Source: Hyunsoonleella pacifica (lineage in GTDB: Bacteria > Bacteroidota > Bacteroidia > Flavobacteriales > Flavobacteriaceae). From it: a DNA stretch of 64,000 bases. A program made the position numbers and the translations under genes. The stretch lies in the NCBI RefSeq assembly GCF_004310335.1, contig NZ_SIRS01000001.1, forward strand, positions 248,001 through 312,000, given 5' to 3'. Shown here piece by piece: positions 1 to 64,000 of the stretch. The first letter of the stretch is position 1; each line of letters opens with the position of its first letter. The notes below the pieces were generated by a model that did not search any database, was not told the DNA's origin, and saw only the letters and a list, made by a program, of their open reading frames with translations.

Positions 1-61
1 AACAGCTTGGACAGATGTTTATGGTGTGATGTCTAATGTTATGATAGAAGCTGCATACTAA
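1..61 (+). CDS. C-terminal tail of a probable globin (partial)
   Basis: Only the last 19 residues are present, ending at the TAA at 59-61. The visible tail (AWTDVYGVMSNVMIEAAY) resembles the last (H) helix of single-domain bacterial globins and of the globin part of flavohemoglobins, where an A-W-x-x-x-Y-G motif followed by a hydrophobic stretch is usual. The next genes encode heme and flavin proteins, which fits a globin. With so few residues this remains a suggestion. It ends 19 bp before the next gene and is probably in the same operon. Confidence 0.4.
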   Translation, partial: TAWTDVYGVMSNVMIEAAY

Positions 62-80
62 CAACTTAAAACTTTAATTT

Positions 81-893
81 ATGAAATCTATAAAGAAACA
101 ATTATTGACTTTGGTTTTACTAGTACTATTATCTTCTTGTGGTGGTGTTCCAGAAGAAAAAGCTGCAGCATCTGGAGAAGAAAAAGTATTTGCTGTAGAA
201 GAAGTTTTAGAAATGGTGGCTAAAGAAAATGATGTTACCAGAACATTATACACTAAAGCCATTGTGGGTAAAGGAAAAAAGCAAGGTATGAAATTTGATG
301 AAGATTGGAGAAAAGACGACGTAGAAGCAGGCCCTTTACCAGCACTGTTTTTAAGAGGCGTGGCAACCAGTATTAGAAAAGGTCCAGTACCGTTAGGTTT
401 ATACTTAGGATCTGATTTTCCAGTTAATGCAGCCAATAAATTTGAAGGTAAACAAGCAGAATTATTTACAGAGATAAAACAAGACCAAAAACCTCAATTT
501 TTTTACGATGAAGAGCAAAAGCTGCATACCGCTATGTTTGCAGATTTAGCTAGTGCAGGGGCTTGTGTGTCATGCCATAACGATCATCCACAAACCTCAA
601 AATCCGATTGGAAGTTAGGAGATGTTATGGGTGCTACCACATGGCAATATCCCAAAGACTCATTAACCTATAAGGAAACAGTAGCGGTTTTAAATTCTTA
701 TGCTAAAGGTACTGTAGATATTTACATGGAATACTTAGATGAAATAGAAGCTTTTAAAGAAAGTGACAAACCAGAAATAGGAGATAAATGGCCAGCAGAG
801 GGTAACTACCTTCCAACACCAGAAGTGTTTTTAGACAGTGTACACAAACTATCCTCTTATGAAACTATGAAACATTTAGTAGCTGCAAAATAA
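81..893 (+). CDS. DUF3365 (Tll0287-like) monoheme c-type lipoprotein
   Basis: 270 residues. The N-terminus is a lipoprotein signal (hydrophobic core, then LSSC with Cys20 followed by Gly-Gly), so the mature protein should be lipid-anchored and periplasmic or surface exposed. The body resembles the DUF3365/Tll0287-like heme-binding domain, which is PAS-like in fold. A single CxxCH site (Cys162, Cys165, His166, in CVSCHNDHP) gives one covalent heme c. The family is associated with redox sensing or electron transfer, and its exact substrate is unknown. Here it precedes a membrane protein, a flavin/iron-sulfur reductase and a pentaheme cytochrome, so an electron-transfer or gas-sensing role is inferred from context. 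The next gene follows closely. Confidence 0.8.
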   Translation: MKSIKKQLLTLVLLVLLSSCGGVPEEKAAASGEEKVFAVEEVLEMVAKENDVTRTLYTKAIVGKGKKQGMKFDEDWRKDDVEAGPLPALFLRGVATSIRKGPVPLGLYLGSDFPVNAANKFEGKQAELFTEIKQDQKPQFFYDEEQKLHTAMFADLASAGACVSCHNDHPQTSKSDWKLGDVMGATTWQYPKDSLTYKETVAVLNSYAKGTVDIYMEYLDEIEAFKESDKPEIGDKWPAEGNYLPTPEVFLDSVHKLSSYETMKHLVAAK

Positions 894-982
894 CTTTGTT
901 TAGTGTTAAAGATTGCAATCTTGCCCATTATTTGTTTATGTTTTTGGGCAGATTGCAATTCTTTTTAATTATCCCTTTTTCT

Positions 983-1465
983 ATGGTTTTAAATAAAAAT
1001 AAATCCACTATTGTAGGCTTGGTGCTGCTTTTAGCTTTCTTTATTCAGTATATTTTAAAACTAGAATGGAGTTGGTTGTTTTTGTTACAGCAAGACGAAA
1101 TGTATAAACGCTGGTCTGGATTATTTTTGGCAATTTTCATTTTATTTCAGTGGGTGCTGTCTTTAACAAGAACTGTTAAAAAATGGAAAAAACATGCTAT
1201 GAAGATGCAATCCATTCATAAATGGGTGGGAGCATTAAGTCCTATATTTTTTTATATACATAGTATGAGTTTGGGGTATGGATATTTACTATTGTTATCA
1301 TATATCTTCTTTTCCAATACAATATTAGGATACTTTAATTTAGATGTGTTAAAAAACAATAGTGATGCTTTGTTTAAAGGATGGATGATTACTCATGTAA
1401 CATTGTCTTTAGTTGTTTCAATTATGATGCTATTTCACATCACTATGGTGTTTTATTATAAATAA
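983..1465 (+). CDS. Small His-rich membrane protein, probable cytochrome b-like subunit
   Basis: 160 residues from the ATG at 983. The frame is open back to a TTG at 896, with another in-frame ATG at 938. I chose 983 because a typical membrane segment starts right after it, but the start is uncertain. About four hydrophobic helices are visible. His residues lie in or near them (IHKW, YIHS, ITHV, LFHI), a pattern expected of bis-heme b proteins of the ferric reductase/YedZ type. The FAD/NAD(P)/2Fe-2S reductase begins 8 bp downstream, so the two could form a transmembrane electron path. I do not recognise a specific family, so cytochrome b is inferred from the His pattern and context. Confidence 0.55.
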   Translation: MVLNKNKSTIVGLVLLLAFFIQYILKLEWSWLFLLQQDEMYKRWSGLFLAIFILFQWVLSLTRTVKKWKKHAMKMQSIHKWVGALSPIFFYIHSMSLGYGYLLLLSYIFFSNTILGYFNLDVLKNNSDALFKGWMITHVTLSLVVSIMMLFHITMVFYYK

Positions 1466-1472
1466 AAAAGAT

Positions 1473-2501
1473 ATGAAGCTATTGGTAAAAGATATAATTA
1501 AGGAAACCAATGATGCTATGAGTATCTGCCTTAAAAATGGTAACCTTTTTAAAAAGTTTAAGTATAAACCAGGGCAATTTCTAACCATAAGTGTACCTAT
1601 AGATGGTGTTGTTCAAAAACGAGCATATTCTTTTAGTAGTAATCCCTATACAGATAAAGACCTTAAGATTACAATAAAGCGTGTAGAAAAAGGTTTGGTG
1701 TCTAATTATGTGCACGATCATTTAAAAGTAGGAGATAAGCTTCAAGTAGACGATCCTGCTGGTACATTTTGTGTAGAACCTAAAAAAGAAAATCAAAAGC
1801 AGTATGTGCTATTTGCAGGAGGTAGTGGTGTAACACCAATGTTTTCTATAGCTAAATCAGTGTTAACAGAAGAACCACAATCAAAAGTGCTTCTAATTTA
1901 TGCCAACCAAACTATGGAGTCAATTATATTCCATGAAGAAATAAAAACACTATCAGCAGAATATCCAGATGCATTTAAGATAGAACACATTATTTCAGCA
2001 AACAAAACATATCAAGGTAATTATAATCCAGGATTGGCAACACAACTTTTAATAGATCGTATCATGATGAAGCATAATATCAGATATCAAGATCATGAAT
2101 ATATGATATGTGGACCATTCGGATACATGGAGAAAATCAAAGAGATATTAGCAGAAAATGGAATAACTAGAGATAAAATAAAGATAGAAGTTTTTAAAAG
2201 TCCCACAGTAAAAGTTACAGGTAAAAACTTGTTAAGTGATGTAACGTTAAAGCATAATGGCGAAGAATACAATTTTAAGGTAAGGGGAGATAAATCGATA
2301 TTAAACCAAGCTATGTCACACAATATTGTTATCCCATATTCCTGTAGATCGGGAATGTGTTCCACCTGTAAAGGCAAATGTGTAGAAGGCGAGGTGCAAA
2401 TGACTGACGGGCATATATTACCAGATGATGAGGTAGAACGTGGTAGTATCCTAACCTGTGTAACCTATCCTTTAAGTGAAAAAGTAGTAATAGAAATATA
2501 G
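1473..2501 (+). CDS. FAD/NAD(P)-binding oxidoreductase with C-terminal 2Fe-2S ferredoxin domain
   Basis: 342 residues with the PaaE/Hmp-reductase type of layout. An N-terminal FAD-binding barrel carries R50-A-Y-S. A NAD(P)-binding domain follows with GGSGVTP at 116-122 and the ICGPFGYM motif. A plant-type ferredoxin domain at the C-terminus has cluster ligands Cys291, Cys296, Cys299 and Cys329 (C-x4-C-x2-C-x29-C). It should move electrons from NAD(P)H through FAD to the iron-sulfur cluster and then to a partner. Likely partners are its neighbours: the His-rich membrane protein just upstream, the pentaheme cytochrome 8 bp downstream, or the globin at the window start. No signal peptide is seen, so it acts in the cytoplasm. 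Confidence 0.88.
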   Translation: MKLLVKDIIKETNDAMSICLKNGNLFKKFKYKPGQFLTISVPIDGVVQKRAYSFSSNPYTDKDLKITIKRVEKGLVSNYVHDHLKVGDKLQVDDPAGTFCVEPKKENQKQYVLFAGGSGVTPMFSIAKSVLTEEPQSKVLLIYANQTMESIIFHEEIKTLSAEYPDAFKIEHIISANKTYQGNYNPGLATQLLIDRIMMKHNIRYQDHEYMICGPFGYMEKIKEILAENGITRDKIKIEVFKSPTVKVTGKNLLSDVTLKHNGEEYNFKVRGDKSILNQAMSHNIVIPYSCRSGMCSTCKGKCVEGEVQMTDGHILPDDEVERGSILTCVTYPLSEKVVIEI

Positions 2502-2509
2502 TTTAAAGT

Positions 2510-3217
2510 ATGTTTAAAGTAAGTCCGTTACGAAAAAGACAAGTTATAGGAGGCATTATAGGTTTAGTGCTAGGAGTTTCTTTGTTCTATATCTTTACAT
2601 TAGATGCTACAGAAGAATATGTATCAATAGGCCCTATGAATACGGGGCATGAGTCATTAAATTGTTTTGCGTGCCATGCCGATGCCAAAGGTAATTTGAT
2701 GCAGCAAGTTCAGTCAAACATATCACACGCTTTTGGTGCTCGAAAAGAAGGTGTAGATTTTGGTACACAAGATGTAACAGTAGATAACTGCCTACAGTGT
2801 CACGATCGCCCTAACGATAGGCATCCAACCTATCGATTTTCAGAGCCCAGATTTAAAGATGCTATTAAACATATAGATGCTACTACCTGTATTACATGTC
2901 ATACGGAACATGAGGAAGAGCGCGTTTCTGTAGCAAATATTAATTATTGCATGAACTGTCATCAAGATTTAGTAGTAGAGAACGATCCTTTAGATGTATC
3001 TCATGAAGCTTTAATAGCAAAAGAAGAATGGTTTACCTGTATACAATGTCATGATTTTCATGGTAACCATAAATACAATGTACCAGAAAAATTAAAAGAT
3101 ACCATTCCAATGAAGGTTATAGAGGCTTATTTTGATGGAGGAAAAGACCCTTATGGTACAGATAAAAAGTATATAGCGCTTTCCCAAGAGGCTTGGTTAG
3201 AAACTTTAGATAAATAA
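2510..3217 (+). CDS. Membrane-anchored pentaheme cytochrome c
   Basis: 235 residues. One N-terminal membrane anchor (about residues 11-30) is followed by a periplasmic region with five CxxCH heme sites at Cys52, Cys94, Cys127, Cys147 and Cys177 (CFACH, CLQCH, CITCH, CMNCH, CIQCH). The spacing and single anchor recall NapC/NirT-type quinol dehydrogenases and related small multiheme cytochromes, although the similarity outside the heme motifs is not clear to me. It ends the redox operon and starts 8 bp after the reductase. The role is inferred to be passing electrons between the membrane and a periplasmic acceptor. Confidence 0.85.
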   Translation: MFKVSPLRKRQVIGGIIGLVLGVSLFYIFTLDATEEYVSIGPMNTGHESLNCFACHADAKGNLMQQVQSNISHAFGARKEGVDFGTQDVTVDNCLQCHDRPNDRHPTYRFSEPRFKDAIKHIDATTCITCHTEHEEERVSVANINYCMNCHQDLVVENDPLDVSHEALIAKEEWFTCIQCHDFHGNHKYNVPEKLKDTIPMKVIEAYFDGGKDPYGTDKKYIALSQEAWLETLDK

Positions 3218-3315
3218 TAATGTAGATGTCTAAGTATTGTCTTTCCTAAAAAACACTTGTGGTAATCTTGTATGTTTGTCTACAAAGTCATTAAATCAAT
3301 AGTAAAGGAAATAAG

Positions 3316-6300
3316 TTACCTCAAAATCGTAATATATCCAGAATGAGACCTATTGTCGTTATCATTTAATTCCATGTAATAGTAGTAATTACCAACAGGT
3401 AATGGTTCGCCTTTATAAGTACCATCCCAAGAGTTATTATACCCTGAAGCTTCATAAACAATGTTTCCCCAACGATTGTAAATAGTAAGTTTATTATTAG
3501 GAAACGTTTCTATGTTTTTAATAAAAAAGGTATCATTGGCACCATCTCCATTAGGTGTCATAGTATTGGCAAAAAATGGCATACAACGGTCTTCTACATC
3601 AGTGTTTTCATTATCCATTCTAATCAAGAATGTACTGATAGAAAAACATACGTTAGCCATAGCATTTTCCGCACGTACATAAATTGTGGTATCTACACCT
3701 GCATTAAGATTTATTTGTGTAACATCATTTTCGTCTAATAAAGCATCATTTTCAAAAAGATGATAACTTAGGTTAATGTTAGATTGTTCTATACCTTCAA
3801 AAACACGAGCATTTAACTGAGACAAATCATATCCAACAGTATTTTCTTTTAAATAACAAAGAAAGATATCGTCTACAACATTTACTATTGGTGTATCAAA
3901 TACGCTTAGTGAAAACGAAAAAAAGCGTGTACACCCATCATTATCTTCTACTCTTACATGAAGCGTTTGCGGGTTTGAAGCATTCATAAATTCCAAGGGT
4001 AAAGCATCAGTATTCATTTCAGCTTCAGTAGTACTATTATGAAAACTCACTACAGGAAATTCTGGAGTATTGGGAGCTACATTTTGTAAAATGAAATCCT
4101 GTTGCGCAGCTAGATCAAAAGTAGTAACACCTGGCATATCGGGACTGGCGCAGCCAATTAAATCCTGAGGTGTTTCATAAATAAACGGACTCACTAAAGC
4201 CACAGACTTTGTAATACTAAAATCTTCAGAGCCGTCATTTACTGTAAGCGTTACATCGTATGTAGTATCAGGCGCGTAAGTATGACTTGGGTTTTGCGAG
4301 GTATTTAAAGGAGCGCCATCTCCAAAGTCCCATTGGTAGCTCAGGTTGCTACAACTATTAGTAAGGTCTGTAAAGGTTACAACATCACAGTTTATTTCAA
4401 ATTCAAAATCAGGTAGCGTAGTACTTGGGCTGAGAAAAACATCAAGAGTTTGAGAAAAATCTTGGGTACCATCATTTATAGTAAGCGTAACACTATGTGG
4501 TCCAATAGTAGTATAAGTATGGGTTGGCATTGCTTCGCTACTTATTGGGCTACCATCCCCAAAATCCCAAGCTATACTTACTATGGGGTCGCAAAGTGTT
4601 GAAATATCTTCAAAAGTAACATCAAAACAATCTATGGTTAGGTTAAAATCCACGTTAGTTTCTACGGTAATATCTACAGTATCGGTGTATACAGGTACGC
4701 TTAAACTAGGGTTATCAGTATTAGATATACTAAGTGTAATGGTGTACATGCCAGAAACTGTGTAATTATGTGTAACGTTAACTTCAGAGTTATCTGTAAT
4801 TGTATTAGGACTGCCGTCTCCAAAATCCCAAGTATACACAAAAGAAGGAAAATCGGCTATGGAAGCACCACAAATACGGCTGTTGTTTATAAGCGTTACA
4901 GTTTCACAATCTGGCGGTAATGTACTAAACTGCGCTGTGATAGAAGAAGTCGTGTATTCTAAGGATTTAGAATCGGATAAGCCATCTGCAGCGGTAACGG
5001 TTAACGAAATAATATAAGTTTCATCATCAGTAGTCAACGGAAATGTATGTAGCGGATCCGTTTCTGTACTAGTAGTGCCATCTCCAAAATCCCAGAGATA
5101 CGAGAGCCCACCTCTACAATATCCCGATAAATTTACCAATTGTATGGTATTACAAGGATTATCGTCTGCAGTTATTACAGGTTCTATTTCAAAATCTGCA
5201 GTAGGGAAAGGTGGTTCGTTAGATTGTAAAACGGTAATTGTAAACGTAGTAGATGGTCCATCACAACCATTTTCATCTCTAGCAATTACAGTATATGTTG
5301 TATCAACGGTAGGGCTTAACACTGCAGAAATTCCAGGAGGTACAACATCAATAAACTCGCCAGGGTTTGCGGAATCAGGAATTACATATCTAAAATCGCC
5401 AATATTTTCTCCGGTAGGTTGAACAAAAGCATTACCACCCAAACAAATTTCCTGATCAGGTATAGCATCAATAGTTGCAGCATCAACTGGTTCTAAAGTA
5501 ATGGATGCAGAACTATTGCAACCCGTATTCGAAATAAGATCAACACTATATACATCTCCAAACTGCGCATTAGTTATGGTAATACTTCTTGTTGTTTCTC
5601 CGTTAGACCACAAATATTCAGTAAACCCTAAAGGGGCAGTTAAGGTTATGGTATCTCCACTAGTACAAAAATTTTCAACTTGAATTTCTAAAGGTTGTAG
5701 TGTAGCTTCAACATAAGCATAAGCACCGTGTGCACCTCTTGTGCAGTCTAAAGACAAAAATTCTATGGTAATTTGTTGTCCAATAAACGGTGTTAAATCT
5801 GCTCCCGCAGTGGTCCAAGGTAAAATTTGATAGTTAGAACCCTCACATCTGGTAAAGCCTTTATCAGCAGCATTTGGGCCAGCAAAAGCCTCAAACTGTC
5901 CACAAGTTACAATGCTATCAGTAGCATCCTTAATGTTTACTACAAATTTGGGCTGTTCTTCTTGGGTATGGCTCGGGTCGTCCAGAACTATAGCATAACT
6001 GTATTGCAAAAAAGTTTCATCAGCAGTAACCGTAAACGTCCTGCTTATTCTTGCAGTGCGTCTTCCACCTTCAATATTACCTAGACGTGCAGAAAACTGA
6101 CCTCCAGGAAAAACCGAAGGAATATTAAGTGCAGTAGGCAAACAGTTAAGTCCGTTTGCATCAAATAATGGACTCGCAGGACTCGTTAAATCTATCTGTA
6201 CATCAAGATCAGCAGCAGGTCTTGGATTCCAGTCAATTCCCATGGTGTTGGGTCTTACACCAGTATCTAAAATCCAGTTATCAAAATTACCAAACTCAAA

Positions 6301-6390
6301 ATTCAAGTTTTCAGTTTGCGCAAAGGTGGCAGAGGTTGCTAAAACGCACACCACACAAATCATAAGTATTTTTAGTTTTTGTAACATCAT
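3316..6390 (-). CDS. PKD-repeat cell-surface protein with CHU_C (type B) T9SS sorting domain
   Basis: 1024 residues. A signal peptide (ending near SATFAQ) leads into an N-terminal adhesin-like region. At least four PKD domains follow, each marked by WDFGDG, and a Cys-poor linker region comes next. The C-terminus is a CHU_C/gliding-motility-associated domain (MTPNGDGANDTF then YNRWGNIVYE and an end in ITILR). This is the type B sorting signal that directs secretion through the type IX system and surface attachment. Such proteins are usually encoded next to a PorP/SprF partner, as here: its ATG overlaps the stop codon of that upstream gene by 4 bp (ATGA), implying translational coupling. The start could equally be the second Met. 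The ligand is unknown. Confidence 0.88.
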   Translation of the reverse strand: MMLQKLKILMICVVCVLATSATFAQTENLNFEFGNFDNWILDTGVRPNTMGIDWNPRPAADLDVQIDLTSPASPLFDANGLNCLPTALNIPSVFPGGQFSARLGNIEGGRRTARISRTFTVTADETFLQYSYAIVLDDPSHTQEEQPKFVVNIKDATDSIVTCGQFEAFAGPNAADKGFTRCEGSNYQILPWTTAGADLTPFIGQQITIEFLSLDCTRGAHGAYAYVEATLQPLEIQVENFCTSGDTITLTAPLGFTEYLWSNGETTRSITITNAQFGDVYSVDLISNTGCNSSASITLEPVDAATIDAIPDQEICLGGNAFVQPTGENIGDFRYVIPDSANPGEFIDVVPPGISAVLSPTVDTTYTVIARDENGCDGPSTTFTITVLQSNEPPFPTADFEIEPVITADDNPCNTIQLVNLSGYCRGGLSYLWDFGDGTTSTETDPLHTFPLTTDDETYIISLTVTAADGLSDSKSLEYTTSSITAQFSTLPPDCETVTLINNSRICGASIADFPSFVYTWDFGDGSPNTITDNSEVNVTHNYTVSGMYTITLSISNTDNPSLSVPVYTDTVDITVETNVDFNLTIDCFDVTFEDISTLCDPIVSIAWDFGDGSPISSEAMPTHTYTTIGPHSVTLTINDGTQDFSQTLDVFLSPSTTLPDFEFEINCDVVTFTDLTNSCSNLSYQWDFGDGAPLNTSQNPSHTYAPDTTYDVTLTVNDGSEDFSITKSVALVSPFIYETPQDLIGCASPDMPGVTTFDLAAQQDFILQNVAPNTPEFPVVSFHNSTTEAEMNTDALPLEFMNASNPQTLHVRVEDNDGCTRFFSFSLSVFDTPIVNVVDDIFLCYLKENTVGYDLSQLNARVFEGIEQSNINLSYHLFENDALLDENDVTQINLNAGVDTTIYVRAENAMANVCFSISTFLIRMDNENTDVEDRCMPFFANTMTPNGDGANDTFFIKNIETFPNNKLTIYNRWGNIVYEASGYNNSWDGTYKGEPLPVGNYYYYMELNDNDNRSHSGYITILR

Positions 6391-7391
6391 AACGAGTATT
6401 TAGGGCAAGCACAATTTTGTTTTCTAACATTAAATCGGTAGCCAATAACAATTTCATGAGTTCCAGTTTGTTGTCCGCTAAATTGGGTAGTAACCCAATC
6501 ATAAGAATAACTAAGTAATAGATTTTCTGTAAGGCGTAAACCAAAAAAGCCCGCAATAGCATCTTCATTACGGTAAGCCAAACCACCCCAAAATTTATTA
6601 TCGTATACCAGTTTTGCACCAATATCCCAGCGCAAAGGCGCGTTTTTTACAGTTTTAAGTAGTGTAAAAGGTACAAACTCCGTCACTTCATTTACAGCAA
6701 TTCTACTTCCCAAAAGCATATTGTAGTTTGGTAGTAACGCACCACCCGTATTAGTATCAGCAAACTGAATATCATTATTAAAAATTTGATTAGCCGCCAT
6801 ACCAAAAAATAAATATTTAGAGTAGGCATACAACCCCAAGCTCATATCAAAATTTAAATTAGAAACGTTTTGTACAAGCGCATCATTAGGGTTGTCAATT
6901 AAAACCACATCACTATCATCAAATTTAAATTGTGTAGCCCCTATAAACGTACCTACAGACAAAAACCAATCGTTTGTAACCTTTAAATGGTAGGCATAGC
7001 TGCCGTAAAAACCACTTTGTTTAATAGGTCCAACATCATCGGTATATAAAAAAGCACCTAATCCTTGGTGGGTTGCACCATCATCGGGTAAATAGCCAGC
7101 TCTAGCAGGGTATAAAGCGCTGTTTATACTAAACGTGGTTGTTCTAGGCGCGCCATCAATACCCGTCCATTGGTTGCGGTATGCTACGTTTACATCAACA
7201 TAATCCTCAACACCAGCCATGGCAGGATTTAAAACAAAGGGATTTTGTAAATACTGTGAAAACTGTGGATTTTGCTGCGCATGTATAACTGTGTTAACCA
7301 GTAAAGCAGTACAAAGAAATGTAAAAGGAGCAATAAATTTAGTCGGTGTTATACAACGCCACTTGGGTACTTTAAAACAGTAGGTTTTCAA
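6387..7391 (-). CDS. PorP/SprF family type IX secretion outer-membrane protein
   Basis: 334 residues. The N-terminal signal ends near VIHAQ and is followed by the typical PorP/SprF opening (QNPQFSQYLQNPFVLNPAMAG), then a beta-barrel-like sequence. In Bacteroidota these 14-stranded outer-membrane proteins bind and retain CHU_C/type B substrates at the surface, and the PKD protein encoded directly downstream is the obvious client. The two genes overlap by 4 bp. The signal peptide is long (39 residues to HAQ) and a later start is possible, but no shorter ATG preserves the full signal. Upstream lies a 337-bp gap with a repeat element. Confidence 0.9.
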   Translation of the reverse strand: MKTYCFKVPKWRCITPTKFIAPFTFLCTALLVNTVIHAQQNPQFSQYLQNPFVLNPAMAGVEDYVDVNVAYRNQWTGIDGAPRTTTFSINSALYPARAGYLPDDGATHQGLGAFLYTDDVGPIKQSGFYGSYAYHLKVTNDWFLSVGTFIGATQFKFDDSDVVLIDNPNDALVQNVSNLNFDMSLGLYAYSKYLFFGMAANQIFNNDIQFADTNTGGALLPNYNMLLGSRIAVNEVTEFVPFTLLKTVKNAPLRWDIGAKLVYDNKFWGGLAYRNEDAIAGFFGLRLTENLLLSYSYDWVTTQFSGQQTGTHEIVIGYRFNVRKQNCACPKYSL

Positions 7392-7728
7392 AATAGGTTA
7401 GTGCTAAATGAGATTAGGTAATGTTATGTACGCTCATTTTTTTGCGTCTGGATGTTTTTTGGAATAAAAAATGCAAAAAAACGTTAAAAACATGTATTTC
7501 ATCGTGTTTTTTGAAAGACGATTAGAAGTAAAATCACACTATCTTTTTTAATATTTTGGGCGCTATCCGCCAGGGGTCGGGCCTGCCTGCCGGCAGGCAG
7601 GCTTTCACTAGTCGCTCCTCCCAAGGTCGGGAGCTTCAACATGCCGTTCAATCCCTAACGCGGAGCCTACTTGCCTGCGTCATTGCGAGGAGGTACGACG
7701 TGGCAATCTCAAACATCTATATATCTTC
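7392..7728. other. Gene-free stretch with an intergenic repeat
   Basis: 337 bp between the RhuM-Fic gene (left, - strand) and the PorP gene (right, - strand). The left part, 7554-7710, is a GC-richer repeat element annotated separately. The right part (7392-7553) is AT-rich and should contain the promoter for the PorP/PKD pair. I could not pick a convincing -7 box. Confidence 0.6.
7554..7710. repeat. Flavobacterial interspersed repeat, copy 1, with a 22-bp perfect palindrome
   Basis: A GC-richer element inside AT-rich DNA. It contains the perfect palindrome 7581-7602 (GCCTGCCTGCC followed by its mirror image), the phrase CATGCCGTTC-ATCCCTAACGC, and an end reading CATTGCGAGGAGG...GGCAATCTC. 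A shorter relative of the same element occurs at 21632-21751. It has no coding capacity and looks like a short mobile or REP-type element. Confidence 0.7.
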
Positions 7729-8724
7729 TTAAATTCTATTCCTATTCAGCACACTAACCACCAAACGCTTTACCGTTTCCATTTCTTCAGGTTTGCTAGA
7801 GGCTATAAATAAAGTTAAACTAGCTAAAGTATTATTACTGATAATAGGGTTTTGCGCATCATCAAAAAGCATGTTGTTATGTTGCAAAAACTTAAGAAAA
7901 CAAGCCGCCGCAATACGCTTATTACCATCCACAAAAGCATGGTTTTTTACAATTAAGTACAAGAGCATTGTTGCTTTTTCCTCAAGCGTCGGATAGAAAT
8001 CTTTGTCATCAAAACCCTTAGCAATTTGTGCCACCGCACTCTCAAAACTTTTATCCTTTTCCTTTCCAAAAACATCAGAGTCAAATTCCGTTAGCATTTG
8101 TTTTATAACACTTTGGTAGTCCTCCAAACTAGGGTAATTGGCAGCTTTTTCTGTTAAGCCTTTTGCGTCTAGTTGCTCATGGTCATAATCATCCAGTAAA
8201 CTCAAGCCTTTAGCAAACGCATTAAGCCAATCTTTGTCGGCTGCATGCTCATCCATAGCGTGTTCAATAGTTCTGGAAAGAATCTGAATGCCATTTTTAA
8301 GGTGTTGCACCTCTTGCTCTTTTTGCGCCAAACGCTTTTCGTTAATAGTGTAACCTTTAACAAGGTGATCTTTTAAGGTTTTGGTTGCCCATATTCTAAA
8401 TTGTGTGCCTTGATGAGACTTTACACGATAGCCTACAGATATAACTACATCTAAGTTGTAGTATTTTATTTTTTGAGTTTGGGTTTTTCCTTTAATAGCA
8501 CCATGTTGAGTGGTGTGTCGGAAATCCCGACATACCAGTTCCTCTTCAAGTTCTCCCTCCGAAAATATGTTTTTTATATGTTCAGTAACAGTGCTTCGTC
8601 CTTTATTAAAAAGTTCAGCCATTTGCGCTTGTGTAAGCCATACCGTGTCTTTTTCAAATTGTACTGAAATTTGGGTACTACCATCTTTGGCTTGATATAT
8701 TTCTATTTGATTGTCTTTGTTCAT
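7729..8724 (-). CDS. RhuM/Fic-DOC fusion protein
   Basis: 331 residues from the ATG at 8724. The frame extends 7 codons further, but the Met before NKDNQIEIY matches the usual start of RhuM proteins. Residues 1 to about 130 are the RhuM domain (VWLTQAQMAELF, an HTH-like segment, and YYNLDVVISVGYRV). After a coiled-coil-like linker, a Fic/Doc domain carries the active-site motif HAFVDGNKR starting at His262, the intact HxFx2GNKR core expected of an AMP- or phosphotransferase. RhuM-Fic fusions are known as accessory genes near toxin-antitoxin and defence genes, but their substrate is not established. It lies between a repeat element and a broken second RhuM copy. Confidence 0.85.
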   Translation of the reverse strand: MNKDNQIEIYQAKDGSTQISVQFEKDTVWLTQAQMAELFNKGRSTVTEHIKNIFSEGELEEELVCRDFRHTTQHGAIKGKTQTQKIKYYNLDVVISVGYRVKSHQGTQFRIWATKTLKDHLVKGYTINEKRLAQKEQEVQHLKNGIQILSRTIEHAMDEHAADKDWLNAFAKGLSLLDDYDHEQLDAKGLTEKAANYPSLEDYQSVIKQMLTEFDSDVFGKEKDKSFESAVAQIAKGFDDKDFYPTLEEKATMLLYLIVKNHAFVDGNKRIAAACFLKFLQHNNMLFDDAQNPIISNNTLASLTLFIASSKPEEMETVKRLVVSVLNRNRI

Positions 8725-8791
8725 TTGTTTTCTAAGTTGTAGCATGTTTTACAACGATTGAATTATAGCTTAAATATTAGATTTAAAAAAG

Positions 8792-9055
8792 TTATTTAGC
8801 GTCTAAATTATAAAGCAAAATTTTACGTTTTACCTGTCTGCTGCCTTCTTGTTGAACTACCGAGTATTTCTCGGTAGTTGCTTTTTTATCTAGCTCTTTA
8901 GTTGTGTAAATATTTTTTAAATGCAGTCCAATAGTGTCACTATCCTTATCAAAAAGTTCAGCCATTTGTTTTTGGTTTAGCCAAATGGTATTGTTTTCCA
9001 ATCGTATTTCTACATTGGGTTTATCATTGTATAATATTATTTCTCCTTTATTCAT
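8792..9055 (-). pseudogene. Truncated RhuM N-terminal fragment
   Basis: 87 codons matching the start of a RhuM domain (IWLNQKQMAELFDKDSDTIGLHLKNIY through VKRKILLYNLD), then a stop codon exactly where intact RhuM proteins continue with ISVGYRVNS. The intact neighbour at 7729-8724 shows what is missing. The sequence is diverged from the neighbour, so this is an independent homologue that lost its 3' part and not a recent duplication. A stem-loop (arms 8855-8864 and 8870-8879, then a T run on the + strand) lies inside the fragment and may be coincidental. A short functional peptide cannot be excluded. Confidence 0.7.
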
Positions 9056-9595
9056 TTTGAGGAATCAGAAAAGTGTTTAAGCAAAAACTACAATTAATTT
9101 TATGTAAGATACTAAAGGTCTAAAATATAAATAATTGTTAGTTGAGTTTACCTATTATGTTATAATTATGTATTAAGAGTTTGTTTTTTACAAAATGTTT
9201 AGAGCAACAGTATCCTTCCTAACAAGTAAGGAAGCCTGCCTGCCGTTAGGTGGGTCAGGGAAAATTAATGTAGATGTTGTTTTTACACACCCCTTACCCG
9301 ATAGCTATCGGGACCCTTTACTTCGGAAAGCTCAGTACAGGCTTGTTAGAGGGGAAACTCACACTCTTTAAATGACACGCCATTGCGAGTGTAACGAAGC
9401 CATCTCATTCATAAAATACCGAATGGTTTTTTTATTCCCTCACTTATTTCTATTAAGAACAACTTTGTTGAAAACTACGTGCAAGTACGTATTGATTTTC
9501 TGATATAAAAACTCGAACTTCGCTTATTGAGCGATAGGGTTTATTAAAATGGAACCATATCTAATCGTAAGACAACATTTGGCTGAACAACAAAA
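9056..9595. other. Gene-free stretch with repeat fragments
   Basis: 540 bp without a convincing gene, between the RhuM fragment and the recombinase-HEPN gene. It contains GC-richer repeat material (9219-9420) and then AT-rich sequence that must hold the promoter of the gene starting at 9596. A small hairpin (CGCT-loop-AGCG, around 9521-9533) sits about 60 bp before that start. Confidence 0.6.
9219..9420. repeat. Mosaic of short palindromic repeats
   Basis: Three pieces typical of flavobacterial intergenic repeats: a GCCTGCCTGCCG segment near 9235, shared with the palindrome at 7581; a perfect palindrome CCCGATAGCTATCGGG at 9297-9312; and CATTGCGAGTGTAACGAAGCCATCTC at 9381-9406, which resembles the end of the element at 7681-7710. 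No reading frame is supported here. Confidence 0.55.
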
Positions 9596-10903
9596 ATGAA
9601 GGAAATAAGAGAAAAAGTCATTAAAGAATTCAGACGACGAAAATATGCTGAATCTACAATTAGAGGTTATTCAAATACCTTGTTTAGACTTTTTGATTTT
9701 TATTCAGCACATAATCCAACAGAAATTACTAATCAACAAGTAACAAGTTACGCAAGGTCATTAATAAATCAGAAAAAATCACATACAACTTTAAGAACCT
9801 TGGTTTTTGTATGTAAAATATTTTTCGACCAAATGCATAACAAAAAGCATGGAATTTATAAATTTAAATTTCCTGATACTGCTGAAAGATCTGCTGATTT
9901 TTTCGAGCAATCAGATGTTTTAGAATTAATAAACCGAAAAGAAAATTTAAAACATAAAATTATTTTTCTTTTGATGTATTCTTGTGGTTTAGAAGCTAAT
10001 GAATTATTAGAAATTAAAGTTAAAGACATTATTTCTAAAGCTGAAAATCCGTACATAATTTTGCACGATAGCAAAGGAAATGAAAAGAGAAGGGCATATT
10101 TATCAAAAAGAGTGATTCCATTATTATCAGACTATTACAAAAAATTCAAACCAGAGTTGTATTTTATATATGGGCAAAATGACAAGTCTAAAAAATATTC
10201 TTACACAAGTCTAACTAAAGTACTGAAAGCTTCGTTAAAAGAAATGGAGTTAAATCCTGCTTTTACAACTAGAGCATTTAAATATTCTTATATTAAACAT
10301 CTAAATCAACTAGGAATTCCTTTAATAATAATATTAGAAAATTTAAAAATCAAGGAATTCAAATCTCATATTCAGTATTCAAAATTAATTCACGAAGAAC
10401 AAACAATTAATTTTACGCCTTATGATAAATTAATTACTACAACTGAAAAAACTGAAAGTTTTGATGATTTAGAATCTTTAGTATTCAAATTGAAAGACTT
10501 AGACGAAATAGATTATTTGATGGAAGGAATAGATTGTTTTAGAAATGGAAGTTTAAGAGCTGGAGTTATTTTTATTTGGTCATCTGCTATAAAGAGTATT
10601 AGAAAACAAATATTAGACATCGATACTATAAAAAACATAAATGAAGAATTGAACAGAATTGACTCTAGAGCAAAAAACGTTAAAAACATTAATAGTTTTG
10701 AATATATTAAAGACAAAACAACAATACATTTAGCAGAAAAAATGGGAGTATTTAGTAAGTTTGAAAAAAATGAATTAATAAATAATTGTTTAGGTTTGAG
10801 AAATAAATGTGGACATCCATCAAACTTAACAATAGGAGTTCAAAGAGCAAAATCATTTGTTGAACAAGTCTTGAATATAGTTTACAAAAAAAACGTTGCC
10901 TAA
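9596..10903 (+). CDS. Degenerate tyrosine-recombinase domain fused to a HEPN-like domain
   Basis: 435 residues. Residues 1-90 look like the SAM-like arm domain of XerC/D-type recombinases. Residues about 100-270 follow the catalytic-domain pattern, but most catalytic residues are changed: the box I Arg is Glu133 (GLEANEL), the HxxR pair becomes Arg226 and Lys229 (TTRAFKYS), and the usual LGH box reads NLKI. The beta-hairpin Lys160 and a possible nucleophile Tyr261 remain. After a linker, residues about 300-435 form a helical region with R402-NKCG-H407, matching the Rx4-6H ribonuclease motif of HEPN domains, plus the upstream FRNGSLRAGVIFIWSSAI helix typical of such folds. Recombination activity is therefore unlikely. 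A DNA-binding or regulatory half joined to a possible RNase effector is the inference. It stands alone in an accessory island. Confidence 0.7.
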   Translation: MKEIREKVIKEFRRRKYAESTIRGYSNTLFRLFDFYSAHNPTEITNQQVTSYARSLINQKKSHTTLRTLVFVCKIFFDQMHNKKHGIYKFKFPDTAERSADFFEQSDVLELINRKENLKHKIIFLLMYSCGLEANELLEIKVKDIISKAENPYIILHDSKGNEKRRAYLSKRVIPLLSDYYKKFKPELYFIYGQNDKSKKYSYTSLTKVLKASLKEMELNPAFTTRAFKYSYIKHLNQLGIPLIIILENLKIKEFKSHIQYSKLIHEEQTINFTPYDKLITTTEKTESFDDLESLVFKLKDLDEIDYLMEGIDCFRNGSLRAGVIFIWSSAIKSIRKQILDIDTIKNINEELNRIDSRAKNVKNINSFEYIKDKTTIHLAEKMGVFSKFEKNELINNCLGLRNKCGHPSNLTIGVQRAKSFVEQVLNIVYKKNVA

Positions 10904-11289
10904 TAAAGAATAAATTTTATTGCTAATTTTTTGTCAACTTGCGAAAACCCTCTCGGATTTTCTATTTGGCGATTATTTGCTAAATTTAAAGATTAAATCG
11001 CACAACAAAATTTATACATAGCCGACAGGACTAACTCTCCAAACAAAGCATTCATCACTCCACTAAACTCAAACACTCAAATACTACGTTCACCCTAAAA
11101 ACCAATCAAACACCATATAACTACGTAGTTTTCTCCTCAAATCCTCTAATTTTCTGTTTAAACTTTCCTTATTTAAGTAAAACATACGTAAAATGTTATT
11201 AACAAACACCTGTTTATACGTAGCGATTTAAGTAGATGTATATGTGTTTTTTTAATGTTTAAATAATTGTTTTTTAAATGATTAATATG

Positions 11290-11317
11290 AAAACCTGTGT
11301 TGTAGCAGGTTTTTTTA
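11290..11317 (+). terminator. Intrinsic terminator-like hairpin upstream of the ABC importer
   Basis: AAACCTG (11291-11297), a loop of about 8 nt, CAGGTTT (11306-11312) and a run of T. It lies before the promoter box of the importer operon, so it would stop transcripts arriving from the island instead of acting as an attenuator of the operon itself. Confidence 0.6.
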
Positions 11318-11375
11318 TGACACAAAAAGAGGTTTATATATGGGTAACATCATGAGCAAAAATTAAGGCTACTTA

Positions 11376-11383
11376 TATATTTG
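11376..11383 (+). promoter_or_regulatory. Predicted -7 box of the ABC importer operon
   Basis: TATATTTG matches the Bacteroidota -7 consensus TAnnTTTG and lies 45 bp before the ATG at 11429. No good -33 TTG element is visible at the usual spacing, so an activator may be required. Confidence 0.45.
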
Positions 11384-11428
11384 TCAAAAAAATAAGTATT
11401 TATACTTAGTTAATTAAAAACACGAAAC

Positions 11429-12817
11429 ATGAAATCTCTATTAAAACGCTCATTTTGGATTTTACCAGTAGCAGTATTATTATTTGCTTGTGGTGGCGAA
11501 AAGAAAAAAGAAACTGTTGTAGCGGAAGCAACAGCATCGACAACAAAAACATTAGATATTGAAAAACCACAGTTAACGTTTGGTTTTATCAAATTAACAG
11601 ATATGGCACCTTTAGCTATTGCTAAAGAAAAAGGCTTTTTTGAAGATGAAGGCTTATTTGTTTCTGTTGAAGCACAATCTAACTGGAAAAACGTATTAGA
11701 CCGTGTAATTGATGGTCAGTTAGACGGATCTCACATGTTAGCGGGTCAGCCAATTGCTGCAGGTGCAGGATTTGGTCGTCAAGCAGAATTGGTAACACCA
11801 TTTTCTATGGATTTAAATGGTAATGGTATTACTGTATCTAATGATGTGTGGAGTAAAATGAAGCCAAACGTACCTAAAGGTGCAGATGGTAAGCCAGTAC
11901 ACCCTATAAAAGCAGATGCACTTAAGCCAGTAATTACAGATTACAAGAATAGTGGTAAGGCATTTAAAATGGGTATGGTATTCCCTGTATCTACACACAA
12001 CTACGAAATAAGATATTGGTTAGCAGCAGCGGGCATCCACCCAGGTATGTATACTGCTGATAACGTACAAGGACAAATTGATGCAGAGGTTTTACTATCT
12101 GTTACACCTCCGCCACAAATGCCTGCAACGCTTGAAGCTGGTACTATTTACGGGTACTGTGTAGGAGAGCCATGGAATCAGCAAGCTGTATTTAAAGGTA
12201 TTGGTGTGCCAGTTACTACTAACTATGATATTTGGAAAAACAATCCAGAAAAAGTATTTGTAATGACAAAGAAATTTGTGGACGAAAACCCTAACACTGC
12301 CATTGCTGTAACTAAAGCATTAATTAGAGCAGGTAAGTGGCTAGACGAGCCAGGAAACAGAGCAGAAGCTGTGAAAATATTATCTATGAGCCAATACGTT
12401 GGTGCTGATGAGGCAGTATTAGCAAACTCTATGACGGGTACATTTGAATTTGAAAAAGGCGATAAGCGTGAGATGCCAGATTTTAACGTATTCTACAAGT
12501 ACAATGCAACATATCCATTCTACTCTGATGGTATCTGGTTTTTAACGCAAATGAGACGTTGGGGACAAATTCCTGAAGCGAAGCCAGCAGATTGGTATGC
12601 ATCAACAATAAAAGATATTTACAGACCTGATATCTGGACAAAAGCTGCTAAACTTTTAGTTGAAGAAGGTAATATTCCTGCAAGTGATATTCCAACAACT
12701 GATGGGTACAAACCAGCTACTACAGACTTTATAGACGGTACATCGTATGATGCTAAAGATCCTATTGGATACATCAACAGCTTTAAAATTGGTAATAAAG
12801 ATACAGCTGTAAAATAA
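11429..12817 (+). CDS. nrtA: NrtA/CmpA-type ABC substrate-binding lipoprotein (nitrate/nitrite-like)
   Basis: 462 residues. A lipoprotein signal ends at [11 protein letters not shown]. The mature protein matches the NrtA/CmpA branch of periplasmic binding proteins: [25 protein letters not shown] near the start, and the hallmark [14 protein letters not shown], which corresponds to the GFCVGEPWN of cyanobacterial nitrate and bicarbonate binding proteins. It should capture an anion such as nitrate or nitrite in the periplasm for the permease and two ATPases encoded next. Which anion cannot be decided from the sequence. A strong REP-like hairpin separates it from the permease gene, probably allowing more binding protein than permease. 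Confidence 0.85.
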
Positions 12818-12833
12818 TAAATACAGGTAATAT

Positions 12834-12908
12834 CTGTCATTTCAGAACTAGTTTTAGAATCTAATAGAAGTTGAGATACTGAAACTAGTTCAGAATGACA
12901 AAAAAATA
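12834..12908. repeat. REP-like intergenic hairpin between the nrtA- and nrtB-like genes
   Basis: TGTCATTTCAGAACTAGTTT (12835-12854) pairs with AAACTAGTTCAGAATGACA near 12882-12900, giving an imperfect stem of about 20 bp, followed by seven A residues. The inner part (GTTGAGATACTGAAACTAGTTC) resembles repeats common between genes of Flavobacteriaceae. It lies inside the operon and could stabilise the upstream mRNA or partly terminate transcription. Confidence 0.65.
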
Positions 12909-12920
12909 ACACTAAACAAA

Positions 12921-14030
12921 ATGGCAATGAAAAGCATTAGTTTAAATATAGTTGATAGAATAGTAAGGTTTAATTTTTTTGGCTTTCTGTTTAACGGGTG
13001 GGTTAAGAAATTAAAGCAAATGAACCCTAAAGTTGTTCTTAAAAAGGCAGCTATTTCTATAGCCTCAGTACTCTTGTTTTTAGGGTTATGGTATACAGGA
13101 GCTAAGTCGCTTTATAATATTGAAGCTGAATTTAGAATAGAAAAAGCATTAAATGAACAAGGGCAAGCTGCAGCAGATGAAATGGCTGCTTGTATTGCTA
13201 GTGGCGATATTAGCTGCCAGCCAAATACATTGCCTTCGCCTTCGCAAGTTTGGGCATCGTTTCAATCTTTACTTAACGACCACGCCTTAATTAGTGCTGA
13301 TAAAGCTGCTTTTAAAGAAAAAACAGCAGCCTTAAATGAAAAACGAGTTGCCGAAGGTAAAGCACCTATTGTTTATACAGGTCGCCCTTCATTCGTTGAT
13401 CAAATTTTTACAAGCTTAAAAACGGTTTTTGCTGGATTCTTTTTAGCCTTATTAATTGCTGTGCCTCTTGGTATTTTTATAGGATTAAGCCCAACGTTAA
13501 AAAGTGCGTTTAACTGGTTTATTCAAATTTTTAAACCTGTATCACCAGTAGTATGGTACTTGTTAGTGTTTATGATTGTAAAAACATTATTGATAGATTC
13601 TAGTGAAGATAGCTCGTTTACTATTTCGTTTATAGCGGTTGGTTTATGTTCTATGTGGGCTACATTGGTGAACACATCAATGGGTGTGTCATCAGTAGAT
13701 AAAGATTACATTAACGTTGCTAAGGTTTTAAAATTGGGGAATTTCCAAAAGGTATTTAAAGTGGTGTTGCCATCATCTTTACCTTTAATCTTTACAGGTT
13801 TAAAAATTACATTATCTGTAGCGTGGATGGTTTTAATTGCTATTGAACTATTAGCACAGAGTCCTGGTTTAGGATTGTTTGTTTGGGAAGAATTCCAAAA
13901 TGGTGCAAACGATTCTAATGCAAAAATTATAGTTGCCATGTTTGTTATTGGTATCATAGGTTTCTTATTAGATCGCCTGATGTTAGCTATTCAAAATGCG
14001 GTGTCTTTTGAAAAAACGGATGCTATATAA
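12921..14030 (+). CDS. nrtB: ABC transporter permease, NrtB-like
   Basis: 369 residues. A cytoplasmic N-terminus and a first membrane helix (about residues 45-62) are followed by an unusually long periplasmic stretch (about 65-155), then the five-helix permease core of the BPD_transp_1 family. The coupling-helix region LIAIELLAQSPGLGLFVWEEFQ corresponds to the EAA loop of nitrate/sulfonate/taurine permeases. It would form the membrane channel for the binding protein encoded upstream and contact the two ATPases encoded next. The long first loop is larger than in typical NrtB (about 275 residues) and gives the extra length. Confidence 0.85.
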   Translation: MAMKSISLNIVDRIVRFNFFGFLFNGWVKKLKQMNPKVVLKKAAISIASVLLFLGLWYTGAKSLYNIEAEFRIEKALNEQGQAAADEMAACIASGDISCQPNTLPSPSQVWASFQSLLNDHALISADKAAFKEKTAALNEKRVAEGKAPIVYTGRPSFVDQIFTSLKTVFAGFFLALLIAVPLGIFIGLSPTLKSAFNWFIQIFKPVSPVVWYLLVFMIVKTLLIDSSEDSSFTISFIAVGLCSMWATLVNTSMGVSSVDKDYINVAKVLKLGNFQKVFKVVLPSSLPLIFTGLKITLSVAWMVLIAIELLAQSPGLGLFVWEEFQNGANDSNAKIIVAMFVIGIIGFLLDRLMLAIQNAVSFEKTDAI

Positions 14031-14104
14031 TGTTGAATTGTTTAAATGTTTAATCGTGGAATCGATTAAACGCATCAACAAATAAACACTTAAACAATAA
14101 AGAA

Positions 14105-14953
14105 ATGGCATACTTAGAATTAAAAAATATATATAAAACCTACGGGAATGACGAGAACGCCACCGAGGTACTATCTGATATTAATTTATCGATAGAGGAA
14201 GGCGAGTTTGTAGCGATTGTAGGATTTACTGGAAGTGGAAAAACAACGTTGGTAAATTTAATAAACGGACTACTTGAGCCTACTAAAGGCGAGGTATTGT
14301 TTAAGGGAAAACCTGTTGAGGGTACAAGCCATGAACGTGGTGTTATTTTCCAGAATTACTCATTACTACCTTGGTTAACTGTAGAGCAAAATGTACTAAT
14401 GGCTGTTAAAGAGGCGTTCCCAAAGCGAGAAAAAGCGGTTTACAAACGTAAAGCAGCACACTATATTGATATGGTAGGTTTGACGCCAGCTATTAACAAA
14501 TTACCTAAAGAATTGTCTGGTGGGATGCGCCAACGTGTGGCAGTAGCTAGAGCACTATCTATGAAACCAGATATGATTATTATGGATGAGCCTTTAGGGG
14601 CTTTGGACGCTTTAACTAGAGGTACACTTCAAGATCAAATTTTAAATATTTGGGGCAAGGATAAGCGTACAGCATTATTAATTACTAATGATGTGGATGA
14701 AGGGATTTATATGGCAGATCGTATTATTCCACTACGTCCAGGGCCAAATGCTACTTTAGGGCCTGAGTTTAAGATTGATATTGAACGACCACGTGATAAA
14801 ACAGAAATGAACGATAACCCTAATTACAAAAAAACAAGAAATGCCATTATTGAGTATTTAATGGATATAGGGGAAGAGCGTAAATCTCAAGTTTCAGAAG
14901 AATATGTTTTACCAGATTTAGCACCAAAGGATTTTGTTAACCAATTTAGATAA
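14105..14953 (+). CDS. ABC transporter ATPase, NrtC/D-like, with altered H-loop
   Basis: 282 residues. Walker A is GFTGSGKTT, the signature is LSGGMRQRVAVARAL, and Walker B/D-loop is MIIMDEPLGALD. The switch His of the H-loop is replaced by Asn (LLITNDVDEG, where LLVTHDVDEA is usual). Cyanobacterial NrtC carries a C-terminal binding-protein-like domain, but here the C-terminus is a short tail only. Together with the next gene it should form a heterodimeric ATPase for the importer. The Asn makes one of the two ATP sites likely degenerate. A 74-bp gap separates it from the permease gene. Confidence 0.85.
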   Translation: MAYLELKNIYKTYGNDENATEVLSDINLSIEEGEFVAIVGFTGSGKTTLVNLINGLLEPTKGEVLFKGKPVEGTSHERGVIFQNYSLLPWLTVEQNVLMAVKEAFPKREKAVYKRKAAHYIDMVGLTPAINKLPKELSGGMRQRVAVARALSMKPDMIIMDEPLGALDALTRGTLQDQILNIWGKDKRTALLITNDVDEGIYMADRIIPLRPGPNATLGPEFKIDIERPRDKTEMNDNPNYKKTRNAIIEYLMDIGEERKSQVSEEYVLPDLAPKDFVNQFR

Positions 14954-14962
14954 GCATCAGTT

Positions 14963-15787
14963 ATGAGTACTATTATTACAGACACAGCTAAAACAGCGCA
15001 TAATGGCATTTTTCCTTCTAATGAAGTGATGCTAGATTTAAATGATTTAAAGAAGGTTTACCCAACACCAAAAGGCGATTATGTGGTGTTAGAGCATTTG
15101 AACCTTCAAATTAAAAAAGAAGAATTTGTTACTATTATTGGTCATTCTGGATGTGGTAAAACTACCATGTTATCTATGATTGCAGGGTTAAATCCAATTT
15201 CTGGAGGAAACATCTCAGTATTAGGAAAGCACATTAAAGGACCTGGTCCAGATAGAGGCGTGATTTTTCAAGCACCAAGTTTGATGCCTTGGATGACTGC
15301 TTTACAAAATGTATTGCTGGGTGTAAACCAAGTATTTCCACATGCAACCAAAAATCAACGTAACGATATTGCAAAATATTATTTACAAAAGGTAGGTTTA
15401 GAAGATGCGTTTAATAAACGCGCTTCAGACTTATCACAAGGGATGCAGCAGCGTGTAGGTATTGCGCGTGCATTTGCTATAAAACCAAAAGTATTATTGT
15501 TGGATGAGCCTTTTGGAATGTTAGACTCTTTAACACGTGGCGAATTACAAGATATTTTGATAGAGATTTGGAATAAAGAAAAAATTACAGCGGTAATGAT
15601 TACTCACGATGTGGACGAAGCGATATTTTTGGCAGATCGTGTGGTAATGATGACTAGCGGACCACGTGCAAAAATTGGAGATGTTCTGGATATAGATTTT
15701 GAAAGACCTAGAACGCGTAAAGCCGTGTTGGAACACGACGATTATTATAAATACAGAAAACACTTAATAGACTTTTTAGAGCACTAA
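14963..15787 (+). CDS. nrtD: ABC transporter ATPase, NrtD-like
   Basis: 274 residues with complete ATPase motifs: Walker A GHSGCGKTT, signature LSQGMQQRVGIARAF, Walker B VLLLDEPFGMLD and an intact H-loop VMITHDVDEA. It starts 9 bp after the previous ATPase gene and differs enough in sequence to be its heterodimer partner. It is close to the nitrate/bicarbonate/taurine ATPase branch (NrtD, SsuB, TauB), and the operon's NrtA-like binding protein argues for an inorganic anion. Confidence 0.85.
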   Translation: MSTIITDTAKTAHNGIFPSNEVMLDLNDLKKVYPTPKGDYVVLEHLNLQIKKEEFVTIIGHSGCGKTTMLSMIAGLNPISGGNISVLGKHIKGPGPDRGVIFQAPSLMPWMTALQNVLLGVNQVFPHATKNQRNDIAKYYLQKVGLEDAFNKRASDLSQGMQQRVGIARAFAIKPKVLLLDEPFGMLDSLTRGELQDILIEIWNKEKITAVMITHDVDEAIFLADRVVMMTSGPRAKIGDVLDIDFERPRTRKAVLEHDDYYKYRKHLIDFLEH

Positions 15788-15933
15788 AAATAAAGTAAAC
15801 CACACTAAGCAAATAATTATTAAAAAATGTTTATGAAACTTAATACATTTCATGAACCTAGGGTAAGAACAACCTAAAATCAAAACAATTAATTAAAAAC
15901 TCGAACAAAAATTAAACTTAAAAACAAGTAAAA

Positions 15934-17196
15934 ATGAGAAAGCAATATGTTTTAATAGGCTTGATGGCATTGATAGTTCAATTTGCACAAGCACAGTTTA
16001 CACTAGAAGGGGAATTTAGACCACGTAGTGAATACTTTGGTAACGGTGGTAACTTTACAGGAGGTACATTTCCTGCACAAACCGCTTTAGATTCTGATGA
16101 AGGTTTTATAAGAACCACAGTTAGAGCGGCATTAAAAGCTGCATATACTGCAGAAACCTATAAAGTTTTTATAAACTTTCAAGAAGTATTTGCTTTTGGT
16201 GATAGACCACAAATAGCAACAGCTGGAAACGGAAACTTTAGAGTACAAGAGGCTTGGGCCGATTTGAAACTTGGAGAGTTTTCAAGTTTAAAATTAGGAC
16301 GTCAGCCATTATCTTATGACGACCAAAGAATTCTTGGTGGATTAGGATGGGCGCAACAAGCACGTACGCATGATGCTGCGGTTTACAAATACAAGAAAAA
16401 TAAATTTAGCTTAGACATTGGTGGGGCTTTGAACACTACTGTAGATGAAATTTATTTTACAGCTAATTTGTTCTCTTATAGGGATATGGTGTTTACAAGA
16501 TTAAATACTAAAGGAGAAAAATTAAACTTTTCTTTCTTAGCTTTAGTGAATACTTTCCAAAATGGAGGCGATAACGATCCAACTACAGCTCCTACAACAG
16601 ATAGAAAGGCAACATTGCTTACTACAGGAGCGCATTTAGATTATAAAACGGGACCATTATCTTTCGCTGTGAATTTATATTTACAAGAAGGAGAAAGAGT
16701 AGGCGGTACAGATGTTAAAGGAGCACTCTTAGCTAGTGTTTTAGCAAAGTATAAAGCTTCAGATAAATTAACGATAGGAGCTGGTTACGAAACCATTTCT
16801 GGAAGAACAGATGATTCTGCAGCATTCTTCCCTCTATACGGTACAAACCATGCATTTAATGGTTTAATTGATAGGTTTTATGTAGGTAATCACGCCAATG
16901 CTGGTGGTTTAAATGATTTACAAGTATCTCTTGCTACTAAAATCTCTGGTTTAGCAGTTACTTTAACAGGACACTATTTTACAGAAGTTGAAGATATTAA
17001 TGGTACTGGAAAAGACTTAGGTTCTGAGATAGATTTAGTAATAGCTAAGAAGTTTAAAGAATTTAAGTTAGTTGGTGGTTACTCTCACTTCTTTGAGCCA
17101 AGTGAAGTAGCAGATTTACCTGGTGTAAAGTCTACACAAAACTGGGCTTGGGCTATGTTAATTATAAAGCCTAAGTTTTTAAACACAGCTAAATAA
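15934..17196 (+). CDS. Alginate_export-family outer-membrane beta-barrel
   Basis: 420 residues. The signal peptide ends near FAQAQ. The rest has the alternating pattern of a beta barrel, with the family opening FTLEGEFRPRSEYF and the conserved segment AWADLKLGEFSSLKLGRQPLSYDDQRILGGLGWAQQ. Members named alginate export proteins include many general or anion-selective outer-membrane channels. Its place 146 bp after the importer ATPase suggests that it supplies the outer-membrane pore for the same anion; alginate export is not suggested by anything else here. An ATGAAA...TTTCAT inverted repeat lies in the gap at about 15832-15852. Confidence 0.8.
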   Translation: MRKQYVLIGLMALIVQFAQAQFTLEGEFRPRSEYFGNGGNFTGGTFPAQTALDSDEGFIRTTVRAALKAAYTAETYKVFINFQEVFAFGDRPQIATAGNGNFRVQEAWADLKLGEFSSLKLGRQPLSYDDQRILGGLGWAQQARTHDAAVYKYKKNKFSLDIGGALNTTVDEIYFTANLFSYRDMVFTRLNTKGEKLNFSFLALVNTFQNGGDNDPTTAPTTDRKATLLTTGAHLDYKTGPLSFAVNLYLQEGERVGGTDVKGALLASVLAKYKASDKLTIGAGYETISGRTDDSAAFFPLYGTNHAFNGLIDRFYVGNHANAGGLNDLQVSLATKISGLAVTLTGHYFTEVEDINGTGKDLGSEIDLVIAKKFKEFKLVGGYSHFFEPSEVADLPGVKSTQNWAWAMLIIKPKFLNTAK

Positions 17197-17255
17197 AAAT
17201 ATTTTTTGCCTATATTGTAGTAGGTAGTGTTAATTAGTTAATATTCTAATTTTTT

Positions 17256-17285
17256 AAATCCCGCTTTAAGCGGGATTTATTATTT
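17256..17285. terminator. Strong hairpin terminator, probably bidirectional
   Basis: AAATCCCGCT (17256-17265), a 3-nt loop, and AGCGGGATTT (17269-17278), followed by a T-rich run on the + strand and preceded by an A/T-rich run usable on the - strand. It lies between the barrel gene and the convergent dehydrogenase gene. Confidence 0.8.
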
Positions 17286-17331
17286 TATAAATAAAATTTT
17301 AAGGGATTTAAAATCTATAAAATTTTAAGTT

Positions 17332-18294
17332 TTAGTTTACCACATTTACAGGACGTCCTTCTAGAAAGCACTTTAAATTATCAATAGTTGTCTGCATTAA
17401 ACGTTGGCGTGCCTCTTTTGGAGCCCAAGCGATGTGTGGTGTGATTATACAGTTTTTTGCATTCAGTAGCGGATTGTCAGCTTTCATAGGTTCTTCAGAA
17501 ATAACATCTAGTGCTGCACCAGCAAGTTTTTCACTATTTAAAGCTTCAACCAAATCGTTTTCATTTACTAATGGGCCACGAGCGGTATTAATTAAAAACG
17601 CACTAGACTTCATTTTACTAATGGTGTTTTTATTAATAATACCATTGGTGTCCTTAGTTAAGGGACTGTGTAAGCTTATTACATCTGAATTGCTTAATAA
17701 CTCATCTAATGTTACAAATTTTAAATTATCGTTTTCAAATTCTGGATAAACCGTTCTGTTATGTACTAAAATTTTCATACCAAAAGCTTTGGCTATTTTA
17801 GCGGTAGCTCTACCTATTTTTCCAAAACCAATAAGCCCCAGTGTTTTTCCTGCTAGTTCTATCAAAGGGTAATTCCAAAAGGAAAAATCTTTGCTTTTTA
17901 TCCAATCTCCTTTTTGTACGGCAGCATTGTGTGCACCTATATGATGACATAGTTCTAAAATTAAAGCTATGGTAAATTGCGCTACAGCAACAGAACTATA
18001 ATCAGGTACATTAGTAACAACAATGTTTTGTTGTTTTGCAGTTTCTGTATCTACCACGTTATAGCCAGTAGCTAATACACCAATGTATTTTAGTGACGCT
18101 GCTTTTGATAACACATACTTGTTAATAGGTGTTTTGTTGGTAAAAACGATATCTGCATTTCCTATGTTTTCTATGATGGCTTCATCATTGTAAGGAGTTC
18201 TATCATAAACTTTTAAATCTCCAAATTTTGAAATGCCATCCCAATTTAAATCGCCAGGGTTAAGGGTGTAACCATCAAGTACTACTATCTTCAT
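17332..18294 (-). CDS. D-2-hydroxyacid dehydrogenase (glycerate/hydroxypyruvate type)
   Basis: 320 residues, the usual family length. The NAD(P)-binding fingerprint is LGLIGFGKIGRATAKIAKAFG. The catalytic triad is intact: Arg in NTARGPLV, Glu in ISEEPM and His in TPHIAW. It should interconvert a 2-keto acid and a D-2-hydroxyacid. The pattern is closest to glycerate dehydrogenase/hydroxypyruvate reductase, but the substrate cannot be settled by eye. It lies 82 bp downstream of the DUF4130 gene on the same strand and may be cotranscribed with it. Confidence 0.85.
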   Translation of the reverse strand: MKIVVLDGYTLNPGDLNWDGISKFGDLKVYDRTPYNDEAIIENIGNADIVFTNKTPINKYVLSKAASLKYIGVLATGYNVVDTETAKQQNIVVTNVPDYSSVAVAQFTIALILELCHHIGAHNAAVQKGDWIKSKDFSFWNYPLIELAGKTLGLIGFGKIGRATAKIAKAFGMKILVHNRTVYPEFENDNLKFVTLDELLSNSDVISLHSPLTKDTNGIINKNTISKMKSSAFLINTARGPLVNENDLVEALNSEKLAGAALDVISEEPMKADNPLLNAKNCIITPHIAWAPKEARQRLMQTTIDNLKCFLEGRPVNVVN

Positions 18295-18376
18295 ATTTTT
18301 AAAAATAAATGATAAATATAATCTATAGTAGTTGATACTTGTATATAAATAGTATTCAAATTATGATAAAACATAT

Positions 18377-19135
18377 TTAAGGTTGTTTTTCGCTTAAATA
18401 TTTCCAATACCGTTTTGGTACATGCCTTACATGTAGTTTTGTATTTATGCGTTCTTCAATATTAGTACTTTCAAAATAATCTTTCCAGAGCGTTTCGTAT
18501 GTTCTTTCATCGTTAGTAAACCAATCTTTTTTTGAGTGGTTTAAATTGAAATCAATAGTAATTATCTCTGTGCTTTCTAGATTATAAAACAAACCATATT
18601 TGCGTTTTAAATCATAAATAATCCATTTTTGATCTGCATATCGTTTTGTAAAATGGCTTTTTATTAGGGGTAATACATTAAAATCAGGTTCTATATTAGC
18701 AAAATAAATATTGTCCTTTGTTTGTTGAAACCTAACAAAGGCTTCCATTCTGTGTTTTTCTCTGCCTACCTTTTTTACAACTTTAGATAATTGGAGTACA
18801 TCTGGATTACTGTAGTCTGAAATGATATTTTTTTGGCTTTTAAAGGTGTATGCTATAACACTTAACATCGTATTTTCAATACCGATTAATTCACTTAAAA
18901 ATGAATAATACAAGATACTACAGCCCTTGGCGCCGATGCGTTTTTTCAATCCATCGAAAACACGTTTAGATTTATTATCATCTGTAATAATATGTTCGTG
19001 TATACCAAATAGTTCACTTTCAAATTGAAGTTCGCTTTTAATGATAACATGTGATAAGCGACGCTCATAAATTTCGAAAACGGTAGTTAAAAAACCATCA
19101 AAAGAACCATCATATGTAACCGTGGTATGCTGCAT
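18377..19135 (-). CDS. DUF4130 putative DNA repair protein (TIGR03915 family)
   Basis: 252 residues. Family features are YDGSFDGFLTTVFEIYERR at the N-terminus, the middle WIIYDLKRKYGLFYN, and the C-terminal block ETLWKDYFESTNIEERIN...HVPKRYWKYLSEKQP. The domain occurs alone or fused to uracil-DNA-glycosylase-like (UdgX) proteins and is genetically linked to the radical SAM partner, as here: its ATG shares one base with the stop codon of that gene (TAATG). The pair is assumed to act on DNA, and the chemistry has not been established to my knowledge. Confidence 0.85.
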   Translation of the reverse strand: MQHTTVTYDGSFDGFLTTVFEIYERRLSHVIIKSELQFESELFGIHEHIITDDNKSKRVFDGLKKRIGAKGCSILYYSFLSELIGIENTMLSVIAYTFKSQKNIISDYSNPDVLQLSKVVKKVGREKHRMEAFVRFQQTKDNIYFANIEPDFNVLPLIKSHFTKRYADQKWIIYDLKRKYGLFYNLESTEIITIDFNLNHSKKDWFTNDERTYETLWKDYFESTNIEERINTKLHVRHVPKRYWKYLSEKQP

Positions 19136-20397
19136 TAGGTAAATAATGCTAATTGACCAGTAAATGCTTTTTTATGCTTACCTGTAGAATTATGTATTAA
19201 TATTTCTTTGAGTTTAGAAGCTGAATAATCTCTAGTTTCAAAATATCTAGAATTGCAGGTAATAAAATATTTAGCTCTATTTAGTTTTACACCTATAGTT
19301 TTTAAATGTTCCCAATTTAAATTCCTGAAACGTCTTGCACTTAAAATTTTATGAACTGATACCATGCCAAGTCCAGGCACTCTAGCTAGCATCATTTTAT
19401 CAGCTTTGTTAATATCAACAGGAAATTGGTGTAGGTTTCGTAAAGCCCATGATAATTTAGGGTCTATATCTAGATCTAAATCTGGATATTCTGGATTAAG
19501 AATTTCTCGCACATCAAAGCCATAAAATCGCAATAACCAATCGGTTTGGTATAATCTGTTTTCACGTAAAACAGGAACTTCAGTACCTATCATAGGTAAG
19601 CGTTTGTCGTAACTTATTGGGATGTACCCAGAGTAATACACACGTTTTAAATCAAATTTATTATACAAATAATTAGAGGTGTACATAATTTGCATATCAG
19701 TCTCGCCACTAGCCCCTATTATCATTTGGGTGCTTTGTCCTGCTGGTGCATATTTGGGTGTGCTTTTAATAATTTTCTTTTCAGATTTATATTGAATAAT
19801 TTCATTTTTAACCTTTTTCATAGGTTTAATAAAATCTTCGTGATTTTTATCTGGGGCTAATTGTTTTAGGCCTTCTTTTGTTGGGATTTCAATATTTACG
19901 CTTAATCTATCTGCATAAAGTCCAGCTTCTCGCATTAATTCATCTGAAGCACCAGGAATAGATTTTAAATGAATATAGCCATTAAAGTTTTCTTCCAAAC
20001 GCAATTTTTTTGCAACTGCCACCAAGCGTTCCATGGTATAATCAGCATTCTTAAAAATACCAGAGCTTAAAAAAAGCCCTTCAATATAATTTCTTCTATA
20101 AAAGTTAATGGTTAAATCCACCACTTCTTGTACTTTAAAAGCTGCACGTTTTATATCGTTACTCTTTCTTGTAACGCAATAGGCGCAATCAAAAATACAG
20201 TGATTGGTCAATAGGATTTTTAAGAGTGATACACAGCGGCCATCTTTGGTGTACGTATGGCAAATACCCATACCTGTAGCATTGCCTAAACCTTTGTTTG
20301 TGTTTTTTCTGTTGCTGCCACTAGAAGCACAGGATACATCATATTTTGCAGCATCAGCAAGTATATTAAGCTTTTCTCGAATACGATCGAAAGACAT
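19135..20397 (-). CDS. Putative DNA modification/repair radical SAM protein (TIGR03916 family)
   Basis: 420 residues. The radical SAM motif is Cys67-x3-Cys71-x2-Cys74 (CIFDCAYC), which would bind the 4Fe-4S cluster that cleaves SAM. Further Cys residues lie upstream (Cys23, Cys46, Cys55). A helix-hairpin-helix-like segment toward the C-terminus (MMLARVPGLGMVSVHKI) suggests DNA contact. The family is found as a two-gene unit with the DUF4130 protein, reproduced here with overlapping stop and start codons. Reaction and substrate are unknown. The divergent gene is thioredoxin reductase. Confidence 0.88.
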   Translation of the reverse strand: MSFDRIREKLNILADAAKYDVSCASSGSNRKNTNKGLGNATGMGICHTYTKDGRCVSLLKILLTNHCIFDCAYCVTRKSNDIKRAAFKVQEVVDLTINFYRRNYIEGLFLSSGIFKNADYTMERLVAVAKKLRLEENFNGYIHLKSIPGASDELMREAGLYADRLSVNIEIPTKEGLKQLAPDKNHEDFIKPMKKVKNEIIQYKSEKKIIKSTPKYAPAGQSTQMIIGASGETDMQIMYTSNYLYNKFDLKRVYYSGYIPISYDKRLPMIGTEVPVLRENRLYQTDWLLRFYGFDVREILNPEYPDLDLDIDPKLSWALRNLHQFPVDINKADKMMLARVPGLGMVSVHKILSARRFRNLNWEHLKTIGVKLNRAKYFITCNSRYFETRDYSASKLKEILIHNSTGKHKKAFTGQLALFT

Positions 20398-20571
20398 AAG
20401 ATGGACTAATTAAAAAAGATTGAATGTAGATTTGGAAAACCCGAATACTCAAATATAGAAATTTTTAAGGTTGCGTAGTGTTAAAATAGATGAGATTTTT
20501 TGTTATAGAAACAGTTTATTGATTTATAAACAGTGTTAATAACTTATGTGTAAGGTTTACATCAAAAATTC

Positions 20572-20579
20572 TACTTTTG
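20572..20579 (+). promoter_or_regulatory. Predicted -7 box of trxB
   Basis: TACTTTTG fits TAnnTTTG and lies 20 bp before the ATG at 20600. A transcript starting here would exclude the upstream in-frame ATG at 20546, supporting 20600 as the start of trxB. Confidence 0.5.
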
Positions 20580-20599
20580 TTCTATTAAATGATAAGATC

Positions 20600-21580
20600 A
20601 TGGCAGAAGATATAGAAAAATTAAAATGTTTAATAATTGGCTCTGGGCCAGCTGGCTATACAGCAGCAATTTATGCAGCAAGAGCAAATATGAATCCAGT
20701 GTTATACCAAGGATCGCAACCTGGTGGGCAATTAACAACAACCAATGATGTTGAAAATTTCCCTGGCTATCCAGAAGGCGTAACAGGACCAGAAATGATG
20801 ATGCAGTTACAAGCTCAGGCTGAACGTTTTGAGACTGATGTACGTAATGGTTGGATTACCAAGGTTGATTTTTCTGGAGATGTTCACAAAGTGTGGGTAA
20901 ATGATGAAAAAGAAATACATGCAGATACTATTATTATTTCAACAGGTGCATCTGCAAAATATTTAGGTCTAGATTCTGAACAGAAATATTTAAAATTAGG
21001 TGGTGGTGTTTCTGCGTGTGCAGTTTGTGATGGCTTCTTCTACAGAAATCAAGAAGTGGTAATTGTTGGGGCAGGAGATTCTGCTTGTGAGGAAGCACAT
21101 TATTTATCTAAGCTTTGTAAAAAAGTAACCATGTTGGTAAGACGAGATGAGTTTAGAGCCTCTAAAATCATGGAAGCTAGAGTTAGAAACACAGAGAATA
21201 TTGAGATTTTATTCAATACTGAAACCGATGAGGTTTTAGGAGATGGGCAAGTGGTAAATGGTGTTCGTGTATTTAACAATAAAACGAATGAAAAGCACGA
21301 TATTCCAGCTACAGGATTTTTTGTGGCAATTGGTCATAAGCCTAATACAGATATATTTAAAGGATATTTAGATTTAGATGAAACAGGTTACATCATAAAT
21401 GTGCCAGGGTCTTCTAAAACTAACGTAGAAGGTGTTTTTGTGTCAGGAGATGCTGCAGACCACGTGTATAGACAAGCAGTAACCGCTGCCGGAACTGGCT
21501 GTATGGCGGCTTTAGATGCAGAGCGCTATTTAGCAGCCAAAGACGCCACGTTCGAAGTGTCTACGTCAACTTATAATTAG
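20600..21580 (+). CDS. trxB: Thioredoxin reductase
   Basis: 326 residues from the ATG at 20600. An in-frame ATG at 20546 would add 18 residues that do not resemble the family, while MAEDIEKLKCLIIGSGPAGYTAA is the normal opening. The FAD-binding GSGPAGY, the redox pair in CAVCDGFFYRN, the NADPH-binding VVIVGAGDSACEEA and the closing VEGVFVSGDAADHVYRQAVTAAGTGCMAALDAERYL motif are all present. It reduces thioredoxin with NADPH in the cytoplasm. A clean terminator follows at 21600. Confidence 0.95.
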   Translation: MAEDIEKLKCLIIGSGPAGYTAAIYAARANMNPVLYQGSQPGGQLTTTNDVENFPGYPEGVTGPEMMMQLQAQAERFETDVRNGWITKVDFSGDVHKVWVNDEKEIHADTIIISTGASAKYLGLDSEQKYLKLGGGVSACAVCDGFFYRNQEVVIVGAGDSACEEAHYLSKLCKKVTMLVRRDEFRASKIMEARVRNTENIEILFNTETDEVLGDGQVVNGVRVFNNKTNEKHDIPATGFFVAIGHKPNTDIFKGYLDLDETGYIINVPGSSKTNVEGVFVSGDAADHVYRQAVTAAGTGCMAALDAERYLAAKDATFEVSTSTYN

Positions 21581-21599
21581 GAAATTAAATAGTATTATG

Positions 21600-21631
21600 A
21601 AAGCCAAAGTGTATTAGCTTTGGCTTTTTTG
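21600..21631 (+). terminator. Terminator of trxB
   Basis: AGCCAAAG (21602-21609), an 8-nt loop, CTTTGGCT (21618-21625), then six T residues. It begins 20 bp after the trxB stop codon. Confidence 0.8.
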
Positions 21632-21751
21632 TTTTTGGGCGTTACCACGCTATGGCGTGGTCGGGCTTTCACTACTCAATCCCTCCTTCGTCGGGGATTT
21701 CAAACATGCCGTTCTATCCCTAACGCAGGTCTATTTGCCAAAGTCATTGCA
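21632..21751. repeat. Flavobacterial interspersed repeat, copy 2
   Basis: This shares with the element at 7554-7710 the opening TTTTGGGCG, the GGTCGGGC...TTTCACTA block, CATGCCGTTC and ATCCCTAACGC, and ends near GTCATTGC. It lacks the 22-bp palindrome and instead has a CCACGCTATGGCGTGG palindrome at 21645-21660. The order of blocks is the same in both copies. Confidence 0.65.
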
Positions 21752-21847
21752 AGCTAAAATTCTCTGTTTAATTATTTGCAATTTAAACAGCATACAAGTT
21801 TGTAATTATTTAAAAATATGTTTTCTTTGAAAACTGTTTTTTAAGAT

Positions 21848-21922
21848 CGGGATGTGGCGCAGTCCGGTTAGCGTACACGGCTGGGGGCCGTGTGGTCGCA
21901 GGTTCAAATCCTGTCATCCCGA
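21848..21922 (+). tRNA. tRNA-Pro (anticodon GGG)
   Basis: 75 nt folding as a cloverleaf: acceptor arms CGGGATG and CATCCCG, D-arm GCGC...GCGT, anticodon stem CACGG/CCGTG with loop CTGGGGG (anticodon GGG at loop positions 3-5), and T-arm GCAGG-TTCAAAT-CCTGT. Discriminator base A. The CCA end is not encoded. A terminator follows immediately, and the 3' end is repeated at 22069-22091. Confidence 0.93.
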
Positions 21923-21926
21923 CAAA
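21911..21926 (+). repeat. tRNA 3'-end direct repeat, left copy (att-like)
   Basis: CTGTCATCCCGACAAA at the tRNA-Pro 3' end is repeated exactly at 22076-22091. Including the preceding bases (from 21904 and 22069), 21 of 23 positions agree. tRNA 3' ends are common integration sites for tyrosine recombinases, so this pair may be the scar of a former element. Confidence 0.5.
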
Positions 21927-21931
21927 TAGAT

Positions 21932-21965
21932 GCCTGACTTTTTAGAAGTCAGGCGTTTTTATTTT
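21932..21965 (+). terminator. Terminator after tRNA-Pro
   Basis: GCCTGACTT (21932-21940), a 5-nt loop, AAGTCAGGC (21946-21954) and a T-rich tail. It starts 10 bp after the tRNA end. Confidence 0.8.
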
Positions 21966-22075
21966 GAATTGAGACCAAGTTTTACTTGTGGGAAGAGTCA
22001 AAATAGAAATGGCTCAAATGTGCAAACATTTGGCATCTATTTGCAACATAGGCGATGTAAAAGGATTATCAAAAT

Positions 22076-22091
22076 CTGTCATCCCGACAAA
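22076..22091 (+). repeat. tRNA 3'-end direct repeat, right copy (att-like)
   Basis: The second exact copy of the 16-bp tRNA-Pro 3' end, 165 bp after the first. No cloverleaf can be drawn upstream of it, so it is not a second tRNA gene. A second terminator hairpin follows. Confidence 0.5.
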
Positions 22092-22112
22092 GTTAATATC
22101 TCTAAAATCAAG

Positions 22113-22155
22113 CCTTGTAAATCATATAATAATTTACAAGGTCTTTGTTTTTTAC
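22113..22155 (+). terminator. Second hairpin terminator downstream of the att-like repeat
   Basis: CCTTGTAAAT (22113-22122), a loop of 9 nt, ATTTACAAGG (22132-22141) and a T-rich tail TCTTTGTTTTTT. It could be the original terminator of the tRNA-Pro gene before an insertion, and it also faces the convergent gene ending at 22178. Confidence 0.7.
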
Positions 22156-22177
22156 TGAAGTTTAAACTAAAAATTTT

Positions 22178-22768
22178 TTAAAACCAATAACCAATACGTA
22201 GATGAAGGTTTATGGCAACTTCTCCTTTATCTTTTGAAAAGCCTGCATCTTTAGCAAAAAAATGAATATAACCAATTCCAGCTCCAGCTTCATAGTTAAA
22301 GTGTTTTCCTAAAATTCTTCTTATTCCCCATGTTGGTATTATAGAAAAATTGTTTACCATTTTCACGTCTTCATCATCTCCAAATTCTATCAACAAATCC
22401 TCAAGGCGTAAACTACTTTTTAAGGAAAAGAAATTACCACTATTTCCGGTAATTGATTTTGACTGACTTTTTCGTTTATTTAAATTATAGTACCAACGTG
22501 GTTCAACTGTTAGCACTGTTGCCAATAAAAATCCAGTATCAGGATAAAAATCATCATTATCATAAGCATCTAAACCTAACTCGGTTCTTAAAGCTATTTG
22601 ATTAGATAATCTCAATTCGTTGTGCAACCAGAATCCAGCAAATCCAGTTTGGATTCCAAATATCGATTGTTCTATGCTTGAGTTTTGTAAATTATTTTTT
22701 TGTGTGTCTTGGGCTGTTGTTGTTAAAGCATGCCCTAGTAGAATTAAGATGATGAATGTTTTTTTCAT
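22178..22768 (-). CDS. Outer-membrane beta-barrel-like protein of unknown function
   Basis: 196 residues from the ATG at 22768, giving the signal peptide MKKTFIILILLGHALTTTAQ. The frame is open 18 codons further upstream, but that would bury the signal. The mature part alternates aromatic and polar residues (FAGFWLHNELRLSNQIALRTELGL, GIGYIHFFAKDAG) and ends in an aromatic pair (RIGYWF), as expected of an eight-stranded outer-membrane barrel. I cannot assign a role. It follows the lipoprotein gene at 22833 on the same strand. Confidence 0.65.
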   Translation of the reverse strand: MKKTFIILILLGHALTTTAQDTQKNNLQNSSIEQSIFGIQTGFAGFWLHNELRLSNQIALRTELGLDAYDNDDFYPDTGFLLATVLTVEPRWYYNLNKRKSQSKSITGNSGNFFSLKSSLRLEDLLIEFGDDEDVKMVNNFSIIPTWGIRRILGKHFNYEAGAGIGYIHFFAKDAGFSKDKGEVAINLHLRIGYWF

Positions 22769-22832
22769 GATGAATGCATTTAAATAAATATTTGTGTTGA
22801 AAATTGTTAAGCTTTTATGCATATGAAGAGTG

Positions 22833-23405
22833 CTACCATTCTGGGATAATTCTCGGTATTAAATTTCCAGAGAAATGACCCTTAATAATGTCGCCGCTTT
22901 CTGATGTAAGCGTATATAAGATGTTATAATTTTGCGCTTCTTTCTGAACAATTAAAGTACCGCTTACTATCTTCAAGATAGTTTCACTAGTTCCAAAGCA
23001 ATCGTCTAAAAAGTTGAAACCATAAAAAATTTCTGAATTGTCTATTATACCCAAGTTATTTTCAGAAATGGTATAATTATAAGTTCCAGTTTCTAGTCTT
23101 TTATCGTGATCTAAACGTAACCCAATAGAAATACCGTGATTGAGATTTTCAACATAAGGACAAGGAAGTGCTTCTGAGTTAGACGTTGAAAGAAATCTAC
23201 CATTAATCAACTTTAGAGCGAACCAAATAACTTTCCCTTCAGATATATATTCTTCAAAATATCCGTTTGGGGTTGGGTAAGTTCTTTCATTATTGATTAC
23301 AAATTCATTTGTTAAATTCATTAAAGGCGCAGTATTCTCGTCTGAATGGCATCCAGATAATACAATTATTAATAGAAATAGGTTTATTATTATTTTATGT
23401 TTCAT
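22833..23405 (-). CDS. Putative lipoprotein, PEW-tail family, copy 1
   Basis: 190 residues with a lipoprotein signal ending at LSGC (Cys19). I do not recognise a named family. Its body clearly parallels the lipoprotein at 29353-29946: both have an EF.INN..TY.TPNGY block near residue 35, a PCP/W-VEN motif in the middle, a FYGF block, and the same C-terminal ending PEW. The two are paralogues about 6 kb apart on opposite strands. The first (29353) sits inside a transporter operon, which is the only functional hint for this copy. Confidence 0.7.
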   Translation of the reverse strand: MKHKIIINLFLLIIVLSGCHSDENTAPLMNLTNEFVINNERTYPTPNGYFEEYISEGKVIWFALKLINGRFLSTSNSEALPCPYVENLNHGISIGLRLDHDKRLETGTYNYTISENNLGIIDNSEIFYGFNFLDDCFGTSETILKIVSGTLIVQKEAQNYNILYTLTSESGDIIKGHFSGNLIPRIIPEW

Positions 23406-23511
23406 GTTTTAAAATTTAAGGGGAGATAAAACTATTTGGTTTTCGCATTAAAAAACTTAAACTGGTTTAAGAATGGATATTATTATTCATTATCATATTG
23501 TTTATTTAATA

Positions 23512-24339
23512 TCAATTTTCAATCATATTTTGCCAATTGTCTAGAAGCTTTTTGCAGACTTTAGTAAACTTATATTTCATAAGTGGATGAACAAGTATAT
23601 TCTGTATGGGTTTCCTGTATTCAAAATCAAAAATCATTATGATTTCATTTCTGTTATTAGAAATTTCATTGACTATCCAAGTACCTTTTAAGCTTTTAAG
23701 CGGATATGGATAATCAGGAGCATTAGTATTTACCACAAATGCGTATTGCTTTTCTTCTTCCCAAAGAGAGCAAGTCTCTGTCCAACTATCATTACCATGA
23801 GTACAAGACCGCACCAAGCCCTTTTTTTCTCCAGAAATAATAGCAGATTCATCGATATTAGGAGCTACTTCATGATAATTAGCAACATCAGATATGATTT
23901 GCCATACTTTTGCCTTACTACCTTTAACTTTTCGTTTAAAACGAAATTGTTTTAACCCTTTTTTACTTCCTTCATCAATTCTTGCAAGCCCCTTAGCTTG
24001 ACCAATACCTAGTTGAAGAACAATAAATGCAACTATACCTATAATTAAATTGCCAGTTGTGGATATATCAAAAGGATTCCATACTAGTAAAATAACACTA
24101 CCAATTACCCATAGCATATCTTGAATTATAATCCATAATACTGCCAATGCTCTCTGTTTTTTAATCTCAACTGTAAGTGTTATGGCAAAGTATAGTAGTA
24201 GAACTCCAAGTACCATAAAAAAGTTACTAGGCTCTACATCAAATATGGTTTCGAGTTTTTGCTTAAAGGCTATTGCAAGTAACCCATTTAATGATGAAAA
24301 TGCAGCATTTGCAGTTAAGTATTTTTGAAGTGTATTCAT
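23512..24339 (-). CDS. SRPBCC/polyketide-cyclase-like protein with N-terminal membrane region
   Basis: 275 residues. The first ~125 residues are hydrophobic and look like four membrane segments. A charged linker with the run KKGLKQFRFKRKVKGSKAKVW leads into an SRPBCC (START-like) domain opening with VWQIISDVANYHEVAPNIDESAII and closing with a long helix. SRPBCC domains bind hydrophobic ligands, and the ligand here is unknown. The gene is divergent from the AraC-type regulator at 24426, which may control it. Confidence 0.75.
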   Translation of the reverse strand: MNTLQKYLTANAAFSSLNGLLAIAFKQKLETIFDVEPSNFFMVLGVLLLYFAITLTVEIKKQRALAVLWIIIQDMLWVIGSVILLVWNPFDISTTGNLIIGIVAFIVLQLGIGQAKGLARIDEGSKKGLKQFRFKRKVKGSKAKVWQIISDVANYHEVAPNIDESAIISGEKKGLVRSCTHGNDSWTETCSLWEEEKQYAFVVNTNAPDYPYPLKSLKGTWIVNEISNNRNEIIMIFDFEYRKPIQNILVHPLMKYKFTKVCKKLLDNWQNMIEN

Positions 24340-24425
24340 AATTTATTATTTGTTTTTTGACGCTAAATTATCTGTATCCAAATGATCTTTATTGATACTT
24401 TGCGCCAATTTTTTATATTAGTGCT

Positions 24426-25379
24426 ATGAAAATTTTTGCGCCTTATTTAGATAGTTTATTAGAATATGCAACTCATCAAAATCTCGATGTAAATGCTTTA
24501 AAAGGTATTTTAGTAGATCCTATTATTAATCTTAAAGACCCTAGGGAGATGATTAGTGGCCAAGAGTATATGGTTATTTTCAATAAGATTATCAAGGCAG
24601 CTGATAATGAGTATTGTGGTCTAAATTTTGGATGCTATCTTAATATGGGAGCTTTAGGTCTTGTTCTTGAAATATCATTGAGTACCTCTAGTATTATACA
24701 AGGAGTTTACATTCTTCAAAACTTTTTGGATAATAAGTTTCCTTTAGTTTCTGCTTCTATTGAGCAGGATTCAGAACATTTTATTTTACAGCTAAATAGC
24801 TCAGTATCTGATTTTGATATAAAAAGGAATCTTTTAGATATGGTTTTAAGTATTGTTTACAGAGAACTAAAATTGATGTTGCCTACAGGGTTTGAACCAT
24901 CTGTAAAATTACCTTTTACAGATTCTCAGCCTTATTTAAATTTATTAAAAACGGAAATTGCCTTTAATACTAATTACCAGTTAATACTTCCTATTGAAGT
25001 TGTTAAAAAGGAAATAAACAACAATAGGGTTAAGGAAATAGAACTTTTGTTACCAAAATTTTTAGCAATGCTTAATGCGAATAAAGAAGATAACGAACTT
25101 TTTTCTTCACAAATAAGGAGTATGACATTACATATGTGTGCTCCTGAAATCCCGAATTTTGAGCAAGTACAAAAGCAGTTTCCATACAGTAAAAGAACTA
25201 TACAACGTAAATTAACACTAGAAGGTACTTCATTTAGAGATATAGTAAATACAATAAAAGAAGAGCTTTCAAATTATTTAATTAATGAAAAACATCTAAA
25301 AACTAAAGATGTGGCACACATTTTAGGGTATTCAGAATCTAGTGCTTATTTACATGCCGTTAAATCATGGAGTAACTAA
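24426..25379 (+). CDS. AraC-family regulator with arabinose_bd-like N-terminal domain
   Basis: 317 residues. The N-terminal ~200 residues fit the ligand-binding domain of the OruR/ArgR-like AraC regulators. The C-terminal AraC-type DNA-binding domain contains YSKRTIQRKLTLEGTSFRDI and VAHILGYSESSAYLHAVKSW. The protein stops after SWSN, about ten residues earlier than usual (family members continue with G-x-SP-x-x-YR), so the last helix turn is short. The divergent SRPBCC gene is the likely target. The ligand is unknown. Confidence 0.82.
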   Translation: MKIFAPYLDSLLEYATHQNLDVNALKGILVDPIINLKDPREMISGQEYMVIFNKIIKAADNEYCGLNFGCYLNMGALGLVLEISLSTSSIIQGVYILQNFLDNKFPLVSASIEQDSEHFILQLNSSVSDFDIKRNLLDMVLSIVYRELKLMLPTGFEPSVKLPFTDSQPYLNLLKTEIAFNTNYQLILPIEVVKKEINNNRVKEIELLLPKFLAMLNANKEDNELFSSQIRSMTLHMCAPEIPNFEQVQKQFPYSKRTIQRKLTLEGTSFRDIVNTIKEELSNYLINEKHLKTKDVAHILGYSESSAYLHAVKSWSN

Positions 25380-25463
25380 ATGTTTTTGGTATTAAAAATA
25401 GTATTAAAACTATTGTTCTTTCTCGGTACTTCTAAACTATGAGATTATTGAATATTATAAACT

Positions 25464-25889
25464 TTACTTTTTAGAGACTAGTTTTAATTCCTTTTTTAAA
25501 GCATCTTGCATTTTATCCTGTAATTTTTGTCCTCCAGCAACTAACTCGTTAACATGAATTTTATCTTTCTCAGATACCTCTCTATGTTTTGTACTCCAAT
25601 TTGCCACTCCAATCATAACTGGCATTAAATCGATACCTTTTTCTGTTAAGCTATAAATGTTTTTTTGCTTATGATTTGGATCTTTAGTTTTAATTAAGAT
25701 TCCAAATTCCTCTAACTTATTCAGTCTGTCAGTTAAAATATTACTAGCTATTTTTTCTTCGGAACCTAACATTTCCCTAAAATATCGTTTTCCATCAAAC
25801 ATAATATCCCTAATTACTAATAATGTCCACTTATCTCCAAACACCTCTAAAGCTTGATTAATAGGGCAATACGACTTACAATTTTTCAT
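25464..25889 (-). CDS. HxlR-family transcriptional regulator
   Basis: 141 residues from the ATG at 25889 (the open frame runs 13 codons further, through the operator DNA). The winged-helix sequence is typical: CPINQALEVFGDKWTLLVIRDIMFDGKRYFREMLG, then ILTDRLNKLEEFGIL. Cys4 and Cys8 lie near the N-terminus, where some family members sense electrophiles or oxidants. It is divergent from the SDR/MMPL operon, and two inverted repeats plus two facing -7 boxes lie between them, so it very likely represses itself and that operon. Confidence 0.88.
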   Translation of the reverse strand: MKNCKSYCPINQALEVFGDKWTLLVIRDIMFDGKRYFREMLGSEEKIASNILTDRLNKLEEFGILIKTKDPNHKQKNIYSLTEKGIDLMPVMIGVANWSTKHREVSEKDKIHVNELVAGGQKLQDKMQDALKKELKLVSKK

Positions 25890-25908
25890 ATAAACTAATT
25901 TTATTATA

Positions 25909-25935
25909 AAACCAGTTGTAAAATACAATTAGTTT
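25909..25935. promoter_or_regulatory. Inverted repeat, candidate HxlR operator 1
   Basis: AAACCAGTTGTA (25909-25920), a 3-nt spacer, TACAATTAGTTT (25924-25935). The arms match at 10 of 12 positions. It overlaps the untranslated leader of the HxlR gene and ends 5 bp before the + strand -7 box. Confidence 0.6.
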
Positions 25936-25939
25936 TACA

Positions 25940-25978
25940 TATATTTGTCTAGTTGTTTTTTGCAACCAGTCAAATATA
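25940..25978. promoter_or_regulatory. Dyad with two facing -7 boxes, candidate HxlR operator 2
   Basis: Left arm TATATTTGTCTAGTTG (25940-25955), 7-nt spacer, right arm CAACCAGTCAAATATA (25963-25978). The arms pair at 14 of 16 positions. Each arm ends in TATATTTG, the Bacteroidota -7 box, one reading toward the SDR operon and one toward the HxlR gene. The inner CCAG/GTTG parts recur in operator 1. Confidence 0.65.
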
Positions 25979-26174
25979 CGATAATAATCAAGAATTAAAA
26001 GTATGGTAACAGACTTACCAATTGCGCGCTTATTGGAGCAATATGATTTTTATAGTTAGCTGTAGCACAATTTTTTAATCGATAAGAAATATTAGGCTAC
26101 AGGATAGTTGGGGTTATTAATAAAAATATTTGGCTATGAAGCCATAGAAGTATAATTAAAACAAAGAATAAGAA

Positions 26175-26957
26175 ATGAAAAATCAATTATTAGAAAATAA
26201 GAATGCGCTCATCTTTGGAGCTAAAGGAGCCTTGGGGAGACAAGTTGCTAGAGCTTTTAAGGAAAGCGGCGCAAACATATATTTATCAGATATCAATGTT
26301 GAAGGCATTGAATCTTCTGATTTAGGAGAAATAAGAAAGGTGGATACCTTAAATGAAGAAGAAGTTAACGGTTATTTTTCGTGGTTTAATCGTGAGAATG
26401 TAGCAGTAGATATCGTTATTAACCTTAGCGCATCAAATCCTGCACTATACAACCATGGAAAGCCTGCGTTGGATGTTTCTCTTGAACAATTTCTAATTCC
26501 ATTAAAAACCACAACAGCAAATCAATTTGTAACAGCAAAAGCAGCATTCCCAATTATGTCAAAACAAAAAAATGGTGTCATCATTTTTATCACTTCAACA
26601 TTAGCAAAAGTTGGTTCTCCATGGAGTGCTGCCCTTACGGCTTCGCATGCTGCCACCGAAGGTTTGGTAAAAAGTCTTGCAACAGAATGGGGTGCTGATG
26701 GTATACGCGTAATTGGTGTTCGTTCTGAAGCAATGCCCGATTCTCCAACTATTGATTACACTTTTACAACTATGGGTAAAAATATGGGAATGAGGAGGGA
26801 TGAGATGCAGAGCTTTATAGAACAGCAAAAAACGGCGCTAAAACGTCTACCATCCACAGAGGAAACAGCGGAAGTTATTGTTCTTGCTGCATCAGACCTT
26901 GCAGGATATATGACAGGAACTATACTAAATCATTCAGGCGGACATATCCTAGAATAA
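26175..26957 (+). CDS. SDR-fold protein lacking the catalytic Tyr and Lys
   Basis: 260 residues. The nucleotide-binding loop GAKGALG (15-21) and the N-A-S/N-L-S segment are typical of short-chain dehydrogenases, and Ser141 stands at the active-site Ser position. Thirteen residues on, where YxxxK is expected, the sequence is Leu154-TAS-His158. The following helix (AATEGLVKSLATEWGADGIRV) aligns well with classical SDRs, so the register is reliable. Redox chemistry of the usual type is unlikely; a binding role or altered reaction is possible. It is the first gene of the HxlR-controlled operon and lies 25 bp before the transporter gene. Confidence 0.8.
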   Translation: MKNQLLENKNALIFGAKGALGRQVARAFKESGANIYLSDINVEGIESSDLGEIRKVDTLNEEEVNGYFSWFNRENVAVDIVINLSASNPALYNHGKPALDVSLEQFLIPLKTTTANQFVTAKAAFPIMSKQKNGVIIFITSTLAKVGSPWSAALTASHAATEGLVKSLATEWGADGIRVIGVRSEAMPDSPTIDYTFTTMGKNMGMRRDEMQSFIEQQKTALKRLPSTEETAEVIVLAASDLAGYMTGTILNHSGGHILE

Positions 26958-26982
26958 ATACAAAACCAACAAACAACATTAT

Positions 26983-29337
26983 ATGAGTACCTTAAAAAAA
27001 ACAGAAGAAAAACTCAACATATTTGCCATCAGCTGGGCCGAGTTTATCATTAAATACAAATGGGCTGTCTTATTTGCAAGTGTTTTACTAGTTATTGGCA
27101 TAGCTTCACAAGGTAAAATGGAATTTGATGGAGATTATCACACGTATTTTAGTGATGATAATCCTGAACTTTTAGCCTTTGATGGTCTTCAGGAAAAGTA
27201 CACTAAAGATGATAATGCTTTTATAGTATTAACAGCAAAAAACGGAGACATTTTTACAAAGAAAAACTTAATGGCTATTGAAGAGTTGGCAGCTGAAGCT
27301 TGGAATACACCATTTTCAAGTCGTGTGGATGCTATTACAAACTTTCAACATACCAGAGCAGATAATGATGATTTGTATGTTGAGGATTTATCTTATGAGA
27401 CAAGTTTAAAATCGGAAGAGGATATCAAACGGATACGAGAGATTGCCTTGAAAGAACCATTGTTGGTCAATAGGTTGATTAACAAAGATGGTTCTATAAC
27501 AGCAATAAACGTAAATGTAACCTTTCCAGGGTTGAACGATGATGAAAACTCTAAGACCGTTGCCTTTGTGCGAAATATGATTGAAGAATTCAAGCAGAAA
27601 AATCCTCAGTTTGATGTACATCTTTCAGGGATTGTTATGCTACAGGATGCCATGTTCTCTACCGCCCAAAAAGACATGATGTACACTATGATAATGTTTG
27701 TGATTGTCATTCTCATGATAATCATTCTCACACGTAATTTCTTTAGTACTATAGTAACGCTATTGACTATAATCTTTTCGATTGCAGTTTCCATTGGTTT
27801 TCTGGGAATTACAGGAATTAAGCTTACACCATCCTCGGCATCATTTCCAACTATAGTACTAACATTGGCAGTAGCTGATAGTATTCATATACTGGTAACT
27901 TTTTTGCACAATATTCGCAAAAAGGCAATGCCCAAAAATATGGCCATCATTGAAAGTTTACGATTGAATTTTATGCCAGTTTTCATTACAAGTATCACAA
28001 CCATTATAGGCTTTCTATCTATGAACTTTGGGGATGTACCACCATTTGCTGATTTGGGCAATATCGTTTCCGTTGGAATTTTGGCTGCACTGGTATTCTC
28101 CTTAACATTCTTGCCTGCCTTTATTGCCATTATGCCAATTAAGCAGCGAGAACCACAAAGTAATACGGCTAAATATCTAAAGAAAGATTGGCTGTATCGT
28201 TTCGGGGAATATGTTTCTGCAAACCCAAAAAAATTGGCTGGTATTTCTTTAGTAGTTATCGGAATCCTATCTGTATTATCCTTTAGGAATTTCTTTGATG
28301 ACGAATTCATTAAGTATTTCGATGAAACCGTGGATTTTAGAATTCATAGTGATTACATCAGTGATAATATTACAGGGATTTACAACATCGAGTATTCCAT
28401 TGGTGCAGGGGAAAGTGGCGGCATCAATAACCCCAAGTATCTTAAAAAACTGGAAGAGTTTGAAAAGTGGTTTGAAAAACAACCTAAAGTTGTACACGTA
28501 AATTCCTTTACAGAAGTAGCTAGACGCATTAATAAATCTATGCACGGCGATAAAGAAGCTTACTATAGATTGCCTGATTCCAGACAAGAAGCTGCCCAAT
28601 ATCTATTACTTTATGAAATGTCATTGCCCTTTGGTTTGGATTTGAACAATCAAGTGAATGTGGATAAATCGGAAACCCGTTTTACAGTTACTACAAGAAA
28701 CCTAAGAAGTTCAGAATTGATTGCTCTCTCAGAACGTGGAGAAAAATGGTTAAAGGATAATGCGTCAGAAGAAATGAAAGCCTTGGGAACCAGTAGTACT
28801 TTAATGTTTTCTAAACTTGGTGTGAGACAGGCGGATAGTATGATGAGTGGTAACATTATTGCTATGGTTCTCATTTCATTGATTCTAATGTTAGCCCTTA
28901 GGCATTTCAAAATTGGACTATTAAGTATTATACCAAATATTGCTCCAGTGGCAATAGGCTTTGGGATATGGGCATTATATCTAGGAGAAGTTAATACAGG
29001 TATGGTAGTTGTATTTGGAATGACCCTTGGCGTAATTGTAGATGATACGGTACACTTTGTTTCTAAGTTTTTAAGAGCGAGAAGGGAATTGGGATATACT
29101 GCTTCCGAAGCTGTTAAATATGCCTTTGAAACTGTAGGGAAAGCCCTTATAATTACAACGGTGGTGCTGTTATCTGGATTTTTGATTTTAGCACAGTCTT
29201 CCTTTGCTATGACCAGTTATATGGCAACCATAACCACTTTTATTATTCCTGCAGCATTATTAGTCGATTTTATTCTACTACCATCACTATTGATTTTAGT
29301 AAGTAGTGACAAAGAATTAGTAAACGCAAAAAATTAA
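26983..29337 (+). CDS. RND-superfamily (MMPL-type) transporter
   Basis: 784 residues with the two-fold MMPL layout: one N-terminal helix, a large extracytoplasmic domain, a block of helices, then the same again. Motifs include TVVFPTIVLTLAVADSIHILVTFLHNIR-like helix 4 (here PTIVLTLAVADSIHIL) and its repeat MTLGVIVDDTVHFVSKFLR, with the proton-relay Asp residues in ADS and DDT. Such proteins export lipids or other hydrophobic compounds with proton-motive force. The operon also contains a LolA-like protein and an outer-membrane barrel, fitting envelope transport of a lipid-like substrate. Substrate unknown. Confidence 0.85.
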   Translation: MSTLKKTEEKLNIFAISWAEFIIKYKWAVLFASVLLVIGIASQGKMEFDGDYHTYFSDDNPELLAFDGLQEKYTKDDNAFIVLTAKNGDIFTKKNLMAIEELAAEAWNTPFSSRVDAITNFQHTRADNDDLYVEDLSYETSLKSEEDIKRIREIALKEPLLVNRLINKDGSITAINVNVTFPGLNDDENSKTVAFVRNMIEEFKQKNPQFDVHLSGIVMLQDAMFSTAQKDMMYTMIMFVIVILMIIILTRNFFSTIVTLLTIIFSIAVSIGFLGITGIKLTPSSASFPTIVLTLAVADSIHILVTFLHNIRKKAMPKNMAIIESLRLNFMPVFITSITTIIGFLSMNFGDVPPFADLGNIVSVGILAALVFSLTFLPAFIAIMPIKQREPQSNTAKYLKKDWLYRFGEYVSANPKKLAGISLVVIGILSVLSFRNFFDDEFIKYFDETVDFRIHSDYISDNITGIYNIEYSIGAGESGGINNPKYLKKLEEFEKWFEKQPKVVHVNSFTEVARRINKSMHGDKEAYYRLPDSRQEAAQYLLLYEMSLPFGLDLNNQVNVDKSETRFTVTTRNLRSSELIALSERGEKWLKDNASEEMKALGTSSTLMFSKLGVRQADSMMSGNIIAMVLISLILMLALRHFKIGLLSIIPNIAPVAIGFGIWALYLGEVNTGMVVVFGMTLGVIVDDTVHFVSKFLRARRELGYTASEAVKYAFETVGKALIITTVVLLSGFLILAQSSFAMTSYMATITTFIIPAALLVDFILLPSLLILVSSDKELVNAKN

Positions 29338-29352
29338 TTCAAAAAAACGCTT

Positions 29353-29946
29353 ATGAAAAACGCACTCAAAATTTATCTATTTCTATGCATCATTGTTTTG
29401 ATTGGATGTAATTCTGATGATGATAGTTCTCAAACAAATAATCTAGTTTCAGAATTTAAAATCAATAACGGCAAAACATATTTAACACCTAATGGGTATT
29501 ATACAAAGTATGAAATTGAAGGTAAGAAAGATAACTTTTTACTCCATTTTATAGATGGGAAATTTGTTCCGATTACAAATCCAGAAGAAGGAATTCCGTG
29601 TCCTTGGGTCGAAAACATGACTCAAGGAATTACTATCAAACTCAAATCGATTTTAGATGATGAGATTGCTCCTGGTTTATATAAGTATACTCTTGAAAGG
29701 GATAGTACAGGTATAAAAGATGATGCTGGAGTATATTCTCCTTCTAAGGTTTTCTATGGTTTTCAATTGGATAATCAATGTTACTCCCAAACAGATGAGG
29801 ATTTAAATATTACAGATGGCGAAATGACGATTAACGTAGACAATGGAGAGTTTAGTATAACCTACAGTTTTACTTCAGAAAATGGGGTAACAATCAAAGG
29901 AGCTTATTATGGGAAATTGCAAAAGCAATTAGCCCCTGAATGGTAA
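29353..29946 (+). CDS. Putative lipoprotein, PEW-tail family, copy 2
   Basis: 197 residues. The lipoprotein signal ends at LIGC (Cys19) followed by an acidic NSDDDSS tail that in Bacteroidota favours surface export. No named family is recognised. It is a paralogue of the protein at 22833-23405 (shared EFKINN-type block, PCPWVEN, FYGF and the C-terminal PEW). It lies 15 bp after the MMPL gene and 43 bp before the LolA-like gene, so it is probably a component of the same transport system. Confidence 0.75.
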   Translation: MKNALKIYLFLCIIVLIGCNSDDDSSQTNNLVSEFKINNGKTYLTPNGYYTKYEIEGKKDNFLLHFIDGKFVPITNPEEGIPCPWVENMTQGITIKLKSILDDEIAPGLYKYTLERDSTGIKDDAGVYSPSKVFYGFQLDNQCYSQTDEDLNITDGEMTINVDNGEFSITYSFTSENGVTIKGAYYGKLQKQLAPEW

Positions 29947-29989
29947 AATAAAAGAATAATTACATGTTGAATTTGAATAAAAAATAATA

Positions 29990-30763
29990 ATGAAAAAATT
30001 AATTGTTTTCGTATTACTAGTTAGTAGTATATCAATAGTGATGGCTCAGAGTCCAGAACAAAGAGGATTAGAAATTGCAAAGGCAGCTAGTAAAGCTGAT
30101 GAAGGTTTTGGAAGCTTAGAAGTGAATCTAAAAATGATTCTTAAAAACAAGAACGGTCAGGTTAGTGAACGTGAAATTACCAATAAGATTTTGGAACAAA
30201 TTAAAGATGGCGACAAATCATTGGTGGCCTTCAATACCCCAAGAGATGTTAAGGGAACTGCAACATTAACATTTACCCATAAAGAAGGAAGCGACGACCA
30301 GTGGTTGTATCTGCCATCTATAAAAAGGGTAAAACGAATTTCCTCCAGTAACAAGTCGGGACCTTTCATGGGAAGTGAATTTGCCTTCGAGGATTTGTCT
30401 TCCGATGAAGTTGAAAAGTACACCTATAGATTTGTAGAAGAAGAAGATGGTTTGTTGGTTGTAGAACAAGACCCTGTAGATCCAAAATCTGGATATGCAC
30501 GAAGATTGGTCTCTTATAATAAAAACAAAGGATATCGCGTAGAAAAAATTGAATTCTATGATCGTAAAAATGAACTACTAAAAACGCTCATACATAAAGA
30601 TTATAAGCAATATAAAAATAAGCATTGGAGATCTAGTACTATGGTAATGACAAATCATCAAAATGGAAAAGAGACAACCTTGCTCTTTTCCGATTACAAT
30701 TTTGGTATAGAATTGGCTGATGAAGATTTTACAGAAAATGCCCTTAAACGAATAGGTGGTTGA
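29990..30763 (+). CDS. LolA-like outer-membrane lipoprotein-sorting protein
   Basis: 257 residues with a signal peptide ending near VMAQS. The mature part has the hallmarks of the LolA-like family that accompanies MMPL transporters: WLYLPSIKRVKRISSSNKSG followed by FMGSEFAFEDLS, and the C-terminal FSDYNFGIELADEDFTENAL. It should shuttle a lipid-like molecule through the periplasm. It comes after the MMPL and lipoprotein genes in the same operon and is followed by a hairpin terminator at 30784. Confidence 0.85.
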   Translation: MKKLIVFVLLVSSISIVMAQSPEQRGLEIAKAASKADEGFGSLEVNLKMILKNKNGQVSEREITNKILEQIKDGDKSLVAFNTPRDVKGTATLTFTHKEGSDDQWLYLPSIKRVKRISSSNKSGPFMGSEFAFEDLSSDEVEKYTYRFVEEEDGLLVVEQDPVDPKSGYARRLVSYNKNKGYRVEKIEFYDRKNELLKTLIHKDYKQYKNKHWRSSTMVMTNHQNGKETTLLFSDYNFGIELADEDFTENALKRIGG

Positions 30764-30783
30764 TTAGTTTTTTAATTGACGAT

Positions 30784-30827
30784 AAGGAATTGGTAAACAT
30801 ATTTGTGTAACCGATTCCTTTTTTAAT
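30784..30827 (+). terminator. Hairpin terminator after the LolA-like gene
   Basis: AAGGAATTGGT (30784-30794) pairs, with one G-T, to ACCGATTCCTT (30810-30820), followed by T residues. It lies between the LolA-like gene and the barrel gene, so the barrel may depend on read-through or on its own promoter. Confidence 0.65.
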
Positions 30828-30839
30828 TATAAAGTTTTT

Positions 30840-32030
30840 ATGAAATTACTAGTAAATCTGTTGTTCATTCTTACTACTGCATTAATTTTTGGTCAAGAAG
30901 AAAAAATTGAGGACGATTTTGAACTCGAATTGGAAGTCGAGTATAGATACTTTCCTGATGAAGTAGCTTTTCAGGGGCAAAAAACTCACTTTCCATCTGT
31001 AGCGGTTTCTCCTGAATATTCTTTAAGTTGGAATAAGGGATATGACGTACTAAACTTTAAGGGTTTTTTTCGTTTGGATGTTGATGAAGAAAGAACACAC
31101 TGGGATATTAGAGAGTTCTACTACCAAAAATCGAAGAAGAACTGGGAAATCAGTTTAGGATTTAAAAAAGTGTATTGGGGGGTTACGGAAAGTAATCATT
31201 TAGTAGATATTATTAACCAGACTGATGCTGTTGAAAGTTTTGATGGCGAAAAAAAGCTAGGGCAGCCAATGGTTCAATTTTCTTTATCTACTAAAAAGAT
31301 TGGAATATTTGATTTCTTTTATTTACCCTATCATAGAAAACGCACTTTTCCTGGAACAAAAGGAAGATTACGCTTTCCAATAGTCATAGATCAAGACGAT
31401 TTAAATTATGAAAGTAGTGCTGAAGAGTTACACCAAGATTTTGCAGTAAGATGGAAACATTTTGTAGGCAGCGTTGATATTGGTCTATCTCATTTTTATG
31501 GAACAGGCAGAGAACCATTATTTATTCAAAACTCCAATTTTAACATTGAAGCATTTTACCCCATAATCAACCAAACAGGATTGGATGTTCAAGTTACCAA
31601 CAATGCCTTTTTATGGAAGTTAGAATCTATATATAGAACAAGTAATGTCCAAGATTTTTTTGCTCTTGTAGGAGGTGTAGAATATACCTTTAGCAACATA
31701 AAAAGTAAAGGTTTTGATGTAGGTGCTCTATTAGAATACCTCTATGACGATAGAGGTAAGTTGGCACTAACAGGGCTACAAAATGATGTTTTCTTTGGGA
31801 GTAGAATTGCATTTAACGATGTACAGAGTACTGAAATATTAATTGGAGGTATTGCAGATCTTGAGAAGAGTAGTAAAATTTTTAGTTTAGAGGCATCTAG
31901 ACGATTAGGGGAAAGCTGGAAACTAGAGATTGAAGGTCGCCTTTTTAGTAATATAGATAATAAAGAGTTTATACTCTCTAATTTTCATGAAGATAGTTTT
32001 CTTAGGGTGAGCATCCTTAAGTATTTTTAA
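30840..32030 (+). CDS. Outer-membrane beta-barrel protein of the MMPL/LolA-like system
   Basis: 396 residues. The signal peptide ends near LIFGQE. The mature protein is rich in amphipathic strands (WDIREFYYQKSKKNWEISLG, FAVRWKHFVGSVDIGLSHFYG) and ends in a C-terminal strand closing with Phe, as outer-membrane barrels do. The pattern (a W-D-I-R-E-F-Y strand followed by a G-x-x-K-x-x-W-G segment) resembles DUF1302-type barrels that often accompany MMPL and LolA-like proteins. It would be the outer-membrane end of the export path. A hairpin terminator lies just upstream. Confidence 0.65.
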   Translation: MKLLVNLLFILTTALIFGQEEKIEDDFELELEVEYRYFPDEVAFQGQKTHFPSVAVSPEYSLSWNKGYDVLNFKGFFRLDVDEERTHWDIREFYYQKSKKNWEISLGFKKVYWGVTESNHLVDIINQTDAVESFDGEKKLGQPMVQFSLSTKKIGIFDFFYLPYHRKRTFPGTKGRLRFPIVIDQDDLNYESSAEELHQDFAVRWKHFVGSVDIGLSHFYGTGREPLFIQNSNFNIEAFYPIINQTGLDVQVTNNAFLWKLESIYRTSNVQDFFALVGGVEYTFSNIKSKGFDVGALLEYLYDDRGKLALTGLQNDVFFGSRIAFNDVQSTEILIGGIADLEKSSKIFSLEASRRLGESWKLEIEGRLFSNIDNKEFILSNFHEDSFLRVSILKYF

Positions 32031-32135
32031 ATTTCAAACAATACTTACAGTTTTACTTTTAGCAACTTATTAAAGTTTGCACTTTTTAAAAATAGACTTA
32101 ATCAGATAAACTTTAGTACTTCACAGTTAAAGCAT

Positions 32136-32154
32136 ACAGGCTTATACAGGATGG
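32136..32154 (+). promoter_or_regulatory. CAGGA direct-repeat motif, site 1 (upstream of GH106)
   Basis: ACAGGCTTATACAGGATGG: two CAGG cores exactly 10 bp apart. A good -7 box (TAATTTTG, 32173-32180) follows 18 bp later, and the GH106 ATG is 58 bp beyond the site. Four other genes in the locus carry the same arrangement. Confidence 0.6.
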
Positions 32155-32212
32155 TTTTTTGTAAATTATAGATAATTTTGTTGTGCTTATTATTTGATAC
32201 ACAGACTTTACT

Positions 32213-35200
32213 ATGAGACTTTCCTTTTTCTTAATTCTATACTTGTTTTTAAATATTGTATTTTTTGGTTGTGATTCCTCAAGCCAAGAGGCAGCTACAA
32301 TAACTCCTTCTATTAGCCTTGAAGATTTATCCGTTGGATTTAGATCTCCAGAAAAAAAGTATCGTCCAGAAACTTGGTTTCATCTTAATGGGAACAATAT
32401 AAGTAAAGAAGGTTTAACCTTAGATTTAGAAGCTATTAAAGCAGCGGGTTTACAAGGAATTCATTTATTTAACAAAGCAGGAAAACTTTACCCTAATGTA
32501 AAACCTATAAAAATTTTATCTCCAGAGTGGGAAGATATGATAAGACATGCTGCAGATGAATGCCAACGATTAGGTTTAAAATTTACAATGCAAAACTGCC
32601 CTGGTTGGTCTATGACGGGAGGGCCCTGGGTGCCAGCAGAAGAAGCACAACGAGAAGTTGTTGAGACTACATATCATATTTCTGGCAATCAAAAATTTGA
32701 AGACGTTTTACAAATAGATGCTTTGTACCATACATCAGATTATGACTATAAAGATATTCAAGTATTAGCATTTCCAACACCAGAAGGCGATGATTTGACG
32801 CCTTTAAATCCATCAAAAATTCAGACTAATAATACAATAGTGCCTTGGAAGGATATTTTTAATCCTAATTCAAAAATTATAGTTACACGCAAATCAACGC
32901 GATTAGATAAACCATTAAATGAATATAGAGCTAAAGGTATTTCAAAAATAAGTAATCAAGATACTTGGGTAAAAACAATTTTTGATACCCCAGTTACATT
33001 AAGAACTATTAAATTTCCACAATTGAGACACATTATTATGGGTACGGAATACCCAGTGATAGATGTGGATCTTAAGGTGAAAGCTCGAATTGGTAATAAA
33101 TTGACTGAAATAGCAACCATAAATTTACCAGATGCCAATTGGAATGATAGACGAAAACACCTAACACTAGCAATTCCTGAAACTACATCCAATGAGTTTG
33201 TATTTACATTTGAAGGAAAGCATAAAATAGCCCCTGAATTTATTCGATTAAGTTCAAAACCAAAATTACACAACCACGAAGCCAAAGCAGCAAAAGTGTT
33301 AAGGCGTCTTGAAAAAGATGTACAATATGATTATGCTGAAAATACCATCATTAAATCCAATACCATAATCAACATCACAGATAAAATGACAGCTGAAGGT
33401 AAATTAACTTGGGAAGTTCCTGAGGGAGATTGGACAGTGGTACGTTTTGGACACATAAACATGCGATTAACCAATAAACCAGCAGTTCCTGAAGCAACTG
33501 GTTGGGAATCTAGTAAACTAGATAAATTAGCTATAGAAAACCATTTGCGTAATGGTATGATTGGTAATTTAATAAAAGATGGTGGTCCAATTGGCGATGG
33601 AAAACTTCATGGTTTATTAATTGATAGTTGGGAAAGTCATGTACCAACTTGGACCATGAATTCTGAAGATATGTTTGCTGAATTTGAAACACGAAGAGGT
33701 TACAGCATGAAAACATATTTGCCTGCTACAATGGGATACATTGTAGATGATGCAAAAACAACTACCAAATTTTTAAGAGACCTACGTCATACTATGGATG
33801 AGGTGTTTATAGATAATTTCTTTAAACATTTTGCCACTGTAGCTCACAATATGGGTGCTGAGGTATATACCGAAGGTGCTGGAGGCGAAGTATTACCAGT
33901 AGACCCAATGCGATATTATGGCGTTAGTGATGTGCCCATGACTGAGTTTTGGTATCCAAGAGCACCATCAGTACAAAATGAATATGCTAAGCCTATTTAC
34001 AATGCTGCATCTGCTGCTCATTTATATGATAAACCAGTTTTAGCAGCAGAAGCATGTACACAAGTTGGTGTTAAATGGAATGAACATCCGTTTAGTGTAA
34101 AATATTTAATCGATTATAATTTTACCAAAGGAGTTAATCATTTGGTGTTCCATACGTTTTCGCATACACCACAAACTGATGTCTATCCGGGTTCTAGTTT
34201 TGGTGGACATATTGGGTTTCCATTAGTAAGACAACAAACTTGGTGGCCTTATATGAAAGATTGGACAGATTACTTAAGTAGAAACCAATATGTATTACAA
34301 CAAGGAGAATATGTTGCTGATGTACTTTGGTATTATGGCGATCATTATGAACGTCCGCCATTCGATTTAGATAAATTTCCAAAAGGTTACCGTTTTGATT
34401 ATTTAAATGCAGAAATTTTACAGGATAAACTAAGTATAAGAGATGGTAATATACATGTGCAGGGCGCAGGAGATTATAAAGTTATTATGCTTAGAGATTC
34501 TGAGAAAATGTTGTTATCTACGCTAAAGAAATTAGAAACTTTGGTTGAAGGTGGTGCAGTAATTTTAGGTAACAAACCTATGGAATCTCCTAGTTTGATG
34601 GATGATGAAGATGATTTGAAAGAACTTAAGTCTATTTCTGATAAACTATGGGGAACCTCTAAAAGTGGTGTGAAACAAGTAGGTAAAGGAAAGGTGTATT
34701 GGGGTAAAACTCTGGAGGCAGCTCTAAAAGAAGAAAGTATTGCTCCAGATGTGATTGTGCCTCAAGGTATAGATATCAATTGGATACATCGGGAAATAGA
34801 TGATGCTCATATTTATTTTGTAGCTTCAAAAGAAGATAAACCTGTAAATTTAGCGTTGAGTTTTAGAGTAAATGACCTTTCTCCTCAAATTTGGGATGCA
34901 TTTACGGGAGAACAACAAGATGCTAAAATTTGGAAAACTTTAGAAAATAGAACAAATGTAGCCTTACCATTATCATCAAATGGAAGTGCTATCGTAGTGT
35001 TTTCAAAAAATGATAAAAAACCTTTGGCTTCAAAAGTAACTCACAATAGTAAAGTTATTTTAAATACTGAAACGGGTTGGTCTAAAATTCAAGAGCAGGA
35101 AGTTGTTCCTCACTTATCTTGGAAAGATGACGAATTTATGGCGACTATGCCTGGCAAGTATGTATTTCATCAAAATGAAAAAGAAGCAAGAAAAGAAATT

Positions 35201-35683
35201 TCTGTTGAAGAAATACTGCTTCAAAATAATTGGAAACTATCTTTTGAAGGAGGTTGGGACACTCCAAATATTTTAGAAGTCTCTGAATTAAAATCTTTAA
35301 CTGCACTTGAAAATGAGGCTGTAAAACATTATTCGGGCACAGTGACTTATTCAAAAACGATAAATTTAGATGAAATTGGACAACAAACAGTTATAGATTT
35401 AGGCAAGGTTGCCAATATAGCAGAGTTATGGTGCAATGGTAAAAAAGTAGGTGTAAAATGGGCGCCGCCTTTTGAATTTGATATTAGTGAATATGCTATG
35501 AAAGGTGAAAATACTGTTAATGTTAAAGTAACTAATACCTGGAGAAATCAGCTTATTTACGATAACTCCAGATCAAAAGATCAAAAGAAAACTTGGACGA
35601 CCAATCCGCCTAAGAGAAATGAAACTGAACTAGAGGCTTCTGGATTAATTGGACCTGTGGTTTTGAGGCAAATAACGTATTAA
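32213..35683 (+). CDS. GH106 alpha-L-rhamnosidase lipoprotein, copy 1
   Basis: 1156 residues. The lipoprotein signal ends at FFGC (Cys20) followed by an acidic/Ser tail. The body matches GH106: RPETWFHLNGNNISKEGLTLDLEAIKAAG near the start, the block TMQNCPGWSMTGGPWV, and a C-terminal galactose-binding-like sandwich ending LEASGLIGPVVL. GH106 enzymes hydrolyse alpha-L-rhamnosides by inversion. In the ulvan locus it would remove rhamnose from oligosaccharides made by the lyases. A paralogue is at 59228-62464. It has its own operator motif and -7 box. A 161-bp gap without a terminator separates it from the first PL28 gene. Confidence 0.85.
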   Translation: MRLSFFLILYLFLNIVFFGCDSSSQEAATITPSISLEDLSVGFRSPEKKYRPETWFHLNGNNISKEGLTLDLEAIKAAGLQGIHLFNKAGKLYPNVKPIKILSPEWEDMIRHAADECQRLGLKFTMQNCPGWSMTGGPWVPAEEAQREVVETTYHISGNQKFEDVLQIDALYHTSDYDYKDIQVLAFPTPEGDDLTPLNPSKIQTNNTIVPWKDIFNPNSKIIVTRKSTRLDKPLNEYRAKGISKISNQDTWVKTIFDTPVTLRTIKFPQLRHIIMGTEYPVIDVDLKVKARIGNKLTEIATINLPDANWNDRRKHLTLAIPETTSNEFVFTFEGKHKIAPEFIRLSSKPKLHNHEAKAAKVLRRLEKDVQYDYAENTIIKSNTIINITDKMTAEGKLTWEVPEGDWTVVRFGHINMRLTNKPAVPEATGWESSKLDKLAIENHLRNGMIGNLIKDGGPIGDGKLHGLLIDSWESHVPTWTMNSEDMFAEFETRRGYSMKTYLPATMGYIVDDAKTTTKFLRDLRHTMDEVFIDNFFKHFATVAHNMGAEVYTEGAGGEVLPVDPMRYYGVSDVPMTEFWYPRAPSVQNEYAKPIYNAASAAHLYDKPVLAAEACTQVGVKWNEHPFSVKYLIDYNFTKGVNHLVFHTFSHTPQTDVYPGSSFGGHIGFPLVRQQTWWPYMKDWTDYLSRNQYVLQQGEYVADVLWYYGDHYERPPFDLDKFPKGYRFDYLNAEILQDKLSIRDGNIHVQGAGDYKVIMLRDSEKMLLSTLKKLETLVEGGAVILGNKPMESPSLMDDEDDLKELKSISDKLWGTSKSGVKQVGKGKVYWGKTLEAALKEESIAPDVIVPQGIDINWIHREIDDAHIYFVASKEDKPVNLALSFRVNDLSPQIWDAFTGEQQDAKIWKTLENRTNVALPLSSNGSAIVVFSKNDKKPLASKVTHNSKVILNTETGWSKIQEQEVVPHLSWKDDEFMATMPGKYVFHQNEKEARKEISVEEILLQNNWKLSFEGGWDTPNILEVSELKSLTALENEAVKHYSGTVTYSKTINLDEIGQQTVIDLGKVANIAELWCNGKKVGVKWAPPFEFDISEYAMKGENTVNVKVTNTWRNQLIYDNSRSKDQKKTWTTNPPKRNETELEASGLIGPVVLRQITY

Positions 35684-35844
35684 TCATTCATTTATGGTTG
35701 TTTTAAGTAAGATTTGTTAAAGTTTTGTTTTTTAGCGAAATATTGGCTCATTAAACTAAAATATTAAAGCTAAGTCTACTATTTTAATAGGTTTGTATGA
35801 ATTTTACAATACTCACTGTTTTTGAACAGCATACTTAGGCAGCT

Positions 35845-37407
35845 ATGAAAAAAAGTACTTTTAGATTTTTATTGTTTTGTGGTTTTACAATCTCTTCACT
35901 TTGTCTTACAGCACAAACAGCCCCTGATGAAGATACGAGTTCAGATCTCAGCTGTCCAGCATCTAATGAATTTAGAAATGAAACTAGAACCTCATCAGAT
36001 TTACCAAACCCTGTTAATGTAGGTACTATTGATGATAGAAGTTGTTATGCAGATTACTCAGAAAGTAATGTTTATGATAATACTTGGGGGATATATAACA
36101 TAACATATGGTTCAAACCATTTTCCAGAATCTTTGCAACCTAGAATAGAGCGCTCATTACCTAGATCTCAAACAACAGGCGTAGGGAGTTATGCAAGATT
36201 TACAGGAACTGTTAGAATCCTTGAAGTAGGAGATGCTGGAGGTTTTTTAAGTCAAGATGGTAGTTATTTCATGCAAGCCAAAGGGAAGCATACAGGAGGC
36301 GGAGGATCACCCGATCCTGCTATTTGTTTATATTTGGCGTTACCAATATATGGTACAGGAGTTAACAGTAATGTACAAGTGTCTTTCGATATTTATAGAG
36401 AGCAAATTGTTAACCGAGAAGGGTTTAGAGAATATACTTATTTAACCAATATCCCCAGAGATGTACCCACTGATGTTGAATTGGAGGTAGGTTTTAGGGC
36501 AGACCCAAACAATCCTTCAAAAAAAATACATTATGCTGATGCCGTTATCGGCGGGCAAGTTTTTAATTGGAACATTCCAGAGCCAGAAAGGGGTTTGCAG
36601 TCAGGCATTAGATACGGTGCCTATAGGGTTAAAGGCGGTAGAGCTCAAATCAGGTGGGCAAATACAACTTACGAGATGGAGGAAGTGGAAGGAGAACCTA
36701 TAGAAAATGATGATCCAGATTTAACAGAAGGGGTTTATAGTTTAGAAAATGTTGCTACTGGTCAATTTTTAACCGATGCAGGATTGCCAGCTACTCCAGT
36801 TACTATGAGTAACTCTGATGAAGCGCAAAACACACATTGGACTTTTGTTAACAGTGGTGCATTTTTTAATATTGATAGTGAAACCTTGGGGATACTGCGT
36901 GCACCGGGTTCTGGAGGTCCAGGAGGTCCTTATGTTATTTTAAGTACTGAAAGACCTTCCCCAGAAAGTACAAGTGATAAAATTTGGATAATTCATTACA
37001 ACGACTCAGATGATACATTTAGGTTTGAATCTGGTAGCGGTAGATTCTTATACCATGATACAATTGGGTATGTAACCCATTCTTTTGCTTCAGAAACTGA
37101 TAGTAGAAGTAAATGGAAAGCTAATTTAAAAAATGAGTCATTGAGTGTTTCTAATCAAGAAAGACAATTCGCTTCAATAAAAATATATCCTAACCCAGCA
37201 CAAGATAGATTTACTATAATCTCTAAAAATATTAATATTATGAAGCGTGTCGATATTTATAATATTTTAGGAAAACGAGTGTATCAAAACTTACCAAATA
37301 GTAATGTTTTAGAAGTTGAGAACTCCAGATTTGAAACAGGCGTTTATTTGGTTAAAGCTTTTTCAGTAGACAATAAAGTATTCTATTCTAAATTGATTAT
37401 ACAATAG
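35845..37407 (+). CDS. PL28 ulvan lyase with ulvan-binding-type module and T9SS tail
   Basis: 520 residues. Signal peptide ends near LTAQT. Residues about 27-280 are a PL28 catalytic domain ([47 protein letters not shown]), the family of ulvan lyases that cut rhamnose-3-sulfate/uronic acid links by beta-elimination. Residues about 297-430 are a beta-trefoil-like module found in four copies in this locus. The C-terminus (from [11 protein letters not shown] to KLIIQ) is a type A T9SS sorting domain. A second PL28 protein follows. Only a weak operator-like match (35777-35795) lies upstream. Confidence 0.88.
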
Positions 37408-37476
37408 TTTAGCCATCTGATATAGTTGTCTGTTAAATTGATTTTTTCTTTGAGTTATAAGTCCAGTTGTCAATGA

Positions 37477-37495
37477 GCAGGACAGGTCAGGATAC
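37477..37495 (+). promoter_or_regulatory. CAGGA direct-repeat motif, site 2 (upstream of PL28 copy 2)
   Basis: GCAGGACAGGTCAGGATAC, cores 10 bp apart. A -7-like box TAGTTTTA (37515-37522) follows 19 bp later, and the ATG is 72 bp beyond the site. Confidence 0.6.
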
Positions 37496-37567
37496 CTTTT
37501 TAATCTGCAGTCAATAGTTTTACGTGTTATTTATTTTAATATCAGTATAATAAATACTAAAATAACT

Positions 37568-39577
37568 ATGGAAAAAATTACTTTAAAATCAATATTGTTT
37601 TTCTTTTTTACGTTATGTTCGCTTTTTGTAACCGCTCAAGACGCACCACCTTCTGATGATATCTTCAGACTGAAAAATGTAGAAACAGGGTTATTCTTAA
37701 CCGATTCAGGTTCAAGTGCAACAGCAGTAACCATGACAAATCTAGGGGAAGCAGATCCGAGTACTCATTTTAGGTTTGTACAAAGTGGAGCATTTTATAA
37801 CATTGATAGTGAAATCTTAGGAATATTACGTGCACCAGGTTCTGGAGGTCCAGGAGGCCCTTTTGTAGTTGTTAGTACAACTAAAGCTTCTCCAGCGGCT
37901 GATGCTGATAAAGTGTGGACGATACAACATAATACAACGGACGATACCTATAGATTTCAATCGGGAAATAGTGGTAGATTTATGTATCATGATGCTAATG
38001 GAACGGTAACTCATGTTTCAGTTGCAGCAACAGATGATAGAAGTAATTGGGAGCTTATTCCTTTCGTGGAAATCCCTGTAGTGATAGCTCCAGATGAAGA
38101 TACGAGCACAGATTTAAATTGCCCAGCTTCTGGTGAGTTCGAAAACAATAGTACCAGAAATGTAGATATACCAGGGTCTGTTAACGTGGGGACTGCGGAT
38201 GATAGAAGTTGTTACTCCGATTACTCAGAAAGTAATGTTAATGGGAAAGATTGGGGTGTTTATAATATTACTGCTGGCTCCAACCATTGGGATGCACCAA
38301 ACACCTTACAGCCTAGAATAGAACGTTCTTTAACTAGGTCTGGAGAAACAGGTGTTGGAAGTTATGCAAGATTCACGGGAACATTTAGGATTTTAGAGGT
38401 AGGCGATGCTGGTAGTTTTAGTCAAGATGGAACATACATTGCGCAAGCCAAAGGTAAACATACAGGAGGCGGTGGTCCACCAGATCCTGCCATTTGTTTA
38501 TATAGAGCACATCCTGTTTATGGCACAGGAATAAATGCAGACAAGCAAGTAGCATTTGATATTTATGCCGAGCGTATCTTGGAACGTGGCGGATCAGGTA
38601 GTGGTCGGGAAGTTGTTTTTCTAAAGAGAGTAGACAAAAATGCGGAAATTGATTTTGAACTAGAAGTTGGTTTTAGGGTGGATCCAAGTGATGCTACAAA
38701 GAAAATTCATTATTGCGATGCAATAATAGGTGGAGACGCTTTTAATTTTAATATTCCAGATCCAGAGAGAGGTACAGAATCAGGTATAAGATACGGAGTA
38801 TACAGAGTAAGAGGAGGTCGCGCTCAAATAAGATGGGCAAATACTACCTATCAAAGAGAGGAAGTTGTAGATAATTCTGGTACACCGCCTCCTGATGACG
38901 TTTTTAGATTAAGAAATGTTGCCACAGGGCAATTTCTAACAGCTGTAGGTTCAAGTGCTGAACCAGTTATCATGACCAATTCAGGTGAAGCTCAAAACAC
39001 ACATTGGACTTTCGTTGAGAGTGGTGCGTATTATAATATTGATAGTGAAACTGTTGGTATATTACGTGCACCGGGTGCTGGCTTTTCTGGAGGTGCGTAT
39101 CGTGTTGTTAGTACAGGAGCAGCAGCACCATCAAGTGATACAGATAAAACTTGGACGATAGAATATAATGATGTCGACGATACCTACAGATTCGAATCTA
39201 GAACTGCTGGCAGATATTTGTATCAAGAGGTAGATGGAACTGTTACACATAGTATAGTTCCAGAATCAGATACTAGAAGTGTATGGGAAGCTATTTCAAC
39301 TAGTCAAACTTTAAGTGTTTCTGAAGCAGAACTAAAAACTCCTTCAATGAATATATATCCTAATCCAGCAAAAGAAAGGTTTACAATTGCATTAAAAAAC
39401 ATTAACAATGTTGATGGCTTAGAGATTTATAATATTCTTGGAAAACGTGTATATCAAAGTAAATTTAATGGAAATAACTTAGAGGTTGAAAACACAGCTT
39501 TTAATACGGGTGTTTATCTGGTAAAAGCATATACAACAGATAATAAAGTATTCCATACTAAGCTAGTTATTAAATAA
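37568..39577 (+). CDS. PL28 ulvan lyase flanked by two ulvan-binding-type modules, T9SS tail
   Basis: 669 residues. Signal peptide ends near VTAQD. Order: trefoil-like module 1 (about 31-163), PL28 catalytic domain (about 174-426, same motifs as the upstream lyase including [11 protein letters not shown] and [12 protein letters not shown]), trefoil-like module 2 (about 443-574), T9SS type A sorting domain (about 595-669, [12 protein letters not shown] to KLVIK). A module of this sort has been described as an ulvan-binding domain in a Nonlabens ulvan lyase. Two binding modules on one enzyme would raise its affinity for the polymer. It is transcribed separately from the next gene, with a perfect hairpin between them. 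Confidence 0.88.
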
Positions 39578-39581
39578 AGAG

Positions 39582-39622
39582 CTTTTTGAGAATAAGAAGT
39601 TTAACTTCTTATTCTCAAAAAG
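39582..39622. terminator. Perfect 19-bp hairpin after the second PL28 gene
   Basis: Arms 39582-39600 and 39604-39622 are perfectly complementary, with a 3-nt loop TTA. The arms start with CTTTTTGAG and end with CTCAAAAAG. No long T run follows, so it may act as a terminator in both directions or as an mRNA 3'-end stabiliser. Confidence 0.7.
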
Positions 39623-39716
39623 TATTTACAGAATCATGATATAATTAGGTAATCTTACAATTTTATTTTTTCTAATATTGGTGCTTCACCGAGTTAATAT
39701 CCCGTTTGTCTTAAAA

Positions 39717-39735
39717 TCAGGACACTTCGGGATGC
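39717..39735 (+). promoter_or_regulatory. CAGGA direct-repeat motif, site 3 (upstream of the BNR protein)
   Basis: TCAGGACACTTCGGGATGC, cores 10 bp apart (the second is CGGGA). A perfect -7 box TATGTTTG (39748-39755) follows 12 bp later, and the ATG is 69 bp beyond the site. Confidence 0.6.
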
Positions 39736-39804
39736 TTTTTTCTAATATATGTTTGAATTTTAAATGATTTTAATCATAAAAAAGCTAATAGAAAAGACAT
39801 TGTT

Positions 39805-42270
39805 ATGAAACCACTTCAGTTAATACAAACCTTAATTAAGGACTATATATTTGTTTTAGTACTATATCTTGGTGCTATTTTACTTCCTCTAAAGGCTGCT
39901 GCGCAAGTTACATTTGAAAAAGAAGTTAAAATCACAGATATCGCCTTACATTTTGATGGTAATAAAGTCTCTTCAGATACTGCACCAAACTCGAGCACAG
40001 GATATGATTATGCATTTGGACCTCAAATATCGGCTCATGGCGATTGTATATTCACTTACAAGCATTATGTGTTTATGACTTGGTACAAAGGTGGTAAAGA
40101 AAATCGTAATATGATGTTGACACGTTATAATACAGAAACAGAAACTCAAAAAACAATCGAGTTTCCTCATAAGCATACAGGATTTAGAAATGTATGGTAT
40201 ATAGGAGAATCTCATAATACAATTGGTATAGGTGTTAGCCCTTTAGACGGTACCATACATTTGCTTTTTGACATGCACGCATACACAAGAACAAGACCAA
40301 CAAATGGTAGTTTAGCAAATGACTATTTTAGATATTCTTATTCTAAAAAAAATGCAGCAGATGTACCTGACGAAGAGTTTACATTAGACCAATTTGTAGA
40401 AGATAGTGGTGCAGGAGATTACACACATCTAAGTTTAAATGGAGCTATAGATTATAACGCTTTTTCAGAATTTACATATCCTCAGTTTTTTTTAAATACT
40501 CAAGGAGATTTGTTTTTTTCTATGAGAAAAGGATCAAGTCCTAATGGAGGTTATCATTTTGCTAAATATGATGCGAATACATCAACTTGGTCAAGTTTTA
40601 TAAAATTTGCAGATAAAAATGCAAAAAACTTTGGTGAACCATATAACTGGGGAATGTATGGTAGATTGCAATTTGTTGGAGGGAAAATAGCTATTGGTTT
40701 TCAGAAAAGGTCACAAAACACCAATGATAGATACTTGTATCAAAATGGGTTTTACTTTGCATATTCTGATGACCAAAGTGGAGAAACTGGATGGAAAAAT
40801 TATAAAGGAGAAAGCTTTACAACACCACTTCGTGATGCAGATAAAATTTTAGTATATGAACCTGGAGATTTAGTAACAACTACCCAAAGAAATCAAGTTT
40901 ATATGGTTGGTAGTTTTGACTGGACAATTACAGAAAGAGGAGATGTACATCTAATAGGTAGAGTAAGAGATGATGAAAATAATGTTACTAAAAATGTACA
41001 TACTTATAAAAAGGCTGGAGATACAGAATTTACTACTTCTACCGATTTTATAGGAGGGAATCGTTTATTTACCTCTGGAAACAATATTTATATGATTAGG
41101 TTAAATTCAGGTAGAATTTATATAGAACAATCTTTGGGAGGTACTAATAATTTTAGGAAAGTTTATGAAGCAACTTCAGGTAAACAATTTAGTCATGGTA
41201 GAGCATATGTAAGTAATGGTAAGCTCTATTATTATATGATGGAACAATCTACAGGAGATCAAAGACCTTTATATTTACACATTATAGACTTGGGTATAGA
41301 TGATAGTCCATTTCAAGTATCTCTAATTTCTCCCATAAATAATGAGAGTTATGAAGCAAATAAACCATTAGAAATTTCAGCTGAAGCCTTTAATGATAAC
41401 GGAAGTATTTCTAAAGTAGAATTTATTATTAACAACCAGGTTTTTGAAGAAGATACTACAAGTCCATATATTGTAAATTATACGCCAGATACAGAAGGAA
41501 CATATGCTATAAAAGCAATTGCTTATGATGAAAACAATGCAACAGTATCATCTCAAGAAATTAGTATAGACGTTTTTAGACGAAATGCTAATGATTTATC
41601 AGGAGATATTTACAGATTAAAAAATGTGGCTACAGGTAAATATTTAACATCTTCAGGGTCTTCTATAATAACTAGTGATTCTGGTGAGGGTTCAGACAAA
41701 GAGTGGCAGCTAGTTAAAGCAGAAGTTCCAGGGTTTGATTATTATAATATAGATAGTGAAGTTAGAGGAACTATTAGATTCACAGGTGGCGCTTCTAGCC
41801 CAGGGTTAGTAAGTACTAATTTTGGATCACCAAATACTAATGTGGATAAAATTTGGAGAGTAATTGCAAACAACGATGGTAGTTTTAGTTTTGCGACAAG
41901 AACTAGTGACAGATATCTATATCATGCCTCTAATAATACAATGACACATTCTGCAAATACAGATGATAGAAGTAAGTGGCAAGCTATATCTACAAGTCAG
42001 GCTCTAAGTATACACGATAATAAATTAAATTCATCTTCAATAAAAATATATCCTAATCCAGCTAATGACAGGTTTACAATTGCATTTAAAAATATAAACA
42101 ATATTAAGGGTGTAGAAATTTATAGCATTTTAGGAGAACGTATTTATCAAAATGAATCAAACGGAAGTGATTTGGAGGTTGAAAGTGCTAATTTTAAAAC
42201 AGGTATTTACTTAGTGAAAGCTATTGCAGATGATAATAAAGCTTATCATACAAAGCTAATTATTAAATAA
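39805..42270 (+). CDS. BNR-type beta-propeller protein, probable ulvan lyase (PL24/25/37-like), T9SS tail
   Basis: 821 residues. Signal peptide ends near LKAAAQ. Residues about 30-490 form a BNR_4-type beta-propeller (SAHGDCIFTYKHYVFMTWYKGGKENRNMML, GESHNTIGIGVSPLDGTIHLLFDMHAYT), the fold of the PL24, PL25 and PL37 uronate lyases. An Ig-like domain follows (about 502-592), then one copy of the locus's trefoil-like module (about 600-725) and a type A T9SS sorting domain (KIYPNPANDRF to KLIIK). It is likely a second type of secreted ulvan lyase. The exact family cannot be fixed by eye. A terminator follows at 42293. Confidence 0.75.
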   Translation: MKPLQLIQTLIKDYIFVLVLYLGAILLPLKAAAQVTFEKEVKITDIALHFDGNKVSSDTAPNSSTGYDYAFGPQISAHGDCIFTYKHYVFMTWYKGGKENRNMMLTRYNTETETQKTIEFPHKHTGFRNVWYIGESHNTIGIGVSPLDGTIHLLFDMHAYTRTRPTNGSLANDYFRYSYSKKNAADVPDEEFTLDQFVEDSGAGDYTHLSLNGAIDYNAFSEFTYPQFFLNTQGDLFFSMRKGSSPNGGYHFAKYDANTSTWSSFIKFADKNAKNFGEPYNWGMYGRLQFVGGKIAIGFQKRSQNTNDRYLYQNGFYFAYSDDQSGETGWKNYKGESFTTPLRDADKILVYEPGDLVTTTQRNQVYMVGSFDWTITERGDVHLIGRVRDDENNVTKNVHTYKKAGDTEFTTSTDFIGGNRLFTSGNNIYMIRLNSGRIYIEQSLGGTNNFRKVYEATSGKQFSHGRAYVSNGKLYYYMMEQSTGDQRPLYLHIIDLGIDDSPFQVSLISPINNESYEANKPLEISAEAFNDNGSISKVEFIINNQVFEEDTTSPYIVNYTPDTEGTYAIKAIAYDENNATVSSQEISIDVFRRNANDLSGDIYRLKNVATGKYLTSSGSSIITSDSGEGSDKEWQLVKAEVPGFDYYNIDSEVRGTIRFTGGASSPGLVSTNFGSPNTNVDKIWRVIANNDGSFSFATRTSDRYLYHASNNTMTHSANTDDRSKWQAISTSQALSIHDNKLNSSSIKIYPNPANDRFTIAFKNINNIKGVEIYSILGERIYQNESNGSDLEVESANFKTGIYLVKAIADDNKAYHTKLIIK

Positions 42271-42292
42271 AAATATTCAAAGTATTGAAAGT

Positions 42293-42330
42293 AAAAGCCA
42301 GAGCAAATTTGTTTCTGGCTTTTTAATTTT
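42293..42330 (+). terminator. Terminator after the BNR gene
   Basis: AAAAGCCAGA (42293-42302), a loop of 11 nt, TCTGGCTTTT (42314-42323), then an AT run. It separates the BNR transcript from the next gene, which has its own operator motif. Confidence 0.75.
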
Positions 42331-42331
42331 A

Positions 42332-42350
42332 ACAGGACAAAACAGGATGG
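42332..42350 (+). promoter_or_regulatory. CAGGA direct-repeat motif, site 4 (upstream of the Tat lipoprotein)
   Basis: ACAGGACAAAACAGGATGG, the clearest copy, with cores 10 bp apart. A -7-like box TATCTTTT (42362-42369) follows 11 bp later, and the ATG is 48 bp beyond the site. Confidence 0.65.
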
Positions 42351-42398
42351 CTTATAAAAGTTATCTTTTTAAATTCAACCTGTTTAAATATTTACTAA

Positions 42399-44315
42399 AT
42401 GAAAAGACGTAACTTCCTTCAGTTATCAACATTAGCAGGTGTAGGTTTATCATTGCCAATGGCAGGATTATTGAATGCCTGCAAAAGCCACCCAGAACAT
42501 TCTTTAGAATTTAAAAGTTTAATTACCGATTTGTTAAAAGACTGGAGTGATGCCATGTTAAAACAACAAATTATCAACCCCTCAAACTTAGAATTACACG
42601 GATCGTTAGATTGCCCCTCTTGTGAGCACATACATGGACGCTGTATGGATGCCGTATATCCGTTTTTGTACATGGCAGATAAAACAGGAGATGAAAAATA
42701 TGTTGAAGGTGCTAAGTTGGTCATGACATGGGCAGAAAACAATGTGTCTCAAGAAGATGGTTCATGGACAGTTATAAAAAACCCAAAATCTTGGAAGGGT
42801 ATTACTGTTTTTGGAGCTATTGCTTTAGCTGAAGGGTTGCATTATCATGCTCATGTGTTAGATGAAGTTACTCGTTTAGCCTGGACTAAGCGTCTTGAAG
42901 CAGCAGGACAATACATTTATGATACGTTTACTATCGATTTTACCAACATCAATTACCCAGGAACAGCTGTTTATGGTTTAGATTTAATTGGAGACGTTTT
43001 AAATAGGGATGATTTTAAGACGAAAAGTAAAACTTTGGCTTCAGAAGTAAAATCCTATTTCACTAAAAATGAAGGTTTATTGTTTGGCGAATGTAAAAAG
43101 AGTTCAAGTAAACTAAGTGAAAAAGGATTGCATGGTGTAGATTTAGGCTATAATGTAGAAGAAACTTTAAATAGTTTGGTCATGTATGCCATAAAGCACA
43201 AAGATGAAGAATTACTTCAAATTTTAACCAAATCGTTAAATAGTCATTTAGAATTTATGATGCCAGATGGAGGTTGGGACAATAGTTGGGGTAACAGAAT
43301 GTACAAATGGACCTATTGGGGTAGTAGAACTTGCGATGGAAGCCAATTGGCTTTTGGAATGATGTCACACATAAATCCTGCATTTGGTACAGCAGCTGTA
43401 AAAAATACCGAACTTTTAAAAAGCTGTACTTCAGATGGCTTAATTCATGGAGGTCCTCATTATGTTTCAGCAGGAGTATTGCCTTGTATTCATCATACAT
43501 TTACACACGCAAAACCACTAACAGCACTTTTAGATCATTGGGAACATTTACCTGAAATAAACAAAAATGCAGCATTACCAAGAGCAACAGCAGATGGTGT
43601 AAAGCATTTTAAAGATTTAGATGTGTACCTATTTTCTAGAGGAGATTGGAGAGGAACTGTAAGTGCTTACGATGCTGAATATCATTATAAGAATGATTAT
43701 CGTCAAGCATCAGGTGGTGCTTTAGGTGTTTTATACCACAATAAAGTTGGTTTAATCTGTGCTGCTAGTATGGCAAAATATGAAATGGTTGAAAAAAACA
43801 ATCAACAAGTACAACCTGGTAAAGATATTTGTTTAACACCACGTATAGAAAGCTATAAAGATGAGATTTGGTATACTAATTTGTATGATTTACCAGCTAC
43901 AGTTAGTTCTAAAGATGAAAATGGGACTATTAAATTAGTAGCAGATGTTGCACTAAAAAATGTTAATAGAAAAGAAATTGAAGGAACAGCTTCTAAATTT
44001 GATATTACTTATGAGTACAATACAAACGAAACCGCAATTTTTGTAAAAACATCTCAAAAGATTACCACACCAACATCTTTTGTGTTACCTATTGTTTCTC
44101 CAAATAGTGAAAAGGTCACTATTGTAAATAAAAATGAAATTACAATACAAAAACCAGAAGGATTGGTTACTATTAAAGCCAATGCGCCTATTAAAACCAA
44201 GGAGATAGAAGGAAAAAGAACATTTAACATGGTTCCTGGAGTAGAAGCTTTGCCTTTAGAAGTGTTTTTTAAAGACGATATAGAAAGATTAGAGATAACA
44301 ATTCAAGTTAGTTAA
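42399..44315 (+). CDS. Tat-type lipoprotein, toroid-fold uronate lyase or dehydratase-like
   Basis: 638 residues. The N-terminus has a twin-arginine motif (KRRNFLQLS) and a lipobox ending at LLNAC (Cys28), so it should be exported folded and lipid-anchored. The first ~380 residues are helical with repeated W/Y-rich segments (CEHIHGRCMDAVYPFLYMAD, DGGWDNSWGNRMYKWTYWGSRTCDG, IHHTFTHAKPL), as in (alpha/alpha) toroids of polysaccharide lyases. The C-terminal ~230 residues look like a beta-sandwich. In ulvan loci two kinds of protein fit: PL40-type ulvan lyases and the oligosaccharide dehydratase known from a Formosa ulvan locus. I cannot choose between them. Its stop overlaps that of the convergent AraC gene. 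Confidence 0.6.
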   Translation: MKRRNFLQLSTLAGVGLSLPMAGLLNACKSHPEHSLEFKSLITDLLKDWSDAMLKQQIINPSNLELHGSLDCPSCEHIHGRCMDAVYPFLYMADKTGDEKYVEGAKLVMTWAENNVSQEDGSWTVIKNPKSWKGITVFGAIALAEGLHYHAHVLDEVTRLAWTKRLEAAGQYIYDTFTIDFTNINYPGTAVYGLDLIGDVLNRDDFKTKSKTLASEVKSYFTKNEGLLFGECKKSSSKLSEKGLHGVDLGYNVEETLNSLVMYAIKHKDEELLQILTKSLNSHLEFMMPDGGWDNSWGNRMYKWTYWGSRTCDGSQLAFGMMSHINPAFGTAAVKNTELLKSCTSDGLIHGGPHYVSAGVLPCIHHTFTHAKPLTALLDHWEHLPEINKNAALPRATADGVKHFKDLDVYLFSRGDWRGTVSAYDAEYHYKNDYRQASGGALGVLYHNKVGLICAASMAKYEMVEKNNQQVQPGKDICLTPRIESYKDEIWYTNLYDLPATVSSKDENGTIKLVADVALKNVNRKEIEGTASKFDITYEYNTNETAIFVKTSQKITTPTSFVLPIVSPNSEKVTIVNKNEITIQKPEGLVTIKANAPIKTKEIEGKRTFNMVPGVEALPLEVFFKDDIERLEITIQVS

Positions 44316-45193
44316 AAATTGGGTGTAGAGTTTCTAAACTTTCCTGGAGCCAGACCTGTTTTTCGTTTAAATAATCTGTTGAAATAAACGTCAGATTCAA
44401 AACCCAATTCAAAAGCAATCTCCTTTTGAGACTTATTCGTATTTAGTAATAATTCTTTAGACTTTTCAATTTTAAGTAATAGATAATATTGCAAAGGAGC
44501 AATACCAGTTTGTTTTTTAAAATCTATTCTAAATTTAGAATAACTAACTCCCAAATGTGTAGCGATTTCTTTTAAATTGATGGTGTTATTTATGTTTTTA
44601 TACATGACGCTTTTTGCTAAAGAAACCATAGAGTTTAACTGATCTATATTGCTCCCTGCACTTTTAATATTATGTAATTCTGCCATTAATTGAAGACAAA
44701 CTCCAGAGGCTAACCTCTGATAACCATAAGATTCTTCATCAAATAATTTAAAAAGGGTATTAAAGTAATTTAAAACAGAAGGTTTGTTACATTTAGAAAT
44801 AATAGGAGCATCTGCATTAAAAAATCCATTAGTTAAAAACTGATTGGCTATTTCTCCAGAAAAACCAACCCAGCGTTCTGTCCAACCACTAGTTTTATTA
44901 GGCCTATACCTGTGCCAAACTTCAGGAAATAATAAGAAAACATCACCATCAGTAACCTTTAATTTTCCAGTTGAGTTACTTTCAAAAACACCCTCTCCTT
45001 TAGTAATTAATACGATATGAAATTCATTAAGGACACGTCCTCTATCCCACGTGAAAAAATATTGATCAGGATGATCTTTGGAAGGGTATAATGTGTGCTT
45101 TTTAATAACATTTCGTCCTAAATTATTGATAAAAAAACCCCAAGACTTATCTTTATTAGTAGTGATTAGATATTTTTTATAAGAATTATTCAT
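44312..45193 (-). CDS. AraC-family regulator of the ulvan locus
   Basis: 293 residues. An N-terminal cupin-like sensor domain (HIVLITKGEGVFES, DGDVFLLFPEVWHRYRPN) is followed by a two-helix-turn-helix AraC domain (INLKEIATHLGVSYSKFRIDFKKQTGIAPLQYYL and QKEIAFELGFESDVYFNRLFKRKTGLAPGKFR). It is divergent from the first GH78 gene, whose operator motif (45295) lies between them, and overlaps the upstream lipoprotein gene tail to tail by 4 bp. AraC proteins bind direct repeats about one helical turn apart, so it is the first candidate for recognising the 10-bp-spaced motif found across the locus. The ligand is probably a rhamnose-containing sugar (inference). Confidence 0.85.
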   Translation of the reverse strand: MNNSYKKYLITTNKDKSWGFFINNLGRNVIKKHTLYPSKDHPDQYFFTWDRGRVLNEFHIVLITKGEGVFESNSTGKLKVTDGDVFLLFPEVWHRYRPNKTSGWTERWVGFSGEIANQFLTNGFFNADAPIISKCNKPSVLNYFNTLFKLFDEESYGYQRLASGVCLQLMAELHNIKSAGSNIDQLNSMVSLAKSVMYKNINNTINLKEIATHLGVSYSKFRIDFKKQTGIAPLQYYLLLKIEKSKELLLNTNKSQKEIAFELGFESDVYFNRLFKRKTGLAPGKFRNSTPNF

Positions 45194-45294
45194 GTCATTT
45201 TGTATAACTAATATATCAAAATGTCAATTGAAAATATCATTCTTATCCAAGAAATTTACAATCAATAACAATTAATTAGAAAATAAGCATTTTA

Positions 45295-45313
45295 CCAGTA
45301 TTTAACAGGATAG
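45295..45313 (+). promoter_or_regulatory. CAGGA direct-repeat motif, site 5 (upstream of the GH78 operon)
   Basis: CCAGTATTTAACAGGATAG, cores 10 bp apart, the first weaker (CAGTA). A -7-like box TATATTTA (45333-45340) follows 19 bp later, and the ATG at 45381 is 67 bp beyond the site. It lies between the operon and the divergent AraC gene. Confidence 0.55.
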
Positions 45314-45380
45314 TAAATTATAAGATTAAAAATATATTTACGAAGCTTTAAAAATAAGATGTTTGTTTACCCTTAAAAAT

Positions 45381-48300
45381 ATGAAAACTCAATCATTTCG
45401 AAAAAGTTGGTCTAAACTAACAACTTCTTTTATTATTTTATTTTTTCTATGTGCATTTTCTGGATGTGATTCTTCATCAGATATAAAAATAGAAGCACTA
45501 AGAACGGAGTATCGTTCCAATCCTTTAGGAATAGATAATACAGTACCCAGACTTAGTTGGAAAATACTTGATGAATCTCATATACGAGGTCAAAAACAAA
45601 CTGCTTATCAATTACTTGTTGCTAGCAGTATAAAAAATCTTGAAGAGAATATAGGAGATATTTGGAACACAGGAAAAGTTACTTCAAGTCAGTCTGTAAA
45701 TGTGGTTTATGATGGAGTAGATTTAAATTCTTCAAAACAGTATTTCTGGAAAGTAAAAGTTTGGGATGTTTCCAATAAAAGTTCTCAATGGAGTGAGATC
45801 GCAAACTTTTCTATGGGATTACTTGAGCAATCTGATTGGAAAGGCGAATGGATATACAAAAAAGATCAAAACAAAAAAGACCATAACTGGTATAGAAAGA
45901 ATTTCTCCTTAAATGAAGTACCACAGTCGGCGTTCGTTCATGTGGCTTCTTTTGGTTATCATGAAGTGTATATTAATGGTAAAAAAGTTGGAGATGAGGT
46001 CATGAATCCTGTGAATTCTTCACTTAAAAAAAGACTTCCTTATTTGACTTATGATATCAATTCTTATTTGCAAGAAGGCGATAATGTTATTGCAATATGG
46101 CACGCAGCTGGATGGACTAGATGGGGTAGAATAAAGACTTATTATGATGCACCATTTGTTCTTAAGGCTCAGGCCGAAATCAGCACAGAATCAGGTGCTG
46201 TTACATTAACAACTGATACATCTTGGAAATGTAAAAAAAGTTACAGTTCATACAGTGGACCTTGGGATATTTTAGATTTTGGAGGCGAAATTATTGATGA
46301 ACGCTTGCGTGAAGATAATTGGAATACCGCCGATTATGATGATTCTAATTGGGTTAATGCAACGGTTTTTGACAATAGTAAAGCCAAAGAAGTGGGGATT
46401 GCGGATATCAACCTTGGCCCTAAAGGGGCAGTTGTGGTTCCAAGTACCGATGCCAATCCGCCAACTAGCAAAATTACCGCAACCTTAAGTGCGCAAATGG
46501 TAGAACCGCAGGTAAGGTATAAACAAGTAAACCCTGTTGGTGTTGCAAAAAATGAAGAAGGCAACTATGTCATTGATATGGGCGAAAATTATACAGGCTA
46601 TTTTGAAATGAACCTATTTAATGGAAAAGAAGGAGATACGGTTACTTTTGAAGTAGCAGATCATAAAGAAGTAGCCACATCTTGGGAGCAAAGAAGTAAA
46701 TATATATTTGATGAAACAGGTACCGGCCATTTTACCAACCGTTTTAATTTGGCTGGTGGACGTTGGGTTACGGTTTACGGTATTGATTATAAACCAGAAT
46801 TAAAAGATATCAAAGGCTATGTAATTACTAATAATCGAAAGCAAATCAGTCAATTTAAAAGTTCTAGTAAATTACTAAATCAAATTTATCAGGTAAATTT
46901 AAATACTTACATAGCAAATACTATTGATGGTATTTTGGTAGACTGTCCGCATCGTGAACGCCGTGGTTGGGGAGAAGTAACAGTTGCAGCTATGTATGGC
47001 GATGCATTACCAAACTTTGAGAGTGGAGCGTACATGATGCAATACGCACAATTTATGCAAGATGCGCAAGCCGATGATGGTAAAATGAGAGCGGTAATCA
47101 ATGGCGACGATTTTGAATTTTTAATGTGGATGGCAAATAGCCCAATTACCATTTGGGAAACCTATAGAATGCTGGGCGATAAAAAACTTTTAGAGAATCA
47201 CTATCCAACTCTACAAAAATGGATGCATTGGTTATACGAACACTCAGATTATGATACTAGTGAGGGATTAAAAATAGGAACACGTGGTACATTAGAATTT
47301 CCAGGTTTAGGAGATTGGTGTACCCCAAGAGGTAATTTTTGGAGTTCTAGTAACTCTCCAGAATCAGCACATTTTAACAATTGTGTTTACGCATTTATGT
47401 TAGAGTCTGCCTTAAAAATAGCTAAAACCTTAAGAAAAGAAGAAGATGCCAAAATCTATGCAAAACGTTTAGAAGTACAACGCAAAGCAACCCATAAAAA
47501 ATTGTACGATGCTAAGACAGGAAAATATGGTCTTGGGCATCAGGTAAATCAAGCTTTTGCATTACTTTCTGGAGTTACCCCAAAATCTGAACAAGAAAAG
47601 GTGTACAATAATTTAGTAGATCAGGTATTGTACAAATTTCCCTATTATGACACAGGTAGTTCAGGACAAGCTTTGTACACTCGATATTTTATAGAACATG
47701 GAGAGCGTATGGATTTAATTTACGAGCTATTAAAAGACAAACGACATCCAAGTTATGGTTACTTTTTAGAGCAAGGGAAAACCGTTTGGCCAGAACGATG
47801 GTCTGCCATTGGGAATAGTCAAATCCATACGTGTTATACTGGAATTGGAGGTTATTTTATCAAAGGTTTTGCTGGAATTCGTCCAGATAAATTACATCCA
47901 GGAATGCAACATTTTATTGTTAAACCAGTTCCTGTTGGCGATTTAACTTTTGCTAATGCAACCCATGAATCTATGTATGGAACTATTGTTTCTAATTGGA
48001 AAATAAATAACCAAGAAGCTACGTTTCACATTGAAGTTCCAGTAAATACATCGGCAAAAGTATATGTACCTGCCACTAAAAAAGAGGTTGTTTTTGAAAG
48101 CGACAGTGTAGCAGATCAATCAAACGAGATCACATACATTGGTACCGAAAAAAATGATACAGTTGGCAATTATATCATTTATGAAGTAGGTTCAGGTATC
48201 TACAATTTTAAAGTTTCAGAATTACCAGAAGTAAGCTATCCAGATCCAATAGAGCAGCCAGATAACTTAGCATTAATAGGACGTATGAATGCTTCATCAA

Positions 48301-48650
48301 TGACCATTCAATCAGAAAAACTACCAGTTTTTGAGGCGTTTCGTGCAAACGACGAAAACTACGAAACGTTTTGGAAAGCCAAAGGATCATTAAATGAATG
48401 GATAGAAATAGAATGGTTTAAACCACAGACATTTAATACAATAGTGCTTAAAGAAAATGGCGATAATATATCAAACTATACACTTCAATTTCTAGAGAAT
48501 GGTAAATGGAAAAATATTTTAAGTGGAACTTCTTGTGGAGCCAATAAAAGCCATAATTTTAAAGCAATTACCACATCAAAATGTAGGTTGCTAATATCAG
48601 AAGCAAAGAGAAAACCAATGATTTCTGAATTCCAAATCTATAAGAAGTAG
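45381..48650 (+). CDS. GH78 alpha-L-rhamnosidase lipoprotein, type A copy 1
   Basis: 1089 residues from the ATG at 45381 (the frame is open from a TTG at 45363). The lipoprotein signal ends at FSGC before a DSSSD tail. N-terminal Ig-like and beta-sandwich domains (YRSNPLGIDNTVPRLSWK, DWKGEWIYKKDQ) lead to the (alpha/alpha)6 domain with the GH78 motif DCPHRERRGWGEV at residue 521. Asp521 and Glu526 match the catalytic Asp and general acid, but the usual WxGD is WGEV. TVWPERW supplies the likely base Glu. The C-terminus is an F5/8-type carbohydrate-binding domain. First gene of a seven-gene rhamnosidase operon, with a near twin at 51148. Confidence 0.9.
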   Translation: MKTQSFRKSWSKLTTSFIILFFLCAFSGCDSSSDIKIEALRTEYRSNPLGIDNTVPRLSWKILDESHIRGQKQTAYQLLVASSIKNLEENIGDIWNTGKVTSSQSVNVVYDGVDLNSSKQYFWKVKVWDVSNKSSQWSEIANFSMGLLEQSDWKGEWIYKKDQNKKDHNWYRKNFSLNEVPQSAFVHVASFGYHEVYINGKKVGDEVMNPVNSSLKKRLPYLTYDINSYLQEGDNVIAIWHAAGWTRWGRIKTYYDAPFVLKAQAEISTESGAVTLTTDTSWKCKKSYSSYSGPWDILDFGGEIIDERLREDNWNTADYDDSNWVNATVFDNSKAKEVGIADINLGPKGAVVVPSTDANPPTSKITATLSAQMVEPQVRYKQVNPVGVAKNEEGNYVIDMGENYTGYFEMNLFNGKEGDTVTFEVADHKEVATSWEQRSKYIFDETGTGHFTNRFNLAGGRWVTVYGIDYKPELKDIKGYVITNNRKQISQFKSSSKLLNQIYQVNLNTYIANTIDGILVDCPHRERRGWGEVTVAAMYGDALPNFESGAYMMQYAQFMQDAQADDGKMRAVINGDDFEFLMWMANSPITIWETYRMLGDKKLLENHYPTLQKWMHWLYEHSDYDTSEGLKIGTRGTLEFPGLGDWCTPRGNFWSSSNSPESAHFNNCVYAFMLESALKIAKTLRKEEDAKIYAKRLEVQRKATHKKLYDAKTGKYGLGHQVNQAFALLSGVTPKSEQEKVYNNLVDQVLYKFPYYDTGSSGQALYTRYFIEHGERMDLIYELLKDKRHPSYGYFLEQGKTVWPERWSAIGNSQIHTCYTGIGGYFIKGFAGIRPDKLHPGMQHFIVKPVPVGDLTFANATHESMYGTIVSNWKINNQEATFHIEVPVNTSAKVYVPATKKEVVFESDSVADQSNEITYIGTEKNDTVGNYIIYEVGSGIYNFKVSELPEVSYPDPIEQPDNLALIGRMNASSMTIQSEKLPVFEAFRANDENYETFWKAKGSLNEWIEIEWFKPQTFNTIVLKENGDNISNYTLQFLENGKWKNILSGTSCGANKSHNFKAITTSKCRLLISEAKRKPMISEFQIYKK

Positions 48651-48677
48651 ATTAAAAAAAGAACACATAAACTACTT

Positions 48678-51146
48678 ATGAAATTTAAAACTCTTTTAAT
48701 TCTATTAATTTTTATAATGCCGAGTTTAAGTGCTTTCGGTCAGTTCCAAAATAATAGTATTAGTTGGGAGCAAGCAAAATGGATTGGGTATACCAAAGAC
48801 GATCGTTTAGAAAAATGGTCAACGAGAGATTTTATTAGAAATCAACCTCCAATGGATATCAATACTTGGAAACCAACCGAAAAAGATTTAAAAGCGGTTC
48901 GTCGTAAAGCACATCCATCAGTATTATTAAGAAAATCATTTTCTGTAACTAAAGAAATTGAGTCTGCACAAATTGCGATTTGTGGCTTAGGTCTTTATGA
49001 ATTATATCTTAATGGAAATAAAGTTGGAGACAGAGTACTTGACCCTGCACAAACTTCTTATGATGAACGTGCTTTTTTTGTTCGCCATAATGTTACATCA
49101 TTTCTTAAAAAAAATAACGGATTAGGAATTATGTTGGGCAATGGTTTTTACGGACAGAATATAGCATTTTGGCCAGGGCTTGCTTATGGAAAACCACGTG
49201 CAATTGCTGTACTTGATATAACCTATACAGATGGAACAAAAAAGCAAATTGTAACTGATCAAAGTTGGAAAGCACATGCTAGTCCAATACTATTTGATAA
49301 TGTATATCATGGAGAAACGTATGATGCTAGAAAGGAAATAAAAGACTGGTCTAATTATGGGTGTAATGATGCTTCTTGGTATGAAGCAGAACTGATGAAA
49401 GCACCAACAACTAATTTGATAGAGCACGAGTTGGAGCCGATGAGAAAAGTTAGAAAAGTAAATCCAGTTGCTGTTTTACCAGCTGAAAAAGGTTGGATTA
49501 TTGACTTGGGGCAAAATATGACAGGTTGGCTAGAAATTAATATTGAAGAACAAGAAGGAACTGAAGTAAAAATGCATTTTGCAGAACATCTAATGCCCGA
49601 CAAGAAAAATATCGATCCAGCCTCTACAGGAATTCATGTTGTGGGTAACACGCAAACAGATATTTACATTTGTAAAGGAAATGGAGCTGAAACTTGGGAA
49701 CCTCGTTTTACTTATCATGGGTTTCGTTATGCTCAAATAGAAGGTTTAACCAAAAAACCAAGTTTAGACCAGTTTACGGGTTGGTTAGTTCGTACAGATG
49801 TAGAACGTATAGGAAGTTTTAGATGTTCTAACGAGCAAATAAATACCTTTTATGACGTTTCTATGTTGACTATTGAAGACAATCTGCAAGGATTATTAAG
49901 TGATTGTCCGCATCGTGAACGTTGTGCATGGATGGGAGATGCTTATGTAGTAGCTGAAGCGGCTAGTTATAATTTTGATTTACAGGGTTTATGGCAAAAA
50001 ACAACAAATGATATTAAAACTGTAATCGGAAAATCTAAAGCACATTTTAAAGACCCTTTTCCTTATGATGAAAGAGCACCTGCTAATATTTCTGTTGGGA
50101 AACGTCTGTGTTTACAGGCAAGGCCAGATTGGGGAGCAGCTACAGTCATGATTCCGTGGTTTTCTTATGTGTACTTTGGAGATAAAAAAATAGTTGAAGA
50201 TTCTTGGATTATGATGCAAGGTTGGATGGGGTATTTGGATGAAAAGGTGCAAGAAGATGGAATAATAAATGGTGGATTTGGAGATTGGTGTCCACCAGGA
50301 GGAAATCCTAATATGGATACACCACCGGCTTTATCCTCTACCGCATTATATTATCAAAATTTAGTTGCTATGAGAAAAATGGCAATTATTTTAGATAAGG
50401 AAACACTTGCTAAAACATACGAACAAAAAGCAACGTTTGTAAAAAATGCTTTCAATGCTAAGTTTTTTAATAAAGAAACCAATTCTTATGGTTCTCAAAC
50501 AGGAAATTCATTTGCTTTATATTCTGGATTAGTTTCTGAGCAGAAAGCGCAATTGGTTGCTGATAATTTAGCGCAACTCATCATGAAGAAGAATAAAGGC
50601 TATTATACTACAGGTATTTTCGGACACAGACCATTGTATACAGTTTTAAATGATTTCGGTCATAGTGATGTTACAAAACACTTATGGGATCGTACTGATT
50701 TTCCCAGTTTAGGCTTTGTAACAGAAACTCATGGTTTAACAACCTGGCCAGAACATATCGCCAATTGGGATAAAACAAAACGTTATCATAGAAATTCATT
50801 TAATCACCCTATGAATAGTGGTTTTGCTGCTAGTTTTCATGAAAGTTTAGGTGGAATTCGTCCAGATGAGAATCATCCAGGATTTAAAAAATTCTATTTG
50901 AAACCTACTTTTTTAGAAGGTCTACAATGGTGCGAAGTTGATTATGAATCGCCTCAAGGAGAAATTAAAAGCTATTGGAAAAGGAATACAAAAGTAATTA
51001 CTTGGTCTGTAACAGTTCCTAAAAATTCTACTGCTTTGGTTCAATTGCCAATGTATATATCAAAGCAAATCAAAGTAAATAATAAACGAGTTAAAAGTAA
51101 TACGTTCGAACTAGATTCGGGCGAATATATAATTAGTATTAAGTAA
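48678..51146 (+). CDS. GH78 alpha-L-rhamnosidase, type B
   Basis: 822 residues with a signal peptide ending near SAFGQ, so soluble and periplasmic. The N-terminal sandwich domains are typical (LYELYLNGNKVGDRVLDPAQTSYDERAFFVRHNVTSF, GNGFYGQNIAFWPG), then the catalytic motif DCPHRERCAWMGD at residue 409, with Asp409, Glu414 and Asp421 at the same spacing as in Bacillus RhaB. GLTTWPEHI gives the candidate base. Motifs are complete, so it is predicted active. It lies 27 bp after type A copy 1 and 1 bp before copy 2. It releases terminal rhamnose from oligosaccharides, here presumably ulvan-derived. Confidence 0.9.
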   Translation: MKFKTLLILLIFIMPSLSAFGQFQNNSISWEQAKWIGYTKDDRLEKWSTRDFIRNQPPMDINTWKPTEKDLKAVRRKAHPSVLLRKSFSVTKEIESAQIAICGLGLYELYLNGNKVGDRVLDPAQTSYDERAFFVRHNVTSFLKKNNGLGIMLGNGFYGQNIAFWPGLAYGKPRAIAVLDITYTDGTKKQIVTDQSWKAHASPILFDNVYHGETYDARKEIKDWSNYGCNDASWYEAELMKAPTTNLIEHELEPMRKVRKVNPVAVLPAEKGWIIDLGQNMTGWLEINIEEQEGTEVKMHFAEHLMPDKKNIDPASTGIHVVGNTQTDIYICKGNGAETWEPRFTYHGFRYAQIEGLTKKPSLDQFTGWLVRTDVERIGSFRCSNEQINTFYDVSMLTIEDNLQGLLSDCPHRERCAWMGDAYVVAEAASYNFDLQGLWQKTTNDIKTVIGKSKAHFKDPFPYDERAPANISVGKRLCLQARPDWGAATVMIPWFSYVYFGDKKIVEDSWIMMQGWMGYLDEKVQEDGIINGGFGDWCPPGGNPNMDTPPALSSTALYYQNLVAMRKMAIILDKETLAKTYEQKATFVKNAFNAKFFNKETNSYGSQTGNSFALYSGLVSEQKAQLVADNLAQLIMKKNKGYYTTGIFGHRPLYTVLNDFGHSDVTKHLWDRTDFPSLGFVTETHGLTTWPEHIANWDKTKRYHRNSFNHPMNSGFAASFHESLGGIRPDENHPGFKKFYLKPTFLEGLQWCEVDYESPQGEIKSYWKRNTKVITWSVTVPKNSTALVQLPMYISKQIKVNNKRVKSNTFELDSGEYIISIK

Positions 51147-51147
51147 T

Positions 51148-54100
51148 ATGAGAGTGAACAAAAACGAGGTGTCTTTTTTTAAGAAGAGTGAAAAACTTAC
51201 TAGTAAATTTTTCTTCTCTTTTATACTATGTATTTCACTATTATCCTGTAAACCATCTCTTGTAGATGTTATAGATTTACGTTGTGAATACCGAATAAAT
51301 CCTTTAGGGATAGACAATACAGCACCAAGATTAAGTTGGAAATTAACTCAGTCGACTCCAGTAAGAGGACAAAAACAAACAGCTTATCAGATTTTAGTAG
51401 CCAGTAGTTTAGAAAATTTAAAAAGTGATAATGGAGATATTTGGAATTCGGGGAAAATAGATTCAAATCAATCAGTAAATGTTACATACAGAGGCGCTGA
51501 TTTAGTATCTGCAAAACAATATTTTTGGAAAGTAAAAATTTGGGATAAGGATGGTGCCACTTCAAAGTGGAGCAAACCAGCTAGGTTTTCAATGGGATTA
51601 TTACAACAATCTGATTGGAAAGGGGACTGGATTTTAAAATCAGATCAAAAAAAAACGGATCATAATTGGTATAGAAAGAATTTCGAATTAAAAGAGAAAG
51701 CAGAATCTGCATTTGTGTTTGTTGGCTCATTTGGCTATCACGAGTTGTATGTTAATGGAGAGAAAGTAACAGAAAATGTTATGAATCCAGTGTCTTCTTA
51801 CATGAAAAAACGTATTCCGTATTTAACCTATGATATTTCAGATAAATTAAAAAAAGGTGACAATGTGATTGCCATTTGGCATGCTGCAGGATGGTCGCGT
51901 TGGAAACGTATTCGTGAGTATCGTTTAATTCCATTTGTGTTCAAAGCACAAGCAGAAATTGTAGCTGGTGGAGAGCAAATAACTCTAAAAACAGACACTA
52001 CCTGGAAAACCAAAAAAAGTTACTCTGAGTATTATGGCGATTGGGATATTTTACGTTTTGGTGGAGAAACTATTGACGATAGCAAACGAGAAGATAATTG
52101 GAGTGCCTCAGATTATGATGATAGCTCTTGGGCAAATGCTGCAGTGTATAATCACGAAGAATTAAATGCAAAAATTCCTGAAGGGAATAACATCAGTTTT
52201 GCTTTAAATAGTAGAAAAAATAAAGAAGTACGTGCATTGTATGGTCCTATTACTGCAAAATTAAGTGCGCAAATGGTAGAGCCTCAAGTAAAATTTAAAG
52301 AGATTAAACCAAAAAGAATTACATATAAGAAAGATGGTAGCTGTGTGATAGATATGGGAGAAAATTACACAGGATTCTTTGAAATAGAACTAGATTATGG
52401 TATTGAAGGCAATGAAGTTATATTTGAGATAAGCGACCAACTAGGACAAACATCTAGTTGGAATCAAAAGAGCAAATACATCTACGGAAAATCTGGAAAA
52501 GGAAAGTTCCAAAATCGATTTAATGTTGCTGGAGGAAGATGGATAACTGTGTATGGTTTAAAATATCAACCTAAGCTATATGATGTAAAAGGATATGTGA
52601 TTACAAATAACCGTAAGCAAATCAGCAAATTTGAGTCTTCGAGTGAGCACCTCAACCAAATTTACCAAGTCAATTTAAATACGTATTTAGCGAATACGAT
52701 GGATGGTATTTTGGTAGATTGTCCACATCGTGAGCGTAGAGGTTGGGGAGAAGTTACTGTAGCTGCAATGTATGGAGATGCACTTCCTAACTTTGAAAGT
52801 GGTGCCTACATGGACCAATATTTACAGTTTACTAGAGATGCGCAATCTTCTGATGGAAAAATTCGTGCAGTAATAAATGAAGAAGACCGTCCTTTTTTAA
52901 TGTGGAAAGCCAATAATCCTTTAACGGTTTGGGAAACTTACATAATGTTAGGCGATAAAAAAGTATTGGAAGAAAATTACGAGTCGATGCAGAAGTGGAT
53001 GGCTTGGCTATATGAAAATTCAAATTATGAAACTGGTGGAGCTATAAAAGCGGGAGAGCAAGGTTTGAGACAATTTCCTGGTTTAGGAGACTGGTGTACA
53101 CCTCGTGGTAACTTCTGGACGAGTAGTAACTCTCCAGAATCGGTTCATTTTAATAATTGTTTGTATGCATTTATGTTAGATAATGCCATGAATATTGCTA
53201 AGGTTTTAGGGAAAACTGAAGATGCTAAAATCTATAAAGAACGATTAAAAATACAAAGAGAAGCTACTCATAAATTATCATATAATCCAGAAACAGGTAA
53301 ATACATAAAAGGATATCAAGTAGATCAAGCTTTTGCATTATTATCTGGTGTAACACCAGCATCTGAAAAAGAAAAAGTGGAAGCCAATTTGGTAGATGAT
53401 GTTTTATATAAATTTCCGTATTACGATACAGGAAGCTCTGGACAAGCTTTATATACACGCTATTTTACAGAGTTTGGAGAACGTATGGATTTAGTTTATG
53501 AATTGCTAAGAGACAAGCACCACCCTAGTTATGGTTACTTTTTAGAACAAGGCAAAACGGTTTGGCCAGAACGTTGGTCTGCTATAGGAAATAGTCAAAT
53601 ACACACCTGTTATACTGGAATAGGAGGCTATTTTGTAAAAGGTTTTGGAGGTATTCGTCCAAATCCAGAGGAATTGGGTATGCAAAATATACTAATAAAA
53701 CCAGCACCAGTTGGAGATTTAACTTTTGCTAATACAACCTATGAATCCATGTATGGAAACGTAGTTGTAAATTGGAAAAAAGGAGGCAAAGGCGCAACGT
53801 TTCATGTTGAAATTCCAATAAATACTAAAGCAAAAGTATATCTTCCTGCAATTACAAAAGATAGGGTTCAAGAAAGTGGTGTACTTGCCGAAGACGCCGA
53901 AAACATTTCTTTTTTAGGAACTGAAAAAAGTAAAGCAGTAGGTAATTATATCATTTATAATGTTACTTCTGGAGTGTATGATTTTAAGATAGACAATTTG
54001 CCTGTAACACAATTTCCAGAGCCGTTAGGTAGCAAAGAAAACTTAGCAAAATTAGGAAGAATTAATGCCTCATCGATGTTTATTAAAAATGAAAAATTAC

Positions 54101-54435
54101 CTGTTTTTGAAGCGTTTAGAACAAATGATGAAGATGATAAAACTCGATGGTTAGCAACTGAAACTAAAAATCAATATCTAGAAGTGGAATGGGTAAAGCC
54201 ACAAACATTCAACCAAATTATTATTGACGAATATAAAAATAACATCACATCATATAAGTTGCAATACTTCGAAAATGGAGATTGGAAGGATATTGTAAAA
54301 GCAACGAGTTGTGGAGCTAATAAAGTACACCAATTTGGTGCAATTCAATCTACAAAATGTAGATTGTTTATTGAAGAAGCAAAACAAGCGCCATCTATTA
54401 AAGAAATTAAAATTTTTAACACCACCACCTTATAA
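51148..54435 (+). CDS. GH78 alpha-L-rhamnosidase lipoprotein, type A copy 2
   Basis: 1095 residues. The lipoprotein signal ends at LLSC. Close paralogue of the protein at 45381 over its whole length: the same YRINPLGIDNTAPRLSWK opening, the motif DCPHRERRGWGEV at residue 524 (including the unusual WGEV), TVWPERWSAIGNSQIHTCYTGIGGYF, and a C-terminal F5/8-type domain. The start codon lies one base after the stop of the type B gene (TAATATG), implying coupled translation. The copies flank the type B gene, so they are not directly adjacent. Divergence suggests an old duplication. Confidence 0.9.
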   Translation: MRVNKNEVSFFKKSEKLTSKFFFSFILCISLLSCKPSLVDVIDLRCEYRINPLGIDNTAPRLSWKLTQSTPVRGQKQTAYQILVASSLENLKSDNGDIWNSGKIDSNQSVNVTYRGADLVSAKQYFWKVKIWDKDGATSKWSKPARFSMGLLQQSDWKGDWILKSDQKKTDHNWYRKNFELKEKAESAFVFVGSFGYHELYVNGEKVTENVMNPVSSYMKKRIPYLTYDISDKLKKGDNVIAIWHAAGWSRWKRIREYRLIPFVFKAQAEIVAGGEQITLKTDTTWKTKKSYSEYYGDWDILRFGGETIDDSKREDNWSASDYDDSSWANAAVYNHEELNAKIPEGNNISFALNSRKNKEVRALYGPITAKLSAQMVEPQVKFKEIKPKRITYKKDGSCVIDMGENYTGFFEIELDYGIEGNEVIFEISDQLGQTSSWNQKSKYIYGKSGKGKFQNRFNVAGGRWITVYGLKYQPKLYDVKGYVITNNRKQISKFESSSEHLNQIYQVNLNTYLANTMDGILVDCPHRERRGWGEVTVAAMYGDALPNFESGAYMDQYLQFTRDAQSSDGKIRAVINEEDRPFLMWKANNPLTVWETYIMLGDKKVLEENYESMQKWMAWLYENSNYETGGAIKAGEQGLRQFPGLGDWCTPRGNFWTSSNSPESVHFNNCLYAFMLDNAMNIAKVLGKTEDAKIYKERLKIQREATHKLSYNPETGKYIKGYQVDQAFALLSGVTPASEKEKVEANLVDDVLYKFPYYDTGSSGQALYTRYFTEFGERMDLVYELLRDKHHPSYGYFLEQGKTVWPERWSAIGNSQIHTCYTGIGGYFVKGFGGIRPNPEELGMQNILIKPAPVGDLTFANTTYESMYGNVVVNWKKGGKGATFHVEIPINTKAKVYLPAITKDRVQESGVLAEDAENISFLGTEKSKAVGNYIIYNVTSGVYDFKIDNLPVTQFPEPLGSKENLAKLGRINASSMFIKNEKLPVFEAFRTNDEDDKTRWLATETKNQYLEVEWVKPQTFNQIIIDEYKNNITSYKLQYFENGDWKDIVKATSCGANKVHQFGAIQSTKCRLFIEEAKQAPSIKEIKIFNTTTL

Positions 54436-54449
54436 TAACTAACTCAAAA

Positions 54450-56825
54450 ATGAACAACAACCATAGAAAAAGAGAACGCTTTTTTTTGCTAATTATTTTT
54501 TTAACAACTTCAATAACTTTTGCAACCAAACCACCCAATTGGGAAAAAGCACAATGGATTTGGCAACAAGAAGATAGCCCCTCCAATACTTGGATGAGTT
54601 TTAGAAAAACAATAGAACTCAATGAAATACCAGAAGAAGTTGAAGCTTACATTTCTGTAGATAGTAAATTTTGGTTATGGATAAATGACGAGCTGGTAAT
54701 TTTTGAAGGCGGTTTATCTAGAGGGCCAAGCCAAGCTGGTGATTGGAATCGTAAGCAAAAAATAACACCTGCCAATTCTTGGTATGAAACCTTAAATATT
54801 CAGCCCTATTTAAAAAAAGGAAAAAATACCATTGCTGTTTTAGTTTGGTATTGGGGTCGTGAAACCCATAAAGGAACACACATAGATAGTGGAAAAGGAG
54901 GTTTATTATTTTCAGCACAAATCGGAAGTCAAAAGTTGGTTTCTGATGGATCTTGGAGAGCGATTCAACATCCGGCTTACAACAATAAAATTCCACCAGC
55001 AAGCAAAGCATTAGTGCAATATCCAGTTCATTTTAATGCACAAAAAGCGATGAACGATTGGTCTGAAAACGCTTGGTACACTTCTAAATTTGATGATAGC
55101 AACTGGCAGTTTGCAACAGAAAAAGGAAATGCAGGAGTTGCTCCTTGGTATAATTTAGAACCTAATATTGTTCCTCAGTTAATTAATCACGGTTTAGAAA
55201 ATTATAAAAACCACGACGATTTACAATTTCCATTTGTAAGCAAAGGAAAAACCATTAAATGTAAATTACCTTTCAACAAACAAATTACTCCGTATTTAGA
55301 AGTTGAAGCCAAAGCAGACGATACAATTTTTGTTACCACAGACAATCGATTGAATAAAATTACGACAACTTATATTACCAAAGCAGGGACTCAAAAATTT
55401 GAGAGTTTTTCTTGGATGAACGGAAATGAAATACGCTATACTATTCCAGAAGGTGTAAAAGTAAAAGCTTTAAAATACAGGTGGATGAGTGTAGGTGAAA
55501 TGGTTGGTAAGTTTGAAGTTGACGATCCATTTTACAACCGTTTGTGGTGGATGGGTAACAACACTTTATTTGTTTGTGCTCGCGATAATTTTATGGATTG
55601 TCCCGATAGAGAACGTGCTTTATGGATTGGTGACGTAGCTGATCAGGTAGGATACTTGTTTTACGCTATGGATGATGCTGGACGTCAATTACTTAAAAAA
55701 GCGATATTACAAACCATGTCGTTTAGTCAAGATGGTGTAATTGGGGCATTAGGTCCGTTAAGAGTTCGAGAGTTAGTAGCGCAAAGTTTACAATTCATAG
55801 CACAAGGAATTTGGCCTTATTATTTAAACACCGGAGATAAAGAAACTTTACAAAAGGTATATCCATTTGTTTACGATTATTTGGTGCTTTTCCAAATGCA
55901 AGAAAATGGATTGCCAAAATACAGAATACGTCAAAGTCCAGATTCTTGGGATTGGGTAGATTGGGGTGTTAAAAAAACAGCGGATAAAGAACCGATTCAA
56001 ATGGCATTTTACTATTTGGCTTTAAGTAAAGCTAAAGAAATGGCAGAAGTTTTAGGAGAAGATACCCACGCTAAATGGTACGCGGAACGAATGAAAACTA
56101 TGAAACCAGCTTTTGAAAAAGCATACTGGAAAGATGGTTTTTATAGTTCAAATGAAACACTCTTAAAAGATGATAGAGCAAATGCAATTGCTATCGTTTC
56201 AGGAATTGCTAATCCAGATTATTACAATCAAATAGTAGATAATGTGTTGATTCCAAATCGTTTTTCTAGTCCGCATTTTGAGTGGTTGGCAGAAGAGGCT
56301 ATGTGTATTGCTGATAGACCAAAAGCATCTTTACAACGAATGAAAGAAATGTATCAAAGTCAGGTTGATAAAAAATCAATGTCAACGTTATACGAGATGT
56401 TCCCAAGAGGAGGAAGTTACAATCACGCGTGGAATGGCTCCAATAAGATTTTATCGAAATACATCGCTGGAGTTGAACCAACTAAAGTAGCTTGGAGCGA
56501 ATATCAAATACTACCAAGTTTGGTACATTTTAAGCAGTTGAAAAAAGTTATTCCAACAGTAATGGGTGAAATAAAAATTGATATGAAAAAGACTGAGAGC
56601 ACATATACTTTAAATTTAAAATCTCCTGATGTTTGGAAAACTACGGTAATTGTTGGTATACCAAAGACAGGAAAAGAAATTAGTAAAGTAGAGTTAAATG
56701 GTATTGTGTTTTGGGAAAAAGGGAAAGCAAACAAGGCGATAAATATTGGGGTGTCTGAGGATGATAAATTTTTAAAGTTTAGATTAAAATCGCAAAATTG
56801 GCTTATAAGAGCAACATATAAATAG
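54450..56825 (+). CDS. GH78-family alpha-L-rhamnosidase, type C copy 1
   Basis: 791 residues. Signal peptide ends near TFATK. The N-terminal binding-like region has PNWEKAQWIWQQEDSPSNTWMSFRK and VLVWYWGRETHKG. The catalytic motif DCPDRERALWIGD starts at residue 383 with Asp383, Glu388 and Asp395 in standard spacing. The base position is in STLYEMF. The layout is shorter and distinct from types A and B. A paralogue follows directly. It lies 14 bp after the type A copy 2 gene. Substrate specificity within rhamnosides is unknown. Confidence 0.82.
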   Translation: MNNNHRKRERFFLLIIFLTTSITFATKPPNWEKAQWIWQQEDSPSNTWMSFRKTIELNEIPEEVEAYISVDSKFWLWINDELVIFEGGLSRGPSQAGDWNRKQKITPANSWYETLNIQPYLKKGKNTIAVLVWYWGRETHKGTHIDSGKGGLLFSAQIGSQKLVSDGSWRAIQHPAYNNKIPPASKALVQYPVHFNAQKAMNDWSENAWYTSKFDDSNWQFATEKGNAGVAPWYNLEPNIVPQLINHGLENYKNHDDLQFPFVSKGKTIKCKLPFNKQITPYLEVEAKADDTIFVTTDNRLNKITTTYITKAGTQKFESFSWMNGNEIRYTIPEGVKVKALKYRWMSVGEMVGKFEVDDPFYNRLWWMGNNTLFVCARDNFMDCPDRERALWIGDVADQVGYLFYAMDDAGRQLLKKAILQTMSFSQDGVIGALGPLRVRELVAQSLQFIAQGIWPYYLNTGDKETLQKVYPFVYDYLVLFQMQENGLPKYRIRQSPDSWDWVDWGVKKTADKEPIQMAFYYLALSKAKEMAEVLGEDTHAKWYAERMKTMKPAFEKAYWKDGFYSSNETLLKDDRANAIAIVSGIANPDYYNQIVDNVLIPNRFSSPHFEWLAEEAMCIADRPKASLQRMKEMYQSQVDKKSMSTLYEMFPRGGSYNHAWNGSNKILSKYIAGVEPTKVAWSEYQILPSLVHFKQLKKVIPTVMGEIKIDMKKTESTYTLNLKSPDVWKTTVIVGIPKTGKEISKVELNGIVFWEKGKANKAINIGVSEDDKFLKFRLKSQNWLIRATYK

Positions 56826-56851
56826 TTTTTTGAAAAGAATAAGTACAGAAT

Positions 56852-59212
56852 ATGACTTTAAAATTTAAAAAAATCACATTTTTATTTGCTTTATTAACTT
56901 CAATTTCAGCAATTGCAAATTCGCCTAGTTGGGATAACGCAAAATGGATTTGGCAAGAAGAAGATGGGCCTGCAAATACTTGGGTAGCATTTCGAAAATC
57001 ATTCAATCTTAATGAAATACCAGAGCAAGCTTTGGCAAATATTGCTGTAGATACAAAATACTGGCTTTGGATTAATGGCGAAATGATATTGTTTGAAGGT
57101 GGATTGGCTAGAGGAGCTGCACCAAACACAAACTATTATGATGAGGTAGATTTAAAGTCGTATTTAAAAGAAGGACAAAACACAATTGCCATTTTGGTTT
57201 GGTATTGGGGTAGAACCCGAAAAGTACATGATGATAGTGGAAAAGGAGGATTTTTATTTCATGCTAACTTAGGAAAACAGCAGTTAGTTTCTAATGTAGA
57301 TTGGAAAATGAAAGTTCATGAAGCTTACGACTCCAAAAGTGGAGGAGGAGGCAAGAGTGCAAATAGAGTAAATGCCTATAACGTAAAGTTTGATGCCAGA
57401 AAAGCCATGGGAGATTGGTCTAATAAAGCTTGGTATACTAATGCGTTTGATGATAGCAATTGGGACAAACCAATTGAAAAAGGTGTTGCAAATAGTAATC
57501 CATGGGGGAACTTAGTAAAAAGAGCGATTCCTCAATGGAATGATAGAGGTCTTGCAAACTATATATCTCTTACATTAAAATCTAGCAAAGAGAAGATTCA
57601 ACTACCTTTTACCAATACAACAGATTCTTTATTGGTAATTCGTGCTAAATTGCCTTTCAATCAGCAAATCACACCGTATTTAAAAGTGAATAGTAAGGCT
57701 GGTAATACCATTGTTGCTGATATGGATAATCCATTTAATATGTTAAAGGGAACTTACATAACTAAAGATGGTGTACAGGAATTTGAAAGTTATTCATGGA
57801 TAAATGGACATTATGTAGAATATACAATTCCTGCAGGAGTAGAAGTATTAGAACTAAAATACAGATGGACAGGTGTTGGCGAAATGACAGGAACATTTGA
57901 AACGAGTGATTCTTATTTTACACGCTTATGGTGGATGGCTCGAAACACTTTATATGTTTGCGCTAGAAATAATTATATGGACTGTCCAGATAGAGAACGT
58001 GGTTTATGGATTGGTGATGTTGCAGACCAAACAGGGGCTGTTTTTTACACTTTGGATGAACCAGGGCGTTTATTACTAAAAAAAGGAATTGATAACACCA
58101 TTGCTTACAGAGCAGGAGATACCATTCAAGGGTTAGCACCTGGTTTTGGTGCGTATCGTGGAAAAAGTAGTGAACTAACAGGGCAAAGTTTACAATACAT
58201 AGATCAAGGGATTTGGCAATACTATTACAACACAGGAGATAAAGCCACGCTTGAAAATGCATATCCAGCCGTTTTCAATTATTTAAAGTTGTGGAGTATG
58301 CAAGCTAATGGTTTGCCCAAACATAGAAAAGGCTATGCAAACTGGGTAGATTGGGGGATAGATACAGACCCAGTAGCCACAAATGTAGTGTTGTATTACA
58401 TGGCATTACAATCGGCTAAAAAAATGGCAATAGCATTAGGGGAAAATAAAGATATTGCTTGGTATGATAAACGTATTACGAGCATGAAAGCTAATTTTGA
58501 AAAGGAATATTGGCAAGGGAATCGTTATGGTTCTAAAAAGAAAAAGATTGAAGAACGCGTAAGTGCCTTAGCTATTATTAGTGGATTAGCTAAAGAAGAA
58601 CATTATAATACTTTAGTGGATAGTGTTTTAGTTCCTGTAAAAAAGTCAAGTCCACATATGGAATGGATGGCAGAAGAAGCAATTATGATTACAGGTCAGT
58701 ATGATAAAGGTTTAACGCGAATGAAACAGCGTTATCAACAACAAGTAGATCGTAAATGGCTAACTACGCTTTATGAAAAATACCTTCCTAAATTAAGAGG
58801 GACATACAATCACGCTTGGAATGCACCAAATTATGTCCTTTCAAGATACATTGCAGGTATAAAGGCTATAGATGTCGCTTGGTCTTCATATGAAGTAAAA
58901 CCAAACTTGGCGCATATGACTTCTGTAAAACAAATTGTACCTTCTGTAAAAGGAAACATTACTGTAGAAGTAAATAAGACAGCAGACAACTATCAATTAG
59001 AATTAATTTCACCAGCAAAAACTACGGCTACAGTTTACATTCCTAAAGAAGAGAAAGAAATTGCAAAAATTTTGATAAATGGTAAAAATGTTTGGAGAAA
59101 AAATAAGTTGAAAAAACAACTAGAAGGATTTGATTTTAAGAATGAAGATAACGAGTTTTTAGTTTTTCAGATTAAACCTGGTACATGGCACTTGGCTGTC
59201 TCTTACAAATAA
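56852..59212 (+). CDS. GH78-family alpha-L-rhamnosidase, type C copy 2
   Basis: 786 residues, paralogous to the previous protein along its length (SPSWDNAKWIWQEEDGPANTW, VLVWYWGRTRKVH, DCPDRERGLWIGD from residue 377, LTTLYEKY). The signal peptide ends near AIANS. Asp377, Glu382 and Asp389 keep the catalytic spacing. This copy has a longer insertion before the catalytic domain (LPFTNTTDSLLVIRAKLPFNQQ, where the upstream copy reads LPFNKQ). It starts 26 bp after copy 1, a straightforward tandem duplication. Confidence 0.82.
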   Translation: MTLKFKKITFLFALLTSISAIANSPSWDNAKWIWQEEDGPANTWVAFRKSFNLNEIPEQALANIAVDTKYWLWINGEMILFEGGLARGAAPNTNYYDEVDLKSYLKEGQNTIAILVWYWGRTRKVHDDSGKGGFLFHANLGKQQLVSNVDWKMKVHEAYDSKSGGGGKSANRVNAYNVKFDARKAMGDWSNKAWYTNAFDDSNWDKPIEKGVANSNPWGNLVKRAIPQWNDRGLANYISLTLKSSKEKIQLPFTNTTDSLLVIRAKLPFNQQITPYLKVNSKAGNTIVADMDNPFNMLKGTYITKDGVQEFESYSWINGHYVEYTIPAGVEVLELKYRWTGVGEMTGTFETSDSYFTRLWWMARNTLYVCARNNYMDCPDRERGLWIGDVADQTGAVFYTLDEPGRLLLKKGIDNTIAYRAGDTIQGLAPGFGAYRGKSSELTGQSLQYIDQGIWQYYYNTGDKATLENAYPAVFNYLKLWSMQANGLPKHRKGYANWVDWGIDTDPVATNVVLYYMALQSAKKMAIALGENKDIAWYDKRITSMKANFEKEYWQGNRYGSKKKKIEERVSALAIISGLAKEEHYNTLVDSVLVPVKKSSPHMEWMAEEAIMITGQYDKGLTRMKQRYQQQVDRKWLTTLYEKYLPKLRGTYNHAWNAPNYVLSRYIAGIKAIDVAWSSYEVKPNLAHMTSVKQIVPSVKGNITVEVNKTADNYQLELISPAKTTATVYIPKEEKEIAKILINGKNVWRKNKLKKQLEGFDFKNEDNEFLVFQIKPGTWHLAVSYK

Positions 59213-59227
59213 TTTTACAACATAATT

Positions 59228-62200
59228 ATGAAGAAATTAATAGCACTTATTTGTTTATTTCTGTTTTTAACTGGATGTAGTAACTCTGAAAATTATGAAA
59301 TCATAAAATCTGGTTTCGTAAAACCAACAGAAGATAATACAGTTTGGTGTTATTGGTACTGGATAAACGATGATATCTCAAAAGATGGAATTACCAAGGA
59401 TTTATTGGCGATGAAAAAAGCAGGAATTGGTGGGGCCTTAATTGGTAATATTAACCCAGCACATAAAGATGGAAAAGTGCCTATGTTGAGTGAAGATTGG
59501 TGGAGTCACATGGTACATGCTGTTGTAGAAGGGAAACGTATTGGTGTAGATATTGGTATTTTCAATTGTCCTGGTTGGAGTCAAAGTGGTGGTCCTTGGG
59601 TAGATTATACCAAAGCTATGCGTTATTTAACCTTTAGTGAAACCAAGGTTGAAGGTGGTAAAACATTAGCTTTACCATTAGAAAAACCAAAAGAAAAGTT
59701 TCAAGATACGCATACCTTCGCGTTCAAATCTTCAGATTTTGAAAAACGAAGTACACAATTTATTCCCACAAAAATTACTTCCAACTGGAACGATGTTGAT
59801 GTAAGCGTTTTGTCTGATGGTATTAAGGAAGCAGATACCAGATTTGAACCAAAAAAGAGAGAAACTTTAGAAATCAGTTTTGACCTTGCAGAACCTATTA
59901 CAGCACGTTCTATAACTATTATTCCAAGTAGAGCTTTTAAATGTAATATGAATTTATTTGCGATTATGAATGGTAAGGAAGAACTTATCAAAGAATTTCA
60001 GTTTGACCGTTTCCGAATAACGCCTAATGTAGCCTCTATTGAAACCGGAGATTTTGCTACCATACTTCCAGAAAAAAAAGCACAGCAGTTTGTTTTAAAA
60101 TGTACCAACTTTAGAACAAAGAGAAATGTGGGTTTTGGTTTTGCTGAAATTACTATTTCTGAAGCACCAGTTTTAGATAAATACATAGAGAAGCAATTGG
60201 GTAAAATGCATTCTACACCAAAACCAGATTGGGATACCTACATTTTTGGAAGACAAGAAGCACTGAAAGACAAGAGTTTTACAGTTAACCCAGATGAGGT
60301 TATCGATTTGAGTGACAAATTGGATGAAAATGACGTTCTTAATTGGGATGCACCAGAGGGGAATTGGACGATTATGCGAATGGGAATGACCCCAACAGGC
60401 ACAAAAAATGCGCCAGCTGCACCTCAAGGTGTAGGTTATGAAATCGATAAAATGAATAGTGGTTTGGCACAATATCATTTTGATAACTTTGTAGGTGAAT
60501 TTTTAAAACGTATTCCCGAAGAAAGTAAATCTGCTTTTAAATATGTTGTGGCAGATAGCTACGAACAAGGCTCTCAAAACTGGACAGATGGTTATGAAAT
60601 AAAGTTTAAAGAAAAATACGGATACGACCCTGTGCCTTTTTTACCAGTGCTTTCTGGTAGAATTGTAGGAAGTGTGGAATTATCCGAACGTTTTCTATGG
60701 GATTTACGTCGTTCCATTGCAGATGATGTGGCCTACGAATATGTAGGAGGCCTTAAAAAAGCAAGTAACAAACATAATTTAAAAACTTGGTTAGAAAATT
60801 ATGGGCATTGGGGTTTTCCAAGTGAATTTATGATGTATGGTGGCCAATCTGATTTAATTGCTGGAGAATTTTGGAACGAAGGGACATTAGGTAATATAGA
60901 ATGTAAAGCCTCTTCATCAACAGCACACACATACGGAAAACCTATCACTTCTGCGGAAGCATTTACATCTTCTCGAAAAACGTACCTTAGGCACCCAGCC
61001 ATGTTAAAAAAACGAGGCGATTGGTCGTTAACAGAAGGGGTCAATCATTTTGTGTTACATTTATACATTCAACAACCAGACGATAATCGTAAACCAGGAA
61101 TGAATGCTTGGTTTGGTACAGAATTCAATCGCCATAACACATGGTTTAAACAAGCCGATACTTATTTTGATTATTTAAGACGTTGCCAACATTTGTTACA
61201 ACAAGGTAAATATGTAGCAGATGTGTGCTATTTTATTGGAGAAGACACGCCAATAATGACGGGCGGTCGTGTTCCTGAAATTCCCAAAGGCTATTCGTAT
61301 GACTATATCAATGCAGAAGTAATTCTAAACAAATTGTCTGTAAAAGATGGGCGTTTTGTATTGCCAGATGGTATGTCTTATAAAGTAATGGTATTGCCAC
61401 CTTTTAACACCATGCGACCAGAATTGCTAAAAAAGATAGAAGAGTTGGTGCATCAAGGAGGAGTCATTTTAGGACAAAAACCTGAAAAATCTCCGAGTTT
61501 ACAAAATTATCCAGAAAGCGACGAAATCGTTAAAATCATTGCTAACAAAATGTGGAGTGATACCTACAATCAAGGTAAAATGGATAAAGCATTCGGTAAA
61601 GGTAAAGTGTTAGACGGTTACGAATTATCTGAAGTCTTTGAAAAGCTAAAATTAGCAGAAGATGTGAACGTTTCTGACGATGCACCTGTGTTATGGATAC
61701 ATAGAACTACGCCAGAAATGGATATTTATTTTATCACAAATCAAAGTGATGAAACCATAGAATTATCTCCAGTTTTTAGAGTGCGTAAAGATTTGAAACC
61801 ACAACTTTGGGATGCAGTTAGTGGAGAAATCAGAGCATTACCAGAGTTTGAAATCACGAAAACGGGAGTAAAAATACCTTTACAATTAAAAGCGGCTCAG
61901 AGTTGGTTTATTGTGTTTACTAAAGACAATAAGTTATTAGAAAAATCGACGAGTCTAGAAAATTTCCCTGCATTTGAAACAGTAAGCGAATTGAAAAATC
62001 CGTTTACAGTAGATTTCTCAAATAAGGAAATCGGTCCTAAAGAACCTATCGTTTTTAATACTTTAGAGGATTGGTCTACATCAGAAAACGAGCAAATTAA
62101 ATATTATTCTGGTACAGCAACGTATAAAACCACTTTTACAATAGATAAACTCCCTAAAAATAAAGAATTTTATTTGAATTTAGGAAAGCTTTCTGTGATG

Positions 62201-62464
62201 GCTAAGGTAAAACTAAATGGAAAAGATTTGGGAGGGCTTTGGATAGCACCTTATCGTTTAAACATTTCAAAAGCACTAAAAAAAGGAGAAAATCAATTGG
62301 AGATAGAAGTGGTTAATTTATGGCGAAACCAATTGATAAAAGACAAACAACGGTCGGAAAATGAAAAATATACTTGGTTAGTTATAGATGATATCAAACC
62401 GAAATCAAAATTACAGCCTTCAGGATTATTAGGTCCAGTAAGTATTGAAACTACTAAACATTAA
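59228..62464 (+). CDS. GH106 alpha-L-rhamnosidase lipoprotein, copy 2
   Basis: 1078 residues. The lipoprotein signal ends at LTGC (Cys17). GH106 features: VWCYWYWINDDISKDGITKDLLAMKKAGIGGALIG, the block IFNCPGWSQSGGPWV, VVADSYEQGSQNWTDG, and the C-terminal sandwich KVKLNGKDLGGLWIAPYRLNIS ending LQPSGLLGPVSIE. Same family as the protein at 32213 but in a different part of the locus and clearly diverged. It lies 15 bp after the type C genes and 28 bp before the last GH78 gene, so it belongs to the same long operon. Confidence 0.88.
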   Translation: MKKLIALICLFLFLTGCSNSENYEIIKSGFVKPTEDNTVWCYWYWINDDISKDGITKDLLAMKKAGIGGALIGNINPAHKDGKVPMLSEDWWSHMVHAVVEGKRIGVDIGIFNCPGWSQSGGPWVDYTKAMRYLTFSETKVEGGKTLALPLEKPKEKFQDTHTFAFKSSDFEKRSTQFIPTKITSNWNDVDVSVLSDGIKEADTRFEPKKRETLEISFDLAEPITARSITIIPSRAFKCNMNLFAIMNGKEELIKEFQFDRFRITPNVASIETGDFATILPEKKAQQFVLKCTNFRTKRNVGFGFAEITISEAPVLDKYIEKQLGKMHSTPKPDWDTYIFGRQEALKDKSFTVNPDEVIDLSDKLDENDVLNWDAPEGNWTIMRMGMTPTGTKNAPAAPQGVGYEIDKMNSGLAQYHFDNFVGEFLKRIPEESKSAFKYVVADSYEQGSQNWTDGYEIKFKEKYGYDPVPFLPVLSGRIVGSVELSERFLWDLRRSIADDVAYEYVGGLKKASNKHNLKTWLENYGHWGFPSEFMMYGGQSDLIAGEFWNEGTLGNIECKASSSTAHTYGKPITSAEAFTSSRKTYLRHPAMLKKRGDWSLTEGVNHFVLHLYIQQPDDNRKPGMNAWFGTEFNRHNTWFKQADTYFDYLRRCQHLLQQGKYVADVCYFIGEDTPIMTGGRVPEIPKGYSYDYINAEVILNKLSVKDGRFVLPDGMSYKVMVLPPFNTMRPELLKKIEELVHQGGVILGQKPEKSPSLQNYPESDEIVKIIANKMWSDTYNQGKMDKAFGKGKVLDGYELSEVFEKLKLAEDVNVSDDAPVLWIHRTTPEMDIYFITNQSDETIELSPVFRVRKDLKPQLWDAVSGEIRALPEFEITKTGVKIPLQLKAAQSWFIVFTKDNKLLEKSTSLENFPAFETVSELKNPFTVDFSNKEIGPKEPIVFNTLEDWSTSENEQIKYYSGTATYKTTFTIDKLPKNKEFYLNLGKLSVMAKVKLNGKDLGGLWIAPYRLNISKALKKGENQLEIEVVNLWRNQLIKDKQRSENEKYTWLVIDDIKPKSKLQPSGLLGPVSIETTKH

Positions 62465-62492
62465 TAAATAATACACACTAATATAAAATAAC

Positions 62493-64000
62493 ATGTTCAT
62501 AATTACTAGCAATAGATTGGCAACAGTCATACTGGCAATACTATTTTTGGTTTCGTGTTCTTCAGTTCAAAATACTATTCCACCACATGAGTTGGTAGTA
62601 AGTGAGCAATTTAAAAATCCAATAGGTTTTTACGATGCTACACCTTCTTTTTCTTGGAAACTACCCCAAGATAAAAACATCAAAAAGCAAACAGCTTATT
62701 CCATTGTAGTGGCCTCTAAACCTGAACTACTGCCAAATAATGCTGATTTATGGGAAAGCGAAAAAGTGGAAAGTGAGCAAACTCTATTTGTAAAATACAA
62801 AGGAAAAAAACTCTCTTCGCGACAAAAAGTGTATTGGCAGTTAAAGTTTTGGGATCAAGATAAAAAGGCTTCTGCTTGGAGTGAGGTAGCCAACTTTGAG
62901 TTAGGACTACTCCATAACTCCGATTGGCAAGCCAAATGGATTAGCTTGCCAAAAGTTGATAAAGCAAAGTCGCCAAAAACGAATAAAACCTCTTATAAAG
63001 TCCAGTATTTGCGGAATGAGTTTACTCTTGACTCTAAAATTGAATCTGCTAGATTGTACATTACGGCAAAGGGGCTTTTTGAAGCTGAAATCAATGGCAA
63101 AAAGGTTGGCGACGATGTAATGGCTCCAGGTTGGACGCCCTACAATAAGCGCATTGAAACCTTAACATATGATGTAACAGACCATTTGCAAGATGGTTCT
63201 AATGCCATTGGGATTGCTCTGGCAGAGGGTTGGTATGCTGGTCGATTAATGCTTAGAGGCTATCCAAAAGTTTCGCCCAAAGTAATGTGTCAACTTGAAG
63301 TAAAATATACCAATGGCGATGTTAAAACCTTTATTACTGATGAAAGTTGGAAAGCTACCCAAGAGGGGCCAATTGTTTATGCTGGAATTTATGATGGAGA
63401 GCAATATGATGAACGGAAAGAACAAAAATCTTGGTCGTTAACATCATTTGATCCTACAAATTGGCAAAAGGTGGTTGCTGAAGATAGAGATACACAAATT
63501 AGTTTGACACCTAAGCGACACAATACAGTTAAGTCTGTAGAAGAGTTAACTCCAATTGCTATTACACAGATTGATAAAGGTGTGGTAATTTTTGATATGG
63601 GGCAAAATATGGTGGGTGTACCGCGTATTAAAGTACCAATGAAAAAAGATGGAACTTTAAAAATACGCTTTGCCGAAATGCTTCAGCAAGATGGGCGTAT
63701 GTATACTAAAAATTACCGAGGTGCAGTTTCAACTGACTATTATACCGCTAAAGAAGATGGGAAAATTGAGTATCAACCAACATTTACGTTTCACGGTTTT
63801 AGATATGTAGAGTTAAGTGGTTTTGATGCAAATGCCACACTAGATAAATCGTGGGTAACAGGTGTTGTGCAACATTCTAATTATAATTTGAATGTTGAGT
63901 TCAACTCGTCACACGAAAAACTAAATCAACTGCAAAGTAATATTATTTGGGGTTTAAGAGGCAACACACTCGATATACCAACCGATTGTCCGCAGCGCGA
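62493..64000 (+). CDS. GH78 alpha-L-rhamnosidase lipoprotein, type D (cut by the window end)
   Basis: 502 codons are present; the rest is beyond the window. The lipoprotein signal ends at LVSC before a SSVQN tail. The N-terminal domains are classical GH78 (NPIGFYDATPSFSWKLP, ITAKGLFEAEINGKKVGDDVMAPGWTPYNKRIETLTYDVTDHL, GWYAGRLMLRGYPK, VVIFDMGQNMVGVPRIK). The window ends at DIPTDCPQR, the start of the catalytic motif. It is closest of the six to well-studied GH78 enzymes. It is the seventh gene of the operon that begins at 45381. Confidence 0.88.
   Translation, partial: MFIITSNRLATVILAILFLVSCSSVQNTIPPHELVVSEQFKNPIGFYDATPSFSWKLPQDKNIKKQTAYSIVVASKPELLPNNADLWESEKVESEQTLFVKYKGKKLSSRQKVYWQLKFWDQDKKASAWSEVANFELGLLHNSDWQAKWISLPKVDKAKSPKTNKTSYKVQYLRNEFTLDSKIESARLYITAKGLFEAEINGKKVGDDVMAPGWTPYNKRIETLTYDVTDHLQDGSNAIGIALAEGWYAGRLMLRGYPKVSPKVMCQLEVKYTNGDVKTFITDESWKATQEGPIVYAGIYDGEQYDERKEQKSWSLTSFDPTNWQKVVAEDRDTQISLTPKRHNTVKSVEELTPIAITQIDKGVVIFDMGQNMVGVPRIKVPMKKDGTLKIRFAEMLQQDGRMYTKNYRGAVSTDYYTAKEDGKIEYQPTFTFHGFRYVELSGFDANATLDKSWVTGVVQHSNYNLNVEFNSSHEKLNQLQSNIIWGLRGNTLDIPTDCPQR

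What the first reader, a model, noticed from the sequence alone, without database searches (positions are those of the whole stretch)
32136..45313. A 10-bp-spaced CAGGA direct repeat precedes five transcription units of the ulvan locus
Seen directly: 19-bp sites at 32136, 37477, 39717, 42332 and 45295, all on the + strand, all 48-72 bp before a start codon, each with two CAGG-like cores exactly 10 bp apart (consensus NCAGGAC-NNN-WCAGGATRS; positions 2, 4, 12, 14-17 invariant). A TAnnTTTG-like box follows 11-19 bp later in every case. The sites precede one GH106, one PL28, the BNR protein, the Tat lipoprotein and the GH78 operon. A spacing of one helical turn is what AraC-type DNA-binding domains use, and an AraC gene lies in the locus. 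This looks like the operator of the whole regulon, placed to replace the -33 element.
Basis: partly seen in the sequence, partly recalled or inferred. Interest (0 to 1): 0.8.

Follow-up and report, generated by a model that had tools for sequence, protein, structure and literature searches.

The report
Rhamnose-linked master switch for ulvan genes
A short doubled DNA word sits at a fixed place in front of many of the gene sets that a marine bacterium uses to eat the seaweed sugar ulvan, and across related species it goes together with a regulator sitting beside the genes for burning rhamnose rather than with the regulator first suspected.

Summary
The five sites are real. A matrix built only from five other species finds exactly these five places in the window at 12 bits or more. 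They belong to a larger regulon: the same site stands before PL28, GH2, GH3, GH78, GH106, sulfatase and rhamnose genes over about 175 kb of this contig, on a second contig, and before an unlinked PL28 gene. The refined operator is CAGKAYAGWA-CAGGATAS, 19 bp, TAnnTTTG. A GntR/LacI-type chimera, encoded divergently from the rhamnose operon, fits: all 61 genomes with three or more sites have it, none of 318 genomes without it reaches three, and 22 of 22 mixed genera agree. Binding, activation and inducer (rhamnose or a product) are inferred, not shown. New variant of a known kind: a monosaccharide-type regulator on a 10-bp direct repeat running a polysaccharide regulon.

The parts
32137..32154 (+). 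operator site 1, CAGGCTTATACAGGATGG, before the GH106 gene 32213-35683
32173..32180 (+). -7 box TAATTTTG, 6 of 6 matches (offset 20)
37478..37495 (+). operator site 2, CAGGACAGGTCAGGATAC, before the PL28 gene 37568-39577
37515..37522 (+). -7 box TAGTTTTA, 5 of 6 (offset 21)
39718..39735 (+). operator site 3, CAGGACACTTCGGGATGC, before the BNR protein gene 39805-42270
39748..39755 (+). -7 box TATGTTTG, 6 of 6, at offset 14; the usual offset 21 scores 4 of 6
42370..42377 (+). -7 box TAAATTCA, 4 of 6 at the usual offset (TATCTTTT at offset 13 scores 5)
45296..45313 (+). operator site 5, CAGTATTTAACAGGATAG, before the GH78/GH106 gene run starting 45363
45333..45340 (+). -7 box TATATTTA, 5 of 6 (offset 21)
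44312..45193 (-). AraC-family gene (AraC_binding plus HTH_18); probably an ulvan-locus accessory regulator, not the general reader of this motif
32213..35683 (+). target: GH106 alpha-L-rhamnosidase
37568..39577 (+). target: PL28 ulvan lyase
39805..42270 (+). target: BNR_4 protein with ulvan-lyase beta-trefoil domain
42399..44315 (+). target: 638-aa protein without Pfam match
45363..62464 (+). target gene run, taken as one operon from its spacing: three GH78, two genes with rhamnosidase hairpin domain, GH106

Best explanation
The 18-bp direct repeat is the operator of a GntR/LacI-type chimeric regulator (GntR winged helix plus a sugar-binding Peripla_BP_3 domain; in this genome C1:443472-444533, with paralogues C1:412988-414028 and C32:168672-169673) that belongs to the L-rhamnose catabolic operon. 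When rhamnose or an early product of its breakdown is in the cell, two subunits bind head to tail on the two CAGGA half-sites one helical turn apart. The site is centred near -40.5 and covers the -33 region of a sigma-A promoter that has a good -7 box but no -33 TTG. The bound protein takes the place of the -33 contact and switches on the ulvan operons together. Shown here: the sites, their fixed spacing, their placement, and co-occurrence with this regulator. Inferred: binding, activation rather than repression, and the inducer.
For: In 397 genomes of the family, 61 have three or more strict composite sites and all 61 have the chimera (E up to 1e-90); 0 of 318 genomes without it reach three, and I saw no row of that table with more than one control match per strand. 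In 22 of 22 genera with both kinds of member, the carriers have more sites (tables from 47 and 48). G045, G265 and G268 have exactly one protein of this family at E up to 1e-15, no like hybrid regulator and no like AraC, yet 20, 22 and 14 loose sites. A site of 18 bits or more lies in the fetched locus (about 4 kb) of the chimera in 26 of 37 cases, against 0 of 8 loci of more distant chimeras (1 of 8 at 16 bits), 6 of 20 loci of hybrid regulators (about 7 kb) and 7 of 12 loci of the AraC, which lies among ulvan genes. All 6 examined carriers with fewer than three strict sites have a site beside the chimera. It is divergent from RhaEW (NCBIfam TIGR02632 over its cut-off), then a RhaI-like isomerase and a kinase below their cut-offs and an FMN-dependent dehydrogenase; RhaEW also adjoins it in G001, G212, G396 and G127, and adjoins homologues in 10 of 24 loci of the class-wide search, one of them over 80 aa only. 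The helix reads SRDT[VI]E[KR]AY in 17 of 17 A/B-type rows shown and differs in 7 of 8 controls. 105 of 106 sites are outside ORFs although ORFs cover 94% of the bases; TTG nowhere exceeds 5% between site and -7 box; no third half-site. In F. psychrophilum the -7 box lies at -12 to -5 (PMC9723704, passages), which gives the -40.5 centre.
Against: GntR regulators usually bind inverted repeats and mostly repress; the half-sites here are direct. Five loci of other families carry the same SRDTVEKAY helix but no site of 15 bits or more, and only 2 of 24 loci of the class-wide set have a site of 18 bits, so the helix alone does not set the motif. Eleven of 37 chimera loci show no site of 18 bits within about 1.5 kb; this genome's own is 17.9 bits. 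Two of 19 motif-poor genomes in the 39-genome set carry it, and 18 of 79 carriers overall have fewer than three strict sites. Co-occurrence could be with the rhamnose operon rather than the regulator, or with an unseen regulator. At most five first-look candidates per genome were scored in the 397-genome protein search. Which of the three paralogues acts here is open. No binding or expression data exist here.
Confidence: 0.65

Rival explanations
1. Same regulator, opposite sign: the GntR/LacI-type chimera is a repressor that sits over the -33 region and leaves when the rhamnose-derived ligand binds.
For: Most GntR-family sugar regulators repress (recalled). A site at -49 to -32 would block polymerase too.
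Against: A blocked but otherwise strong promoter should keep a -33 TTG and need not keep a fixed spacing; no TTG is enriched there and the spacing is fixed.
Confidence: 0.18
2. The hybrid two-component regulator of the locus (C1:414238-418290, Reg_prop, HisKA, receiver, AraC-type domain) reads the site, sensing ulvan oligosaccharides in the periplasm.
For: It lies in the locus, a site follows it directly at 418381, and orthologues occur in 15 of 20 motif-rich genomes. Three such proteins with similar DNA-binding ends exist here. 6 of 20 of their loci hold a site of 18 bits.
Against: Absent, also by its DNA-binding end alone, from 5 of 20 motif-rich genomes (G045, G070, G132, G265, G268) and present in 5 of 19 motif-poor ones by whole protein, 3 of 19 by a close DNA-binding end. 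Known operators of this class repeat at about 21 bp (PMC3878776, passages).
Confidence: 0.06
3. The AraC gene at 44312-45193 in the window reads the site.
For: It is in the locus, next to site 5; all 13 genomes that have it among 39 are motif-rich; 7 of 12 of its loci hold a site of 18 bits.
Against: Missing from 7 of 20 motif-rich genomes; in four of these (G045, G070, G265, G268) I saw the same motif before homologous ulvan genes. 42 of the 61 motif-rich genomes have no PL28.
Confidence: 0.02
4. An unlinked regulator not looked at here, distributed like the rhamnose operon, reads the site.
For: Only AraC-type and GntR-chimera proteins were followed across genomes; other classes were screened by crude sequence patterns in the fetched loci alone. 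Two near-identical half-sites 10 bp apart also suit DeoR-type proteins (DeoR-type RhaR sites repeat at 10-11 bp, PMC3870299, passages) or OmpR/PhoB-type ones (recalled).
Against: It would have to match the chimera in 61 of 61 genomes and 22 of 22 genera, while sites flank the chimera's gene even where they are rare.
Confidence: 0.09

Closest known systems
Hybrid two-component (AraC-type) regulons of Bacteroides thetaiotaomicron (PMC3878776, passages seen)
   Same: direct-repeat operators before polysaccharide genes in Bacteroidota
   Different: their two sites are on average 21 bp apart and the sensor is periplasmic; here 10 bp, no element enriched at 20 bp, and the regulator is absent from five motif-rich genomes
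Rhamnose regulators RhaR: AraC-type in Bacteroides, DeoR-type in other phyla (PMC3870299, passages seen)
   Same: control of rhamnose catabolism; the DeoR-type sites are direct repeats of 10-11 bp, in one tested case four in tandem
   Different: another protein family (GntR plus LacI-like domain), and the regulon reaches from rhamnose catabolism out to a whole algal polysaccharide locus
AraR of Bacillus subtilis (GntR helix plus LacI-type sugar domain; a solved arabinose-repressor helix domain, 4egy, was matched by sequence at 1.5e-07)
   Same: domain architecture (AraR's recalled)
   Different: AraR is a repressor on palindromes (recalled); here direct repeats at an activator position
MocR/TauR-type GntR activators (PMC5320631 and PMC4254191, passages seen)
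   Same: GntR helix, direct-repeat operators, activation, gene often divergent from its target
   Different: their repeats are two or three turns apart and their ligand domain is an aminotransferase fold; here one turn and a periplasmic-binding-protein fold
FucR (BT1272) and ManR (BT2103), GntR-family sugar regulators of B. thetaiotaomicron (Table 2 of PMC3878776, passages seen)
   Same: GntR family, monosaccharide pathway, same phylum
   Different: FucR's reconstructed regulon is a single operon; sequences not compared here

Membership tests
Operator of an AraC-type hybrid two-component regulator | two conserved sites about 21 bp apart | tested here: not met
   only a 10-bp repeat; 5-of-6 half-site matches at -20 and +20 in 1 and 4 of 105 sites
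Operator of an AraC-type hybrid two-component regulator | the cognate regulator present wherever the motif is dense | tested here: not met
   missing in 5 of 20 motif-rich genomes
Operator of the window's AraC protein | regulator present wherever the motif is dense | tested here: not met
   missing in 7 of 20
GntR/LacI-type chimeric regulator (AraR-like architecture) | GntR helix at the N end and Peripla_BP_3 domain at the C end | tested here: met
   PF00392 and PF13377 in C1:443472-444533 and C32:168672-169673; in C1:412988-414028 PF13377 is just at its cut-off
GntR-family operator | inverted-repeat operator, usual for GntR outside MocR | tested here: not met
   two direct half-sites in the 105-site consensus
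GntR-family regulon | regulator and motif occur together | tested here: met
   61 of 61 against 0 of 318; 22 of 22 genera; 18 of 79 carriers have fewer than three strict sites
Rhamnose (RhaR-type) regulon | regulator beside rhamnose catabolic genes and site before them | tested here: met
   RhaEW and RhaM over NCBIfam cut-offs; RhaI-like and kinase below theirs; site at C1:444822, 17.9 bits; G001, G212, G396, G127
Rhamnose (RhaR-type) regulon | response to rhamnose or a derivative | not testable with these tools
   needs ligand assay
Class II-like activator promoter | site centred near -41 at fixed distance from the -7 box, -33 element missing | tested here: met
   -7 box position taken from F. 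psychrophilum (PMC9723704, passages); no start site mapped in these genomes
Class II-like activator promoter | transcription depends on the bound regulator | not testable with these tools
   needs reporter and deletion

The most novel reading that the evidence does not exclude
A GntR/LacI-type sugar regulator binds head to tail on a one-turn direct repeat, stands in for the -33 contact of Bacteroidota sigma-A, and so puts a polysaccharide regulon spread over some 200 kb in several loci under one intracellular monosaccharide signal (rhamnose or its first products), by-passing the oligosaccharide sensors thought to rule such loci. The same switch runs other rhamnose-linked loci in dozens of genera.
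Probability: 0.55. Interest if true: 0.72.

Novelty: new variant of a known kind. Interest (0 to 1): 0.62.

Why it matters
Ulvan is a main cell-wall sugar of green-tide algae, and its enzymes have been studied in detail. In what my searches listed (titles, starts of abstracts, and passages of two papers that mention ulvan) I saw no operator or regulator for the locus. A single site matrix now predicts much of the regulon, including genes on other contigs, and names a testable regulator. If the end product rhamnose rather than an ulvan oligosaccharide is the signal, induction needs a basal supply of enzymes or rhamnose from elsewhere, which changes how these bacteria are expected to respond to blooms. 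The fixed site-to-promoter geometry would also be a ready-made sugar-controlled promoter for Flavobacteriaceae.

Tried and rejected
AraC of the window and the hybrid two-component regulator as readers: rejected by co-occurrence. An alternative sigma factor: set aside because the -7 box is the ordinary TAnnTTTG. A third or fourth half-site as part of the basic operator: rejected; tandem arrays exist at only a few promoters (C1:354034-354073, G163, G265, G070). A LacI, LuxR, LytTR or two-component gene shared by the five hybrid-less loci: none seen with crude sequence patterns; this was a weak screen, and its GntR pattern missed the chimeras that Pfam finds. Loose pattern counts in the window alone are uninformative. 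The helix as sole determinant of the motif: not upheld in other families (no helix was recognised in 13 of those 24 loci). No structure was predicted: the prediction tool's text does not list loci from the genome search among the sequences it accepts, so I did not submit them.

Rows dropped before counts: from the 42 genome hits I kept 19 for the first matrix (two of three overlapping tandem hits and the 21 hits outside C1:280-455 kb and C32:140-158 kb left out). In one search own sites were limited to C1:280-456 kb and C32:113-171 kb, only scores of 18 bits or more were kept, and overlapping tandem sites were counted separately. Of the 18 carriers with fewer than three strict sites only 6 were looked at. 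Of the five chimera-free genomes with two strict hits, G020 carries a 42% chimera with the SRDTVEKAY helix that misses my cut-off; in G246 only a distant chimera locus was seen; the other three were not examined. The binomial value uses boundaries chosen after seeing the hits and is only descriptive. The PL28-negative genomes of the 39 were taken from the first ones listed, not drawn at random.
Full report
1. The observation. To avoid circularity I built a weight matrix from 79 sites of five other genomes and scanned the window: at 12 bits or more it returns the five sites and nothing else; dinucleotide shuffles give 0.2 hits on average at 14 bits.

2. The regulon. The window is C1:248001-312000 of a 4.13-Mb genome. 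The 17-mer with one mismatch has 42 hits in the genome against 9 for the reversed pattern; 18 lie in C1:280-454 kb, 3 in C32:140-158 kb and 21 elsewhere. In the two stretches sites stand directly before genes for GH106, PL28 (four genes), BNR, GH2, GH3, GH78, a sulfatase, a sulfatase-GH78 fusion, a Por_Secre_tail protein and others. A further site of 21.3 bits stands just before an unlinked PL28 gene on C23, while another PL28 gene at C1:832 kb has none. In seven regions of six genomes 105 sites of 18 bits or more are outside and 1 is inside ORFs of 90 aa or more, although such ORFs cover 895,526 of 954,000 bases.

3. Conservation. In the fetched ulvan loci of G268, G265, G132, G045 and G070 (720 kb in all) 79 such sites lie between genes. 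Before the homologue of the 638-aa protein at 42399 (73-81% identical) the site is CAGGACAAAACAGGAYRG in this genome and in all five others, spacer included. Consensus of 105 sites: CAGKAYAGWACAGGATAS, 19 bp, TAnnTTT. TTG stays at or below 5% at every position between site and -7 box, and half-site matches at -20 and +20 are at background.

4. Which protein reads it? Among 39 genomes chosen by PL28 status (20 with, 19 without), 20 are motif-rich by the strict pattern: 19 of the PL28 genomes plus G011, which has no PL28; G246 has PL28 and is motif-poor. The hybrid two-component protein of the locus is in 15 of these 20 and in 5 of the other 19; the AraC of the window is in 13 of 20 and 0 of 19; the GntR/LacI-type chimera is in 20 of 20 and 2 of 19. 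In the hybrid-protein search at most 16 candidates per genome were scored; a search with its DNA-binding end alone, with all candidates scored, found no close match in the five genomes that lack it (best 1.0e-19 to 1.5e-24, none in G268), whereas the 15 motif-rich carriers have 1.1e-43 or better. G268 has three HTH_18 domains in its whole genome, and G268, G265 and G045 each have a single member of the chimera family at E up to 1e-15.

5. The larger test. In 397 genomes of the family I counted strict composite sites and searched for the chimera. Of 61 genomes with three or more sites 61 have it; of 318 genomes without it none reaches three; 18 of the 79 carriers have fewer than three. Relatedness does not explain this: 22 genera have members with and without the chimera, and in all 22 the carriers have more sites. 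Forty-two of the 61 have no PL28, so the system is not specific to ulvan. In carriers with few strict sites a site of 18.7 bits or more still stands beside the chimera's gene (6 of 6 examined). More distant chimeras, 36-42% identical, have no site of 18 bits (0 of 8; 1 of 8 at 16 bits) and, in 7 of 8, a different helix. For comparison, 6 of 20 hybrid-regulator loci and 7 of 12 AraC loci hold a site of 18 bits. Against the reading, five loci of other families have the same helix and no site, and only 2 of 24 class-wide loci have one of 18 bits.

6. The rhamnose link. The chimera C1:443472-444533 is divergent from a gene over the cut-off for bifunctional rhamnulose-1-phosphate aldolase/dehydrogenase, followed by a RhaI-like isomerase and a sugar kinase (both below their models' cut-offs) and, further on, an FMN-dependent dehydrogenase resembling lactate dehydrogenase (below its NCBIfam cut-off, over the Pfam one); a rhamnose mutarotase gene lies inside the regulon. 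The pairing with RhaEW holds in G001, G212, G396 and G127, but not in the fetched stretches of G159, G061 and G115, where the chimera adjoins other genes and still has a site. RhaEW adjoins homologues of the chimera in 10 of 24 loci of the class-wide search. Rhamnose or an early product is therefore the likely signal; this was not tested.

7. How it likely works. With the -7 box at -12 to -5 as mapped in Flavobacterium psychrophilum (PMC9723704, passages), the operator spans about -49 to -32, centre -40.5. A fixed spacing, a good -7 box and no -33 TTG are the marks of a promoter that needs an activator next to polymerase. GntR proteins usually bind inverted repeats, but the MocR branch often binds direct repeats and includes activators (PMC5320631, passages), so head-to-tail binding has precedent; the one-turn spacing is tighter than the two or three turns reported there. 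I hold activator at somewhat over three to one against repressor.

8. What is known. Hybrid-regulator operators in Bacteroides repeat at about 21 bp; RhaR there is AraC-type (PMC3878776, passages). DeoR-type RhaR sites repeat at 10-11 bp (PMC3870299, passages). The paper on the ulvan locus of Formosa agariphila of which I saw passages uses its enzymes with E. coli RhaS as rhamnose sensor (PMC12858550). My literature searches cover an open-access library only, and I saw listings and passages, not whole papers.

9. Verdict. New variant of a known kind.

Noticed in passing
C1:354034-354073 of the window's genome (L033, outside the window): Four tandem copies of CAGGATACTG in 10-bp register before a PL28 gene; similar three- or four-copy arrays stand at single promoters in G163, G265 and G070. 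Their purpose is unexplained.
   Followed up: partly
44312-45193: Among the 39 genomes searched the AraC gene occurs only in PL28-bearing, motif-rich ones (13), so it may be an ulvan-specific second layer of control.
   Followed up: partly
C32:123261-127322 and C32:82804-86874 (L043, L044): Two further hybrid two-component regulators; the DNA-binding ends of the three are 49-62% identical to one another.
   Followed up: partly
C1:412988-418290 and genomes G145, G044, G374, G152, G339, G071, G271, G383: A GntR/LacI-type chimera gene often lies directly beside the hybrid two-component gene, as if the two were inherited as a pair.
   Followed up: no
G011:C18: A genome without a PL28 match but rich in sites has the chimera and a 48% identical hybrid regulator whose match holds one TAG; another glycan is the likely substrate.
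   Followed up: no
39718-39762 and 42333-42377: Two of the five window sites have their best -7 box 7-8 bp closer than the usual offset; these two promoters may differ in strength or use.
   Followed up: partly
7729-8745 and 9596-10903: A RhuM/Fic-domain gene and a phage-type integrase lie some 20 kb before the ulvan genes.
   Followed up: no
G159, G061, G115 (L259-L262, L267, L268): Here the chimera and its site adjoin a conserved pair of genes of about 435 and 950 aa instead of the rhamnose operon; the pathway was not identified.
   Followed up: no
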